A DNA stretch of 64,000 nt, taken from positions 19,338,702 to 19,402,701 of the forward strand of contig CM055094.1 of assembly GCA_029204225.1 (NCBI GenBank), in the 5' to 3' direction. Each line of letters starts with the position of its first letter. The first letter of the stretch is position 1. Made by a program: the position numbers and the translations under genes. The notes beneath the pieces were generated by a model. It was not told the DNA's origin and ran no database searches. It was given only the letters and a program-made list of their open reading frames with translations. Below are positions 1 through 64,000 of this stretch, in pieces. Origin of the DNA: Diphasiastrum complanatum. Lineage: Eukaryota; Streptophyta; Lycopodiopsida; Lycopodiales; Lycopodiaceae.

Positions 1-587
1 ATATGCTGATATGTTGTCTTCCGATCTCCATGCTCGTCTTCTACGAAATCTTGGGTCGAAAGAAGGATCATTCTGGACTTGCTTTGGTGCTTGCTCAAGC
101 CTTTCATTCACGTGCGTATCTTTGAGGACTGGAGCTCTCCAACCGGTAGACGTCATTAATTCTGGCTGAGAAGAGCTCCCGATCAAATTAGATGTCGTCG
201 TTGGAACAGACTTGTTTTGCGTCCTACCAGAATCGAATTACTGATATCATGTGCCTCCAAATCTCTTTTGCATATAGATTTCGTAGTTTCTGATATTTTG
301 GCCAAACGGATTTTCTCAGCCGCCGATACTATGTTCATTTCTAGGTCCTGCTCCATCTTCCTAAGCCGATGTTGCATCAACAATCCTTTTCTGAGACTCT
401 TCAGCCTCCTGTAAATGACGAAAATAAGAGGCGAAATCAGAAGGACAGAGAACATCGATAATGCAGAGAGAGAGAGAGAGAGATATTCCATGCATTGCAT
501 TCTATTTGTACTATTTCGAGTTAGACGTTGAGGCATTGTAGTCATATGTATAGAGCATCCCATCCTTAAAGGAGAACTTGTGACCAT
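1..587 (-). pseudogene. 5' fragment of membrane-anchored duplicated-domain protein
   Basis: This is the N-terminal part of the family seen intact at 51801-53396. Read on the minus strand from an ATG, it gives a short (SL)3 run coded by a CT microsatellite, a hydrophobic segment (FSVLLISPLIFVIY), a basic patch (RRLKSLRKG) and a charged helix-like stretch. About ten bases are missing after VGRK compared with other copies, which breaks the frame; the homology continues in another frame to the window edge. It is a direct-repeat copy of the region near 24768-25461. Function unknown. Confidence 0.7.
465..482. repeat. (AG)9 microsatellite inside reading frame
   Basis: Nine AG units, read as CT on the minus strand, encode LSLSLS just before the membrane segment. 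The same site carries about 60 units at 25237 and 33 units at 34376. Confidence 0.9.
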
Positions 588-681
588 TCTCTAGGTGACT
601 TGAATAAGCCCGCTCTCCATTCATTTCAAAGTCAAGAATAATCCATGCCCCTTTCACACTCATAGCCATCTATACTATACA

Positions 682-698
682 CCCCCCCCCCCCCCCCC
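682..698. repeat. Poly-C tract (17 C)
   Basis: Homopolymer of 17 C. The orthologous position at 25560-25573 has 14 C, so it varies in length between duplicate copies. Confidence 0.9.
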
Positions 699-925
699 TT
701 ACAACAATCAAATTTTACTTGTCCAAGAATAGGAGAAAGATAACCATGAGAAAAGGTCACAATTGTATCACATTTTAGTTGCCCAAGACAAAGGTAGTGC
801 ATGAGAAATCAAGGCAACAGGAAAGGCACATTCACAGGTTTGTTTGAAGGGAGCTTTTCATGTCGCATAAGCACGAAGAGATGTGACGAAATAAAAGGTG
901 AAAGTAGATTAATATTGATGTGTGA

Positions 926-1110
926 TGTCCCTTCGTGTGAATATTTTCTAGATCCAAACATCTAGTGTGTGGCTGTTAGGCTAGAGATAGCATGATATAT
1001 TAATCTCAACATCCATTGGAGCAAGCTTCCGATCCACTTGAACACAAAACTTACAAGACTATTTGCTTCATGATGTAAATGTGAATCCAACTTATCAACC
1101 ATTACATATA
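926..1110. repeat. Copia-associated flank, LTR-like
   Basis: Segment with the core CATCTAGTGTGTGGCT and GATAGCATGATATATTAA. Copies occur at 4943, 25800 and 29525, and inverted at 48530 and 59540. At 48.5-49.1 kb and 3.2-5.2 kb it sits on the 5' side of copia gag, so it may be LTR or leader. No TG..CA boundary or primer binding site could be fixed. Confidence 0.4.
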
Positions 1111-2110
1111 ATTTGAGCACAAAAGGGGCCTTTCAAAAACATACCTTTTATTTTTTTTCTCAAAAGTTTCTTCCACATGGTCCAATCAAAACATTCAAAT
1201 TTGAAATCCACGTAACGTAGCTCCTTCAAATTGATTTTCTTTTCTTTTTAAAAGAACTGTAATTTTGCCTCGGGACAGCCCATAAATAAGCCATTTTATT
1301 TGTAGTATAGTATGCAACTCGGCAAAAAAACAGTGTAACTTTTGAATGGCAACTCAAATAGAGACGATTACGGTGCCATTAGAAAGCCCTCGACGAGAGC
1401 TTTTTCAACGACACCCAACATGACCCAGTTCCGAGCTACGGTGAAGAAGTTATGGCCAGTAAGGGAGTAGCATTATGGTGCATTTAAGAGTAAAGGATCA
1501 AGCAAATACTTATAAAACTGGTATATGGCAAGTTAGACACAATGATAAATTCATGAGAATAAGTTAGTGAAGCTCAAAAAGTCATTTGGAGTGAGATCTT
1601 GCCGAGTCCCAATTTGTTACCTTGCTATTTGTGAACTTGCCCCAAGATAAGGTGAAAAGAAACTTTTAATATTACGAATGACAACCACGAAGCTGTCATA
1701 GTTTCAATCAACATCGATATAATTAAAGAACAAAAATCATCACGTACATGGGAACATTACAAAAAATCACAATATCACGCTTTACAGCCATGCTGCCATG
1801 CATGCTTTTTAGGAAATGGAAACAAACTTTGATGGGAGAAGATTTGATGCTGGCACTTCCTTCTTCAGGCATGGAAATGAAATTCAGAAGCCTTGAAAAG
1901 CTATAACTTCAAAGGATCGATTTTCCATCTTTTAGTGGTGATCTATCATTCGCTATGACAGTGCTTGATTACTCCTTCACATCCTTGGACACCATCTACA
2001 TACATCCACCACGGATTCGGAGCGCCATCATCATCCATTTTCAAAAACCCTAAGCTGTCGAGATCTGCTACATTACACAAAAATCGTCACATCTAGCACG
2101 AGCCAAATGC

Positions 2111-2610
2111 TGAGGGGTAGTGCTCCTGGAGCTTGTCAAAATCCCACATTCAACACCGACTTGGGTTGAAAGCTCGCTACTAGTACGTTACTACGAAGAA
2201 ACATCATCGTTTCCACATCCTATCAGAAAGACATTGCTCCAAATTTTTCCACAAATTTCTACTCTCCATACACTGCCGAGCAATACTCTACATACACTAC
2301 TCATAGAGCCGAGCCCCCAAACTCTGCATTCCCTATGGACCGAGCTGAGCGTCCATACTCTGCATACAAAGTTGACCGAGACGAGTCCATCAAAAGTTGA
2401 CCGATCCGAAGCCCTCCATAGTTGACCAAGCCGAGACTCCACTTTTCTGTTACCAGAGCCGGACCTTCAACAGAGTCCTCAGTCGAGTCCAGAACATGTC
2501 TGCCACAACATCTTCCAGTTTTGATGACCCAACTCTAGACAGAATTGACATCACCATGGAAAGCCTTGATATCTATGAAATGAACACTTGGTACCAGGAG
2601 GCACACTAGT
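2111..2610 (+). repeat. Block M: 12-codon minisatellite block
   Basis: A conserved block of about 500 bases present in eleven full or partial copies. Its core is a degenerate 36-bp unit (GACCGAGCCGAGCGTCCATA plus CTCTGCATTCACTGTG). Because 36 is a multiple of 3, several frames stay open across it, for example repeats of the type TEPSVHTLHSLW. Unit number differs between copies. The open frame beginning here would need a GTG start, which is not expected in a plant nuclear gene, so I call it a repeat and not a gene. It leads directly into unknown family U1. Confidence 0.65.
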
Positions 2611-2713
2611 TCCTAAGCCACATAGAGTTCCAACTTCCTCTTTTGATCAGTGGCTATCAGAGCCCATTTTGATTGCATATTGCTTATAACCCCACCGACA
2701 GATTTTTCAGTTC

Positions 2714-3222
2714 ATGTTACCTCCTAACCAAAATTTTGTTTATATTATCCCTATTTCTGGAGCTGACCTCAATACATTTGGCTTCCCTAGGGGACCAAAC
2801 ACAGTTAGTAGGACCCTCAAAAAAATTGAATCCATAGCATACTTCAAATACATAGACCCCTCAGCGGACAAATGGAAAAAAAAGATGGTTACCGTATTGA
2901 GGTCATAATTGATAAGCCCTTAGGTCCTCCATGTGCCTATCTAGCGAAATATACACAACGCTATAGGTCCAAGGTCACGCGTATCCCCATGAAACTATTC
3001 CACATGATGGCTGATTCTAGACTACACAATGAGAAGCTTTATGACTGGGCCCAATTTGCTTCCAACTGCCTCCATGACTATATCAAGAACAAGCAAACTT
3101 CCACGTTACTAGGCTATCTTCTGATAGATGTCACTTTGCAGCAGTTGAGCCACCGACCTCGAGTTCGAGACCAGTTGATACTAGCAGATAGAAGCTTGGG
3201 AGACTCCCTCGGAACCAGCGAT
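2714..3222 (+). pseudogene. Unknown family U1, truncated and frameshifted
   Basis: The frame starts at an ATG in CAGTTCATGTTACCTCC and reads MLPPNQNFVYIIPISGADLN. A run of eight A's near 2877-2884 breaks the frame; it resumes as DGYRIEVIIDKPL and continues through IPMKLFHMMADSR and LYDWAQFASNCLHDYIKNKQ to SLGDSLGTS. There it stops matching the longer copy at 14604-15559 and joins inverted copia DNA near 3222. I recognise no known domain. Block M directly precedes it in most copies, so the two probably belong to one element. Confidence 0.6.
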
Positions 3223-3239
3223 CCACTATTCTCACCTTG

Positions 3240-4632
3240 AGTGTGAGGCTTCTACTGTTGCTGCTGCACTTGATTCTTGCCCTTGGAATAGTCTTTCTTC
3301 TTGGTGTAGAGGGCCATGGATTTGTCTTTGATGGACAGGCCGTTGGTCTTTCTTCGCATTTCTTCCTGAAGAAGATGAACGATCACCTTTTGAAGAGTGA
3401 GGTCGGGTTGTGTGGAGATCATCACCCCTTTAGCAATGATCTTGTCGTCCTTCTTGATGCTACATGTATTTGTGGCAAACTCCACAATCAAACGATTGTC
3501 AAGCAATTGCCCTACACTAAGCAAGTTCTTAGTGATACTGCAAATGTAAAGCACTCCATCAATCTTGATCTTCCTTGAAGATCCCAAGCATAAAGGTATG
3601 GATCCTATTCCTTCTATCTTATAAGCATAATTATTTGCTGTAAAAATTCACGTGATAGGTCCTTCATAGGTAGATAAGGTTGAAAAATACTCCCTCTTAC
3701 TTGTCATGTGGGAGGTAGCCCCACTATCTATCCACCAAGGGTCTTCACCTCTTATGCTTGAAGATGAGAAACTTGACATCATGACGAAATCTTCATGAGA
3801 GCTCTCCTCTTCCTCTTGACCAAGGTTTTCTTGACTTTGAGTTTGCTTCTTCATGAAGCACTTTGAGGCCTAGTGCCCCGTCTTGCCACAAAAGTAGCAT
3901 TTGATCTTCGACGTATCCTTCTTTGGCTTGCTCGAGCTTTGACTTGGTTCTTCTTGAATGCAACACCTTTGCCTTTGTATTTTCTCTTCATCTTGATGAA
4001 AAGAGCCTTGTCATCTCCATCATTGAGGGAGAGCTTCTCCATCCTTGACTTGATGTGAGTTCTCCTACTCTCCTCGACCATGAGGAATCCTTGGAGATCT
4101 TCAAGTGAAGTCAACTTGCCCATGATTGCATAGCCTTGCACCAAGTTAGCAAAATCCATACTTAAAACCATTCAAGATTGGTTGAACAAGTTCACTTTCC
4201 TTAATGGAATCTCCTATGTAAGCAAGCTCTTTGTTTAAGTCCTTGACTCTCAGCACATATGGATTTGATTCTTCAAGGATATCATCCTTGAAGTATTCTT
4301 GGATTCATATATCTTTTGAAGAGTTTCCCATGATTCTTGAGCCAAGATGCAAGCACCTACCTCCTTAAGAAGCTCATGAGCCACATTCATTTTATACAAT
4401 GGAGAGCAACCTTGCACCTCCTTTTGTATTTTGTAGCTTCTTGAGGGTGAATAGGCTCATCCTCTTCACCACTCACTATATCCATTAGATCTTGTAAAAT
4501 AATGATTGATTCCATTCTTAGCTTCCAAATTGAATAATTAGAAGCATTCAATCTATCATGTGAATCCAAAAGATATGCATTCATTGATCTCGACTTCCTC
4601 CTCCTTGATATCGACTTCACAAGGATATAGGA
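3240..4632 (-). pseudogene. Ty1-copia gag-protease remnant, chimeric
   Basis: On the minus strand the order is: gag (LNASNYSIWKLRMESI, then FANLVQGYAIMGKL), a CCHC zinc knuckle (CYFCGKTGH, then a stop, then ASKC), a retropepsin-type protease start (WWIDSGATSHMTS; DSG is the active-site triplet) and a pre-integrase stretch (ITKNLLSVGQLL). At about 3425 it switches in frame to a different gag-like end (TQPDLTLQKVIVHLLQEE). This occurs at the same point in the copies at 28292 and 35876. Stops and frameshifts show it is dead. Integrase, reverse transcriptase and RNase H are absent here. Confidence 0.85.
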
Positions 4633-4942
4633 TTCACCTAACCTGAACCAAAAGGGATCATATGCACATAAATATGCCTCTTCAAATCATTCCTACAAGA
4701 TCAGTTGAATCATCATGCAATAATCAATCCAAATATCTCACAAATCAAGCAAAATTGAACACAATCTTGACTAGAATTGCATTCACTTGATGAGCACTTG
4801 TCAAAAACTTTGGGCTGACCCTAAAATTTAATTTCTAAGATCTCAATAAGTCTAAGAACTAACTATTATAGTACCAAAGATAAGGATCTACCTTCCTTTT
4901 GATTGATTGAAAACTACGTGGCAGACCTGCATGGTAGACGTA

Positions 4943-5240
4943 TGTCCCTTTTTGTGAATATTTTCTGGATCCAAACATCTAGTGTGTGGCTATTAGGCTA
5001 GAGATAGCATGATATATTAATCTCAACATCAATTGGAGCGAGCTTCCGATCCACTTGACATGAAATTTATAAGACTATATGCTTCATGATGTAAATGTGA
5101 ATCCAACTTATCAACAATGTGATTCCCTAGTGCACAATGTATCACTATCATCACGTGGCAGAAAGTGATTCACTTTTGTGCATATGTTCCATAGAGATGT
5201 GAGACACTTTACCTACCATAGGCTTGAAAAAATTGGAAGG
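4943..5240. repeat. Copia-associated flank, LTR-like
   Basis: A longer version of the segment at 926. It extends through GTGCACAATGTATCACTATC and the CACGTGGCAGAAAGTGATTC stretch. It is duplicated at 29525-29830 and inverted at 48530 and 59540. It lies 5' of the inverted copia gag at 3240-4632. Confidence 0.45.
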
Positions 5241-5456
5241 TAAAGATAGGGATCTACCTTCCTTTTGATTGATTGATTTAGTGGTGATCTATTATTTGCT
5301 ACGACCATGCTTGATTACTCCTTCGCATCCTTGGACACCATCTACATACATCCACCATGGATCCAGAGTGCCATCATCATCCATTTTCAAAAACCCTAAG
5401 CTGCCGAGATCTGCTACAATACACAAAAATCGTCACATCTAGCACGAGCCAAGTGC

Positions 5457-5830
5457 TGAGGGGTAGTGCTACTGGAGCTTGTCAAAACGACACAATCAAC
5501 ACCGATTTGGGTTGAAAGCTCTCTACTAGTACGTTATCGCGAAGAAACATCATCGTTTGCACATCCTATCAGAGCGACATTGCTCCAAATTTTTCCACAA
5601 ATTTCTAGTCTCCATACACTGCCGAGCAATACTCTACATACACTGCTCATAGAGCCGAGCCCCCATACTCTGCAATCACCGTGGACCGAGCCGAGCGTCC
5701 ATACTATGCATTCACTGTGGACCAAGTTGAGCGTCGATACTCTGCATACAAAGTTGACTGAGCCGAGTCCATCAAAAGTCGACTGATCCGAAGCCCTCCA
5801 CAGTCGATCGAGCTGAGAATCCACTTGTAA
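5457..5830 (+). repeat. Block M, fused to gypsy
   Basis: Minisatellite block as at 2111, but cut after GAGAATCCACTTGT and joined to gypsy DNA. The identical junction occurs at 8542, 31192 and (inverted) 63890, so one ancestral recombination was later amplified. Confidence 0.7.
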
Positions 5831-5831
5831 A

Positions 5832-6178
5832 TAGATTTTAAAAACCATACTATGGTATTTAAAGATAAGTTTGACCAGATAGTCTCTATTTATGGGGAGA
5901 CTAATGTACTCCCGTCATCGATGGTTTGCTCGGCGGAAGTTATGGAACAACTACATGATTCTAAGTATGAGCTTTTTCATCTTGTTTTGACATCTCATAT
6001 GCATTGTGATGTGAATGATGATGTGAATGTGTTAACATGCTTTAACACCAAAAATTAGCATCAAGAACAACTTTTAATGCAAGATTTAAAACAAGAGTTC
6101 AATGATGTTTTTCCTAAATAGCTAAGATTTTCTGAGGTACATACTTCTAATTATATTGCAGTCCGTTGTTAGCACATA
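5832..6178 (+). pseudogene. Ty3-gypsy protease-RT linker fragment
   Basis: The frame NHTMVFKDKFDQIVSIYGET, a stop after CFNTKN, then QEFNDVFPK correspond to the end of the retropepsin region and the DVFPEEL-type linker that precedes reverse transcriptase in plant Ty3-gypsy Pol. The longer copy at 11796-12800 contains the protease itself. In-frame stops and loss of the reverse transcriptase make it non-functional. Confidence 0.75.
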
Positions 6179-6498
6179 ATCAAATTTTTCTGAAATGAAA
6201 TCTTTGAAATGTTTTAGAAAAGAGCAAGAACATAAAGATAGATTTTCAATTTCAAAATTGCAGAAAACATCAAACAGAAAGTACTATTCACTTTTGATGT
6301 TAGGTAAGTATGACCAAGCAAACACAATATCATGGAAGGACTTGTGTATATAAGGCCAAAGATCTGTAATAAAATACAAGTGTAAAAGTGTCTTACATGA
6401 ACGGTCTCAAATATTCTATTATAGTAGCGTAAATGTAAAAATATCTTTGTCTTGTCCTTGTGCGTGCTGAGTTGTAGTCGATCCACCGTATTCCTAGT

Positions 6499-6865
6499 GA
6501 GAGTTCTTCTATGCAGATCCTCAACATCCTGCGAGCCAGTTAATCCCTGTAAAAGTTTAGTCTTTTAGCCGGTAAGTCTTCTTTTGCACCACTCCCTTGT
6601 CCTTTCTTTCCTTTATATCATGTATACTTCTTTCTTTTTCCCATATTTTGTCCAGAAACCACCGAACTAGGGTTGTTTAGGTTGAAAGAACCATGCCTTT
6701 CATTTGAGTTTTGGAAGAATTTATCTTGGACAGCGAAAAAATATGGTCTTTTGAGGAGGCGTTCAATCTCTCTGATGTTTTCAGCATCTCCTAAGTTGGC
6801 AAGGAGTTTAGCAGAAGGGTTTACAACAAATCAATCATGTGCTGGTGTAAAAAGAGAAAAGTAGG
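6499..6865 (+). pseudogene. Spliced-looking 63-aa exon family
   Basis: A plant-like intron can be drawn on the plus strand: donor CCG|GTAAGTC at 6572, pyrimidine-rich interior, acceptor TTTTGTCCAG at 6655 (84 bases). The downstream frame PETTELGLFRLKEP continues through FEFWKNLSWTAKK and SASPKLARSLAEGF to AGVKREK and a stop. Further in-frame homology (AIHLILEECTREEFTKIVHH) lies past two stops. Copies at 9385, 32034 and 62873 keep the frame open; 13283 is degraded. The minus strand is also partly open, so direction is not certain. No domain recognised. Confidence 0.45.
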
Positions 6866-7500
6866 TGTGACTTGACAACATCTCTGGCGAGCTTGTGTAG
6901 CCAAAGAAAAAAGCCATTCATCTGATTTTGGAAGAATGCACTAGGGAAGAATTTACTAAGATTGTTCATCACGAAACACGATGACCCAAAAAAAAAAATG
7001 ACATGGAGACCCATTTTTGTTTTGTCGCTTTTTTTTTTAATTTTATAAAAAAAATATCCATATTTAAAATGCTTCAAATAAAGATATTGTAATGCTAAAA
7101 AAAATGTTGTATTTCGCAAGAAAATTAATCAACCTACTAAAATTTTGTTAATAGATTTTTGTTAATAATTGCAAATTAGCTTATTTGAAATAATAATACT
7201 ATTCAAAATAAAATCATTGGACACAACCATTAGAAAAACTTAAAAAAACCTTTTTGCTTATTAAAACAAAAGTTTTCAATGTTGTTTTAAAAATTTTAAA
7301 AGTGTTTTAAATTACAATTCTTGTATCAAGGAAAATATTTTTTAAATTATGACAAAATTTTAATCAGTATTTAAATCTTTACTTATATTTAAACATTAAA
7401 TGATTGCAAATGAAATTATTTCTACAAACTTCTTATATAAACACAATGAAAAATTAAAATATTAAGAAACTTCCGGAAAATTTAATACTCCCGGAAATCA
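6866..7500. other. AT-rich non-coding stretch
   Basis: Very AT-rich, with A and T runs and no long frame. The same sequence recurs at 9720-10330, 13640-13975, and inverted at 40730-41040 and 62060-62780, always next to the gypsy/63-aa block. It is probably the non-coding tail of that element. Confidence 0.6.
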
Positions 7501-8168
7501 TCAAGATCATTTACATTTTTTGTTTTTTTGAAGGAGCCATTGTAGTGTCAATTGGCACCTCTTCCCCAATTTCCTTGACAACTGTAACCACATTTATCCT
7601 GAACTAGGACATCAGCAAACTCCCCTTTATCACCCACTTTTCCACTAGTAGGGGGTTGGGGTTCTTTTTGATAAAAATACAGCAAAATAAACCCATTTGA
7701 TTCTAGAAATGATGGAGAAAGCACCTACTTAAAATCCAAACAAGATCTAGAAGCTAGATTACTAATCAATGTATTGATTCCTAGTTTATCTTGGCTTGAA
7801 CTCCATGAATTATCTCCAAAACTTTTCACACATGTGGATGTACAGCTTGTTGTTGCCTGCATATTGTACCTGCAACTCCAATCTCATTCAATGATCATAA
7901 AAAATCATAAGCCAATAGCGTTCATCAGTCAAATCATAGACTCAAACTAGTCAAGAAGGAAAATCTCAATTTTGCTCATAATTGGATGGAAATCCCATCA
8001 CATATTTATACATGTAGAGCTCGAATTTGAGCGTATTACAGCTTCTATGTAATCATCACAACCTAACCCTAACATCCAACCTAAAGATCCAATTGATCCA
8101 CCCTATTTAGGGTCGATACCTCAAGATCCAAAAACAATGCAAAAACCATCTACATACAAGCCAAGTGT
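7501..8168. other. Repeat tail with possible minus-strand coding remnant
   Basis: On the minus strand at about 7520-7650, frames reading VKEIGEEVPIDT and KVGDKGEFADVLVQD look like one coding sequence broken by a frameshift. From 8040 to 8160 a plus frame is proline-rich (PNPNIQPKDPIDPPY). The block is inverted at 61460-62060. No family recognised. Confidence 0.35.
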
Positions 8169-8542
8169 TGAGGGGTAGTGCTACTGGAGCTTGTCAAAAC
8201 GACACATTCAACACCGATTTGGGTTGAAAGCTCTCTACTAGTACGTTATCGCGAAGAAACATCATCGTTTCTACATCCTATCAGAGCGAAATTGCTCCAA
8301 ATTTTTCCACAAATTTCTAGTCTCCATACACTACCGAGCAATACTCTACATACACTGCTCATAGAGCCGAGCCCCCATACTCTGCAATCACCGTGGACCG
8401 AGCCGAGCGTCCATACTATGCATTCACTGTGGACCAAGTTGAGCGTCGATACTCTGCATACAAAGTTGACTGAGCCGAGTCCATCAAAAGTCGACTGATC
8501 CGAAGCCCTCCACAGTCGATCGAGCCGAGAATCCACTTGTAA
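8169..8542 (+). repeat. Block M, fused to gypsy
   Basis: Near-identical to the copy at 5457, including the fusion point to gypsy sequence. Confidence 0.7.
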
Positions 8543-8890
8543 ATAGATTTTAAAAACCATACTATGGTATTTAAAGATAAGTTTGACCAGATAGTCTCTA
8601 TTTATGGGGAGACTAATGTACTCCCGTCATCGATGGTTTGCTCGGCGGAAGTTATGGAACAACTACATGATTCTAAGTATGAGCTTTTTCATCTTGTTTT
8701 GACATCTCATATGCATTGTGATGTGAATGATGATGTGAATGTGTTAACATGCTTTGACACCAAAAATTAGCATCAAGAACAACTTTTAATGCAAGATTTA
8801 AAACAAGATTTCAATGATGTTTTTCCTAAATAGCTAAGATTTTCTGAGGTACATACTTCTAATTATATTGCAGTCCGTTGTTAGCACATA
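8540..8890 (+). pseudogene. Ty3-gypsy protease-RT linker fragment
   Basis: Same content as 5832-6178 (VFKDKFDQIVSIYGET, then the DVFPK linker). It differs by a few substitutions, such as CFDTKN for CFNTKN, and carries the same terminal stop. Confidence 0.75.
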
Positions 8891-9210
8891 ATCAAATTTT
8901 TCTGAAATGAAAACTTTGAAATGGTTTAGAAAAGAGCAAGAACATAAAGATAGATTTTCAATTTCAAAATTGCAGAAAACATCAAACAGAAAGTACTATT
9001 CACTTTTGATGTTAGGTAAGTATGACCAAGCAAATACAATATCATGGAAGGACTTGTGTATATAAGGCCAACGATCTGTAATAAAATACAAGTGTAAAAG
9101 TGTCTCACATGAATGGTCTCAAACATTCTATTACAGTAGCGTAAATGTAAAAATGTCTTTGCCTTGTCCTTATGCGTGCTGAGCTGTAGTCGATCCACCG
9201 TATTCCTAGT

Positions 9211-9577
9211 GAGAGTTCTTCTATGCAGATCCTCAACATCCTGCGAGCCAGTGAATCCCTGTAAAAGTTTAGTCTTTTAGCCGGTAAGTCTTCTTTTACA
9301 CCACTCCCTTGTCCTTTCTTTCCTTTATATCATGTATACTTCTTTCTTTTTCCCATATTTTGTCCAGAAACCACCGAACTAGGGTTGTTTAGGTTGAAAG
9401 AACCATGTCTTGCATTTGAGTTTTGGAAGAATTTATCTTGGACAGCGAAAAAATCTGGTCTTTTGAGGAGGCGTTCAATCTCTCTGATGTTTTCAGCATC
9501 TCCTAAGTTGGCAAGGAGTTTAGCAGAAGGGTTTGCAGCAAATCAATCATGTGCTGGCGTAAAAAGAGAAAAGTAGG
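9211..9577 (+). pseudogene. Spliced-looking 63-aa exon family
   Basis: Copy of 6499-6865 with the predicted intron at 9284-9367, donor and acceptor unchanged. The frame is open (FRLKEPCLAFEFWKNLSW to AGVKREK). It reads FAANQS where the first unit reads FTTNQS. Confidence 0.45.
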
Positions 9578-10714
9578 TGTGACTTGACAACATCTCTGGC
9601 GAGCTTGTGTAGCCAAAGAAAAAAGCCATTCATCTGATTTTGGAAGAATGCACTAGGGAAGAATTTACTAAGATTGTTCATCATGAAACACGATTACCCA
9701 AAAAAAAGAAATGACATGGAGACCCATTTTTTTTTAATTTTATAAAAAAAATATCCATATTTAAAATGCTTCAAATAAAGATATTGTAATGTTAAAAAAA
9801 ATGTTGTATTTTGCAAGAAAATTAATCAACCTACTAAAATTTTGTTAATAGATTTTTGTTAATAATTGCAAATTAGCTTATATGAAATAATAATACTATT
9901 CAAAATAAAATCATTGGACACAACCATTAGAATAACTAAAAAAAACCTTTTTGCTTATTAAAACAAAAGTTTTCAATGTTTTTTAAAAATTTTAAAAGTG
10001 TTTTAAATTACAATTCTTGTATCAAGGAAAATATTTTTTAAATTATGACAAAATTTTAATCAGTATTTAAATCTTTACTTATATTTAAACATTAAATGAT
10101 TGCAAATGAAATTATTTCTACAAACTTCTTATATAAACACAACGAAAAATTAAAATATTAAAAACTTGACAGTTCGTTGCAATTTTTGTTTTGCTAATAT
10201 TTAAATCATGAAAAAACTGCTAAATCTATATTTTTAATACAAACAAATTTAAAAACATTAAATTAATCAAAAAGATTTCCATACACAATATTTCAAGAAA
10301 TATAAACGCAATTGTTTCTAAAATAAAAGAGAATTTATTACTCCCGGAAATCATCAAGATCATTTACATTTTTTGTTTTTTTGAAGGAGCCATTGCAGTG
10401 TCAATTGGCACCTCTTCCCCAATTTCCTTGACAATTGTAACCAGATTTATCCTGAACTAGGACATCAGCAAACTCCCCTTTATCACCCACTTTTCCACTA
10501 GTAGGAGGTTGGGGTTCTTTTTGATAAAAATACAGCAAAATAAATCCATTTGATTCTAGAAATGATGGAGAAAGCACCTACTTAAAATCCAAACAAGTTC
10601 TAGAAGCTAGATTACTAATCAATGTATTGATTCCTAGTTTATCTTGGCTTGAACTCTATGAATTATCTCCAAAACTTTTCACACATGTGGATGTACGGCT
10701 TGCTGCTGCCTGCA
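9578..10714. other. AT-rich tail of tandem unit 2
   Basis: No gene seen. It contains the AT-rich stretch and the minus-strand VPIDT remnant described at 7501. It keeps about 130 bases (near 10160-10330) missing from the first unit, and these are also present at about 62110-62280. Confidence 0.55.
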
Positions 10715-11316
10715 TCCAATGATTTTAAATGGGTTTCGAAAAATACAGGTTAATATGAATGGAGTACTGTAGACCGCAAGAATACCTTATGCATTTGGAA
10801 TTTCTATTTGATAGACAATTGCATTATCAGACTTGGGGATCATACTTGGCGATAGGTTGGGGGAATACCAATGGGTTTTTCATATTCACCAATGTCTTGT
10901 AATTGGTACCGTTCTTTTTTTAAATTGCAGTTTATTAAAAGGCTTGCAAGATTAGGGAAAATTAAATTTATAAAAAATATTCGTTCAGGTACATTGACGA
11001 TATATGCTTTATCAATAATCATACGGTTGGACATTTCCCAGACAAGACTCAACCAAGAACACCTGACAATCCTTTTTGGATCTATCCCCTGGAATACCTT
11101 GAGATAGACGGAAACGACAACACATGTAATTTGGTGAACTTTCCGAATATTACAATTACCTTTAACCCAATTACCGGTTGTACACATCTGTCCAAATATG
11201 ATAAAAGGGGAGACCTTCCTTTTCTCTTTTTGCAATATATACACCTTGCCTCATATAGACCCGTGTTTAACTCATATAATAGATGTGTGGTAACTTGGGG
11301 TAGCTTGATATGTATC
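10715..11316 (+). pseudogene. Penelope-like reverse transcriptase fragment, decayed
   Basis: Homologous to the better copy at 42890-43550. Pieces of reverse transcriptase are readable in several frames: LGDHTWR, then after a stop IPMGFSYSPMSCNWY, then FIKRLARLGKIKF, a damaged catalytic region (YALSIIIRLD where the other copy has FRYIDDICFINN), then TITFNPITGCTHLSKYDKR and LPFLFLQYIH. The last part, a K(Y/P)-type strand followed by a YRPVFNSYN-like stretch, fits the C-terminal side of PLE reverse transcriptases. It starts abruptly at the tandem-repeat breakpoint, so the 5' part was lost. Confidence 0.7.
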
Positions 11317-11795
11317 TAGGCAACTAATAAAACAACAACACACCTCTGGATGGCTTCACAAGCTTCTCTAACTCATTCTTATGATACTATCATTATGTCT
11401 AACTTTCCAGATACTAGATGCAAGAGTATTTGACAGATTCCTAATTCTTTACTCTCCAAGTGTTGTTTGTAGCTCATCGTAGATGCTTTGAGAATAATAT
11501 TACTAGTTATATTAATTGGGGGGGGGGGGGGGGATTTTGGATTTTTTGCTCTTGAATAGGGATTTTGGAAGTTCCTTTATTGCATTCAGGTTTGCCATTA
11601 CTTTTTCCCTATTCACTTTTTTGGGTTAAGGCAATTGAAAGCCTTAAAAAAAAAAGCAATTTTTGTTGAGTACTTTGTAGACCTAGCAACCGTATCCTTT
11701 TAGAGGTGTATGCTATTTTTTTCCATTTGAAAATGGCTTCTAATAATCACTTAAGGGTCACTTGATTGTGAATTGGCACACTGGCAATTCATAGT
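11317..11795. other. Repeat flank with poly-G tract
   Basis: No gene. It contains the GTAACTTGGGGTAGCTTGAT segment and a 16-G tract at 11518-11533 directly after AGTTATATTAATT. The inverted arm has the matching 16-C tract at 42643-42658. Confidence 0.6.
11518..11533. repeat. Poly-G tract (16 G)
   Basis: Homopolymer at a boundary shared with 22784, 42643 and 54404, always beside the TTAATATAAC / CTCAAAGCATCTA segment. Confidence 0.9.
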
Positions 11796-12800
11796 ATGGA
11801 TTGTCAGCCGATTACCAAAAGGAGTGCAAATGGAATGTCCTCCATATTGAAAGATGCTATCCGACTTGTTAAAGCCTACGATAGCACCGTGATTGCCTCA
11901 CAGAAGAGTATGCACAGCCAATCAGCCCAAAAGCCTAAGAATGAAAAGCCAAAAAATAATAAGATAAAAAATCTATTTTTTGATGAATTAGAAGCTACTG
12001 CTTGCCAACAAACTTGGGCATCATGCCAAACAGAGATCCGAGAGGGAAAATAAATCATCAAGTTTCATGGCGATGGATTTACCGACAGGTAAATTGAATG
12101 TTGATTTGTTAAATGGTTGTGAATATACTTCTAACTTCAGTACACTTTCATTCAAGTCTAATCAATGGTTTCAAGTTAAAGGCAATATTCTAGGGAAAGA
12201 CATAAGTATAATGGTTGATTTTGGAGGTACTCACAACTTTTTGAATGTGCGGCCTGTATAGAAGCTTCGAGTGCCCACCATGGCCAATGATCAACATTAT
12301 CTGGTCCTCTAGCCTCAGGGTCAGACACAGAAGTTTGGGATGTGAAAGTCCCTACTTTGGAGGTTCGGATGCAAGATCATGTTGAGCGGCTCGACTTCCA
12401 TGTTATGAATCTTGATAGAACTTATGTAATCCTAGGATATGAATGGTTTTTTGATAAATCAGATTCGTTGAAAATAGATTTTTAAAACCATACTATTGTA
12501 TTTAAAGATAAGTTTGACCAGATAGTCTCTATTTATGGGGAGACTAATGTACTCCCATCACCGATGGTTTCCTTTGCGGAAGTTATGGAAAAACTACATA
12601 ATTCTAAGTATGAGCTTTTTTATCTTGTTTTGAAATCTCGTATGCATTGTGATGTGAATGTGTTAACATGCTTTAACACCAAAAATTAGCATCAAGAACA
12701 GCTTTTAATGCAAGATTTAAAACAAGAGTTCAATGATGTTTTTCCTAAATAGCTAAGATTTTTTGAGGTACATACTTCTAATTATATTGCAGTCCGTTGT
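11796..12800 (+). pseudogene. Ty3-gypsy gag-protease remnant
   Basis: The first frame (MDCQPITKRSANGMSS to WASCQTEIREGK) resembles the linker between gag and protease. After a frame change, the protease reads ISIMVDFGGTHNFLNVRPV. Plant gypsy proteases normally have a DSGATHNF-type active site, so the catalytic Ser is replaced by Phe and Ala by Gly. The later part (MQDHVERLDFHVMNLDRTYV, then GYEWFFDKSDSL) is the typical C-terminal half of the gypsy retropepsin domain, followed by VFKDKFDQ and the DVFPK linker. Several stops and the active-site change show it is dead. Inverted partner at 41350-42410. Confidence 0.8.
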
Positions 12801-13640
12801 TAGAACATAATCAAATTTTTCTGAAATGAAATCTTTGAAATGTTTTAGGAAAGAACAAGAACATAAAGATAGATTTTCAATTTCAAAATTGCAGAAAACA
12901 TCAAACAGAAAGTACCATTCACTTTTGATGTTAGGTAAGTATGACCAAGCAAACACAATATTATGGAAGGACTTGTGTATATAAGGCCAAAGATCTGTAA
13001 TAAAATACAAGTGTAAAAGTGTCTTACATGAACGGTCTCAAACATTCTATTATAGTAGCGTAAATGCAAAAATATCTTTGTCTTGTCCTTGCGCGTGCTG
13101 AGCTGTAGTCGATCCACCGTATTCCTAGTGAGAGTTCTTCTATGCAGATCCTCGTCATCCTGCAAGCTAGTTAATACCTGTAAAAGTTCAGTCTTTTAGC
13201 CAGTAAGTCTTCTTTTGCACCACTGCCTTGTCCATCCTTTCCTTTATATCATGTATACTTCTTTCTTTTTCCCATATTTTGTCCAGAAACCACCAAACTA
13301 GGGTTGTTTAGGTTGAAAGAACCAGGCCTTTCATTTGAGTTTTGGAAGAATTTATCTTGGACAATGATAAAACGTGGTCTTTTGAGGAGGCGTTGAATCT
13401 CTCTGATGTTTTCATCATCTCCTAAGTTGGCAAGGAGTTTAGCAGAAGGGTTTGCAGCAAATCAATCATGTGCTGGCGTAAAAAGAGAAAAGTATGTGTG
13501 ACTTGACAACATCTCTGGCGAGCTTGTGTAGCCAAAGAAAAAAGCCATTCATCTAATTTTGGAAGGATGGACCAAGGAAGAATTTACTAAGATTGTTCAT
13601 CATGAAACACGATGATCCCAAAAAAAGGAAATGACATGGA
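12801..13640 (+). pseudogene. Gypsy-linked tail with degraded 63-aa exon
   Basis: Continues the gypsy block. The 63-aa frame near 13310-13500 is damaged (MIKRGLLRRR, then a stop, then ISLMFSSSPKLARSL). The predicted intron donor is CCA|GTAAGTC. Flanking sequence matches 6180-6990. Confidence 0.5.
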
Positions 13641-14059
13641 GACCCATTTTTTTTTAATTTTATACAAAAAAATACCCATATTTAAAATGCTTCAAATAAA
13701 GATATTGTAATGCTAAAAAAAATGTTGTATTTTGCAAGAAAATTAATCAACCTACTAAAATTTTGTTAATAGATTTTTATTAATAATTGCACATTAGTTT
13801 ACATGAAATAATAGTACTATTCAAAATAAAATCATTGGACACAACCATTAGAATAACTAAAAAAAAAAATTTGCTTATTAAAACAAAAGTTCTTTAATTT
13901 TATTTTAAAAATTTTAGAAGTGTTTTGAATTACAATTCTTGTATCAAGAAAAATATTTTTTAAATTATGACCTAAGCTGAACCAAAAGGAATCATATGCA
14001 CATAAATATGCCTCTTCAAATCATTCCTACAAGAACAGTTGAATCATCATGCAATAATC
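13641..14059. other. AT-rich stretch and junction
   Basis: AT-rich as at 6866. It breaks near 13975 and joins about 70 bases of copia leader (AACCAAAAGGAATCATATGC) before block M. No gene. Confidence 0.5.
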
Positions 14060-14495
14060 ATCGTTTCCACATCCTATTAGAGCAACATTGCTCCAAAGTT
14101 TTCCACAAATTTCTAGTCTCCATACACTGCCGAGCAATACTCTACATACACTGCTCAGAGAGCCTAGCCCCCATGCTCTGCAATCACTGTGGACCGAGTC
14201 GAACGTCCATACTCTGCATTCACTGTGGACTGAGCTGAGCGTCCATATTCTGCATACAAAGTTGACTGAGCCGAGTCCATCCAAAGACGACCGATACGAA
14301 GCCCTCCACAGTCGACCGAGCCGAGACTCCACTTGACTGTTACCAGAGCCGAACCTTCAATAGAGTCATCAGCCGAGTCCAGAACCTGTCTGCAACAACA
14401 TCTTCCAGTTCTGATGACCCAACTCAAGACATAATTGACATCACCATGGAAAGCCTCGATATCTCTGAGATGAACACTTGGTACCAGTAGGCACA
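14060..14495 (+). repeat. Block M
   Basis: Minisatellite block with three clear 36-bp units. It precedes U1 as at 2111 and keeps the EMNTWYQ-type downstream frame that ends at the shared CACACTAG. Confidence 0.6.
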
Positions 14496-14603
14496 CTAGT
14501 TCCTGAGCCACATAGAATTCCAACTTCCTCTTTTGATCAGTGGCTAGCAGAGCCCGTTTCGATTGCATATTGCTTATAACCACACCGACAGATTTTCTAG
14601 TTC

Positions 14604-15559
14604 ATGTTACATCCTAACCAAAATTTTGTTTATATTATCCCTATTTCTAGAGCTGACCTGAATACATTTGGCTTCCCTAGGGGAGCAAACACTGTCAATA
14701 GGACCCTCAAAAAGATTGAATCCACAACATACTTCAAATACATAGATCCCTCAGTGGACAAATGGAAAAACAAAGATGGTTACCTTATTGAGGTCATAAA
14801 TGATAAGCCCTTAGCTGCTCCGTGCGCCTATCTAACGAAATATACATAGTGCTATAGGTCCAAGATCACGTGTATCCCCATGAAACTATTCCACATGATG
14901 GCTGATTCTAAACTACATGATCAGAACCTTTATGACTCTGCCTACTTTGCTTCCAACTGCCTCCATGACTATATCAAGAACAAGCAAACCTCCAATTATT
15001 GGGCTATCTTCTGGTAGATGTCACTTTGTAGCAGTTGAGCCACTGACCTCGATTTTGAGACCACTTGATGCTAGCAGATAAAAGCTTGGGAGACTCCCTC
15101 AGAACCAGCCAAGAATACCAACTCTACTTCCAAGCCTATTGCAACAGATTCCACGCAAGCGACTTCTCAAAAGAGAAAGAGTTCTTTCTCTCCACAAGGG
15201 CCAACTGTAAAGCACCAAACGGTCGACCTAGTGAAGCTTACATCGAGAAAGACACCCACGTACTCTATGTCACAGACGAAGGATCGATACAAGCGAAGCG
15301 TCATGCTTCATCAGATGAAACAGACTCAAATGATGTGGAGTTTACATTCAAGGAGTTCCATGGCCCAAAAGGGCTGTCTAAGAAATGCCATGTAAGAGAG
15401 AGAAAATTGTCGAATTTTAAAACTCCGACCGAGTTTTTGGTCTGCCCGCACAACTCCGATGACTTGACCTCACTAGTAACGTATGTAGTTAACTGGAAGT
15501 TGGGTAGCCGCAACGCGTGGGGTCCATACTTCAAGATTCTATTTTCTACCATTAACTAA
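14604..15559 (+). pseudogene. Unknown family U1, longest copy
   Basis: The most complete U1 copy, about 318 codons with breaks. Frame 1 runs from an ATG to APCAYLTKYT, where a CAG codon seen in other copies has become TAG. The frame continues as IPMKLFHMMADSK and ends at a one-base deletion near 14993; CAG to TAG also occurs at VTL(Q)QLS. From 15065 it is open to the end: ADKSLGDSLRTSQEYQLYF, FHASDFSKEKEF, GRPSEAYIEKDTHVLYVTD, then a Ser/Asp-rich stretch (RHASSDETDSND) and WGPYFKILFSTIN. I recognise no family; a structural or gag-like element protein is possible. Confidence 0.6.
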
Positions 15560-15679
15560 CATGACTTCTCATGTAAATGTAAATCGTATTGCACATCAAA
15601 GTTTTCTTTCCATCTACTAAAGTATTCACATCAAAGGAAAACAGTCTTATCGATCTGCAAATCATGGCAAGAAACTTTG

Positions 15680-15945
15680 AATATTTTGGATCACAATGAG
15701 CGCCAATGTGAATCTAAATTTTTGAAACTCAGAAAATACGGAAGTGTGTTGGATCAAATGAAGCGGCAAGGTTATCTCAAACTTTTGCAATTCAAAAATT
15801 TGCAATTTCAACACACATCTATTGAAAAAATATTTTGCTTATTTTGCTCATAACTGCAAAGCTTTGATTTTCCATATAAAGCAAGAAACATGGAGTGTGA
15901 TGGATCAAAAAGAGTGCCAAGGTCATTTCCAACTTTTCCAATTAT
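15680..15945. repeat. Three diverged 40-bp repeats
   Basis: Repeats starting near 15687, 15747 and 15897 share GAAAC(A/T)..GGATCAAA, GGCAAGGT and an AACTTTT end. They lie between U1 and U2. The inverted counterparts at about 45200-45430 and 58160-58400 keep all three. Confidence 0.6.
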
Positions 15946-16033
15946 TTTTTTTTTATAATTAAGATGAGTTTTAATAGCTTACAAGATATATAACAAGTGG
16001 GTTTTCTACTAGATTAATCTATCGATTATTAAG

Positions 16034-16342
16034 ATGTCTAAATATCATCTCCATATTGATCTTCCCACAGAATATGCTCCACTGTCGAGAAAAAATCTGA
16101 AAGGTTCCACCTTACCAGCTCACCAAAGGACGAAAGACAGGAAATATTGTGATCTATGGGTTGATGGAAGTTTGTATCCAATCGATCCAAGCTCAATGCA
16201 ACATCCAAATTTTAGATCGGTCACACAACTCATACTGTTTTTGTGTGAAGGACACGATAGTCTATTGGGTTATTGTGAAAGATTGAAAAGTTATGGCATA
16301 AGTTATTCAATGAAAAAATCCACTATTTGGAAAATATGTTGA
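16034..16342 (+). pseudogene. Unknown family U2, part a
   Basis: An ATG-started frame of 102 codons: MSKYHLHIDLPTEYAPLSRK, then CDLWVDGSLYPIDPSSM, then FLCEGHDSLLGYCERLKSYG. It ends at a TGA, after which an adjacent frame (NGLLTDYREKENFF) looks like its continuation. It is absent from the inverted arm at 38-39 kb because of a deletion; remnants lie near 45010-45090 and 57980-58060. No family recognised. Confidence 0.4.
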
Positions 16343-16382
16343 ATGGTTTGCTTACTGACTACCGAGAAAAAGAAAATTTTTT

Positions 16383-16565
16383 TTGCAAACAAAAGAAGAA
16401 AATAAAATCTTGAAGATAGATAATTATCGTTTGCAAGATATTATATTAAACCTCAACCAAGAAACTGACAATATGAAACTAATTGTACAAACATTGTGTA
16501 CCTCATATTGTCAAATAAATGTAGAAGTAAACACATTTCGGAAGAAAATACTGAACAATAAGTGA
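16383..16565 (+). pseudogene. U2 part b, predicted coiled coil
   Basis: Open for 60 codons, KEENKILKIDNYRLQDIILN onward, with hydrophobic residues at 3/4 spacing and many charged residues, so a coiled coil is likely. It follows part a closely and probably belongs to the same broken protein. Function unknown. Confidence 0.35.
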
Positions 16566-16789
16566 AAAAGAGTTATTTTAAAAAGTAGTGACGAGCTCTC
16601 AACAAGTGGGGGTCAACGGAAAAAAGGAATATATGCTTTCAAGTAGGATCAATGGTTGTGAATTGTTTTTTTCTAAATCTTATTTTTATTTTGCGGAGCA
16701 GCTTTAGTCACCAATGAAAATCCGAAAGACAAGGACATGATTGGAAAGTCTTTGAGTGCATACTTACAGCCAAGTCAACGACGAGTCTA

Positions 16790-17290
16790 CTTGGAAATCA
16801 ACGATATTCTCGAATCGTGCCCAAGATTGCAGAGGCCCTTATGGGCGAAGTCGGCAAGATCATTGACCGAAAATTGATACAAGGAGCATGTGATTATTCT
16901 GGTATTAGCAGGGATGCATATGACACAATGTTTAAAATTATCAAAGAGGCATTTGGACAAGTACATATAAAACAATTTCCTATTCCCCGGCCCTTTCAAA
17001 TCAAATTAGAGGGATGTGTTAAACAGGGGTTTGCAAAACATCATTGGTATTCCTTACCATATCAATGAAATTTATAACTCAAAACATGGCACTTTGTCAT
17101 ATGATTCTACCAACAATATGTTTGTAGATCTGAATCATTTATAGAGATTTATTGTAATGTTTTATGGAATCACAAACGAAATTGAAAGGGTTAGTGTTAC
17201 ACTTATGAATGGAACATTAAGCAATACGATAAACTCGGAGAGTCTTAATTTCAGTGTGCAGTCCGAAAATAATATTTGGTGGTTGGCAGC
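16790..17290 (+). pseudogene. U2 part c, frameshifted
   Basis: First frame: PKIAEALMGEVGKIIDRKLI, then DYSGISRDAYDTMFKIIKEA, then HIKQFPIPRPF, up to KQGFAKHH. The reading then appears to move to another frame (GIPYHINEIYNSKHGTLSYD, then a stop, then RFIVMFYGITNEIERVSVTL) ending near NNIWWLAAFQ. Amino acid composition is protein-like in both parts. No family recognised. Confidence 0.4.
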
Positions 17291-17379
17291 TTTCCAGGTT
17301 TAAATCTATTCTATTGAGTACTAGCAACTAATTCATCTCGAGAATTAATGGTTTTGTGTTTTAAGCTAATATTGTTTTG

Positions 17380-17629
17380 TTATTATAGGTCTGAGTTCAA
17401 TTCTCTTCAAATAGTTCATGATTTTGTGTTTCAAACAGGTTTTAAAGAAGATCATGAAATTCTATTTTGGATTTTTAGTAAAACAGAATATCCAGAGATA
17501 ATTAAGAATCATATGAGCGACACACCACTCAATGTTCCTAGAATAGGTGATTTTAAGGTGGAATGGTATTTGGTTCACACACCAAGAGCTACAGGGAGTG
17601 AAAATCCAAAACTTACAGAAATGTTTTAA
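17380..17629 (+). pseudogene. U2 part d, C-terminal exon
   Basis: Reads FQTGFKEDHEILFWIFSKTE, then NVPRIGDFKVEWYLVHTPRA, and ends TEMF. A TTATTATAG or TTTCAAACAG acceptor upstream suggests an intron of roughly 100-130 bases between parts c and d, but I could not make both exon ends agree in frame. This piece is repeated, inverted, at 38872, 44780 and 57740, each time beside a G-box array. Confidence 0.45.
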
Positions 17630-17724
17630 CTGATCAAACAACATTTATTTAGCTAAAACCAATAAAACCCAAGCCGTACACTCGTCGATCCAACAACGGA
17701 TCAGATCTATTGCGCGTAATACAA

Positions 17725-18105
17725 CCGTCCACACGTGTGAGACCACACGTGCTACAATACACGTCAATTTGCCATTCGGCCGCATGCCCAAACGTGCGAG
17801 CTAACACGTGCCAGAACACACGTCACCAAACCATTCGACCACATGGCGACATGTGCAAGTTTCACACGTGCGGATACAGAAGTGTGGTCCCACACGTCAG
17901 TTACTGATTGGGCCACGTGACCACACGTGCGAGCCGATACGTGTAAGAACACATGTCGCTGATCCATTCGGCCACATGTCCCCACATGGGATCCCACACG
18001 TGTTGATCCAGAGGTGCAGTTTCACACATGCGTATACAAATGTGTGGTTCCACATGTCAGCTATTGATTGGGCCACATGTCGATGGGATTCACACGTGCC
18101 AACTT
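17725..18105 (+). promoter_or_regulatory. G-box (CACGTG) array, promoter of H3-like gene
   Basis: Eight exact CACGTG hexamers in under 400 bases, plus many one-mismatch forms (CACATG, AACGTG). They lie in a larger imperfect repeat of about 160 bases (TTCACACGTGCGGATAC at 17861 and TTCACACATGCGTATAC at 18021). CACGTG is the plant G-box bound by bZIP and bHLH factors (established knowledge). The array ends at a TATA box. Inverted copies lie at 38400, 44290 and 57250. Confidence 0.7.
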
Positions 18106-18112
18106 TTTTCTC

Positions 18113-18120
18113 CTATATAA
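18113..18120 (+). promoter_or_regulatory. TATA box (CTATATAA)
   Basis: A good plant TATA box at the 3' end of the G-box array, 329 bases before the H3-like ATG. The stretch just downstream, GTCCATTCCCAAGGATTGTA, is kept in all four promoter copies; after it they diverge, close to the expected start of transcription. Confidence 0.65.
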
Positions 18121-18198
18121 GTCCATTCCCAAGGATTGTATAGGTTTTCTCGTAATTTGCTGTCGTGTTTGATTGCTTCCATACGACCTACATTCGTG

Positions 18199-18444
18199 AT
18201 ATCGCCAGCATGCGAGCGACCTCGTCCCCAAGCCTATTCCTTACACCCTCTCATGTCGTAGCGATATCAGCCTGACTTTCCCAGTATCGCCATCATGCAA
18301 GCCCCTGCCTCTCCCCGCCTGTCTCTGCCACTCTCTCGCGTTGTAGTGATATCACCCTTAGAGTTCTCAGTGTCGCCATTACGCGAGATAATTTAGCTCT
18401 CTCTTCTGCTGTATCTCTGTCCTCGCATGGTATAGATATCCGGC
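18199..18444 (+). repeat. Three 86-bp repeats in the 5' leader
   Basis: ATCGCC motifs at 18201, 18286 and 18372 and GATATC motifs at 18263, 18348 and 18435 recur with 85-87 base spacing. The third unit runs into the ATG. The inverted copy (38060-38330) keeps the arrangement. The role is unknown; it would be transcribed as leader RNA. Confidence 0.7.
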
Positions 18445-18448
18445 CTCA

Positions 18449-18907
18449 ATGGCTCGGACGAAGCAAACTGCTAGGCTTACCCATTTTGTTCAACCATCCC
18501 GTCCCCTGACATTTGAACCCATACGTGTGCAAAGACGCGGAAGACCTCGCCGTCCATGGTTGAGGGACATTAGGGCCTTACAGAGGTACACCAAACTTGT
18601 GATCCTGAAAGCAGCCTTGTACCGGGCTGTGAGGGAGGTTACACAAGATATGACCACGCATCTGCCCTATGCAGTGAGGTGGAATATCGCTGCATTGGAG
18701 GCCCTCCATATTGCATACGAGGACTTCCAGACAAAATTGTTTGAGGATTCGATGCAGTGTTCCATTTATGGCAAGAGGGTGACACTGATGCCCAAGGACA
18801 TGCTTCTTGTCATGAGGTTTCGAAACACCTATGATAGCGGTATGCCACATGGCAAATCATGCAGGCTTGAGGGTTGCCATGTGGCAAGCCATGTAGGCCT
18901 ACCATAA
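18449..18907 (+). CDS. Divergent histone H3, CENH3-like, intronless
   Basis: Residues 1-9 are exactly the H3 tail MARTKQTAR; residues 10-36 are unlike H3, with no K9/S10, K14 or K27 motif. The fold follows: alpha-N (WLRDIRALQRYTKLVI, 37-52), alpha-1 (YRAVREVTQDM, 58-68), loop 1 (TTHLPYAVRW, 69-78), alpha-2 (79-103) and LFEDSMQCSIYGKRVTLMPK (97-116), close to the H3 stretch containing LFED, CAIH and KRVTIMPKD. Loop 1 is four residues longer than in H3 and ends in Arg-Trp, as in plant CENH3. The last 26 residues run into the adjacent satellite. It has an ATG, TATA box and G-box array upstream. Canonical H3 is intronless but plant CENH3 genes have introns, so a retrocopy captured by a repeat is plausible. 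Expression cannot be judged from sequence. Confidence 0.85.
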   Translation: MARTKQTARLTHFVQPSRPLTFEPIRVQRRGRPRRPWLRDIRALQRYTKLVILKAALYRAVREVTQDMTTHLPYAVRWNIAALEALHIAYEDFQTKLFEDSMQCSIYGKRVTLMPKDMLLVMRFRNTYDSGMPHGKSCRLEGCHVASHVGLP

Positions 18908-19588
18908 CCTTGTATGTCAAGCCAACTAGGCCTTGTGCCACGTAGGCTTGAGTGGACCTAGAGATCTATATATATATATATATAGGTGGGCTCAAAAGTT
19001 GCCACTTGGCAAACCACACAGGCCTACCATAGGCTTGCGTGGCAGGCCACATAGGCATGGCATGTTTTTGATGCTTCCTACATAAGCATGTCGCAGGCTA
19101 CCACATAGGCTTGCCATAGGCTTGTGTGGCAAGCAAACCAGGCTCTGCCATGTAGGCTTGAGCAGAGCTAGAGAGAGAGAGCTGGGGCTCCCAAGTTGCC
19201 ATGTGGCAAGCCATGTAGGCATGTGATGAGATAAACCATAGGCTTGCGTGGCAGGCCACATAGGCATGGCATATTTTTGATGCTTCCCACGTAAGCATGT
19301 CGCAGGATACCACATAGGCTTGCCATAGGCTTGTGTGGAAAGCCAACCAAGCTCTGCCATGTAGGCTTGAGTGGAGCTAGAGAGAGAGAGCTGGGCCTCC
19401 CAAGTTGCCATGAGGCAAGTCATGTAGGCCTATCATAGGCTTGCGTGGTAGGTCATATAGGCATGACATAGGCTTGATGCTAGTATGTTCATGCTGGTAT
19501 GTTGCAGTCTGCCATATAGGCTTGACATAGGCTTGTGTGGCAAGCCAACGAAGCTATACCACGTGGGTTTGCCATGTAGGCTTGAGTG

Positions 19589-19598
<10 letters not shown>
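18860..19598. repeat. GGCTTGCC-type degenerate satellite
   Basis: Arrays of short units such as GGCTTGCGTGGCAGGCCACA and GCCATGTGGCAAGCCATGTA, with many inverted TTGCC/GGCAA pairs, so each unit can fold on itself. It directly follows the H3-like frame and supplies its last codons. Copies at 20000, 37150, 43780 and 56402. Confidence 0.75.

Positions 19599-19623
<25 letters not shown>
19599..19623. repeat. (AG)n microsatellite, short allele
   Basis: About 12 AG units. The tandem partner at 20722 has about 76 units, a large expansion within one duplication. Confidence 0.9.
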
Positions 19624-19999
19624 GAGTCACACATGAACTACTTCCCTGTGGTATGGCCTAGCATCAACGTTGAAAAAAATATCTGATGGAGATAAGAAGG
19701 GTCCCAAAAAATATCTGATGGAGATAAGAAGGGTCCTGAAAGCAGCCTTGTACCGAGCTGTGAGGGAGGTTACACAAGATATGACCACGCATCTGCCCTA
19801 TGCAGTGAGGTGGAATATCGCTGCATTGGAGGCCCTCCATATTGCATACGAGGACTTCCATACAAAATTGTTTGAGGATTCGATGCAGTGTTCCATTCAT
19901 GGCAAGAGGGTGACACTGATGCCCAAGGACAAGCGTCTTGTCATGAGGTTTCGAAACACCTATGACAGCGGTATGCCACATGGCAAATCATGCAGTCTT

Positions 20000-20876
<877 letters not shown>

Positions 20877-20926
20877 TGAGTGAGGAGTCACAATGAACTA
20901 CTTCCCTGTGGTATGGCCTAGCATCA

Positions 20927-21139
20927 ATGTTGAAAAAAATATCTGATGGAGATAAGAAGGGTCCCAAGCAAATTTCAAATGAGAATCTTGCAGAGAAAGT
21001 ATTGAAACCACAGTTCGCGAGGGATCCCAAAGAATCGAACTTGAGTGTACAAGCCCAACAAAAGCACATACACCAACTCACCACACATGGGAAGATCATT
21101 AAATTTGAATTTGAAGAAAAATCATTGAAGTGTTTGTAG
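20927..21139 (+). CDS. Lys-rich 70-aa frame, hypothetical
   Basis: ATG-started: MLKKISDGDKKGPKQISNEN, then AEKVLKPQFARDPKESN, then HQLTTHGKIIKFEFEEKS. Rich in Lys and Glu. Copies at 36829-37038 and 56058-56267 (both minus) keep the frame open with few replacements but have TTG where this one has ATG. It lies just after the satellite and microsatellite of the H3-like locus. No family recognised; it could be a chance frame in a repeat. Confidence 0.35.
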   Translation: MLKKISDGDKKGPKQISNENLAEKVLKPQFARDPKESNLSVQAQQKHIHQLTTHGKIIKFEFEEKSLKCL

Positions 21140-22480
21140 ATCGATGTTTAACAAAATCATATATATTATAATCTTCACACGTGTGGAATCAAGATTTACA
21201 AGAAAATCAACTTTCTACACATAGAAAACCAAGATAGAGAAAATCACATGAGATGGACATAAGAGATGAATTCTCCACAAAGAAAGAAACTTTGATGATT
21301 ATTTCTCCACTTAGGTACAACTATTTATAGCTTCCAAAATGTCATTTGGCCACTTGCCCCAAACTTGACCTAATTTGGAAACTTCTAGATACTTTATCAA
21401 ATACCTAGAAAATCTAGTCTAGATGCAATGTACCAAAATTAGCCAATTAGAATGGGTCCAAAATCGACCTCATCCACTGATCTACTTGCCAGAGGTAGTT
21501 AAACAACTATTTAGGCCCTTATTAACAAATATGAAACTAACTCGAAGTTGAGATTCATTTTGGCCTCCAAAATTGCCAAATGAAAAACCAAACTAGTTGA
21601 CAATTTTTCACACCATGTCCTCTAGACATCTCCATTGATGAATACAATTTATAAGTTTTTGAAAGCAATGTACCAAAATTTAGCCAATTAGAATGGGTCC
21701 AAACTCGACCTCATCCACTTATCTACTTGCCAGAGGTAGTTAAACCACTATTTAGGCCCTTATTAACAAATATGAAACTAACTCGAAGTTGAGATTCATT
21801 TTGGCCTCCAAAATTGCCAAATAAAAAACCAAACTACTTGACAATTTTTCACACCATGTCCTCTAGACATCTCCATTGATGAATACAATTTATAAGTTTT
21901 TGAAAGCAATTCCGAATGCAATCAGGGTCATGTTTTAGCTCAGTGATCTCTCTTTCACATTACAAAAGTTTTTAAAATACATCGTTCTAGGATTCGAGAA
22001 TGGATTTTGGAATGAATTATATTTCATTGAAGTTTGAACGAGCTTGGAAATTTGAAGATTGAATGAAGCTGTAATCTAGGATTTTCAAAACTCAAAGTTG
22101 TTCATGCAAATTAAGTCATTTTTGTTAATATATTAAAATGTTGTAATCTAGGGTTTCCAAAAACAAATTGAAAATTTGTTAAAAAAAATGCTTATTCCTT
22201 GTTACACGACTAAATAACATATAGTTAAAAAGCATATAATGAATCTATGCTATGTTCCAAACATATGCAAGCTACATTGCATTCATTCACACTTCACAAA
22301 TCATTGGAATTTGAATTTGAACGAAATCATTGAAATGAGTAGATCAATGTTTAAATGAAGCGATAAATATTATAATCTTCCCATTTAATTCAATTATATT
22401 TATATATTACTGGTGCATTAATAGGATAAAAACTCGTTATTATTATTTTCTTTGTTTCTATTGATTCAAGCAAGCACAGC
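21140..22480. other. Repeated non-coding region
   Basis: No gene. It contains the 239-bp tandem duplication and an AT-rich part (22080-22440). It is inverted at 54780-56040 and partly at 36456-36820. Confidence 0.6.
21427..21907. repeat. 239-bp tandem duplication
   Basis: CAATGTACCAAAATT starts units at 21426 and 21666; both contain CTACTTGCCAGAGGTAGTTA and CCATGTCCTCTAGACATCTC. Both units are also present in the inverted arm at about 55300-55790, so the doubling is older than the inverted duplication. Confidence 0.85.
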
Positions 22481-22484
22481 TCGT

Positions 22485-23240
22485 CTAGATGATGACCACA
22501 ATGCCTCTAAGGAGAAATAGTTTTTCATTTTTTTTTAACTTTGATTTTTCTTCAAATTCAAATTTAATGATCTTCCCATGTGTGGTGAGTTGGTGTCTGC
22601 ACTTGAGTTGGGCTTGTACACTCAAGTTTGATTCTTTGCAATCCTCCCAAATTAATATAACCAGTAAGATTATTCTCAAAGCATGTACTATGAGCTAAAA
22701 ACAACACTTGGAGAGTAAAGAGTTAAGAATATGTCAAACACTTTTACACCTAGTATTTGGCAAGATCGGATTCTTTGCGATAACCCCCCCCCCCCCAATT
22801 CTTAATATAACTTCTCAAAGCATCTAGTATGAGCTACAAACAACACTTGGTAAGTCTTAAGACTTGGAGAGTAAAGAGTATGCATTTGTCAAATACTTTT
22901 ACACCTAGCATTTGGCAAGTTAGACGCAATGGTAGTAATTATAAGAATGAGTTAGACAAGCTTGTGAAGCCATCTAGAGGTGATTTGTTGTTTAGTTGCC
23001 TAGCTACATATCAAGCTACCCCAAGTTACCAAACAGTTTACTATTATTTTGAGTGACAACCATGAAGCTATCATGATTTGAAATGACATCAATATATTAA
23101 GCTACTCCCAAGTTTACCCTTTCCCAGGAAGCTTCTCTCTTGAAACTATAGCAAAAAGCTCTTATTCAAAGGAACAATCAAGGGTCGAGTACTTACCATA
23201 CGAGATGAAGACCAACAAGTAGGGCAAGGAAAGAAGATGT
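22485..23240. other. Repeat flank with two related segments and poly-C
   Basis: Two diverged copies of the CTCAAAGCAT / AGCTACAAACAACACTTGG segment lie either side of a 13-C tract (22784-22796). A piece of the 70-aa family (KESNLSVQAQ) reads on the minus strand at 22500-22650. No intact gene. Inverted at 53960-54700. Confidence 0.55.
22784..22796. repeat. Poly-C tract (13 C)
   Basis: Homopolymer next to AATTCTTAATATAAC, the same boundary as at 11518, 42643 and 54404. Confidence 0.9.
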
Positions 23241-23245
23241 ACGGT

Positions 23246-23458
23246 TTACTTTGCTATGTGCTTGGAGGTATGCTGAGCATGCTTGGAATATGAAGAACAG
23301 GTGTTTTCCAAAAATATTAGTAGTCTCACAAAAAGGCTTGGAGTAACATTAGAATTTGGAAGTGGTGCACCTACTTTGGATGGATGATCACTAACAAACA
23401 ATTTCTGTCTAGTCCTTTTGCGGTGATATGTTCCCTCTTGTCGATATGATATTTTCAT
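23246..23458 (-). CDS. Conserved 70-aa frame, hypothetical
   Basis: ATG-started, MKISYRQEGTYHRKRTRQKL to SSYSKHAQHTSKHIAK. Three copies (also 33099 and 53738, plus) remain open with three or four replacements between them. Basic, with no recognised domain. It lies downstream of the membrane-protein family in the same orientation. It could be a chance frame in a young repeat. Confidence 0.35.
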   Translation of the reverse strand: MKISYRQEGTYHRKRTRQKLFVSDHPSKVGAPLPNSNVTPSLFVRLLIFLENTCSSYSKHAQHTSKHIAK

Positions 23459-23658
23459 TGTGTCTAAATATTTTTTGAACAGAATATGTGTAACCTAATT
23501 ATTGTTGATTTTGATTTAATGAGCATTCAATGTTCATTTAATACATTAAATCAAATATCAACGATGAGAACATATATATATACACAATGAGAAGAAGGTA
23601 TATCTAGATCATAGATTATGAACTAAAGTGGACATTTCAAAAGCAGTGGAGAGATAGA

Positions 23659-25461
<1,803 letters not shown>

Positions 25462-25559
25462 TCTCTAGGTAACTTGAATAAGCCCGCCCTCCATTCATTT
25501 CAAAGTCAAGAATAATCCATGCCCCTTTCACACTCATAGCCATCTATACTATACACCAA

Positions 25560-25573
25560 CCCCCCCCCCCCCC
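25560..25573. repeat. Poly-C tract (14 C)
   Basis: Counterpart of the 17-C tract at 682. Confidence 0.9.
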
Positions 25574-26985
25574 TTACAACAATCAAATGCTACTTGTCCA
25601 AGAATAGGAGAAAGATAAGCATGAGAAAAGGTCACAATTGTATCACATTTTAGTTGCCCAAGACAAAGGTAGTGCTTGAGAAATTAAGGCAATAGGAAAG
25701 GCACATTCACAGGTTTGTTTGAAGGGAGCTTTTCATGTCGCATAAGCACAAAGAGATGTGACGAAATAAAAGGTGAAAGCAGATTAATATTGATGTGTGA
25801 TGTCCCTTTGTGTGAATATTTTCAGGATCCAAACATCTAGTGTGTGGATGTTAGGCTAGAGATAGCATGATATATTAATCTCAACATCCATTGGAGCGAG
25901 CTTCCGATCCACTTGAACACAAAACTTACAAGACTATTTGCTTCATGATGTAAATGTGAATCCAACTTATCAACCATTACAGAAAATTTGAGCACAAAAG
26001 GGGCCTTTCAAAAACATACCTTTTATTTTTTTTCTCAAAAGCTTCTTCCACATGGTCCAATCAAAACACTCAAATTTGAAATCTACGTAACGTAGCTCCT
26101 TCAAATTGATTTTCTTTTCTTTTTAAAAGAACTGTAATTTTGCGTCGGGGCAGCCCGTAAATAAGCCATTTTATGTGTAGTATAGTATGCAACTCAGTAA
26201 AAAAACAGTGTAACTTTTGAACAGCAACTCAAATTGAGACGATTAGGTTGCCATTAGAAAGCCCTCGACGAGAGCTTTTTCAACGACACCAACATGACCC
26301 AGTTCCGAGCTATGGTGAAGAGGTCATGGCCAGTAAGGGAGTAGCATTATGGTGCATTTAAGAGTAAAGGATCAAGCAAATACTTATAAAACTAGTATAT
26401 GGCAAGTTAGACACAATGATAAATTCATGAGAATAAGTTAGTGAAGCTCAAAAAGTTATTTGGAGTGAGTTCTTGCCGAGTCCCAATTTGTTACCTTGCT
26501 ATTTGTCAACTTGCCCCAAGATAAGGTGAAAAAAACCTTTTAATATTACGAATGACAACCACGAAGCTATCATAGTTTCAATCAACATAGATATAATTAA
26601 ACAACAAAAATCATCACATACATGGAAACATTACAAAAAATCACAATATCACGCTTTACTGCCATGCTGCCATGGATGCTTTTTAGGAAATGAAAACAAA
26701 CTCTGATGGGAGAAGATTTGATGCTGGCACTTCCTTCCTCAGGCATGGAAATGAAATTCAGAAGCCTTGAAAAGCTATAACTTCAAAGGATCGATTTTCC
26801 ATCTTTTAGTGGCGATCTATCATTTGATATGACAGTGCTTGATTACTCCTTCGCATCCTTGGACACCATCTACATACATCCACCACGGATCCGGAGCGCC
26901 ATTATCATCCATTTTCAAAAACCCTAAGCTACCAAGATCTGCTACATTACACAAAAATCGTCACATCTAGCACAAGCCAAATACT
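25574..26985. other. Repeated non-coding flank
   Basis: Direct copy of 700-2110, with the copia-flank segment at about 25800-25990. No gene. Confidence 0.6.
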
Positions 26986-26987
26986 GA

Positions 26988-27483
26988 GGGGTAGTGCTCC
27001 TGAAACTTGTCAAAATCCCACATTCAACACCGATTTGGGTTTAAAGCTCGCTACTAGTACGTTACTACGACGAAACATCATCGTTTTCACATCCTATCAG
27101 AACGACATTTCTCCAAATTTTTCCACAAATTTCTAGTCTCCATACACTGCCGAGCAATATTCTACATACACTACTCATAGAGCCGAGCCCCCATACTTTG
27201 CATTCACTATGGACCGAGCTGAGTGTCCATACTCTGCATACAAAGTTGACTGAGCCGAGTCCATCCGAAGACGACCGATTCGAAGCCCTCCACAGTCGAC
27301 CGAGCCGAGACTCCACTTGTCTGTTACCAGAGCCGAACCTTCAACAAAGTTATCAGCCGAGTCTAGAACCTATCTGCCACAACATCTTCCAGTTCTGATG
27401 ACCCAACTCAAGACAGAATTGACATCACCATGGAAAGCCTCGATATCTATGAGATGAACACTTGGTACGAGGAGGCACACTAG
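26988..27483 (+). repeat. Block M
   Basis: Minisatellite block with fewer 36-bp units than the copy at 46560. It leads into U1 as at 2111. Confidence 0.6.
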
Positions 27484-27587
27484 TTCCTGAGCCACATAGA
27501 GTTCTAACTTCCTCTTTTGATCAGTGGCTATCAGAACCCATTTCGATTGCATATTGCTTATAACCCCACCGACAAATTTTCCAGTTC

Positions 27588-28090
27588 ATGTTACCTCCTA
27601 ACCAAAATTTTGTCTATATTATCCCTATTTCTGGAGCTGACCTCAATACATTTGGCTTCCCTAGGGGGCCGAACACAATTAGTAGGACCCTCAAACAAAT
27701 TGAATCCATAGCATACTTCAAATACATAGACCCCTCAGCGGACAAATGGAAAAAAAGATGGTTACCGTATTGAGGTCATAAATGATAAGCCCTTAGTTGC
27801 TCCATGTGCCTATCTAGCAAAATATACACAGCGCTATAGGTCCAAGATCACGCGTATCCCCATGAAACTATTCCACATGATGGTTGATTCTAGACTACAC
27901 AATGAGAACCTTTATGATTGGGCCCAGTTTGCTTCCAACTGCCTCCATGACTATATCAAGAACAAGCAAACATCCACGTTATTAGGCTATCTTCTGATAG
28001 ATGTCACTTTGCAGCAGTTGAGCCACCGACCTCGAGCTTGAGACCAGTTGATAGTAGCAGATAAAAGCGACTCCCTCAGAACCAGCGATC
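27588..28090 (+). pseudogene. Unknown family U1, truncated
   Basis: ATG-started MLPPNQNFVYIIPISGADLN. A frameshift lies in the A-run near 27748, and the frame resumes through APCAYLAKYTQRYRSK and LYDWAQFASNCLHDY to RAW. It is cut at the same AACCAGC|GATCCACTATTC join to copia as the copy at 2714. Confidence 0.6.
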
Positions 28091-28091
28091 C

Positions 28092-29300
28092 ACTATTCTG
28101 ACCTTGAGTGTGACGCTTCTGTTGTTGCTACTACACTTGATTCTTGACCTTGGAATAGTCTTTCTTCTTGGTGTACAGGGCCATGGATTTGTTTTTGATG
28201 GACAGGCCGTTTGTCTTTCTGCGCATTTCTTCCTGAAGAAGATGACCGATCACCTTTTGAAGAGTGAGGCCGGGTTGTGTGGAGATCATCACCCCTTTAG
28301 CAATGATCTTGCCATCCTTGTTGATCTTACATGTATTTGTGGTAAACTCCACAATCAAACCATTGTCAAGCAATTGCCCTACACTAAACAAGTTCTTAGT
28401 GATACTGAAAATGTAAAGCACTCCATCAATCTTGATCTTCCTTGAAGATCCCAAGCAAAAAGGTATGGATCCTATTCCTTCTATCTTATAAGCATAATTA
28501 TTTGCTATACAAATTCACGTGATAGGTCCTTCCTAGGTAGATAAGGTTGAAAAATACTCCCTCTTACTTGTCATGTGGGAGGTAGCCCCACTATCTATCC
28601 ACCAAGGGTCCTCACCTCTTATGCTTGAAGATGAGAAACTTGACATCATGACGAAATCTTCATGAGACCTATCCTCTTCCTCTTGACCAAGGTTTTCTTG
28701 ACTTTGAGTTTGTTTCTTCTTGAAGCACTCCGAGGCATAGTGCCCTGTCTTGCCAAAAAAGTAGCATTTGATCTTTGACTTATCCTTCTTTGGCTTGCTC
28801 GAGCTTTGACTTGGTTCTTCTTGAATGCAACGCCTTTGCCTTTGTATTTTCTCTTGATCTTGATGAAAAGAGCCTTGTCATGTCCATCCTTGACTTGATG
28901 TGAGTTCTCCTACTCTCCTCGACCATGAGGAATCCTTGGAGATCTTCAAGTGAAGGCAACTTGCCCATGATTGCATAGCCTTGCACCAAGTTAGCGAAAT
29001 CCATACTTAAACCATTCAAGATTGGTTGAACAAGTTCACTTTCCTTAATGGAATCTCCTATGTAAGCAAGCTCTTTGTTTAAGTCCTTGACTCTCAGCAC
29101 ATATGGATTTGATTCTTCAAGGATATCAACCTTGAAGTATTCTTGGATTCATATATCTTTTGAAGAGTTTCCCATGATTCTTGAGCCAAGATGCAAGCAC
29201 CTACCTCCTTAAGAAGCTCATGAGCCACATTCATTTTATACAATGGAGAGCAACCTTCCACCTCCTTTTGTATTTTGTACGAGATAAGTTGAATCATCAT
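28092..29300 (-). pseudogene. Ty1-copia gag-protease remnant, chimeric
   Basis: Same architecture and same in-frame switch (about 28292) as the copy at 3240. Gag piece MNVAHELLKEVGACILAQES, then FANLVQGYAIMGKLPSLEDL. In the zinc knuckle the second Cys is now Phe (CYFFGKTGHYASEC). The 5' gag part (LNASNYSIWK) is missing: the sequence joins other leader DNA near 29280. Confidence 0.8.
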
Positions 29301-29524
29301 GCAATAATCAATCCAAATATCTCACAAATCGAGCAAAATTGAACACAATCTTGACTAGAATTGCATTCACTTGATGAGCACTTGTCAAAAACTTTGGGCT
29401 GACCCTAAAATTTAATTTCTAAGATCTCAATAAGTCTAAGAACTAACTATGATAGTACCAAAGATAAGGATCTACCTTCCTTTTGAATGATTGAAAACTA
29501 CGTGGCAGACCTACATGGTAGACC

Positions 29525-29830
29525 TATGTCCCTTTGTGTGAATATTTTCTGGATCCAAACATCTAGTGTGTGGCTATCAGGCTAGAGATAGCATGATATA
29601 TTAATCTCAACATCAATTAGAGCGAGCTTCTGATCCATTTGAACACGAAACTTACAAGACTATTTGCTTCATGATGTAAATGTGAATCCAACCTATCAAC
29701 AATGTGATTACCTAGTGCACAATGTATCACTATCATCACGTGGCAGAAAGTGATTCACTTTTGTGCATATGTTCCATAGAGATGTGAGATACTTTACCTA
29801 CCATAGGCTTGAAAAAATTGGAAGGTAAAG
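29525..29830. repeat. Copia-associated flank, LTR-like
   Basis: Direct copy of 4943-5240. Confidence 0.45.
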
Positions 29831-30052
29831 ATAGGGATCTACCTTCCTTTTGATTGATTGATTTAGTGGTGATCTATTATTTGCTACGACCATGCTTGAT
29901 TACTCCTTCGCATCCTTGGACACCATCTACATACATCCACCATGGATCCAGAGTGCCATCATCATCCATTTTCAAAAACCCTAAGCTGCCGAGATCTGCT
30001 ACAATACACAAAAATCGTCACATCTAGCACGAGCCAAGTGCTGAGGGGTAGT

Positions 30053-30480
30053 GCACCGCAAATAGGCTTCAAAAAATTGGAAGGTAATTTGGTTGTACAA
30101 GAAGCAAGTGTTAAAGATTGTGCTCTCTTTCTCTTACCTTAAATGGTGCAAAAAAGCTACTAGAATATTGAACCAATAATATCATTAGCTACATTCAAAT
30201 GTGCTAAGATAACACGAAAGTGCAGCACAAATTGCTTATAATAGGCTACTTGCAAATGATCATAATCATGGTGAGCTGCAAACTCAATCTTTGCCATTAC
30301 AAATTAGCCTACATTTGGTATAAATAGCTTCTTTTCCACCAAAAAGAAACTTTCAGAAGAAGTTGATTTGTAGAAAAACTAGAATTTCAACCTCATAAAA
30401 CTCTTTAAGAATCTAGGTCTTTAATTTTCTCATTTGGTGTAGCTATGTATGTAAGCAAATGTTGCAGAACATTACAAAAA
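30053..30480. other. Flank shared with 47510-48530
   Basis: After GAGGGGTAGTGC the sequence leaves block M and enters a segment (CAAATAGGCTTCAAAAAATT, TTGTGCTCTCTTTCTCTTAC) found inverted at about 47510-47830 and 58710-58810. No gene seen. Confidence 0.5.
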
Positions 30481-30817
30481 GTCACAATATCATGCTTTAC
30501 TGCCATGCATGCTTTTTAGGAAATGCAAACAAACTCTGATGGGAGAAGATTTGATGCTGGCACTTCCTTCTTCAGGCATGGAAATGGAATTCAGAAGCTT
30601 CGAAAAGCCATAGCTTCAAAGGATTGATTTTCCATCTTTTAGTGGTGATCTATCATTTGCTACAACCATGCTTGATTACTCCTTCGCATCCTTGGACACC
30701 ATCTACATACATCCACCATGGATCCAGAGCGCCATCATCATCCATTTTCAAAAACCCTAAGCTGCCGAGATCTGCTACATTACACAAAAATCGTCACATC
30801 TAGCACGAGCCAAGTGT

Positions 30818-31192
30818 TGAGGGGTAGTGCTACTGGAGCTTGTCAAAACGACACATTCAACACTGATTTGGGTTGAAAGCTCTCTACTAGTACGTTATCG
30901 CGAAGAAACATCATCATTTCCACATCCTATCAGAGCGACATTGCTCCAAATTTTTCCACAAATTTCTAGTCTCCATACACTACCGAGCAATACTCTACAT
31001 ACACTGCTCATAGAGCCGAGCCCCCATACTCTGCAATCACCGTGGACCGAGCCGAGCGTCCATACTATGCATTCATTCTGGACCAAGTTGAGCGTCGATA
31101 CTCTGCATACAAAGTTGACTGAGCCGAGTCCATCAAAAGTCGACCGATCCAAAGCCCTCCACTGTCGATCGAGCCGAGAATCCACTTGTAAA
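30818..31192 (+). repeat. Block M, fused to gypsy
   Basis: Same fused form as 5457 and 8169. Confidence 0.7.
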
Positions 31193-31532
31193 TAGATTTT
31201 AAAAACCATACTATGGTATTTAAAGATAAGTTTGACCAGATAGTCTCTATTTATGGGGAGACTAATGTACTCCCGTCATCGATGGTTTGCTCGACGAAAG
31301 TTATGGAACAACTACATGATTCTAAGTATGAGCTTTTTCATCTTGTTTTGAAATCTCGTATCCATTGTGATGTGAATGATGATGTGAATGTGTTAACATG
31401 CTTTAACACCAAAAATTAGCATCAAGAACAACTTTTAATGCAAGATTTAAAACAAGAGTTTAATGATGTTTTTCCTAAATAGCTAAGATTTTCCGAGGTA
31501 CATACTTCTAATTATATTGCAGTCCGTTGTTA
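31185..31532 (+). pseudogene. Ty3-gypsy protease-RT linker fragment
   Basis: As at 5832-6178: VFKDKFDQIVSIYGETNVLP, stop after CFNTKN, then the DVFPK linker. Private changes include STKVMEQ for SAEVMEQ. Confidence 0.75.
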
Positions 31533-31849
31533 GCACATAATCAAATTTTTCTGAAATGAAATCTTTGAAATGTTTTAGACAAGAGCAAGAACATAAAGAT
31601 AGATTTTCAATTTCAAAATTGCAGAAAACATCAAACAAAAAGTACCATTCACTTTTGATGTTAGGTAAGTATGACCAAGCAAACACAATATCATGGAAGG
31701 ACTTGTGTATATAAGGCCAAAGATCTGTAATAAAATACGACTGTAAAAGTGTCATACATGAACGGTCTCAAACATTCTATTACAGTAGCGTAAATGTAAA
31801 AATATCTTTGCCTTGTCCTTATGCGTGCTGAGCTGTAGTCGATCCACCG

Positions 31850-32226
31850 TATTCCTAGTGAGAGTTCTTCTATGCAGATCCTCAACATCCTGCGAGCCAG
31901 TTAATCCCTGTAAAAGTTTAGTCTTTTAGCCGGTAAGTCTTCTTTTGCACCACTCCCTTGTCCTTTCTTTCCTTTATATCATGTATACTTCTTTATTTTT
32001 CCCATATTTTGTCCAGAAACCACCGAACTAGGGTTGTTTAGGTTGAAAGAACCAGGCCTTTCATTTCAGTTTTGGAAGAATTTATCTTGGACAGCGAAAA
32101 AATTTGGTCTTTTGAGGAGGCATTCAATCTCTCTGATGTTTTCAGCATCTCCTAAGTTGGCAAGGAGTTTAGCAGAAGGGTTTGCAGCAAATCAATCATG
32201 TGCTGGCGTAAAAAGAGAAAAGTAGG
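31850..32226 (+). pseudogene. Spliced-looking 63-aa exon family
   Basis: Open copy (FRLKEPGLSFQFWKNLSW, then KKFGLLRRHSISLMF, to AGVKREK) with the conserved CCG|GTAAGTC donor and TTTTGTCCAG acceptor upstream. Confidence 0.45.
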
Positions 32227-32379
32227 TGTGACTTGACAACATCTCTGGCGAGCTTGTGTAGCCAAAGAAGAAAGCCATTCATCTAATTTTGGAAGAATGC
32301 ACTAGGGAAGAATTTACTAAGATTGTTCATCATGAAACACGATGACCCAAAAAAAAAAAAATGACATGGAGACCCATTT

Positions 32380-32757
32380 AGGATACCAGGATCTATTTAT
32401 GGATTCAATACTTTCCTGTAGACTCCATACATATCTCTCAAGCTACAACACAAGTTCTGCCAGTTTCTGATGACTGTCATGGGCCGAAGGTTTGAGTAGG
32501 ATCCACAATTTTTCATCAATCCCAACAAACCGGCGCTTCACATGGAGGATACCAGGATCTATTTACGAATACAATACTTTCCTGCAGACTCCATACAAAT
32601 CTTCGAAGAGATGTGCACTTCAGGCTTTATCATCAATGCTGATAAGGCTTACACCCAGAGATCAAAAGCATTTGCTGGTCGAAGACAAATGCTAACTCGA
32701 ACCTGCTCCAAGTGGCTGCGCGAGCAATATCATAAGCATGATGCCCACTATTCCTGA
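32380..32757 (+). pseudogene. 3' fragment of duplicated-domain protein
   Basis: Begins abruptly after GACCCATTTA inside the gypsy tail. It reads partial repeat pieces (GSIYGFNTFL, then after a jump LQHKFCQFLMTVMGRRF, a stop, then HMEDTRIYLRIQYFPADS) and ends with the same C-terminus (LREQYHKHDAHYS) as the intact gene at 53396. The 3' flank also matches that copy for over 1 kb. Confidence 0.7.
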
Positions 32758-33098
32758 ACAAATGTTATGAAGAAAATTCTTTAGGCGCAATTTTTTGAAT
32801 TGAGTACATTGAAAACATCAACATTTGTTGATTGGAGCTTTTAAGATTGACCATTATAGTCATCTAGGGCCAATGTATATGGCACTCAACTGCTAATCTA
32901 TCTCTCCACTGCTTTTGAAATGTCCACTTTAGTTCATAATCTATGATCTAGATATACCTTCTTCCCGTTGTGTATATATATATGTTCTCATCGTTGATAT
33001 TTGATTTAATGTATTAAATGAAAATTGAATGCCCATTAAATCAAAATCAACAATAATTAGGTTACACATATTCTCTTCAAAAAATATTTAGACACACA

Positions 33099-33311
33099 AT
33101 GAAAATATCATATCGACAAGAGGGAACATATCACGGCAAAAGGACTAGACAGAAATTGTTTGTTAGTGATCATCCATCCAAAGTAGGCGCACCACTTCCA
33201 AATTCTAATGTTACTCCAAGCCTTTTTGTGAGACTACTAATATTTTTTGAAAACACATGTTCTTCATATTCCAAGCATGCTCAGCATACCTCCAAGCACA
33301 TAGCAAAGTAA
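33099..33311 (+). CDS. Conserved 70-aa frame, hypothetical
   Basis: Open copy of the 23246 family, MKISYRQEGTYHGKRTRQKL to HIAK, with FFENT in place of FLENT. Same doubts about coding. Confidence 0.35.
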   Translation: MKISYRQEGTYHGKRTRQKLFVSDHPSKVGAPLPNSNVTPSLFVRLLIFFENTCSSYSKHAQHTSKHIAK

Positions 33312-33750
33312 ACCGTACATCTTCTTTCCTTGCCCTACTTGTTGGTCTTCATCTCGTATGGTAAGTACTCGACCCTTGACTGTTCCTTTGAATAAGAGCT
33401 TTTTGCTATAGTTTCAAGAGAGAAGCTTCCTGGGAAAGGGTCAACTTGGGAGTAGCTTAATATATTGATGTCATTTCAAATCATGATAGCTTCATGGTTG
33501 TCACTCAAAATAATAGTAAACTGTTTGGTAACTTGGGGTAGCTTGATATGTAGCTAGGCAACTAAACAAAAAATCACCTCTAGATGGCTTCACAAGCTTG
33601 TCTAACTCATTCTTATAATTACTACCATTGCGTCTAACTTGCCAAATGCTAGGTGTAAAAGTATTTGGCAAATGCATAACTCTTTACTCTCCAAGTCTTA
33701 AGACTTACCAAGTGTTGTTTGTAGCTCATACAAGATGCTTTGAGAAGTTA
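33312..33750. other. Repeat flank
   Basis: No gene. It matches 53951-54390 directly and 22810-23240 inverted, and contains the CCAAGTGTTGTTTGTAGCTC segment. It breaks near 33750 into the membrane-protein family. Confidence 0.55.
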
Positions 33751-33752
33751 TA

Positions 33753-34371
33753 TTAAGTATGACATTCCTTCTGAGAAGAGAACTTGTGTTGTAGCTGGAT
33801 AGTAGGATCGCGAGATTCGGAACTCAGTTCCCAGAAATTATTGATTGATGTATGACATTCCTTCTGGGAAGAGAACGAGCAATCTATTATCGCAAAGTTG
33901 CAAGGATATGTTGATATGTTGTCTTCCGATCTCCATGCTCGTTTTCTATGAAATCTTGGGTCGAAAGAAGCATCATTCTGGACTTGCTTTGGTGCTTGCT
34001 CAAGCCTTTCATTCACGTGCGTATCTTTGAGGACTGGAGCTCTCCAACCGGTAGACGCCATTAATTCTGGCTGAGGAGAACTCCCGATCAAATTAGATGC
34101 GTCGTTGGAACTGACTTGTCCGCGTCTTTGCGTCCTACCAGAATCGAATTACTAATATTATGTGCCTCCAAATCTCTTCGGCATATAGATTTTGTAGTTT
34201 CTGATATTTTGGCCAAACGGATTTTCTCAGCCACCGATACTTTGTTCATTTCTAGGTCCTGCTCAATCTTCCTAAGCCGATGTTGGATCAACAATCCTTT
34301 TCTGAGACTCTTCAGCCTCCTGTAAATGACGAAAATAAGAGACGAAATCAGAAGGACAGAGAACATCGATA

Positions 34372-34444
<73 letters not shown>

Positions 34445-34490
34445 TTCCATGCATTGCATTCTATTTGTACTATTTCGAGTTAGACGTTGA
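33753..34490 (-). pseudogene. Membrane-anchored duplicated-domain protein, first half, broken
   Basis: Minus-strand leader, Ser-Leu run, hydrophobic segment and first domain part. A two-base loss (GATGCGTCG against GATGTCGTCG) shifts the frame after DKSVPTT. The second frame carries SSPQPELMASTGWRAP through WRSEDNISTYPCNFAIIDCS and stops where the flank begins. Confidence 0.75.
34376..34441. repeat. (AG)33 microsatellite inside reading frame
   Basis: 33 AG units, a multiple of 3, keeping leader and membrane segment in one frame as in the 9- and 60-unit copies. Confidence 0.95.
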
Positions 34491-34499
34491 GGCATTGTA

Positions 34500-34819
34500 G
34501 ATTCTCTTTTCTTTTTAAAAGAATTGTAATTTTGTGTCAGGGCAGCCCGTAAATAAGCCATTTTATTTGTAGTATAGTATGCAACTTAGCAAAAAAACAG
34601 TGTAACTTTTGAACGGCAACTTGGATAGAGACGATTACGGTGCCATTAGAAAGCCCTCGACGAGAGCTTTTTCAACGACACCCAACATGACCCAATTCCG
34701 GGCTACGGTGAAGAAGTTATGGCCAGTAATGGAGTAGCATTATGGTGCATTTAAGAGTAAAGGATCAAGCAAATACTTATAAAACTGGTATATGGCAAGT
34801 TAGACACAATGATAAATTC
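34500..34819. other. Repeated flank
   Basis: Copy of about 1235-1550. It joins block M directly at GATAAATTCA|AGTTGACC, so about 800 bases present in other copies are deleted here. Confidence 0.6.
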
Positions 34820-35060
34820 AAGTTGACCGAGACGAGTCCATCAAAAGTCGACCGATTCGAATCCCTCCACAGTCGACCGAGCCGAGACTCCACTTGTCTG
34901 TTACAAGAGCCGAACCTTCAACAGAGTCCTCAGCCGAGTCCAGAACATGTCTGCCACAACATCTTCAAGTTCTGATGACCCAACTCTAGACATAATTGAC
35001 ATCACTATGGAAAGCCTCTATATCTATGAGATGAACACCTGGTACCAGGAGGCACACTAG
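34820..35060 (+). repeat. Block M, 3' part
   Basis: Only the last minisatellite unit and the SSAESRTC / EMNTWYQ-type 3' part remain. Confidence 0.6.
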
Positions 35061-35164
35061 TTCCTGAGTCACATAGAGTTCCAACTTCCTCTTTTGATCA
35101 GTGGCTATCAGAGCCCATTTCGATTGCATATTGCTTATAACCACACCCACAGATTTTCCAGTTC

Positions 35165-35690
35165 ATGTTGTCTCCTAACCAAAATTTTGTTTATATTATC
35201 CCTATTTCTGGAGCTGACCTCAATACATTTGGCTTCCCTAGGGGACCAAACACAGTTAGTAGGACCCTCAAAAAAATTGAATCCATAGCATACTTCAAAT
35301 ACATAGACCGCTCAGCGGACAAATGGAAAAAAAAGATGGTTAACGTATTGAGGTCATAAATGATAAGCCCTTAGCTGCTCCATGTGCCTATCTAACGAAA
35401 TATACACAGCGCTATAGGTCCAAGATCACCCGTATCCCCATGAAACTATTCCACATGATGGCTGATTCTAGACTACACAATGAGAACCTTTATGACTGGG
35501 CCCAGTTTGCTTCCAACTGCCTCCATGACTATATCAAGAACAAGCAAACCTCCACGTTATTAGGCTATCTTCTGATAGACGTCACTTTGTAGCAGTTGAG
35601 CCACTGACCTCGAGTTCAAGACCAGTTGATACTAGCAGAAAAAAGCTTGGGAGACTCCCTCAGAACCAGCGATCCACTATTCTCACCTTG
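35165..35690 (+). pseudogene. Unknown family U1, truncated
   Basis: The homologous start is TTGTCTCCTAACC where others have ATGTTACCTCC-type starts. It reads NQNFVYIIPISGADLN, a frameshift in the A-run near 35331, then CAYLTKYTQRYRSK to LLID, a stop at VTL(Q), and the same copia join as at 3222. Confidence 0.55.
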
Positions 35691-35691
35691 A

Positions 35692-36455
35692 GTGTGAGGC
35701 TTCTGCTGTTGCTGTTGCACTTGATTCTTGCCCTTGGAATAGTCTTTCTTCTTGGCGTACAGGGCCATGGATTTGTCTTTGATGGACAGGTCGTTTGTCT
35801 TTCTTCACATTTCTTCCTAAAGAAGATGACCGATCACCTTTAGAAGAGTGAGGCCGAGTTGTGTGGAGATCATCACCCCTTTAGCAATGATCTTGCCATC
35901 CTTCTTGATGTTACATGTATTTGTGGCGCACTCCACAATCAAACCATTTTCAGGCAATTGCCCTACATTAAGCAAGTTCTTAGTGATACTGAAAATGTAA
36001 AGCACTCCATCAATCTTGATCTTCCTTGAAGATCCCAAGCATAAAGGTATGGATCCTATTCCTTCTATCTTATAACCATAATTATTTGCTGTAAAAATTT
36101 ACGTGATCCTTCATAGGTAGATAAGGTTGAAAAATACTCCCTCTTACTTGTCATGTGGGAGCTAGCCCCACTATCTATCCACCAAGGGTCTTCACCTCTT
36201 ATGCTTGAAGATGAAAAACTTGACATCATGAGGAAATCTTCATGAGAGCTCTCCTCTTCCTCTTGACCAAGGTTTGCTTGACTTTGAGTTTGCTTCTTCT
36301 TGAAGCACTCCGAGGCATAGTGCCTCATCTTGCCACAAAAGCAGCATTTGATCTTCGACTTATCCTTCTTTGGCTTGCTCGAGCTTTGACTTGGTTCTTC
36401 TTGAATGCAACACCTTTGCCTATGGATTTTCTCTTAATCTTGATGAAAAGGGCCT
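35692..36455 (-). pseudogene. Ty1-copia protease remnant, chimeric
   Basis: Zinc knuckle CCFCGKMRHYASEC (all metal ligands present), protease WWIDSGASSHMTS, pre-integrase ITKNLLNVGQLPENG, and the in-frame switch to a second gag end near 35876. It is cut off at 36455 inside gag, where it joins the GGGCCTAAATAGTGG flank. Confidence 0.8.
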
Positions 36456-36828
36456 AAATAGTGGTTTAACTACCTCTGGCAAGTAGATAAGTGGATGAGG
36501 TCGAGTTTGGACCCATTCTAATTGGCTAATTTTGGTACATTGTATCTAGACTAGATTTTCTAGGTTTTTGATAAAGTATCTAGAAGTTTCCAAATTAGGT
36601 CAAGTTTGGGGCAAGTGGCCAAATGACATTTTGGAAGCTATAAATAGTTGTACCTAAGTCAAAAAATAATCATCAAACTTTCATTCTTTGTGGAGAATTC
36701 ATCTCTTATGTCCATCTCATGTGATTTTCTCTATCTTGGTTTTCTATGTCTAGAATGTTGATTTTCTTGTAGATCTTGATTCCACACGTGTGAAGATTAT
36801 AATATATATGATTTTGTTAAACATCGAT

Positions 36829-37038
36829 CTACAAACATTTCAAAGATTTTTCTTCAAATTCAAATTTAACGATCTTCCCATGTGTGGTGAGTTGGTGTAT
36901 GCGCTTTTGTTGGGCTTGTACACTCAAGTTCGATTCTTTGGGATCCCTCGCCAACTGTGGTTTCAATACTTTCTCTGCAAGATTCTCATTTGAAATTTGC
37001 TTGGGACCCTTCTTATCTCCATCAGATATTTGTTTCAA
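36829..37038 (-). CDS. Lys-rich 70-aa frame, hypothetical
   Basis: Open copy of 20927-21139 (KQISDGDKKGPKQISNENLA to FEFEEKSLKCL), but the ATG has become TTG, so it may not be translated. Confidence 0.3.
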   Translation of the reverse strand: MKQISDGDKKGPKQISNENLAEKVLKPQLARDPKESNLSVQAQQKRIHQLTTHGKIVKFEFEEKSLKCL

Positions 37039-37085
37039 CGTTGATGCTAGGCCATACCACAGGCAAGTAGTTCATGTGTGACTCC

Positions 37086-37088
<3 letters not shown>

Positions 37089-37142
<54 letters not shown>
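37089..37142. repeat. (CT)27 microsatellite
   Basis: Inverted counterpart of the AG runs at 19599 and 20722. Confidence 0.95.
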
Positions 37143-37146
<4 letters not shown>

Positions 37147-37149
37147 CCA

Positions 37150-37640
37150 CTCAAGCCTACATGCCAAACCCACGTGGTATAGCTTAGTTGGCTTGCCACA
37201 CAAGCCTATGTCTAGCCTATATGGCAGACTGCAACATACCAGCATGAACATACTAGCATCAAGCCTATGTCATGCCTATATGACCTACCACGCAAGCCTA
37301 TGATAGGCCTACATGGCTTGCCACATGGCAACTTGGGAGCCCCAGCTCTCTCTCTCTCTAGCTCCACTCAAGCCTACATGGCAGAGCTTGGTTGGCTTGC
37401 AACACAAGCCTATGGCAAGCCTATGTGGTATCCTGCGACATGCTTACGTAGGAAGCATCAGAAACATGCCATGCCTATGTGGCCTGCGACGCAAGCCTAT
37501 GGTAGGCCTGTGGTAGGCAACTTTTGAGCCCACCTATATATATATATAGATATCTAGGTCCACTCAAGCCTACGTGGCACAGGGCCCAGTTGGCTTGACA
37601 TACAAGGTTATGGTAGGCCTACATGGCTTGCCACATGGCA
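37150..37640. repeat. GGCTTGCC-type satellite
   Basis: A single array between the microsatellite and H3-like copy 3, shorter than at 18860. Confidence 0.75.
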
Positions 37641-38055
37641 ACCCTCAAGCTTGTATGATTTGCGATGTGGCATACCATTGTCATAGGTGTTTCGAAACCT
37701 CATGACAAGAAGCATGTCCTTGGGCATCAGTGTCATGAATGGAACACAGCATCGAATCCTCAAACAATTTTGTCTGGAAGTCCTCGTATACATTATCGAG
37801 GGCCTCCAATGCAGCGATATTCCACCTCACTGGATAGGGCAGATGCGTGGTCATATCTTGTGTAACCTCCCTCACAGCCCGGTACAAGGCTGCTTTCAGG
37901 ATCACAAGTTTGGTGTACCTCTGCAAGGCCCTGATGTCCCTCAACCATGGACGGCGAGGTCTTCCGCGTCTTTGCAGACGTATCGGTTCAGATGTCTGGG
38001 GACAGGACGGTTGAACAAAATGGGTAAGCCTAGCAGTTTGCTTCGTCCGAGCCAT
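37608..38055 (-). pseudogene. H3-like copy 3, frameshifted
   Basis: Begins with an ATG and the exact MARTKQTAR tail. Alpha-N, alpha-1 and loop 1 (HLPYPVRW) are kept. An 11-base loss after TCCATTCATG (relative to copy 1) removes the GKRV part and shifts the frame. The MPKDMLLVMRFR segment and satellite-coded tail continue in another frame. TATA box and G-box array are retained upstream. Other replacements include QCS to LCS before the break. Confidence 0.85.
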
Positions 38056-38059
38056 TGAG

Positions 38060-38330
38060 GTTGGATATCTATACCATGCGAGGACAGAGATACAGCAAAA
38101 GAGAGAGCTAAATTATCTTGTGTAATGGCGACACTGAGAACTCTAAGGGTGATATTGCTACAACGCGAGAGAGTGGCAAAGACAGGCGGGGAGAGACAGG
38201 GGCTTGCATGATGGCAATACTGGGAAAGTCAGGATGATATCGCTACGACGTGAGAGGGTGTAAGGAATAGGCCTGGGGACGACGTCGCCCCCATGATGGC
38301 GATATCAGGAATGCAGGTTGTATGGAAGCA
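38060..38330 (-). repeat. 5' leader repeats of H3-like copy 3
   Basis: The three-fold 86-bp leader of copy 1, inverted, with substitutions such as GATATTG in place of GATATCA. Confidence 0.6.
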
Positions 38331-38383
38331 ATCAGACATGACAGCAAATTACACGAAAACCTATACAATCCCCGGGAATGGAC

Positions 38384-38391
38384 TTATATAG
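38384..38391 (-). promoter_or_regulatory. TATA box
   Basis: CTATATAA on the minus strand, about 330 bases before the H3-like ATG, as in copy 1. Confidence 0.6.
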
Positions 38392-38399
38392 GAGAAAAA

Positions 38400-38800
38400 A
38401 GTTGGCACGTGTGAATCATAGCGAAACGTGGCCCAGTCAATAGCTGACATGTGGAACCACATGTTTGTATACGCATGTGTGAAACTGCACGTCTGGATCA
38501 ACATGTGTGGGATCCCATGTGGGGACATGTGGCCGAATGGATCAACGACATGTCTTCTTGCACGTATCGGCTCGCATGTGTGGTCACGTGGCCCAATCAG
38601 TAACTGATGTGTGGTACCACACTTCTGTATCTGCATGTGTGAAACTTGCACATGTGGCCATGTGGTCGAATGGTTTGGCGACGTGTGTTCTGGCACGTGT
38701 TAGCTCGCACGTGTGGGCACATGGCCGAATGGCAGATTGACGTGTATTGTAGCACGTGTGGTGTCACACGTGTGGACGGTTGTATTACGCGCCATAGATC
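38400..38800 (-). promoter_or_regulatory. G-box array
   Basis: Inverted copy of the array at 17725. Several CACGTG sites have decayed to CATGTG, consistent with mutation at CpG, but at least five remain. Confidence 0.6.
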
Positions 38801-38871
38801 TGATCCGCTGTTGAATCGACGAGTGTACGGCTTGGGTTTTATTGGTTCTAGCTATATAAATGTTGTTTGAT

Positions 38872-39078
38872 CAGTTAAAACATTTCGCTAAGTTTTGGAT
38901 TTTCACTCCCTGTAGCTCTTGGTGTGTGAACCAAATGCCATTCCACCTTAAAATCACCTATTCTAGGAACATTGAGTGGTGTGTCGCTCATATGATTCTT
39001 AATTATCTCTGGATATTCTGTTTTACTAAAAATCCAAAATAGAATTTCATGATCTTCTTTAAAACCTGTTTGAACATG
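38872..39078 (-). pseudogene. U2 part d fragment
   Basis: Matches the C-terminal U2 exon (GDFKVEWYLVHTPRA region). It is cut at about 39078, where it joins sequence equivalent to 15650. Confidence 0.5.
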
Positions 39079-39273
39079 ATTTGCAGATCGATAAGACTGT
39101 TTTTCTTTGATGTGAACGCTTTAGTAGATGGAAAGAAAACTTTGATGTGCAATACGATTTGCATTTACATGAGAAGTCATGTTAGTTAATGGTAGAAAAT
39201 AGAATCTTGAAGTGTGGACCCCATGCGTTATGGCTATCCAACTTCTAGTTAACTACATATGTTGCTAGTGAGG

Positions 39274-40105
39274 TCAAGTCATCGGAGTTGTGCGGGCAGA
39301 CAATTTTCTCTCTCTTACATGGCATTTCTTAGACAGCCCTTTTGGGCCATGGAACACCTCGAATGTAAACTCCATATCATTTGAGTCTGTTTCATCTGAT
39401 GAAGCATGACGCTTCACTTGTAACGATCCTTCGTCTGTGACATAGAGTACGTGGGTGTCTTTCTTGATGTAAGCTTCACTAGGTCGACCGTTTGGTGCTT
39501 TGTAGTTGGCCCTTGTGGAGAGAATGAACTCTTTCTCTTTTGAGAAGCCGCTTGCGTGGAATCTGTTGCAATAGGCCTGGAAGTAGAGTTGGTATTCTTG
39601 GCTGGTTCTGAGGGAGTCTCCCAAGCTTTTATCTGCTAGCATCAAGTGGTCTCAAAATCGAGGTCGGTGGCTCAACTGCTGCAAAGTGACATCTATCAGA
39701 AGATAGCCCAATAAGTGGAGGTTTGCTTGTTCTTGATATAGTCATGGAGGCAGTTGGAAGCAAACTGGGCCCAGTCATAAAGGTTCTGATCGTGTAGTTT
39801 AGAATTAGCCATCATGTGTAATAAATTCATGGGGATACGCGTGATCTTGGCCTATAGCCCTATGTATATTTCGTTAGATAGGCGCACGGAGCAGCTAAGG
39901 GCTTATCATTTATGACCTCGATAAGGTAACCATTTGTTTTTTCCCATTTGTCCACTGAGGGGTCTATGTATTTGAAGTATGTTGTGGATTCAATCTTTTT
40001 TAGGGTCCTGTTGATTGTGTTTGGTCCCCTAGGGAAGCCAAATGTATTGAGGTCAGCACCAGAAATAGGGATAATATAAACAAAATTTTGGTTAGGAGGT
40101 AACAT
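39274..40105 (-). pseudogene. Unknown family U1
   Basis: Minus strand from ATG at 40105: MLPPNQNFVYIIPISGADLN, open to CAYLTKYT and then a stop. After further breaks it is open again (ADKSLGDSLRTSQEYQLYF to KKCHVRERKL). Compared with 14604 it has lost the FKTPTEFLV segment. It is the cleanest N-terminal half of U1, with no A-run frameshift. Confidence 0.6.
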
Positions 40106-40199
40106 GAACTGGAAAATCTGTCGGTGTGGTTATAAGCAATATGCAATCGAAACAGGCTCTGCTAGCCACTGATCAAAAGAGGAAGTTGGAACTCTATGT

Positions 40200-40640
40200 G
40201 GCTCAGGAACTAGTGTGCCTCCTGGTACCAAGTGTTCATCCAAGAGATATCGAGGCTTTCCATGGTGATGTCAATTCTGTCTTGAGTTGGGTCATCAGAA
40301 CTGGAAGATGTTGTGGCAGACAGGTTCTGGACTCTGCTGATGACTCTGTTGAAGGTTCGGCTCTGGTAACAGACAAGTGGAGTCTCAGCTCGGTCGTCTT
40401 TGGATGGACTCGGTTGAGTCAAATTTGTATGCAGAGTATGGACGCTCAACTCAGTCCACAGTGAATGCAGAATATGGACGCTCGACTCGGTCCACAGTGA
40501 TTGCAGAGCATGAGGGCTAGGCTCTCTGAGGAGTGTATGTAGAGTACTGCTCGGCAGTGTATGGAGACTAGAAATTTGTGGAAAACTTTGGAGGAATGTT
40601 GCTCTGATAGGATGTGGAAACGATGATTATTCCATGATGA
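40200..40640 (-). repeat. Block M
   Basis: Inverted counterpart of 14060-14495, with the same number of 36-bp units apart from a short loss near 40395-40420. Confidence 0.6.
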
Positions 40641-40729
40641 TTCAACTGATCTTGTTGGAATGATTTGAAGAGGCATATTTATGTGCATATGATTCCTTTT
40701 GGTTCAGGTTAGGTCATAATTTAAAAAAT

Positions 40730-41100
40730 ATTTTTCTTGATACAAGAATTGTAATTTAAAACACTTTTAAAATTTTTAAAAAAAAATTAAAAGCTATTAT
40801 TTTAATAAGTAAAAGTTCTTTTTTAGTAATTCTAATGGTTGTGTCCAATGATTTTATTTTGAATAGTATTATCATTTCATATAAGCTAATGTGCAATTAT
40901 TAATAAAAATCTATTAACAAAATTTTAGTAGCTTGATTAATTTTCTTGCAAAATACAACATTTTTTTTAGCATTACAATATCTTTATTTGAAGCATTTTA
41001 AATATGGGTATTTTTTCTATAAAACTAAAAAAAAATGGGTCTCCATGTCATTTATTTTTGTTGGGATCATCGTGTTTCATGATGAACAATCTTAGTAAAT
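40730..41100. other. AT-rich stretch
   Basis: Inverted AT-rich tail as at 13641. It joins the gypsy tail directly near 41105, so the 63-aa exon is deleted here. No gene. Confidence 0.55.
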
Positions 41101-41349
41101 TCTTCCCTGGTGCATCCTTGTGACACACTATTACACTCGTATTTTATTACAATCTTTGGCCTTATATACACAAGTCCTTCCATAATATTATGTTTGCTTG
41201 GTCATACTTACCTAACATCAAAAGTGAATGGTACTTTCTGTTTGATGTTTTCTGCAATTTGGAAATTGAAAATCTATCGTTATGTTCTTGCTCTTTTCTA
41301 AAACATTTCAAAGATGTCATTTCAGAAATATTTGATTATGTTCTAACAA

Positions 41350-42410
41350 CGGACTGCAATATAATTAGAAGTATGTACCTCAGATAATCTTAGCTATTTA
41401 GGAAAAACGTCATTGAACTCTTGCTTTAAATCTTGCATTAAAAGCTGTTCTTGATGCTAATTTTTGGTGTTAAAGCATGTTAACACATTCACATCACAAT
41501 GCATATGAGATTTCAAAACAAGATGAAAAAGCTCATACTTAGAATTATGTAGTTTTTCCATAACTTCCACCGAGGAAACCATCGGTGATGGGAGTACATT
41601 AGTCTCCCCATAAATAGAGACTATCTGGTCAAACTTATCTTTAAATACAATAGTATGGTTTTTAAAATCTACTTTCAACGAATCTGATTTATCAAAAAAC
41701 CAGTCATATCTTAGGATTACATAAGTTCTATCAAGATTCATAACATGGAAGTCGAGCTGCTCAACATGATCTTGCATCCGAACCTCCAAATTAGGGACTT
41801 TCACATCCCAAACTTCTGTGTCTGACCCTGAGGCTAGAGGATCACATAATGTTGATCACTGGCCATGGTGGGCACCCGAAGCTTCTATACAAGCCGCACA
41901 TTCAAAAAGTTGTGAGTACCTCCAAAATCAAACATTATACTTATGTCTTTCCTTAGAATATTGCCTTTATCTTGAAACCATTGATTAGACTTGAAAGAAA
42001 GTGTACTGAAGTTACAAGTATATTCACAACCATTTAACAAATCGACTTTCAATTCACAACCATTTAACAAATCGACTTTCAATTTACCTGTGGGTAAATC
42101 CATCGCCATGAAACTTGATGATTTATTTTCCCTCTCGGATCTATGTTTGGCATGATGCCCAAGTTTGTTGGCAAGCAGTAGCTTCTAGTTCATCAAAAAA
42201 TAGATTTTTTATCTTATTATTTTTTGGCTTTTCATTCTTAGGCTTTTGGGCTGATTGGCTGTGCATACTCTTCCGTGAGGCAATCACGGTGCTATCGTAG
42301 GCTTTAGCTACTCGGATAGCATCTTCCAATATGGAGGACATTCCCTTTGCACTCCTTTTGGTAATCGGCTGACAATCCATACTATGAATTGCCACTGTGC
42401 CAATTTCCAA
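41350..42410 (-). pseudogene. Ty3-gypsy gag-protease remnant
   Basis: Inverted partner of 11796-12800 with a longer open part: VPNLEVRMQDHVEQLDFHVM through ILRYDWFFDKSDSLKVDF to VFKDKFDQ reads without a stop. The protease site is again mutated (ISIMFDFGGTHNFL: DFGG instead of DSGA). A 27-base stretch (ACCATTTAACAAATCG...) is tandemly doubled near 42030-42085, giving the repeated KVDLLNGCE. Confidence 0.8.
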
Positions 42411-42889
42411 TCAAGTGACCCTAAAGTGATTATTAGAAGCCTTTTTCAAATGGAAAAAAATAGCATACACCTCTAAAAGGATACGGTTGCTAGGTCTACA
42501 AAGTACTCAACAAAAATTGCTTTTTTTTTTAAGGCTTTCAATTGCCTTAACCCAAAAAAGTAAATAGGGAAAAAGTAATGGCAAACCTAAATGCAATAAA
42601 GGAACTTCCAAAATTCCTATTCAAGAGCAAAAATTCCAAAATCCCCCCCCCCCCCCCCATTAATATAACTAGTAACATTATTCTCAAAGCATCTACGATG
42701 AGCTACAAACAACACTTGGAGAGTAAAGAATTAGGAATCTGTCAAATACTCTTGCATCTAGTATTTGGAAAGTTAGACATAATGATAGTATCATAAGAAT
42801 GAGTTAGAGAAGCTTGTGAAGCCATCCAGAGGTGTGTTGTTGTTTTATTAGTTGCCTAGATACATATCAAGCTACCCCAAATTACCACA
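42411..42889. other. Repeat flank with poly-C
   Basis: Inverted counterpart of 11317-11795. No gene. Confidence 0.55.
42643..42658. repeat. Poly-C tract (16 C)
   Basis: Equal in length to the G tract at 11518 in the other arm. Confidence 0.9.
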
Positions 42890-43550
42890 GATCTATTATA
42901 TGAGTTAAACACGGGTCTCCCCTTTTATCATATTTGGACAGATGTGTACAACCGGTAATTGGGTTAAAGGTAATTGTAATATTCAAAAAGTTCACCAAAT
43001 TACATGTGTTGTCATTTCCGTCTATCTAAAGGTATTTCAGGGGATAGATCCAAAAAGGATTGTCAGGTGTTCTTGGTTGAGTCTTGTCTAGGAAACGTCC
43101 AACCGTATGATTATTGATAAAGCATATATCGTCAATGTACCTGAATGAATATTTGAAGTCGTTTATAAATTTAATTTCCCCTAATCTTGCAAGCCTCTTA
43201 ATAAGCTGCATTTTCAAAAAATAAAAGTACCAATTACAAGACACTGGTGAATATGAAAAACCCATTGGTATTTTCCCGACCTGTCGCCAAGTATGATCCC
43301 CAAGTCTGATAATGCAATTGTCTATCAAATAGGAATTCCAAATGCATAAGGTATTCTTGCGGTCTATAGTATTCCATTCATATGAACCTGTATTTTTTGA
43401 AACCCATTTAAAATCATTGGTTCCAGATAGTCGTTTGTATTTGAGCAATTTGATTTTGGCAATTTTAAATGCCGAACAAATCATTTTAGTCATAATAGTA
43501 TTCAAATCGTCAATCCCGTTCAAAGGAATATTGCTTTTTTGGGGGTAACC
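42890..43550 (-). pseudogene. Penelope-like reverse transcriptase, partial
   Basis: The best reverse transcriptase in the window, open for about 165 codons. From KSNIPLNGIDDLNTIMTKM it runs through GDHTWRQVGKIPMGFSYSP (the Q..G.PMG..xSP motif 4 region) to KYSFRYIDDICFINN (motif 5, with the two catalytic Asp) and WIYPLKYL, then a stop, then NITITFNPITGCTHLSKYDK. The short RYIDDI motif and following FLNITI-like strand fit Penelope-like elements, not Ty1/Ty3. No GIY-YIG endonuclease is visible. A 49-base deletion between two AGACC repeats removed the LPFLFLQYIH part. The first codon used is TTG, so the 5' end is missing. Confidence 0.75.
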
Positions 43551-43779
43551 TAATTATTTGCTTGCTGGTTTTTTGAGTTTGTAATGCAATTTCAGGCTGA
43601 AATTTTCAGCACACAAGGCTTGTAGGAGGGCGAGTTCCTGCATCCATCTAATGTGTGGTTTCGACACAATTTGGTGCTGATTTTTTAGACTTGATACTTG
43701 CTGTTTTTTGTGTCTTTTAGGGCACATTTAGGGTTTGAAAAAGTTTATCTTCTTGGCTGGTTTTTATGGCAAGAGATTT
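43551..43779. other. Unassigned flank
   Basis: The only stretch here without a clear second copy in the window, apart from its end (AAGTTTATCTTCTTGGCTG), which matches 56692. No gene seen. Confidence 0.4.
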
Positions 43780-44187
43780 GAGCCCACCTACATATATATA
43801 TATAGATCTCTAGGTCCACTCAAGCCTACGTGGCACAGGGCCCAGTTGACTTGACATACAAGGTTATAGTAGGCCTACATGGCTTGCCACATGGCAACCC
43901 TCAAGCCTGCATGATTTGCCATGTGGTAGACCTACGTGGCTTGCCATGTGGTAGTGTGCGATAGGCTTCACAAATAGCAGACCAGCCTGGTTGGCTTGCC
44001 AGCCTATGATGGGCCTACGTGGCTTGCCACGTGGCTAGCCCCAAGCCTGCATGATTTGCCACATGGCAGTCATATGTGACTTGACACGTGGGCACCTATG
44101 ACAGCCTTGTTCAATCGCAGGCCTATGTGGCCTGCTACACAAGTCTATGGTAGGCCATGTGGTAAACCACACAAGCCTATGGTAGGA
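43780..44187. repeat. GGCTTGCC-type satellite
   Basis: Degenerate array of GGCTTGCCACATGGCAA-type units. It lies where the H3-like gene would stand in other copies. Confidence 0.7.
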
Positions 44188-44259
44188 CTATGTGGTTGTA
44201 GTTGTAGTCTCAACTCGTCGTATGTTGACCTTTCTGAAATCCCTGGAATCACCGGCCAT
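44188..44259 (-). other. Short frame replacing H3 behind the G-box promoter
   Basis: ATG-started 23-codon frame, MAGDSRDFRKVNIRRVE followed by a Thr run, then TAG. It begins only about 25 bases beyond the TATA box, so the ATG may lie at or before the transcription start. The copy at 57147 differs by one residue (VEA for VET). Possibly the first exon piece of another captured gene. Confidence 0.35.
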
Positions 44260-44281
44260 TGTACAATCTCTGGGAATGGAC

Positions 44282-44720
44282 TTATATAGGAGAAAAAAGT
44301 TGGCACGTGTGATATCCAGCGACACGTGGCCCAGTCAGTAGCTGACATGTGGAACCACACGTTTGTATACGCATGTGTGAAACTGCACGTCTGGATCAAC
44401 ACGTGTGGAATCCCATGTGGGGACACGTGGCCGAATGGATCAGCGACATGTGTTCTTGCACGTATCGGCTCGCACGTGTGGTCACATGGCCCAATCAGTA
44501 CCTGACGTGTGGGACCACACTTCTGTATCCGCATGTGTGAAACTTGCACATGTGGCCATGTGGTCGAATGGTCTGGCGACGTGTGTTCTGGCACGTGTTA
44601 GCTCGCACGTGTGGGCACGTGGCCGAATGGCAGATTGACGTGTATTGTAGCACGTGTGGTGTCACACGTGTGGACGGTTGTATTACGCGCCATAGATCTG
44701 ATCCGTTGTTGGATCAACGA
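44282..44720 (-). promoter_or_regulatory. TATA box and G-box array
   Basis: CTATATAA (44282-44289, minus) next to an array with at least nine CACGTG sites. Compared with 38400 it is better preserved. No H3-like sequence follows. Confidence 0.6.
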
Positions 44721-44779
44721 GTGTACGGCTTGGGTTTTATTGGTTCTAGCTATATAAATGTTGTTTGATCAGTTAAACA

Positions 44780-44960
44780 TTTCGCTAAGTTTTGGATTTT
44801 CACTCCCTGTAGCTCTTGGTGTGTGAACCAAATGCCATTCCACCTTAAAATCACCTATTCCAGGAACATTGAGTGGTGTGTCGCTCATATGATTCTTAAG
44901 TATCTCTGGATATTCTGTTATACTAAACATCCAAAATAGAATTTCATGATCTTCTTTAAA
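44780..44960 (-). pseudogene. U2 part d fragment
   Basis: C-terminal U2 exon homology (GDFKVEWHLVHTPRA-like on the minus strand) with stops; joined to part a sequence near 44965. Confidence 0.45.
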
Positions 44961-44964
44961 ACCT

Positions 44965-45617
44965 GTTAGAAACTTGTTTCCTGTCTTTCGTCCTCTGCTG
45001 AGCTGGTAAGGTGGATCGTTTCAGATTTTTTCTCGACAGTGGAGCATATTCTGTGGGAAGATCAATATGGAGATGATATTTAGACATCTTAATAATTGAT
45101 AGATTAATCTAGTAGAAAACCAACTTGTTATATATCTTGTAAGCTATTAAAACTCGTCTTAATTATAAAAAAAAATTAATTGGAAAAGTTTGAAATGACC
45201 TTGGCGCTTTTTTTGATCCATCACACTCCAAGTTTCTTGCTTTATATGCAAAACCAAAGCTTTGTAGTTATGAGCAAAATAAGCAAAATATTTTTTCAAT
45301 AGATGTGTGTTGAAATTGCAAATTTCCTGAATTGCAAAACTTTGAAATAACCTTGCCACTCCATTTGATCCAACACACTCCGTATTTTCTGAATTTCAAG
45401 ATTCACGTTGGCGCTCATTGTGGTCCAAAATATTCAAAGTTTCTTGCCATGATTTTCATATCGATAAGACTGTTTTTCTTTGATGTGAACGCTTTGAGTA
45501 GATGGAAAGAAAACTTTGATGTGCAATACGATTTGCATCTACATGAGAAGTTATGTTATGGTAGAAAATAGAATCTTGAAGTATGGACCCCACGCGTTGT
45601 GGCTATCCAACTTCTAG
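44965..45617 (-). other. U2 part a remnant and the three 40-bp repeats
   Basis: Minus strand contains the MSKYHLHIDLPTEYAPLS start near 45087 and the GGATCAAA repeats. Direct copy at 57940-58600. No intact frame. Confidence 0.45.
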
Positions 45618-46469
45618 TTAACTACATACATTACTAGTGAGGTCAAGCTGCATATCATCTGAGTCTGTTTCATCTGATGAAGCATGACGCTTCGCTCGTA
45701 TCTTGGTCCTTTGCCTGGATTGTTGTGTTGGTGGTGGTTGGACTAGTGTGGTGGTGTCTTCATGTTGAGCAAAAGACTCTTCAGCAGACTGATCCGTTGT
45801 CTGTGACATAGAGGACATGGGTGTCTTTCTCGATGTAAGCTTCACTAGGCCGACCGTTTGGTGCTTTGGAGTTGGCCCTTGTGGAGAGAATGAACTCTTT
45901 CTCTTTTGACAACCCGCTTGCGTGGAATCTGTTGCAATAGGCCTGGAAGTAGAGTTGGTATTCTTGGCTGGTTCTGAGGGAGTCTCCCAAGCTATTATCT
46001 GCTTGCATCAAGGGGTCTCGAACTCGAGGTCGGTGGCTCAACTGCTACAGTGACATCTATCAGAAGATAGCCCAATAACTGGAGGTTTGCTTGTTCTTGA
46101 TATAGTCATGGAGGCAGTTGGAAGCAAACTGGGCCCAGTCATAAAGGTTCTGATTGTGTAGTCTAGAATCAACCATCATGTGGAATAGTTTCATGGGGAT
46201 ATGCATGATCTTGGACCTATAGCGCTATGTATATTTCATTAGATAGGCGCATGGAGCAGCTAAGGGCTTATCATTTATGACCTCGATACGGTAACCATCT
46301 TTTTTTTTCCACTTGTCCACTGAGGGGTCTATGTATTTGAAGTATGCTGTGGATTCAATTATTTTGAGGATCCTTTGACTGTGTTTGGTCCCCTAGGGAA
46401 GCCAAATGTATTGAGGTCAGCTCCAGAAATAGGGATAATATAAACAAAATTTTGGTTAGGAGGTAACAT
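45618..46469 (-). pseudogene. Unknown family U1 with extra acidic/Gln segment
   Basis: Starts MLPPNQNFVYIIPISGADLN on the minus strand, broken in the KK run, then SHRPRVRDPLMQADNSLGDS through EAYIEKDTHVLYVTD. Unlike 14604 it retains a segment reading TDQSAEESFAQHEDTTTLVQ then PPPTQQSRQRTKIRAKRHAS in a neighbouring frame, so the ancestral protein had a longer Gln/Thr/acidic linker that the 14604 copy has lost. Confidence 0.55.
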
Positions 46470-46559
46470 GAACTGGAAAATCTATCGGTGTGGTTATAAG
46501 CAATATGCAATAGAAATGGGCTCTGATAGCCACTGAAAAGAGGAAGTTGGAACTCTATG

Positions 46560-47105
46560 TGGCTCAGGAACTAGTGTGCCTCCTGGTACCAAGTGTTCAT
46601 CTCAGAGATATCAAGGCTTTCCATGGTGATGTCAATTATGTCTTGAGTTGGGTCATCAGAACTGGAAGATGTTGTGGCAGACATGTTCTGGACTCGGCTG
46701 ATGACTCTGTTGAAGGTTTGGCTCTGGTAACAGACAAGTGGAGTCTCGGCGCGATCGACTGTGGAGGGCTTCGGATCGGTCGACTTTTGATGGACTCGGC
46801 TCAGTCAACTTTGTATGTAGAGTATGGACGCTCATCTCGTTCCACAGCGAATGCAGAGTATGTACACTCAGCTCGGTCCACGGTGATTGTAGAGTACGGG
46901 GGCGCGGCTCTATGAGCACTGTATGTAGAGTATTGCTCGGCAGTGTATGGAGAATAGAAATTTGTGGAAAAATTTGGAGCAATGTCGCTCTGATAGGATG
47001 TGGAAACAATGATGTTTTTTCGCGATAACGTACTAGTAGAGAGATTTCAACCCAAATCGGTGTTGAATGTGTGGTTTTAACAAGCTCCAGTAGCACTACC
47101 CCTCA
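46560..47105 (-). repeat. Block M, longest open frame
   Basis: The copy with the longest open minus frame (146 codons), containing PIRATLLQIFPQISILHTLP, repeats such as TELSVHTLHSLW, and a PEPNLQQSHQPSPEHVCHN end. It still lacks an ATG at its 5' end. Conserved frames across 11 copies could be chance, since 36-bp units do not introduce stops. Confidence 0.55.
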
Positions 47106-48529
47106 GCATTCTCATGCTAGATGTGACGATTTTTGTGTAATGTAGCAAGTCTCGGCAACTTAGGATTTTTGAAAATGGATGATGATGGCATTCTGGATCC
47201 GTGGTGGATGTATGCAGATGGTGTCCAAGGATGCGAAGGAGTAATCAAGCACGGTCGTAGCTAATGATAGATCGCCACTAAAAGATGGAAAATCGATCCT
47301 TTGAAGCTATAGCTTTTCAAAGCTTATGAATTCCATTTCCATGCTTGAAGAAGGAAGTGCCAGCATCAAATCTTCTCCCATCAGAGTTTGTTTTCATTTC
47401 CTAAAAAGCATGCATGGCAACATGGCAGTAAAGCGTGATATTGTGAATTTTTGTAATGTTCTACAACATTTGCTTACATACATAGTTACACCAAATGAGA
47501 AAATTAAGGACCTAGATTCTTAAAGAGTTTTATGAGGTTGAAGTTCTAGTTTTTCTACAAATCAACTTACTCTGAAAGTTTCTTTTTGGTGGAAATGATG
47601 CTATTTATACCAAGTGTAGGCTAATTCATAATGGCAAAGATCGAGTTCACAGCTCACCATGATTATGATCATTTGCAAGTAGCCTATTATAAGCAAATTG
47701 TGCTGCATTTTCGTGTTATCTTAGCACATTTGAATGTAGCTTGTGATATTATCGGTTCGATATTCTAGTAGCTTTTTTGCACCATTAGAGGTAAGAGAAA
47801 GAGAGCACAATCAGATAATGATGCAATAGGTTGGTCCGGTATCTCCAATTTCTAGGAATTTGGGCATGAAGACAATCCGGCTCGAATCATGCACAGAAAA
47901 ATTGATGAGTGTTTGCCATCTTGTTTGCATGTATGTGATGATTTTTGTTGTTTAATTATATCGATGTCGATTGAAACTATGATAGCTTCCTGGTTGTCAT
48001 TCGTAATATTAAAAGTTTTTTTTCACCTTATCTTGGGGCAAGTTTACAAATAGCAAGGTAACAAATTGGGACTCGGCAAGAACTCACTCCAAATGACTTT
48101 TTGAGCTTCACTAACTTGTTCTAATGAATTTATCATTGTGTCTAACTTGCCATATACCAGTTTTATAAGCATTTGCTTGATCCTTTACTCTTAAATGCAC
48201 CATAATGGTACCCCCCTTTGCATGTGCCATAGTTCTAGAGCTCTACAATTAACAATGTATACACATGTATGGAAGTTTTCAAGACATACTGATTTTTTTG
48301 CATCCACTTGTCTTTAAGCTTAATCATGTTCTTTGTAGTTCCTGAAGAAGTCTTGAAAGTTTGAATCTTGTGTGTTAAGCCAAGTGTTCTTGTAGTTCAT
48401 CATAGATGCTTGGAGTTGATTATTGGCCACCTCCAAGGACATAGCCTTGAAAAAATTTGTCTAGGCCCCTTCATTTTTTAACGCTTGCTTCTTGTACAAC
48501 CAAATTACCTTCCAATTTTTTCAAGCCTA
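47106..48529. other. Repeat flanks
   Basis: No gene. It holds the block M upstream region (47106-47450), the segment shared with 30053-30480, and the GGCAAGTTAGACACAATG segment (about 48060-48200). Confidence 0.55.
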
Positions 48530-48810
48530 TTTGTGGTAAAGTGTCTCACATGTCTATGGAACATATGCACAAAAGTGAATCACTTTCTGCCACGTGATGA
48601 TAGTGATACATTGTGCACTAGGGAATCACATTGTTGATAAGTTGGATTCACATTTACATCATGAAGCAAATAGTCTTGTAAGTTTCGTGTTCAAGTGGAT
48701 CGGGAGCTCACTCCAATGGATGTTGAGATTAATATATCATGCTATCTCTAGCCTAATAGCCACACACTAGATGTTTGGATCTAGAAAATATTCACACAAA
48801 GGGACACAGG
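48530..48810. repeat. Copia-associated flank, LTR-like
   Basis: Inverted relative to 4943, so here it lies upstream of plus-strand gag, at the position expected for a 5' LTR or leader. No primer binding site recognised. Confidence 0.45.
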
Positions 48811-49129
48811 TCTACCACGTAGGTCTGCCACGTAGTTTTCAATCAATCAAAGGGAAGGTAGATCCTTATCTTTGGTACTGTAATAGTTAGTTCTTAGACT
48901 TATTGAGATCTTAGAAATTAAATTTTAGGGTCAGCCCAAAGTTTTTGACAAGTGCTCATCAAGTGAATGCAATTCTAGTCAAGATTGTGTTCAATTTTGC
49001 TTGATTTGCGATATAGTTTGGATTGATTATTGCTTGATGATTCAACTGATCTTGTAGGAATGATTTCAAGGGGCATATTTATGTGCATATGATTCCTTTT
49101 GGTTCAGGTTAGGTGAATCCTATATCCTT

Positions 49130-49830
49130 GTGAAGTCGAGATCAATGAATTCATATCTTTTGGATTCACATGATAGATTGAATGCTTCTAATTATTCAAT
49201 TTGGAAGCTAAGAATGGAATCAATCCTTATTTTACAAGATCTAATGGATATAGTGAGTGGCGAAGAGGATGAGCCTATTCACCCTCAAGAAGCTACAAAA
49301 TACAAAAGGAGGTGGAAGGGGCTCTCCATTGTATAAAACGAATGTAGCTCATGAGCTTCTTAAGGAGGTAGGTGCTTGCATCTTGGCTCAAGAATCATGG
49401 GAAACTCTTCAAAAGATATAAGAATCCACCAATACTTCAAGGTTGATATCCTTGAAGAATCAAATCCATATGTGTTGAGAGTCAAGGACTTAAACAAAGA
49501 GCTTGCTTACATAGGAGATTCCATTAAGAAAAGTGAACTTGTTCAACCAATCTTGAATGGTTTAAGTATGGATTTTGCTAACTTGGTGCAAGGCTATGCA
49601 ATCATGGGCAAGTTGCCTTCACTTGAAGATCTCCAAGGATTTCTCATGGTCGAGGAGAGTAGGAGAACTCACATCAAGTCAAGGATGGAGAAGCTCTCCC
49701 TCAAAAAAAAAAAATAACAAGGCTCTTTTCATCAAGATGAAGAGAAAATACAAAGGCAAAGGTGTTGCATTCAAGAAGAAGCAAGTCAAAGCTCGAGCAA
49801 GCCAAAGAAGGATAAGTCAAAGATCAAATG
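49130..49830 (+). pseudogene. Ty1-copia gag remnant
   Basis: Starts near the ATG of MNSYLLDSHDRLNASNYSIW (UBN2-type gag), then ATKYKRRWKG. Breaks follow, then DILEESNPYVLRVKDLNKEL through MDFANLVQGYAIMGKLPSLE to RRTHIKSRMEKLSL. An A-run (49700-49711) shifts the frame before KALFIKMKRKYKGKGVAFKK. The sequence ends at AGATCAAATGCC, exactly before the zinc knuckle, and joins an inverted U1 start. Confidence 0.8.
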
Positions 49831-49831
49831 C

Positions 49832-49880
49832 CAGAAATAGGGATAATATAAACAAAATTTTGGTTATGAGGTAACATGAA
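49832..49880 (-). pseudogene. U1 N-terminal stub
   Basis: Only the first codons of U1 (LTNQNFVYIIPIS-like on the minus strand) remain at the copia junction. Confidence 0.5.
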
Positions 49881-49959
49881 CTGGAAAATCTGTCGGTGGG
49901 GTTATAACCAATATGCAATCAAAATGGGCTCTGATAGCCATTGATCAAAAGAGAAAGTT

Positions 49960-50484
49960 GGAACTCTATGTGGCTCAGGAACTAGTGTGCCTCCTAGTAC
50001 CAATAGTTCATCTCATAGATATCGAGGCTTTCCATGGTGATGTCAATTCTGTCTAGAGTTGGGTCATCAAAACTGGAAGATCTTGTGGCAGACATGTTCT
50101 GGACTCGGCTGAGGACTCTGTTGAACGTTCGGCTCTGGTAATAGACAAATGGAGTCTCGACTTGGTTGACTGTGGAGGGCTTTGGATCGGTCGACTTTTG
50201 ATGGACTCGTCTCGATCAACTTTGTATGCAGAGTATGGACGCTCAGCTCGGTCCATAGTGACTGCAGAGTATGGGGGCTCGGCTCTATGAGCAGTGTATG
50301 TATTGTATTGCTTGGCAGTGTATGGAGACTAGAAATTTGTGAAAAAATTTGGAGCAATGTCATTCTGATAGGATGTGGAAACAATGATGTTTCTTCGTAG
50401 TAACGTACTAGTAGCGAGCTATCAACCCAAATCGGTGTTGAATGTGGGGTTGTGACAAGCTTCAGGAGCACTACCCCTCAGCAT
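49960..50484 (-). repeat. Block M
   Basis: Inverted relative to 2111, with two full 36-bp units. Flanked by the U1 stub. Confidence 0.6.
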
Positions 50485-51800
50485 TTGGCTCGTGTTAGAT
50501 GTGACGATTTTTGTGTAATGTAGCAAATCTCGGAAGCTTAGGGTTTTTGAAAATGGATGATGATGGCGCTCTGGATCCGTGGTGGATGTATGTAGATGGT
50601 CTCCAAGGATGCGAAGGAGTAATGGAGCACTGTCGTAGCAAATGATAGATCGCCACTAAAAGATGGAAAATCGATCCTTTGAAGTTATAGCTTTTCAAGG
50701 CTTCTGAATTTCATTTCCATGCCTGAAGAAGGAAGTGCCAGCATCAAATCTTCTCCCATCAGAGTTTGTTTTCATTTCCTAAAAGGCATGCATGGCAGCA
50801 TGGTAGTAAAGCGTGATATTGTGATTTTTTGTAATGTTCCCATGTATGTGAGGATTTTTGTTGTTTAATTATATCGATGTTGATTGAAACTATGATAGTT
50901 TGTGGTTGTCATTCGTAATATTAAAAGTTTTTTTTCACCTTATCTTGGGGCAAGTTCACTAATAGCAAGGTAACAAATTGGGACTCGGCAAGAACTCACT
51001 CCAAATGACTTTTTGAGCTTCACTAACTTATTTTCATGAATTTGTCATTGTGTCTAACTTGCCATATACTAGTTTTATAAGTATTTGCTTGATCCTTTAC
51101 TCTTAAATGCACCATAATGCTACTCCCTTACTGGCCATGACCTCTTCACCGTAGCTCGGAACTGGGTCATGTTGGGTGTCGTTGAAAAAGCTCTCGTCGA
51201 GGGCTTTCTAATGGCAACCTAATCGTCTCAATTTGAGTTGCTGTTCAAAAGTTACACTATTCAAAAGTTACGATTTTTGTGTAATGTAGCAGATCTCGGC
51301 AGCTTAGGGTTTTTGAAAATGGATGAGATGGCTCTCCGGATCCGTGGTGGATGTATGTAGATGGTGTCCAAAGATGCGAAGGAGTAATCAAGCACTATCG
51401 TAGCGAATGATAGATCGCCACTAAAAGATGGAAAATCGATGCTTTGAGGTTATAGCTTGTCAAGGCTTCTGAATTTCATTTCCATGCCTGAAGAAGGATG
51501 TGCCAGCATCAAATCATTTCCCATCAGAGTTTGTTTTCATTTCCTAAAAAGCATGCATGGCAGCATGGCAGTAAAGCGTGATATTGTGATTTTTTGTAAT
51601 GTTCCCATGTATGTGATGATTTTTGTTGTTTAATTATATCGATGTTGATTGAAAATATGATAGTTTTGTGGTTGTCATTCGTAATATTAAAAGTTTTTTT
51701 TCACCTTATCTTGGGGCAAGTTCACTAACAGCAAGGTAACAAATTGGGACTCGGCAAGAACTCACTCCAAATGACTTTTTGAGCTTCACTAACTATTCTC
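50485..51800. other. Repeated flank, partly doubled
   Basis: No gene. The stretch CAGATCTCGGCAGCTTAGGG to AACTTGCCATATAC appears twice (50485-51060 and 51270-51830), a local duplication not seen in the left arm. The second copy forms the promoter-proximal sequence of the gene at 51801. Confidence 0.55.
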
Positions 51801-53396
51801 ATGAATTTATCATTGTGTCTAACTTGCCATATACCAGTTTTCTCTGTCCTTCTGATTTTGCCTCTTATTTTCGTCATTTACAGGAGGCTGAAGAGTCTCA
51901 GAAAAGGATTGTTGATCCAACATCGGCTTAGGAAGATGGAGCAGGACCTAGAAATGAACATAGTATCGACGGCTGAGAAAATCCGTTTGGCCAAAATATC
52001 AGAAACTACGAAATCTATATGCGGAAGAGATTTGGAGGCACATGATATCAGTAATTCGATTCTGGTAGGACGCAAAGACGCGGACAAGTCAGTTCCTACG
52101 ACGGCATCTAATTTGATTGCGAGCTCTTCTCAGCCAGAATTAATGGCGTCTAACGGTTGGAGAGCTCCAATCCTCAAAGATACGCACGTGAATGAAAGGC
52201 TTGAGCAAGCACCAAAGAAAGTCCAGAATGATCCTTCTTTTCACCCAAGATTTCGTAGAAGACGAGCATGGAGATCGGAAGACAACATATCAGCATATCC
52301 TTGCAACTTTGCGATAATAGATGGCTCGTTCTCTTCTCAGAAGGAATGTCATACATCAATCAATAATTTCTGGGAACTGATTTCCGATTCTCGCGATCCT
52401 ACAATCCAGCTACAACACAAGTTCTGCCAGTTTCTGATGACTATCATGGGCCAAAGGTTTGAGCAAGATCCACAATTTTCCATCAATCCCAACAAAGCGG
52501 TCCTTCACATGGAGGATACCAGGATCTATTTACGGATTCAATACTTTCCTGCAGACTCCATACATATCTTTGAAGAGATGTGCACTTCAGGATTTATCAT
52601 CAATGCTGATGAGGGTTACATGTACACCCAGAGATCAAAAGCATTTACTGGTCGAAGACAAATACTGACTCGAAACTGCTTCAACTGGCTACGTGAGCAA
52701 AATCATAAGCATGCCAGTAAGTCGACTCTGATAGGACGAAAAGACAGGGACAAGTCAGTTCCAACGACGACATCTAATTCGATCGAGAGCTCTTCTCAGC
52801 CAGATTTAATTGCGTCGATCGGTTGGAGAGCTCCATTCCTCAAAGATACGTACGTCTATGAAATGCTTGATCAATCACCAAAGCAAATTCAGAATGATCC
52901 TTCTTTCGACCCAAGTTTTCGTAGAAGACGAGCGCTAGCATGGAGATCGGAAGACAACATATCAGCATATCCTTGCAACTTTGCGATAATAGATGGCTCG
53001 TTCTCTTCTCAGAAGCAATGTCATACATCCATCAAGAATTTTTGCAAATTAACTTCCGATTCTGACCATCCTACAATCAAGCTACAACACAAGTTCTGCC
53101 AGTTTCTGATGACTGTCATGGGTCGAAGGTTTGAGCAGGATCCACAATTTTTCATCAATCCCAACAAACCGGCGCTTCACATGGAGGATACCAGGATCTA
53201 TTTACAGATACAATACTTTCCTGCAGACTCCATACAAATCTTTGAAGAGATGTGCACTTCAGGCTTTATCATCAATGCTGATAAGGCTTACACCCAGAGA
53301 TCAAAAGCATTTGCTGGTCGAAGACAAATGCTGACTCGAACCTGTTCCAAGTGGCTGCGCGAGCAATATCATAAGCATGATGCCCACTATTCCTGA
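51801..53396 (+). CDS. Membrane-anchored protein with two 222-aa repeats, unknown
   Basis: 531 codons from an ATG, no stop. Residues 12-27 are hydrophobic (PVFSVLLILPLIFVIY), followed by a basic patch (RRLKSLRKG), so a signal anchor with cytoplasmic C-terminus is likely. Residues about 84-305 and 306-527 are tandem repeats: VGRKDADKSVPTT recurs as IGRKDRDKSVPTT exactly 666 bases later. Each has a Ser-rich SSSQPEL region, WRSEDNISAYPCNFAIIDGS, LQHKFCQFLMT, HMEDTRIYL.IQYFPADS and a Lys/Arg-rich end. I recognise no family. The original leader with its Ser-Leu run was lost: the frame now starts in repeat flank (MNLSLCLTCHI) joined at about 51840, so promoter and start are probably new. It is the only unbroken copy of five. 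Confidence 0.65.
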   Translation: MNLSLCLTCHIPVFSVLLILPLIFVIYRRLKSLRKGLLIQHRLRKMEQDLEMNIVSTAEKIRLAKISETTKSICGRDLEAHDISNSILVGRKDADKSVPTTASNLIASSSQPELMASNGWRAPILKDTHVNERLEQAPKKVQNDPSFHPRFRRRRAWRSEDNISAYPCNFAIIDGSFSSQKECHTSINNFWELISDSRDPTIQLQHKFCQFLMTIMGQRFEQDPQFSINPNKAVLHMEDTRIYLRIQYFPADSIHIFEEMCTSGFIINADEGYMYTQRSKAFTGRRQILTRNCFNWLREQNHKHASKSTLIGRKDRDKSVPTTTSNSIESSSQPDLIASIGWRAPFLKDTYVYEMLDQSPKQIQNDPSFDPSFRRRRALAWRSEDNISAYPCNFAIIDGSFSSQKQCHTSIKNFCKLTSDSDHPTIKLQHKFCQFLMTVMGRRFEQDPQFFINPNKPALHMEDTRIYLQIQYFPADSIQIFEEMCTSGFIINADKAYTQRSKAFAGRRQMLTRTCSKWLREQYHKHDAHYS

Positions 53397-53737
53397 ACAA
53401 ATGTTATGAAGAAAATCCTTTAGGCGCAATTTTTTGAATTGAGTACATTGAAAACATCAACATTTGTTGATTGGAGCTTTTAAGATTGACCATTATAGTC
53501 ATCTAGGGCCAATGTATATGGCACTCAACTGCTAATCTATCTCTCCACTGCTTTTGAAATGTCCACTTTAGTTCATAATCTATGATCTAGATATACCTTC
53601 TTCTCGTTGTGTATATATATATGTTCTCATCGTTGATATTTGATTTAATGTATTAAATGAACATTGAATGCGCATTAAATCAAAATCAACAATAATTAGG
53701 TTACACATATTCTGTTCAAAAAATATTTAGACACACA

Positions 53738-53950
53738 ATGAAAATATCATATCGACAAGAGGGAACATATCACGGCAAAAGGACTAGACAGAAATTGTTT
53801 GTTAGTGATCATCCATCCAAAGTAGGTGCACCACTTCCAAATTCTACTGTTACTCCAAGCCTTTTTGTGAGACTACTAATATTTTTGGAAAACACATGTT
53901 CTTCATATTCCAAGCATGCTCAGCATACCTCCAAGCACATAGCAAAGTAA
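53738..53950 (+). CDS. Conserved 70-aa frame, hypothetical
   Basis: Open copy of the 23246 family, 340 bases after the membrane protein, with NSTVTPS where others have NSNVTPS. Confidence 0.35.
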   Translation: MKISYRQEGTYHGKRTRQKLFVSDHPSKVGAPLPNSTVTPSLFVRLLIFLENTCSSYSKHAQHTSKHIAK

Positions 53951-55290
53951 ACCGTACATCTTCTTTCCTTGCCCTACTTGTTGGTCTTCATCTCGTATGG
54001 TAAGTACTCGACTCTTGACTGTTCCTTTGAATAAGAGCTTTTTGCTATAGTTTCAAGAGAGAAGCTTCCTGGGAAAGGGTCAACTTGGGAGTAGCTTAAT
54101 ATATTGATGTCATTTCAAATCATGATAGCTTCATGGTTGTCACTCAAAATAATAGTAAACTGTTTGGTAACTTGGGGTAGCTTGATATGTAGCTAGGCAA
54201 CTAAACAACAAATCACCTCTAGATGGCTTCACAAGCTTGTCTAACTCATTCTTATAATTACTACCATTGCGTCTAACTTGCCAAATGCTAGGTGTAAAAG
54301 TATTTGACAAATGCATAACTCTTTACTCTCCAAGTCTTAAGACTTACCAAGTGTTGTTTGTAGCTCATACTAGATGCTTTGAGAAGTTATATTAAGAATT
54401 GGGGGAGGGGGGGGGAGGGTATCGCAAAGAATCCGATCTTGCCAAATACTAGGTGTAAAAGTGTTTGACATATTCCTAACTCTTTACTCTCCAAGTGTTG
54501 TTTTTAGCTCATAGTACATGCTTTGAGAATAATGTTACTGGTTATATTAATTTGGGGGGATTGCAAAGAATCAAACTTGAGTGTACAAGCCCAACTCAAG
54601 TGCAGACACCAACTCACCACACATGGGAAGATCATTAAATTTGAATTTTAAGAAAAATCAAAGTTAAAAAAAAATGAAAAACTATTTCTCCTTAGAGGCA
54701 TTGTGGTCATCATCTAGACGAGTTGTGCTTGCTTGAATCAATAGAAACAAAAAAAATAATAATAACGAGTTTTTATCCTATTAATGCACCAATAATATAT
54801 AAATATAATTGAATTAAATGGGAAGATTATAATATTTACCGCTTCATTTAAACATTGATCTACTCATTTCAATGATTTCGTTCAAATTCAAATTCCAATG
54901 ATTTGTGAAGTGTGAATGAATGCAATGTAACTTGCATATGTTTGCAACATAGCATAGATTCATTATATGCTTTTGAACTATATGTTATTTAGTCGTGTAA
55001 CAAGGAATAAGCATTTTTTTTTAACAAATTTTCAATTTGTTTTTGGAAACCCTAGATTACAACATTTTAATATATTAACAAAAATGACTTAATTTGCATG
55101 AACAACTTTTAGTTTTGAAAATCCTAGATTACAGCTTCATTCAATCTTCAAATTTCCAAGCTCGTTCAAACTTCAATGAAATATAATTCATTCCAAAATC
55201 CATTCTCGAATCCTAGAACGATGTATTTTAAAAACTTTTGTAATGTGAAAGAGAGATCACTGAGCTAAAACATGACCCTGATTGCATTCG
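53951..55290. other. Repeated non-coding region
   Basis: No gene. Inverted counterpart of 21910-23240, with a G-rich tract at 54402-54418 (interrupted by A) and the AT-rich part at 54840-55100. Confidence 0.6.
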
Positions 55291-55299
55291 GAATTGCTT

Positions 55300-55790
55300 T
55301 CAAAAACTTATAAATTGTATTCATCAATGGAGATGTCTAGAGGACATGGTGTGAAAAATTGTCAAGTAGTTTGGTTTTTTATTTGGCAATTTTGGAGGCC
55401 AAAATGAATCTCAACTTCGAGTTAGTTTCATATTTGTTAATAAGGGCCTAAATAGTGGTTTAACTACCTCTGGCAAGTAGATAAGTGGATGAGGTTGAGT
55501 TTGGACCCATTCTAATTGGCTAAATTTTGGTACATTGCCTTCAAAAACTTATAGATTGTATTCAACAATGGAGTTGTCTAGAGGACATGGTGTTAAAAAT
55601 TGTCAACTAGTTTGGTTTTTCATTTGGCAATTTTGGAGGCCAAAATCAATCTCAACTTCGAGTTAGTTTCATATTTCTTAATAAGGGCCTAAATAGTGGT
55701 TTAACTACCTCTGGGATCAGTGGATGAGGTCAAGTTTGGACCCATTCTAATTGGCTAATTTTGGTACATTGCATCTAGACTAGATTTTCT
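55300..55790. repeat. 239-bp tandem duplication, inverted copy
   Basis: Both units of 21427-21907 are present. The second has lost part of the AAGTAGATAAGTGGATGAGG segment (CTGGGATCAGTGGATGAGG). Confidence 0.8.
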
Positions 55791-56057
55791 AGGTTTTTGA
55801 TAAAGTATCTAGAAGTTTCCAAATTAGGTCAAGTTTGGGGCAAGTGGCCAAATGACATTTTGGAAGCTATAAATAGTTGTACCTAAGTGGAGAAATAATC
55901 ATCAAACTTTCTTTCTTTGTGGAGAATTCATCTCTTATGTCCATCTCATGTGACTTTCTCTATCTTGGTTTTCTATGTGTAGAATGTTGATTTTCTTGTA
56001 GATCTTGATTCCACACGTGTGAAGATTATAATATATATGATTTTGTTAAACATCGAT

Positions 56058-56267
56058 CTACAAACATTTCAATGGTCTTTCTTCAAATTCAAATTTAACG
56101 ATCTTCCCATGTGTGGTGAGTTGGTGTATGCGCTTTTGTTGGGCTTGTACACGCAAGTTCGATTCTTTGGGATCCCTCGCGAACTGTGGTTTCAATACTT
56201 TCTCTGCAAGATTCTCATTTGAAATTTGCTTGGGAACCTTCTTATCTCCATTAGATATTTTTTTCAA
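56058..56267 (-). CDS. Lys-rich 70-aa frame, hypothetical
   Basis: Open copy of 20927 (KKISNGDKKVPKQISNENLA to EERPLKCL), TTG instead of ATG. Confidence 0.3.
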   Translation of the reverse strand: MKKISNGDKKVPKQISNENLAEKVLKPQFARDPKESNLRVQAQQKRIHQLTTHGKIVKFEFEERPLKCL

Positions 56268-56318
56268 AGTTGATGCTAGGCCATAGGGAAGTACTTCATG
56301 TGTGACTCCTCACTCAGA

Positions 56319-56324
<6 letters not shown>

Positions 56325-56401
<77 letters not shown>
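56325..56401. repeat. (CT)38 microsatellite
   Basis: Inverted counterpart of 20722, about half as long. Confidence 0.95.
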
Positions 56402-56404
<3 letters not shown>

Positions 56405-57146
56405 CCACTCAAACCTACATGGCAAACCCATGTGGTATCGCTCAGTTGGCTTGCCACACAAGCCTATGTCAAGCCTATAGGGCAGACTGCAACATACCAG
56501 CATGAACATACTAGCATCAAGCCTATGTCATGCCAATATGACCTACCACGCAAGCCTATGATAGGCCTACATGGCTTGCCACATGGCAAGTCTCCAGCCT
56601 GTGTGGTTTATCTCATGACATGCCTACATGGCTTGCCACATGACAACTTGGGAGCCCCAGCTCTCTCTCTCTAGCTCCACTCAAGCCTACAAAAGTTTAT
56701 CTTCTTGGCTGATTTTATGGCAAGAGATTTGAGCCCATCTATATATATATATAGATCTCTAGGTCCACTCAAGCCTACGTGGCACAGGGCCCAGTTGACT
56801 TGACATACAAGGTTATGGTAGGCCTACATGGCTTGCCACATGGCAACCCTCAAGCCTGCATGATTTGCCATGTGGTAGACCTACGTGGCTTGCCATGTGG
56901 TAGTGTGCGATAGGCTTCGCAAATAGCAGACCACGTAGGCAGAGCCTGGTTAGCTTGCCAGCCTATAATGGGCCTACGTGGCTTGACACATCGCTAGCCC
57001 CAACCCTGCATGATTTGCCACATGGCAGTCATACGTGACTTGACACGTGGGCACCTATGACAGCCTTGGTCAATCGCAGGCCTATGTGGCTTGCTACAGA
57101 AGTCTATGGTAGGCCATGTGGTAAACCACACAAGCCTATGGTAGGA
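56402..57146. repeat. GGCTTGCC-type satellite
   Basis: Two arrays joined near 56695 by the AAAGTTTATCTTCTTGGCTG segment, which marks the start of the direct repeat shared with 43737. Confidence 0.7.
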
Positions 57147-57218
57147 CTATGTGGTTGTAGTTGTAGCCTCAACTCGTCGTATGTTGACCTTTCTGAAATC
57201 CCTGGAATCACCGGCCAT
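57147..57218 (-). other. Short frame behind the G-box promoter
   Basis: Second copy of 44188-44259, MAGDSRDFRKVNIRRVEA then a Thr run, TAG. Same position relative to the TATA box. Confidence 0.35.
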
Positions 57219-57240
57219 TGTACAATCCCCGGGAATGGAC

Positions 57241-57680
57241 TTATATAGGAGAAAAAAGTTGGCACGTGTGATATCCAGTGACACGTGGCCCAGTCAGTAG
57301 CTGACATGTGGAACCACACGTTTGTATACGCATGTGTGAAACTGCACGTCTGGATCAACACGTGTGGGATCCCACATGGGGACACGTGGCCGAATGGATC
57401 AGCGACATGTGTTCTTGCACGTATCGGCTTGCACGTGTGGTCACGTGGCCCAATCAGTACCTGAAGTGTGGGACAACACTTCTGTATCCGCATGTGTGAA
57501 ACTTGCACATGTGGCCATGTGGTCGAATGGTTTGGTGACGTGTGTTCTAGCATGTGTTAGCTCGCATGTGTGGGCACGTGGCCGAATGGCAGATTGACGT
57601 GTATTGTAGCACGTGTGGTCTCACACGTGTGGACGGTTGTATTACGCGCCATAGATCTGATCCGCTGTTGGATCGACGAG
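57241..57680 (-). promoter_or_regulatory. TATA box and G-box array
   Basis: TATA at 57241-57248 (minus), then an array with at least seven CACGTG sites. Same structure as at 44282. Confidence 0.6.
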
Positions 57681-57739
57681 TGTACGGCTTGGGTTTTATT
57701 GGTTCTAGCTATATAAATGTTGTTTGATTAGTTAAAACA

Positions 57740-57930
57740 TTTCGCTAAGTTTTGGATTTTCACTCCCTGTAGCTCTTGGTGTGTGAACCAAATGCCATTC
57801 CACCTTAAAATCACCTATTCTAGGAACATTGAGTGGTGTGTCGCTCATATGATTCTTAATTAACTCTGGATATTCTGTTTTACTAAAAATCCAAAATAGA
57901 ATTTCATGATCTTCTTTAAAACCTGTTTGA
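57740..57930 (-). pseudogene. U2 part d fragment
   Basis: C-terminal U2 exon homology, joined to part a remnant as at 44780. Confidence 0.45.
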
Positions 57931-57939
57931 AACTTGTTT

Positions 57940-58711
57940 CGTGTCTTTCGTCCTTTGGTGAGCTGGTAAGGTGGATCCTTTCAGATTTTTTCTTGATAGT
58001 GGAGCATATTCTGTGGGAAGATCAATATGGAGATGATATTTAGACATCTTAATAATCGATAGATTAATCTTGTAGAAAACCAACTTGTTATATATCTTGT
58101 AAGCTATTAAAACTCGTCTTAATTATAAAAAAAATTAATTGGAAAAGTTTGAAATGACCTTGGCGCTATTTTTGATCCATCTTACTCCAAGTTTCTTGCT
58201 TTATATGCAAAATCAAAGGTTTGTTGTTATGAGCAAAATAAGCGAAATATTATTTCAATAGATGTGTGTTGAAATTGCAAATTTCTGAATTGCAAAAGTC
58301 TAAAATAAACTTGCCGCTACATTTGATCCAACACACCTTGTATTTTCTGAATTTCAAAATTCACGTTGGCGCTCATTGTGGTCCAAAATATTCAAAGTTT
58401 CTTGCTATGATTTTCAGATCGATAAGACTGTTTTTCTTTGATGTGAACGCTTTGAGTAGATGGAAAGAAAACTTTGATGTGCAATACGATTTGCATTTAC
58501 ATGAGAAGTTATGTTAGTTAATGGTAGAAAATAGAATCTTGAAGTACGGTCTCCACGCGTTGCGGCTATCCAACTTCTAGTTAACTACATACGTTACTAG
58601 TGAGGTCAAGCTCCATATCATCTGAGTCTGTTTCATCTGATGAAGCATGACGCTTCACTCGTGTCTTGGTCCTTTGCCTAGATTGTTGTGTTGGTGGTGG
58701 TTGGACCAGTG
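57940..58711 (-). other. U2 part a remnant, 40-bp repeats and U1 tail
   Basis: Direct copy of 44965-45748. No intact frame. Confidence 0.45.
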
Positions 58712-60150
58712 TTATCTTAGCACATTTGAATGTAGCTTGTGATATTATTGGTTCGATATTCTAGTAGCTTTTTTGCACCATTTAAGGTAAGAGAAAGAGA
58801 GCACAATCAAATAATGATGCAATAGGTTCTAGAAAAATGTGAATTTGTTGTTCCGGTATCTCCAATTTCTAGGAATTTGGGCATGAAGACACTCCGGCTC
58901 GAATCATGCACAGAAAAATTGATGAGTGCTTGCCATCTTGTTTGCATGTATGTGATGATTTTTGTTGTTTAATTATATCGACGTCGATTGAAACTATGAT
59001 ACCTTCATGGTTGTCATTCTAATATTAAAAGTTTTTTTTCACCTTATCTTGGGGCAAGTTCACAAATAGCAAGGTAACAAATTGGGACTCGGCAAGATCT
59101 CACCCCAAATGACTTTTTGAGCTTCATTAACTTGTTCTCATGAATTTATCAATGTGTCTAACTTGCCCTATACCAGTTTTATAAGTATTTGCTTGATCCC
59201 TTACTCTAAAATGCACCATAATGGTACCCCCCTTTGCATGTGGCTCTAAAATTAACAATGTATACACATGTATGGAAGTTTTCAAGACATACTGATGTTT
59301 TTGCATCCACTTGTCTTTAAGCTTAAACATGTTCTTTGTAGTTCCTGAAGAAGTCTTGAAAGTTTGAAGCTTGTGTGTTAAGCCAAGTGTTGTTGTAGTT
59401 CATCGTAGATGCTTGGAGTTGATTATTGGCCATCTCCAAGGACATAGCCTTGAAAAAATTTGTCTAGGCCCCTTCATTTTTTAACGCTTGCTTCTTGTAC
59501 AACCAAATTACCTTCAAATTTTTTCAAGCCTATTCGCGGTAAATTGTCTCACATCTCTATGGAACATATGCACAAAAGTGAATCACTTTCTGCCACGTGA
59601 TGATAGTGATACATTGTGCACTAGGGAATCACATTGTTGATAAGTTGGATTCACATTTACATCATGAAGCAAATAGTCTTGTAAGTTTCGTGTTCAAGTG
59701 AATCAGAAGCTCACTCCAATGGATGTTGAGATTAATATATCATGCTATCTCTAGCCTAATAGCCACACACTAGATGTTTGGATCTAGAAAATATTCACAC
59801 AAAGGGACACAGGTCTACCACGTAGGTCTGCCACGTAGTTTTCAATCAATCAAAGGGAAGGTAGATCCTTATCTTTGGTACTGTAATAGTTAGTTCTTAG
59901 ACTTATTGAGATCTTAGAAATTAAATTTTAGGGTCAGCCCAAAGTTCTTGCCAATTGCTCATCAAGTGAATGCAATTCTAGTCAAGATTGTGTTCAATTT
60001 TGCTTGATTTGTGACATAGTTTGGATTGATTATTGCTTGATGATTCAACTGATCTTGTAGGAATTATTTGAAAAGGCATATTTATGTGCATATGATTCCT
60101 TTTGGTTCAGGTTAGGTGAATCCTATATCCTTGTGAAGTCAAGATCAAGG
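58712..60150. repeat. Direct repeat of 47715-49130
   Basis: Constant offset of about 11020 bases. Contains the copia-flank segment (59540-59810). It ends just before gag, where a different sequence (60155-60325) takes its place. No gene. Confidence 0.75.
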
Positions 60151-60329
60151 AGGAGGCAGTTCTACATCCAATTTTTATGCAAATTCATGCTAGTTTCCAT
60201 TCTTGTTAACATTACTAGATATGATTTGGCTTAAGATCGGGTAGGATCTTATTGAGAGGTCGAGTTTTGAGCTTTATCAAGTCCCTAGGTAGTGGGATAT
60301 CTAGTCTTTTAATCATTTCTATTTTGCAT

Positions 60330-60898
60330 CTATTCAAGAAAACGCAAACTCAAAGTCCAGCAAATCTTGGTCAAGAGGAAGAGGAGAGCTCTCATGAAGA
60401 TTTCGTCATGATGCCAAGTTTCTCTTCTTCAAGCATAAGAGGTGAAGACCCTTGGTGGATAGATAGTGGGACTAGCTCCCACATGACAAGTAAGAGGGAG
60501 TATTTTTCAACCTTATCTACCTATGAAGGACCTATCAAGTCAATTTTTAAATCAAATAATTATGCTCGTAAGATCGAAGGAATAGGATCCATACCTTTAT
60601 CCTTGGGATTTTCAAGGAAAATCAAGATTGATGGAGTACTTTACATTTCTAGTATCACTAAGAACTTGCTTAGTGTGGGACAATTGCTTGACAATGGTTT
60701 GATTGTGGAGTTCGCCACAAATACATGTAACATCGAGAAGGATGGCAAGATCATTGCTAAAGGCATAAGGTTTGGAAGATTGTTCAAACTAGATGCCTAT
60801 GTGGATGCTAATATTGTGATGCTAGCCAGGGAGACCAAGCTATCCAACCATATTCTATGGCACAAAAGACTTGGCCACATCGACTCAAAATCCATGTA
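60330..60898 (+). pseudogene. Ty1-copia protease to pre-integrase, longest open frame
   Basis: Read in frame from an upstream, unrelated leader (MRGRVLSFIKSLGSGIS, 60252-60330). The copia part begins at KKTQTQSPANLGQEE, with protease WWIDSGTSSHMTSKREYFST, then KIDGVLYISSITKNLLSVGQ and the pre-integrase end LSNHILWHKRLGHIDSKSM. Unlike the three chimeric copies, it continues past KDGKIIAKG into IRFGRLFKLDAYVDAN, the genuine copia sequence. Integrase is missing. Confidence 0.85.
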
Positions 60899-61017
60899 GA
60901 TCATGTGCAAGGAGGAGCTTGCCTTAGGACTTCCAAGATCCTTAGCAAAGTTTAGATGATTTTCCAACTCTCTACAATGACAACATTTCAGTCCAACACC
61001 TTGCAACCAACCCAATC

Positions 61018-61236
61018 TTCCATGCAAGACCGAAACATATCGAGATCTCTCATCATTTTGTGTCAGAGGAGGTGCAATCTAAGGAGATATCTTTGGAGCA
61101 TGTGGCAAGTAGTGAATGTGTTGCTGATATCCTCACTAAACCACTTCAAAGAGCTGCATTTGTGAAGTTAAGGTCAGCCCTAGGGTTGATAGCAATTCTA
61201 TGTTATCTTCAAACTAGTTGTAAGGAGGAGTGTTAA
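61018..61236 (+). pseudogene. Ty1-copia RNase H C-terminus
   Basis: The frame ARPKHIEISHHFVSEEVQSK then EHVASSECVADILTKPLQRA is the hallmark end of copia RNase H (KHIDIRYHF..., ADxLTKPL). It ends at a TAA six bases into the LTR. Everything between the pre-integrase region (60898) and here, including reverse transcriptase, has been deleted. Confidence 0.85.
61222..61230 (+). other. Copia polypurine tract
   Basis: AAGGAGGAG directly before the TGTTA of the LTR, where plus-strand DNA synthesis starts in copia elements. Confidence 0.7.
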
Positions 61237-61450
61237 ATTTACACAAGTTAGTTTGCATAAATTCCACTTGTAAATGACTTTGAGGCCATGATGTGGGATG
61301 TCACACATGCCAAAAGCATAGGATACCTTATTCTAAGTCAAATTATTAACCTAGCTTTGGAATGGTACCTTTGGAATGTGTCCAAAGAGTGCATAGATAG
61401 AGTAGAAAAAAAGTAGGATCTTAAAATAGCAGTTTTTGCATTGTTTTTGG
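61231..61450 (+). mobile_element. Copia 3' LTR, truncated
   Basis: Starts TGTTAAATTTACAC right after the polypurine tract, typical of plant copia LTRs. It is cut by the next repeat (about 61455). No second copy of this LTR is present in the window. Confidence 0.65.
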
Positions 61451-61459
61451 ATCTCGAGG

Positions 61460-62060
61460 TATCGACCCAAAATAGGGTGGATCAACTGGATCTTTAGGTT
61501 GGATGTTAGGGTTAGGTTGTGATGATTACATAGAAGCCGTAATACGCTCAAATTCGAGCTCTACATGTATAAATATGTGATGGGATTTCCATCCAATTAT
61601 GAGCAAAATTGAGATTTTCCTTCTTGACTAGTTTGAGTCTATGATTTGACTGATGAATGCTATTGGCTTATGATTTTTTATAATCATTGAATGAGATTGG
61701 AGTTGTAGGTATAGTATGCAGGCAACAGCAAGCCGTACATCCACATGTGTGAAGAGTTTTGGAGATAATTCATGGAGTTCAAGCCAAGATAAACTAGGAA
61801 TCAATGCATTGATTAGTAATCTAGCTTCTAGATCTTGTTTGGATTTTAAGTAGGTGCTTTCTCCATCATTTCTAGAATCAAATGGGTTTATTTGCGTGTA
61901 TTTTTATCAAAAAGAACCCCAACCTCCTACTAGTGGAAAAGTGGGCAATAAAGGAGAGTTTGCTGATGTCCTAGTTCAGGATAAATGTGGTTACAGTTGT
62001 CAAGGAAATTGTGAAAGAGGTGCCAATTGACACTGCAATGGCTCCTTAAAAAAACAAAAA
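61460..62060. other. Inverted copy of 7500-8130
   Basis: Carries the ADVLVQD/VPIDTAMAP coding-like remnant, here on the plus strand (about 61935-62050), and the proline-rich stretch on the minus strand. No intact gene. Confidence 0.4.
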
Positions 62061-62780
62061 ATGTAAATGATCTTGATGATTTCTGGGAGTAATAAATTTT
62101 CTTTCATTTTAGAAAACAATTGCGTTTATATTTCTTGAAATATTGTGTATTGAAATCTTTTTGATTAATTTAATATTTTTAAATTTGTTTGTATTAAAAA
62201 TATAGATTTAGCAGTTTTTTAATGATTTAAATATTAGCAAAACTAAAATTGTAATGAACTGTCAGGTTTTTAATATTTTAATTTTTTGTTGTGTTTTTAT
62301 AAGAAGTTTTTTGAAATAATTTCATTTGCAATCATTTAATGTTTAAATATAAGTAAAGATTTAAATACTGAATAAAATTTTGTCATAATTTAAAAAATAT
62401 TTTTCTTGATACAAGAATTGTAATTTAAAACACTTTTAAAATTTTTAAAAAAACATTGAAAACTTTTGTTTTAATGAGCAAAAAGGTTTTTTTTAGTTAT
62501 TCTAATGGTTGTGTCCAATGATTTTATTTTGAATAGTATTATTATTTCATATAAGCTAATTCGCAATTATTAACAAAAATCTATTAACAAAATTTTAGTA
62601 GGTTGATTAATTTTCTTGCAAAATACAACATTTTTTTTATCATTACAATATCTTTATTTGAAGCTGTTTAAATATGGATATTTTTTTTATAAAATTAAAA
62701 AAAAAAGACAAAAAAAAAAAATGGGTCTTCATGTCATTTTTTTTTTTTTGGGTCATCGTGTTTCGTGATGAACAATCTTA
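62060..62780. other. AT-rich stretch
   Basis: Inverted AT-rich tail, retaining the 130 bases lost from 7470. No gene. Confidence 0.55.
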
Positions 62781-62872
62781 GTAAATTTTTCCCTGATGCA
62801 TTCTTCCAAAATCAAATGAATGGCTTTTTTCTTTGGCTACACAAGCTCGTCAGAGATGTTGTCAAGTCACAC

Positions 62873-63240
62873 CTACTTTTCTCTTTTTACGCTAGCACAT
62901 GATTGATTTGCTGCAAACCCTTCTGCTAAACTCCTTGCCAACTTAGGAGATGCTGAAAACATCAGAGAGATTGAACGCCTCCTCAAAAGACCAAATTTTT
63001 TCGTTGTCCAAGATAAATTCTTCCAAAACTCAAATGAAAGACCTGGTTCTTTCAACCTAAACAACCCTAGTTCGGTGGTTTCTGGACAAAATATGGGAAA
63101 AAGAAAGAAGTATACAAGATGTAAAGGAAAGAAAGGACAAGGGAGTGGTGCAAAAGAGGACTTACCGGCTAAAAGACTAAACTTTTACAGGGATTAACTG
63201 GCTCGCAGGATGTTGAGGATCTGCATAGAAGAACTCTCAC
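62873..63240 (-). pseudogene. Spliced-looking 63-aa exon family
   Basis: Open minus-strand copy (FRLKEPGLSFEFWKNLSW to SVKREK). The acceptor TTTTGTCCAG is kept. The donor reads CCG|GTAAGTC at about 63170. Confidence 0.45.
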
Positions 63241-63589
63241 TAGGAATACGGTGGATCGACTACAACTCAGCACACACAAGAACAAGGCAAAGATATTTTT
63301 ACATTTACCCTACTGTAATAGAATGTTTGGGACCATTCATGTGAGACACTTTTACACTTGTATTTTATTACAGATCTTTGGCCTTATATACACAAGTCCT
63401 TCCATGATATTGTGTTTGCTTGGTCATACTTACCTAACATCAAAAGTGAATGATACTTTTTGTTTGATGTTTTCTGCAATTTTGAAATTGAATATCTATC
63501 TTTATGTTCTTGCTCTTTTCTGAAACATTTCAAAGATTTCATTTCAGAAAAATTTGTTTATGTGCTAACAACGGACTGCAATATAATTA

Positions 63590-63890
63590 GAAGTATGTAC
63601 CTCAAAAAATCTTAGTTATTTAGGAAAAACATCATTGAACTCTCTTGTTTAAAATCTTGCATTAAAGGCTAATTTTTGACGTTAAAGAATGTTAACACAT
63701 TCACATCACAATGCATACGAGATTTGAAAACAAGATGAAAAAGCTCATACTTAGAATTATGTAGTTTTTCCATAACTTTGACCAAGAAACCATCGCTGAT
63801 GGGAGTACATTAGTCTCCCCATAAATAGAGACTATCTGGTCAAACTTATCTTTAAATACCATAGTATGGTTTTTAAAATCTATTTACAAC
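63590..63890 (-). pseudogene. Ty3-gypsy protease-RT linker fragment
   Basis: Minus strand VFKDKFDQIVSIYGETNVLP and the DVFPK linker, with a short loss around CFNTKN. Confidence 0.7.
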
Positions 63891-63891
63891 T

Positions 63892-64000
63892 GGAGTCTCG
63901 GCTCGATCGACTGTGGAGGGCTTCGGATCGGTCGACTTTTGATGGACTCGGCTCAGTCAACTTTGTATGTAGAGTATGGATGCTCAACTTGGTCCACAGT
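63892..64000 (-). repeat. Block M, fused to gypsy, cut by window end
   Basis: Same fused junction as at 5830. The minisatellite continues beyond the window. Confidence 0.65.

Follow-up and report, generated by a model that had tools for sequence, protein, structure and literature searches.

An H3-family histone carried by an amplifying mobile element in the lycophyte Diphasiastrum complanatum

Introduction

Can a mobile element carry a histone of its own, and if so, is the histone gene a functional variant or a captured copy in decay? The question is raised by an open reading frame in a 64,000-nucleotide stretch of the genome of Diphasiastrum complanatum (Lycopodiaceae, lycophyte), which corresponds to C3:19338702-19402701 and is called the window hereafter. 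The original prediction described this frame as an intact intronless gene, embedded in repeats, which combines the tail start of histone H3 with features of the centromeric variant CENH3, and it proposed a profile search and an analysis of selection across the genomic copies as checks. In this study the window copy was compared with its relatives in the same genome, where two repeat families were distinguished: family 1 (F1), to which the element of the window belongs, and family 2 (F2).

Results

The open reading frame at 18449-18907 of the window (+ strand; P0001) is uninterrupted over 152 codons and its N-terminus is MARTKQTAR. In the proposed profile search it gave an H3-family match, PF00125 (Histone) in Pfam with an E-value of 1.3e-19, by which chance similarity is excluded; among solved structures its top match was an H3 variant (2.6e-18), and the matches were mostly H3 (best 60 of 175 distinct sequences, E up to 0.1). 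The histone fold is claimed here from sequence profiles, since the AlphaFold2 models were both poor (pLDDT 60.6 and 64.3) and Foldseek returned no match to them at E <= 0.001. At this level it was confirmed that the frame encodes an H3-family histone.

The individual residues also agreed with the prediction. The first nine are those of canonical H3, and the K4 region is kept in its A1-R8 context; Leu stands at the position of K9 and no K14- or K27-type motif was seen by eye, so that of the canonical modifiable tail (K4, K9, K14, K27) only K4 is left. With 21 residues, the segment between alpha1 and alpha2 exceeds that of H3 (17) and that of Arabidopsis CENH3 (19), and it includes Arg-Trp; loop 1 is indeed four residues longer than in H3, and the combination of an H3-type tail start with a CENH3-like loop 1 and Trp holds. 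LFEDSMQCSIYGKRVTLMPK was found as well.

It was the intactness of the gene that had to be revised: the frame is uninterrupted, but the full gene has about 357 codons and the window holds only a shortened copy of it. Dispersed F1 copies encode a protein of ~357 aa, consisting of an H3-like tail start, a histone domain, a linker with a PPRKKRKQAQPKRSQPK-type basic stretch followed by a Pro/Ser stretch, and a C-terminal domain. A full-length copy matches the histone profile at 1.8e-22, and its ~130-aa C-terminal domain matched no Pfam or NCBIfam family, the best solved structure being at E 0.59. Among 28 full-length-type F1 copies K4 is present in 27 and Leu replaces K9 in 27. H113, R116 and D123 of H3 are contact residues; their equivalents were retained in 26, 26 and 27 of the 28 copies, respectively, and by eye also in F2.

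When the 357-aa protein was searched in its own genome, at least 117 matches were obtained from 114 scored of 9459 loose candidates, where 117 is a lower bound and 9459 does not represent a copy number. The matches listed were distributed on 21 of the 23 contigs C1-C23 and on smaller contigs, with none on C13 or C20. A profile was also run against 5.8 billion proteins, with 3884 candidates scored and sensitivity restricted to sequences that have 5-residue words in common with it; no second fusion of this type was found, and two weaker matches to the H3 domain were P0015 (407 aa, source ena) and P0016 (oomycete). In P0015 the H3 domain is flanked on both sides by long extensions, and this protein may itself be an element-borne histone; in the tree built with F1 only it was placed on a long branch together with the element histone, and in the tree with F2 it was not. 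A viral origin of the element histone was rejected, since no relatives of the F1 fusion protein or of the transposase-like piece were found among viral contigs.

In order to define the mobile unit, 22 kb were read at each of two F1 loci, and 6.4 kb at six more. The F1 element is a unit of ~9.6 kb with short inverted termini like CATTAGAGGAGTT; it contains the H3-like gene and further open reading frames on both strands. The copy on C23 (39741236-39750876, 9641 bp) lies between CATTACAGGAGTTCC and GCTCAAAACTCCTCTAATG and interrupts a Copia gene: joining of the flanks restores a single open frame, ...ELWHRRLDHHNYKSMLSMIKEAKAIGLPN..., with no duplicated base. The nesting of the element in the Copia gene (C23:39736200-39758600) provides both the nesting order and an empty-site test. 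A target-site duplication of 8 bp is a feature of hAT elements; none was present at the C23 site and none was seen at the flanks of a second copy (L038/L063), which concerns two sites only. One part of an F1 frame, ...GDLKSLKCMFNVSHGTNSKHSCLYC..., resembles the Asp/Cys-Cys part of DDE transposases, and three element frames of 191-230 aa had no Pfam or NCBIfam match above the cut-off to hAT or to any other transposase family. These three transposase-like frames may be exons of one diverged gene, possibly of a diverged hAT. The dispersed copies, the element termini and the insertion into Copia bear out the prediction that an H3-family histone is carried by an amplifying repeat.

The window copy could be aligned to this unit in pieces. 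Its similarity to the full-length and dispersed copies stops at 18834-18838, about residue 130, thus 18449-18838 (+) is the portion homologous to the H3-like domain of the element protein (residues 1-130), and the final 22 residues (131-152; 18839-18907, +) are read from tandem-repeat DNA; repeat DNA at other places in the window, for example at 56881-56816, codes for similar peptides. Where the 3' half of gene and element would be expected there are instead ~209-bp tandem repeats, at 18962-19623 (+). Dispersed loci that match the whole span of 17573-18838 are 84-88% identical to it at the DNA level. The upstream region 17573-18448 (+) is common to full elements and maps to the C23 concatenated coordinates from 10200 onward, while to the left of this position the match is to coordinates 7377 and lower; position 17573 is therefore the junction of an internal deletion, with ~2.8 kb of the element absent. 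The left element part at 15337-17573 (+), with the remnant of a putative transposase gene, is 92-96% identical to C23 element coordinates 5030-7377, and a left terminal-inverted-repeat copy, CATTCAAGGAGTTCC, lies at 15345-15359 (+). Since 15337-17573 and 17573-18838 match stretches of the element that are 2.8 kb apart, the window copy is internally deleted and also truncated at its 3' end. A TATA-box-like TATATAAG at 18114-18121 (+) precedes the ATG by 335 nt. TATATAA is found within 420 nt upstream of the gene in 28 of 30 related loci from the local clusters described below; six of eight dispersed copies have it in the same context at -300 to -335, the exceptions being L038, with another TATATAA at -350, and L035, with none.

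Two further H3-like copies are present in the window, a 5'-truncated domain at 19733-20035 (+) within a duplication of 1131-bp offset, and a copy at 37611-38055 (-) frameshifted near 37735. Large duplications, direct as well as inverted, make the window as a whole a mosaic; for example, 465-4435 pairs with 25339-29279 (95%), 10710-13028 with 43426-41119, and 20534-23744 with 56589-53450. Long frames in a duplicated block (51801-53396, +, 531 aa; 23659-25461, -, 322/268 aa) had no Pfam match above the cut-off. At 60252-60899 (+) Pfam detected a Copia-type Pol_BBD (6.8e-20) and a gag-pre-integrase remnant.

The search of the genome with the window histone gave at least 150 scored matches of 7535 loose candidates. 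Dense clusters of the truncated histone are located at C3:18.5-21.8 Mb, C3:29.9-30.2 Mb and C14:49.4-49.9 Mb; all matches above 245 bits among the 150 scored fall in these regions, therefore the truncated form has been amplified locally. Could the window frame be a functional lycophyte histone gene, centromeric or variant? An open 152-codon frame behind a TATA-like box might suggest this, as might the absence of stops from 22 of 30 cluster loci (selected for similarity) and the annotation of a related copy as a host gene, O6H91_14G014700. The latter encodes the one close relative found in a protein search, P0002, a Diphasiastrum complanatum 'hypothetical protein' 79% identical to the window protein; but locus L034 (C14:7055342-7056412) translates to P0002, and judging from this sequence O6H91_14G014700 is a stop-truncated copy of the F1 element gene. 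The number of genomic matches and the tandem-repeat end of the frame also argue against a host gene, and so does residue 107, aligned to H113 of H3, which is Tyr in the window copy alone and His in the other 29 of 30 cluster loci. We consider a host gene very improbable; the window frame is a truncated and locally amplified copy of a mobile-element gene, and probably a dead one.

Whether the element makes use of its histone was addressed by the variants among the 28 full-length-type F1 copies (C-terminus of L037 masked). These copies had been drawn from lists ranked by similarity of the protein, and it is within this sample that singletons, which are mostly post-insertion changes, were contrasted with old variants. 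The ratio of amino acid-changing to silent variants was 248:97 for singletons and 42:52 for variants present in four or more copies (p 2e-6), with variants in two or three copies intermediate (84:40). The same depletion was seen in the H3 part (94:37 vs 21:25, p 0.0021) and in the non-histone rest (154:60 vs 21:27, p 0.0003). It persisted when methylation-type (CpG/CHG) transitions were removed, both in the H3 part (85:28 vs 3:10, p 0.0003) and in the rest (138:47 vs 9:13, p 0.0021). Restricted to transversions, the contrast was significant for the H3 part (49:15 vs 3:5, p 0.033) and not significant for the rest (68:16 vs 9:5, p 0.17). By region, the histone core (p 0.0034) and the C-terminal part (p 0.0017) reached significance; the tail (23:10 vs 9:8, p 0.35) and the linker (p 0.055) did not alone, and conservation of the tail is not above that of the core. 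The pairwise pN/pS of 0.34-0.37 was not used as main evidence, because the copies had been picked for similarity of their proteins and neutrality under the mutation spectrum would already give ~0.59-0.78.

As amino acid-changing variants are depleted among the old ones, the F1 protein was selected during the activity of the element, and it decays after insertion. It can be concluded that the full-length F1 gene shows purifying selection in active element lineages, hence it was used by the element. Decay is evident in the single copies: 21 of the 28 contain a stop and seven are stop-free, three have neither stop nor gap, and TAG accounts for 21 of the 32 stops. Both halves of the predicted alternative, functional variant or captured copy in decay, are consequently part of the picture, the first for active lineages and the second for single insertions. 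The proposed analysis of selection had a divided outcome, since the constraint on the full-length gene has no clear counterpart in the truncated form. In 27 cluster copies that are not near-identical, no difference was seen between singletons (37:19) and variants shared by at least two copies (29:21, p 0.43); against the class of four or more copies alone (6:10) the contrast was borderline (p 0.048), and these variants may be older than the truncation. The amplified truncated form displays no clear sign of selection or of use by the element.

These data also bear on passive transduplication, in which a single capture of a host transcript, from H3 or CENH3, would have been followed by hitchhiking without benefit to the element. 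The gene is intronless, most copies carry a stop, fungal precedents exist (PMC3538342, PMC6710886), and the behaviour of the window's truncated form fits this explanation. For the full-length gene it is contradicted by the depletion of amino acid changes among old variants, and also by the retention of the gene in two families whose shared frames are only ~28-44% identical; we regard it as improbable.

The second of these families came to light when the last 57 residues of Arabidopsis CENH3 were used as a query against the genome, a search that gave 150 scored matches of 4705 candidates. By identity and extent 24 of the 150 are apparent host H3 genes or fragments (three were fetched: L067, L068 and L070); from the other 126 five were fetched, and all five represent a distinct H3-like gene, L069 as a short piece. 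The remaining four F2 loci (L072-L075, at C16:35087200-35092600, C19:8101000-8106400, C8:36890400-36895800 and C17:36123000-36128400) contain an open frame of 318-394 aa with a long Pro-rich N-terminus and a C-terminal histone domain, and they are 93-99% identical to each other over 3.9-5.4 kb, that is, they form a repeat. No DNA similarity between F1 and F2 was detected in these genes, the single hit (434 bp) falling in a portion of L036 that has no match to the C23 element. At the protein level four F2 frames, representing at least three genes, match F1 frames: the histone with E-values down to 3e-22 (43-44% identity), an adjacent pair with 2e-15 each at best (30-39%), which may be exons of one gene, and a fourth frame with values down to 6e-9 (28-30%). 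In F1 as well as in F2 the histone gene has the adjacent pair on one side and the fourth frame on the other, with different relative orientations. Since F2 shares the histone and other frames with F1, the most plausible view of the histone is that of an old component of the core gene set of these elements. K9 and K27 motifs are absent in both families; mimicry of the H3 tail is not common to them, because the F2 proteins have no H3 tail start.

The relation to CENH3 has to be considered separately. A protein derived from CENH3 might enter centromeric or other special nucleosomes and steer integration or retention of the element there. In favour of such a mimic are loop 1, four residues longer than in H3 with Arg-Trp at its end, as in proteins of the CENP-A type, and the dense truncated-form cluster at C3 18.5-21.8 Mb. 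The elongated loop and the Trp at the start of alpha2 are found in F1 but not in F2, where the alpha1-to-alpha2 segment has 17 residues by eye and no Trp. In the trees, built without a host CENH3 and with two CENH3 sequences not drawn from a database, the element histone formed its own clade on a long branch and did not group with CENH3. A clade of F1 with plant CENH3 was absent from the best tree (AU p 0.078), as was a clade of F1, F2 and plant CENH3 (AU p 0.41), but neither clade was rejected, which would allow such a mimic; F1 and F2, both on long branches, were weakly united (62/61), and neither was placed firmly with CENH3. Among the scored matches of the genome search with the Arabidopsis CENH3 C-terminus there were host-H3-like sequences and F2 and no certain host CENH3. 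In a protein search with Arabidopsis CENH3 the best 120 of 7812 proteins were mainly CENH3 of Brassicaceae and Cleomaceae and, from other organisms, proteins of the H3 type; none of the 120 came from a lycophyte. The F1 copies have no single chromosomal focus, the 81 of 117 matches that could be placed being scattered along the chromosomes (KS p 0.21). A CENH3 identity is thus not supported by the trees or by the distribution of the copies, CENH3 ancestry of the element histone is neither shown nor excluded by these comparisons, and we find a centromere-directed mimic unlikely.

Discussion

We consider it likely that the window frame comes from a gene of a high-copy, multi-gene DNA element and that the protein of this gene is an element-encoded histone with an anti-silencing or chromatin-accessory function. 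The protein would enter the nucleus and pair with host H4, an assembly with which the retained equivalents of H113, R116 and D123 would agree. Altered nucleosomes might then form on element DNA, guided or anchored by the extra domain, and they would be free of the marks of plant transposon silencing, since Leu replaces K9 and the K27 motif is missing. In F1 the K4 context would stay while the sites of the silencing marks are gone; the common denominator of F1 and F2 would be an H3 fold unable to take silencing marks and tied to extra domains. Our best guess is that such a chromatin protein protects or licenses the element DNA.

A histone fold could also serve the element outside host chromatin, by wrapping or bridging its DNA in the transposition complex. 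Membership of the gene in the set common to F1 and F2 would agree with such a structural role, as would purifying selection on both the histone and the C-terminal parts; on the other hand, the kept H3-H3' contact residues suggest a true H3-H4 type assembly, and we hold a purely structural function to be rather unlikely.

If the proposed chromatin function is generalised, plants might harbour ancient multi-gene DNA elements with their own H3 in the core set, whose private nucleosomes, devoid of K9 and K27, escape silencing; we put this forward tentatively, as a possibility short of an even chance. If true, a histone would be known for the first time as a long-conserved working part of mobile elements and not as a fresh capture. 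Transposon silencing acts via histone H3 marks, and an H3 kept by an element without the silencing lysines would counter the host directly. A testable question is raised by this: are there parasite-encoded nucleosomes in host chromatin? There is also a warning for genome annotation, as at least one 'hypothetical protein' of a lycophyte is a fragment of an element gene.

Within the H3 family, the F1 protein has the longer loop 1 and the Trp at the start of alpha2 in common with CENP-A/CENH3; unlike these, it is encoded by a high-copy, intronless gene, is fused to a C-terminal domain and lacks support in the trees. The VANC proteins of VANDAL elements are sequence-specific anti-silencing proteins that direct hypomethylation of related elements (PMC10398659, PMC5735166, PMC13317346). 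The likeness here would be by hypothesis, an element-encoded protein countering the silencing of host chromatin, and no sequence relation is claimed.

No plant DNA transposon bearing an H3 was found in the titles and abstracts of the literature outside subscription, and the word 'histone' is absent from the main text of a 2026 review of plant gene capture (PMC13317346). The nearest precedents are fungal. In Pyrenophora tritici-repentis a hAT transposon carries an H3L gene: as in F1, an H3-like gene lies with other open reading frames between the inverted termini of a DNA transposon, and the protein fully matches neither H3 nor CenH3 (PMC3538342). The fungal element has a hAT dimerisation domain, forms of 5.6 and 2.3 kb and 26 nearly identical copies (PMC3538342), whereas the plant element F1 is ~9.6 kb long, has no hAT match and, at its one solved site, no target-site duplication, its histone is fused to a C-terminal domain of no known family, and there are two diverged families and a signal of selection. 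In Pseudocercospora fijiensis and its relatives histone H3 was captured by hAT elements, passive capture being inferred in P. fijiensis, and hundreds of H3-like copies were spread by the DNA transposon; in that case a housekeeping H3 was captured and RIP inactivated all copies except the original (PMC6710886), in contrast to the diverged histone of F1 with its signs of selection within the element. The capture of H3 by hAT elements is thus known from fungi, and the elements of Diphasiastrum complanatum add a plant case with two diverged families and signs of selection.
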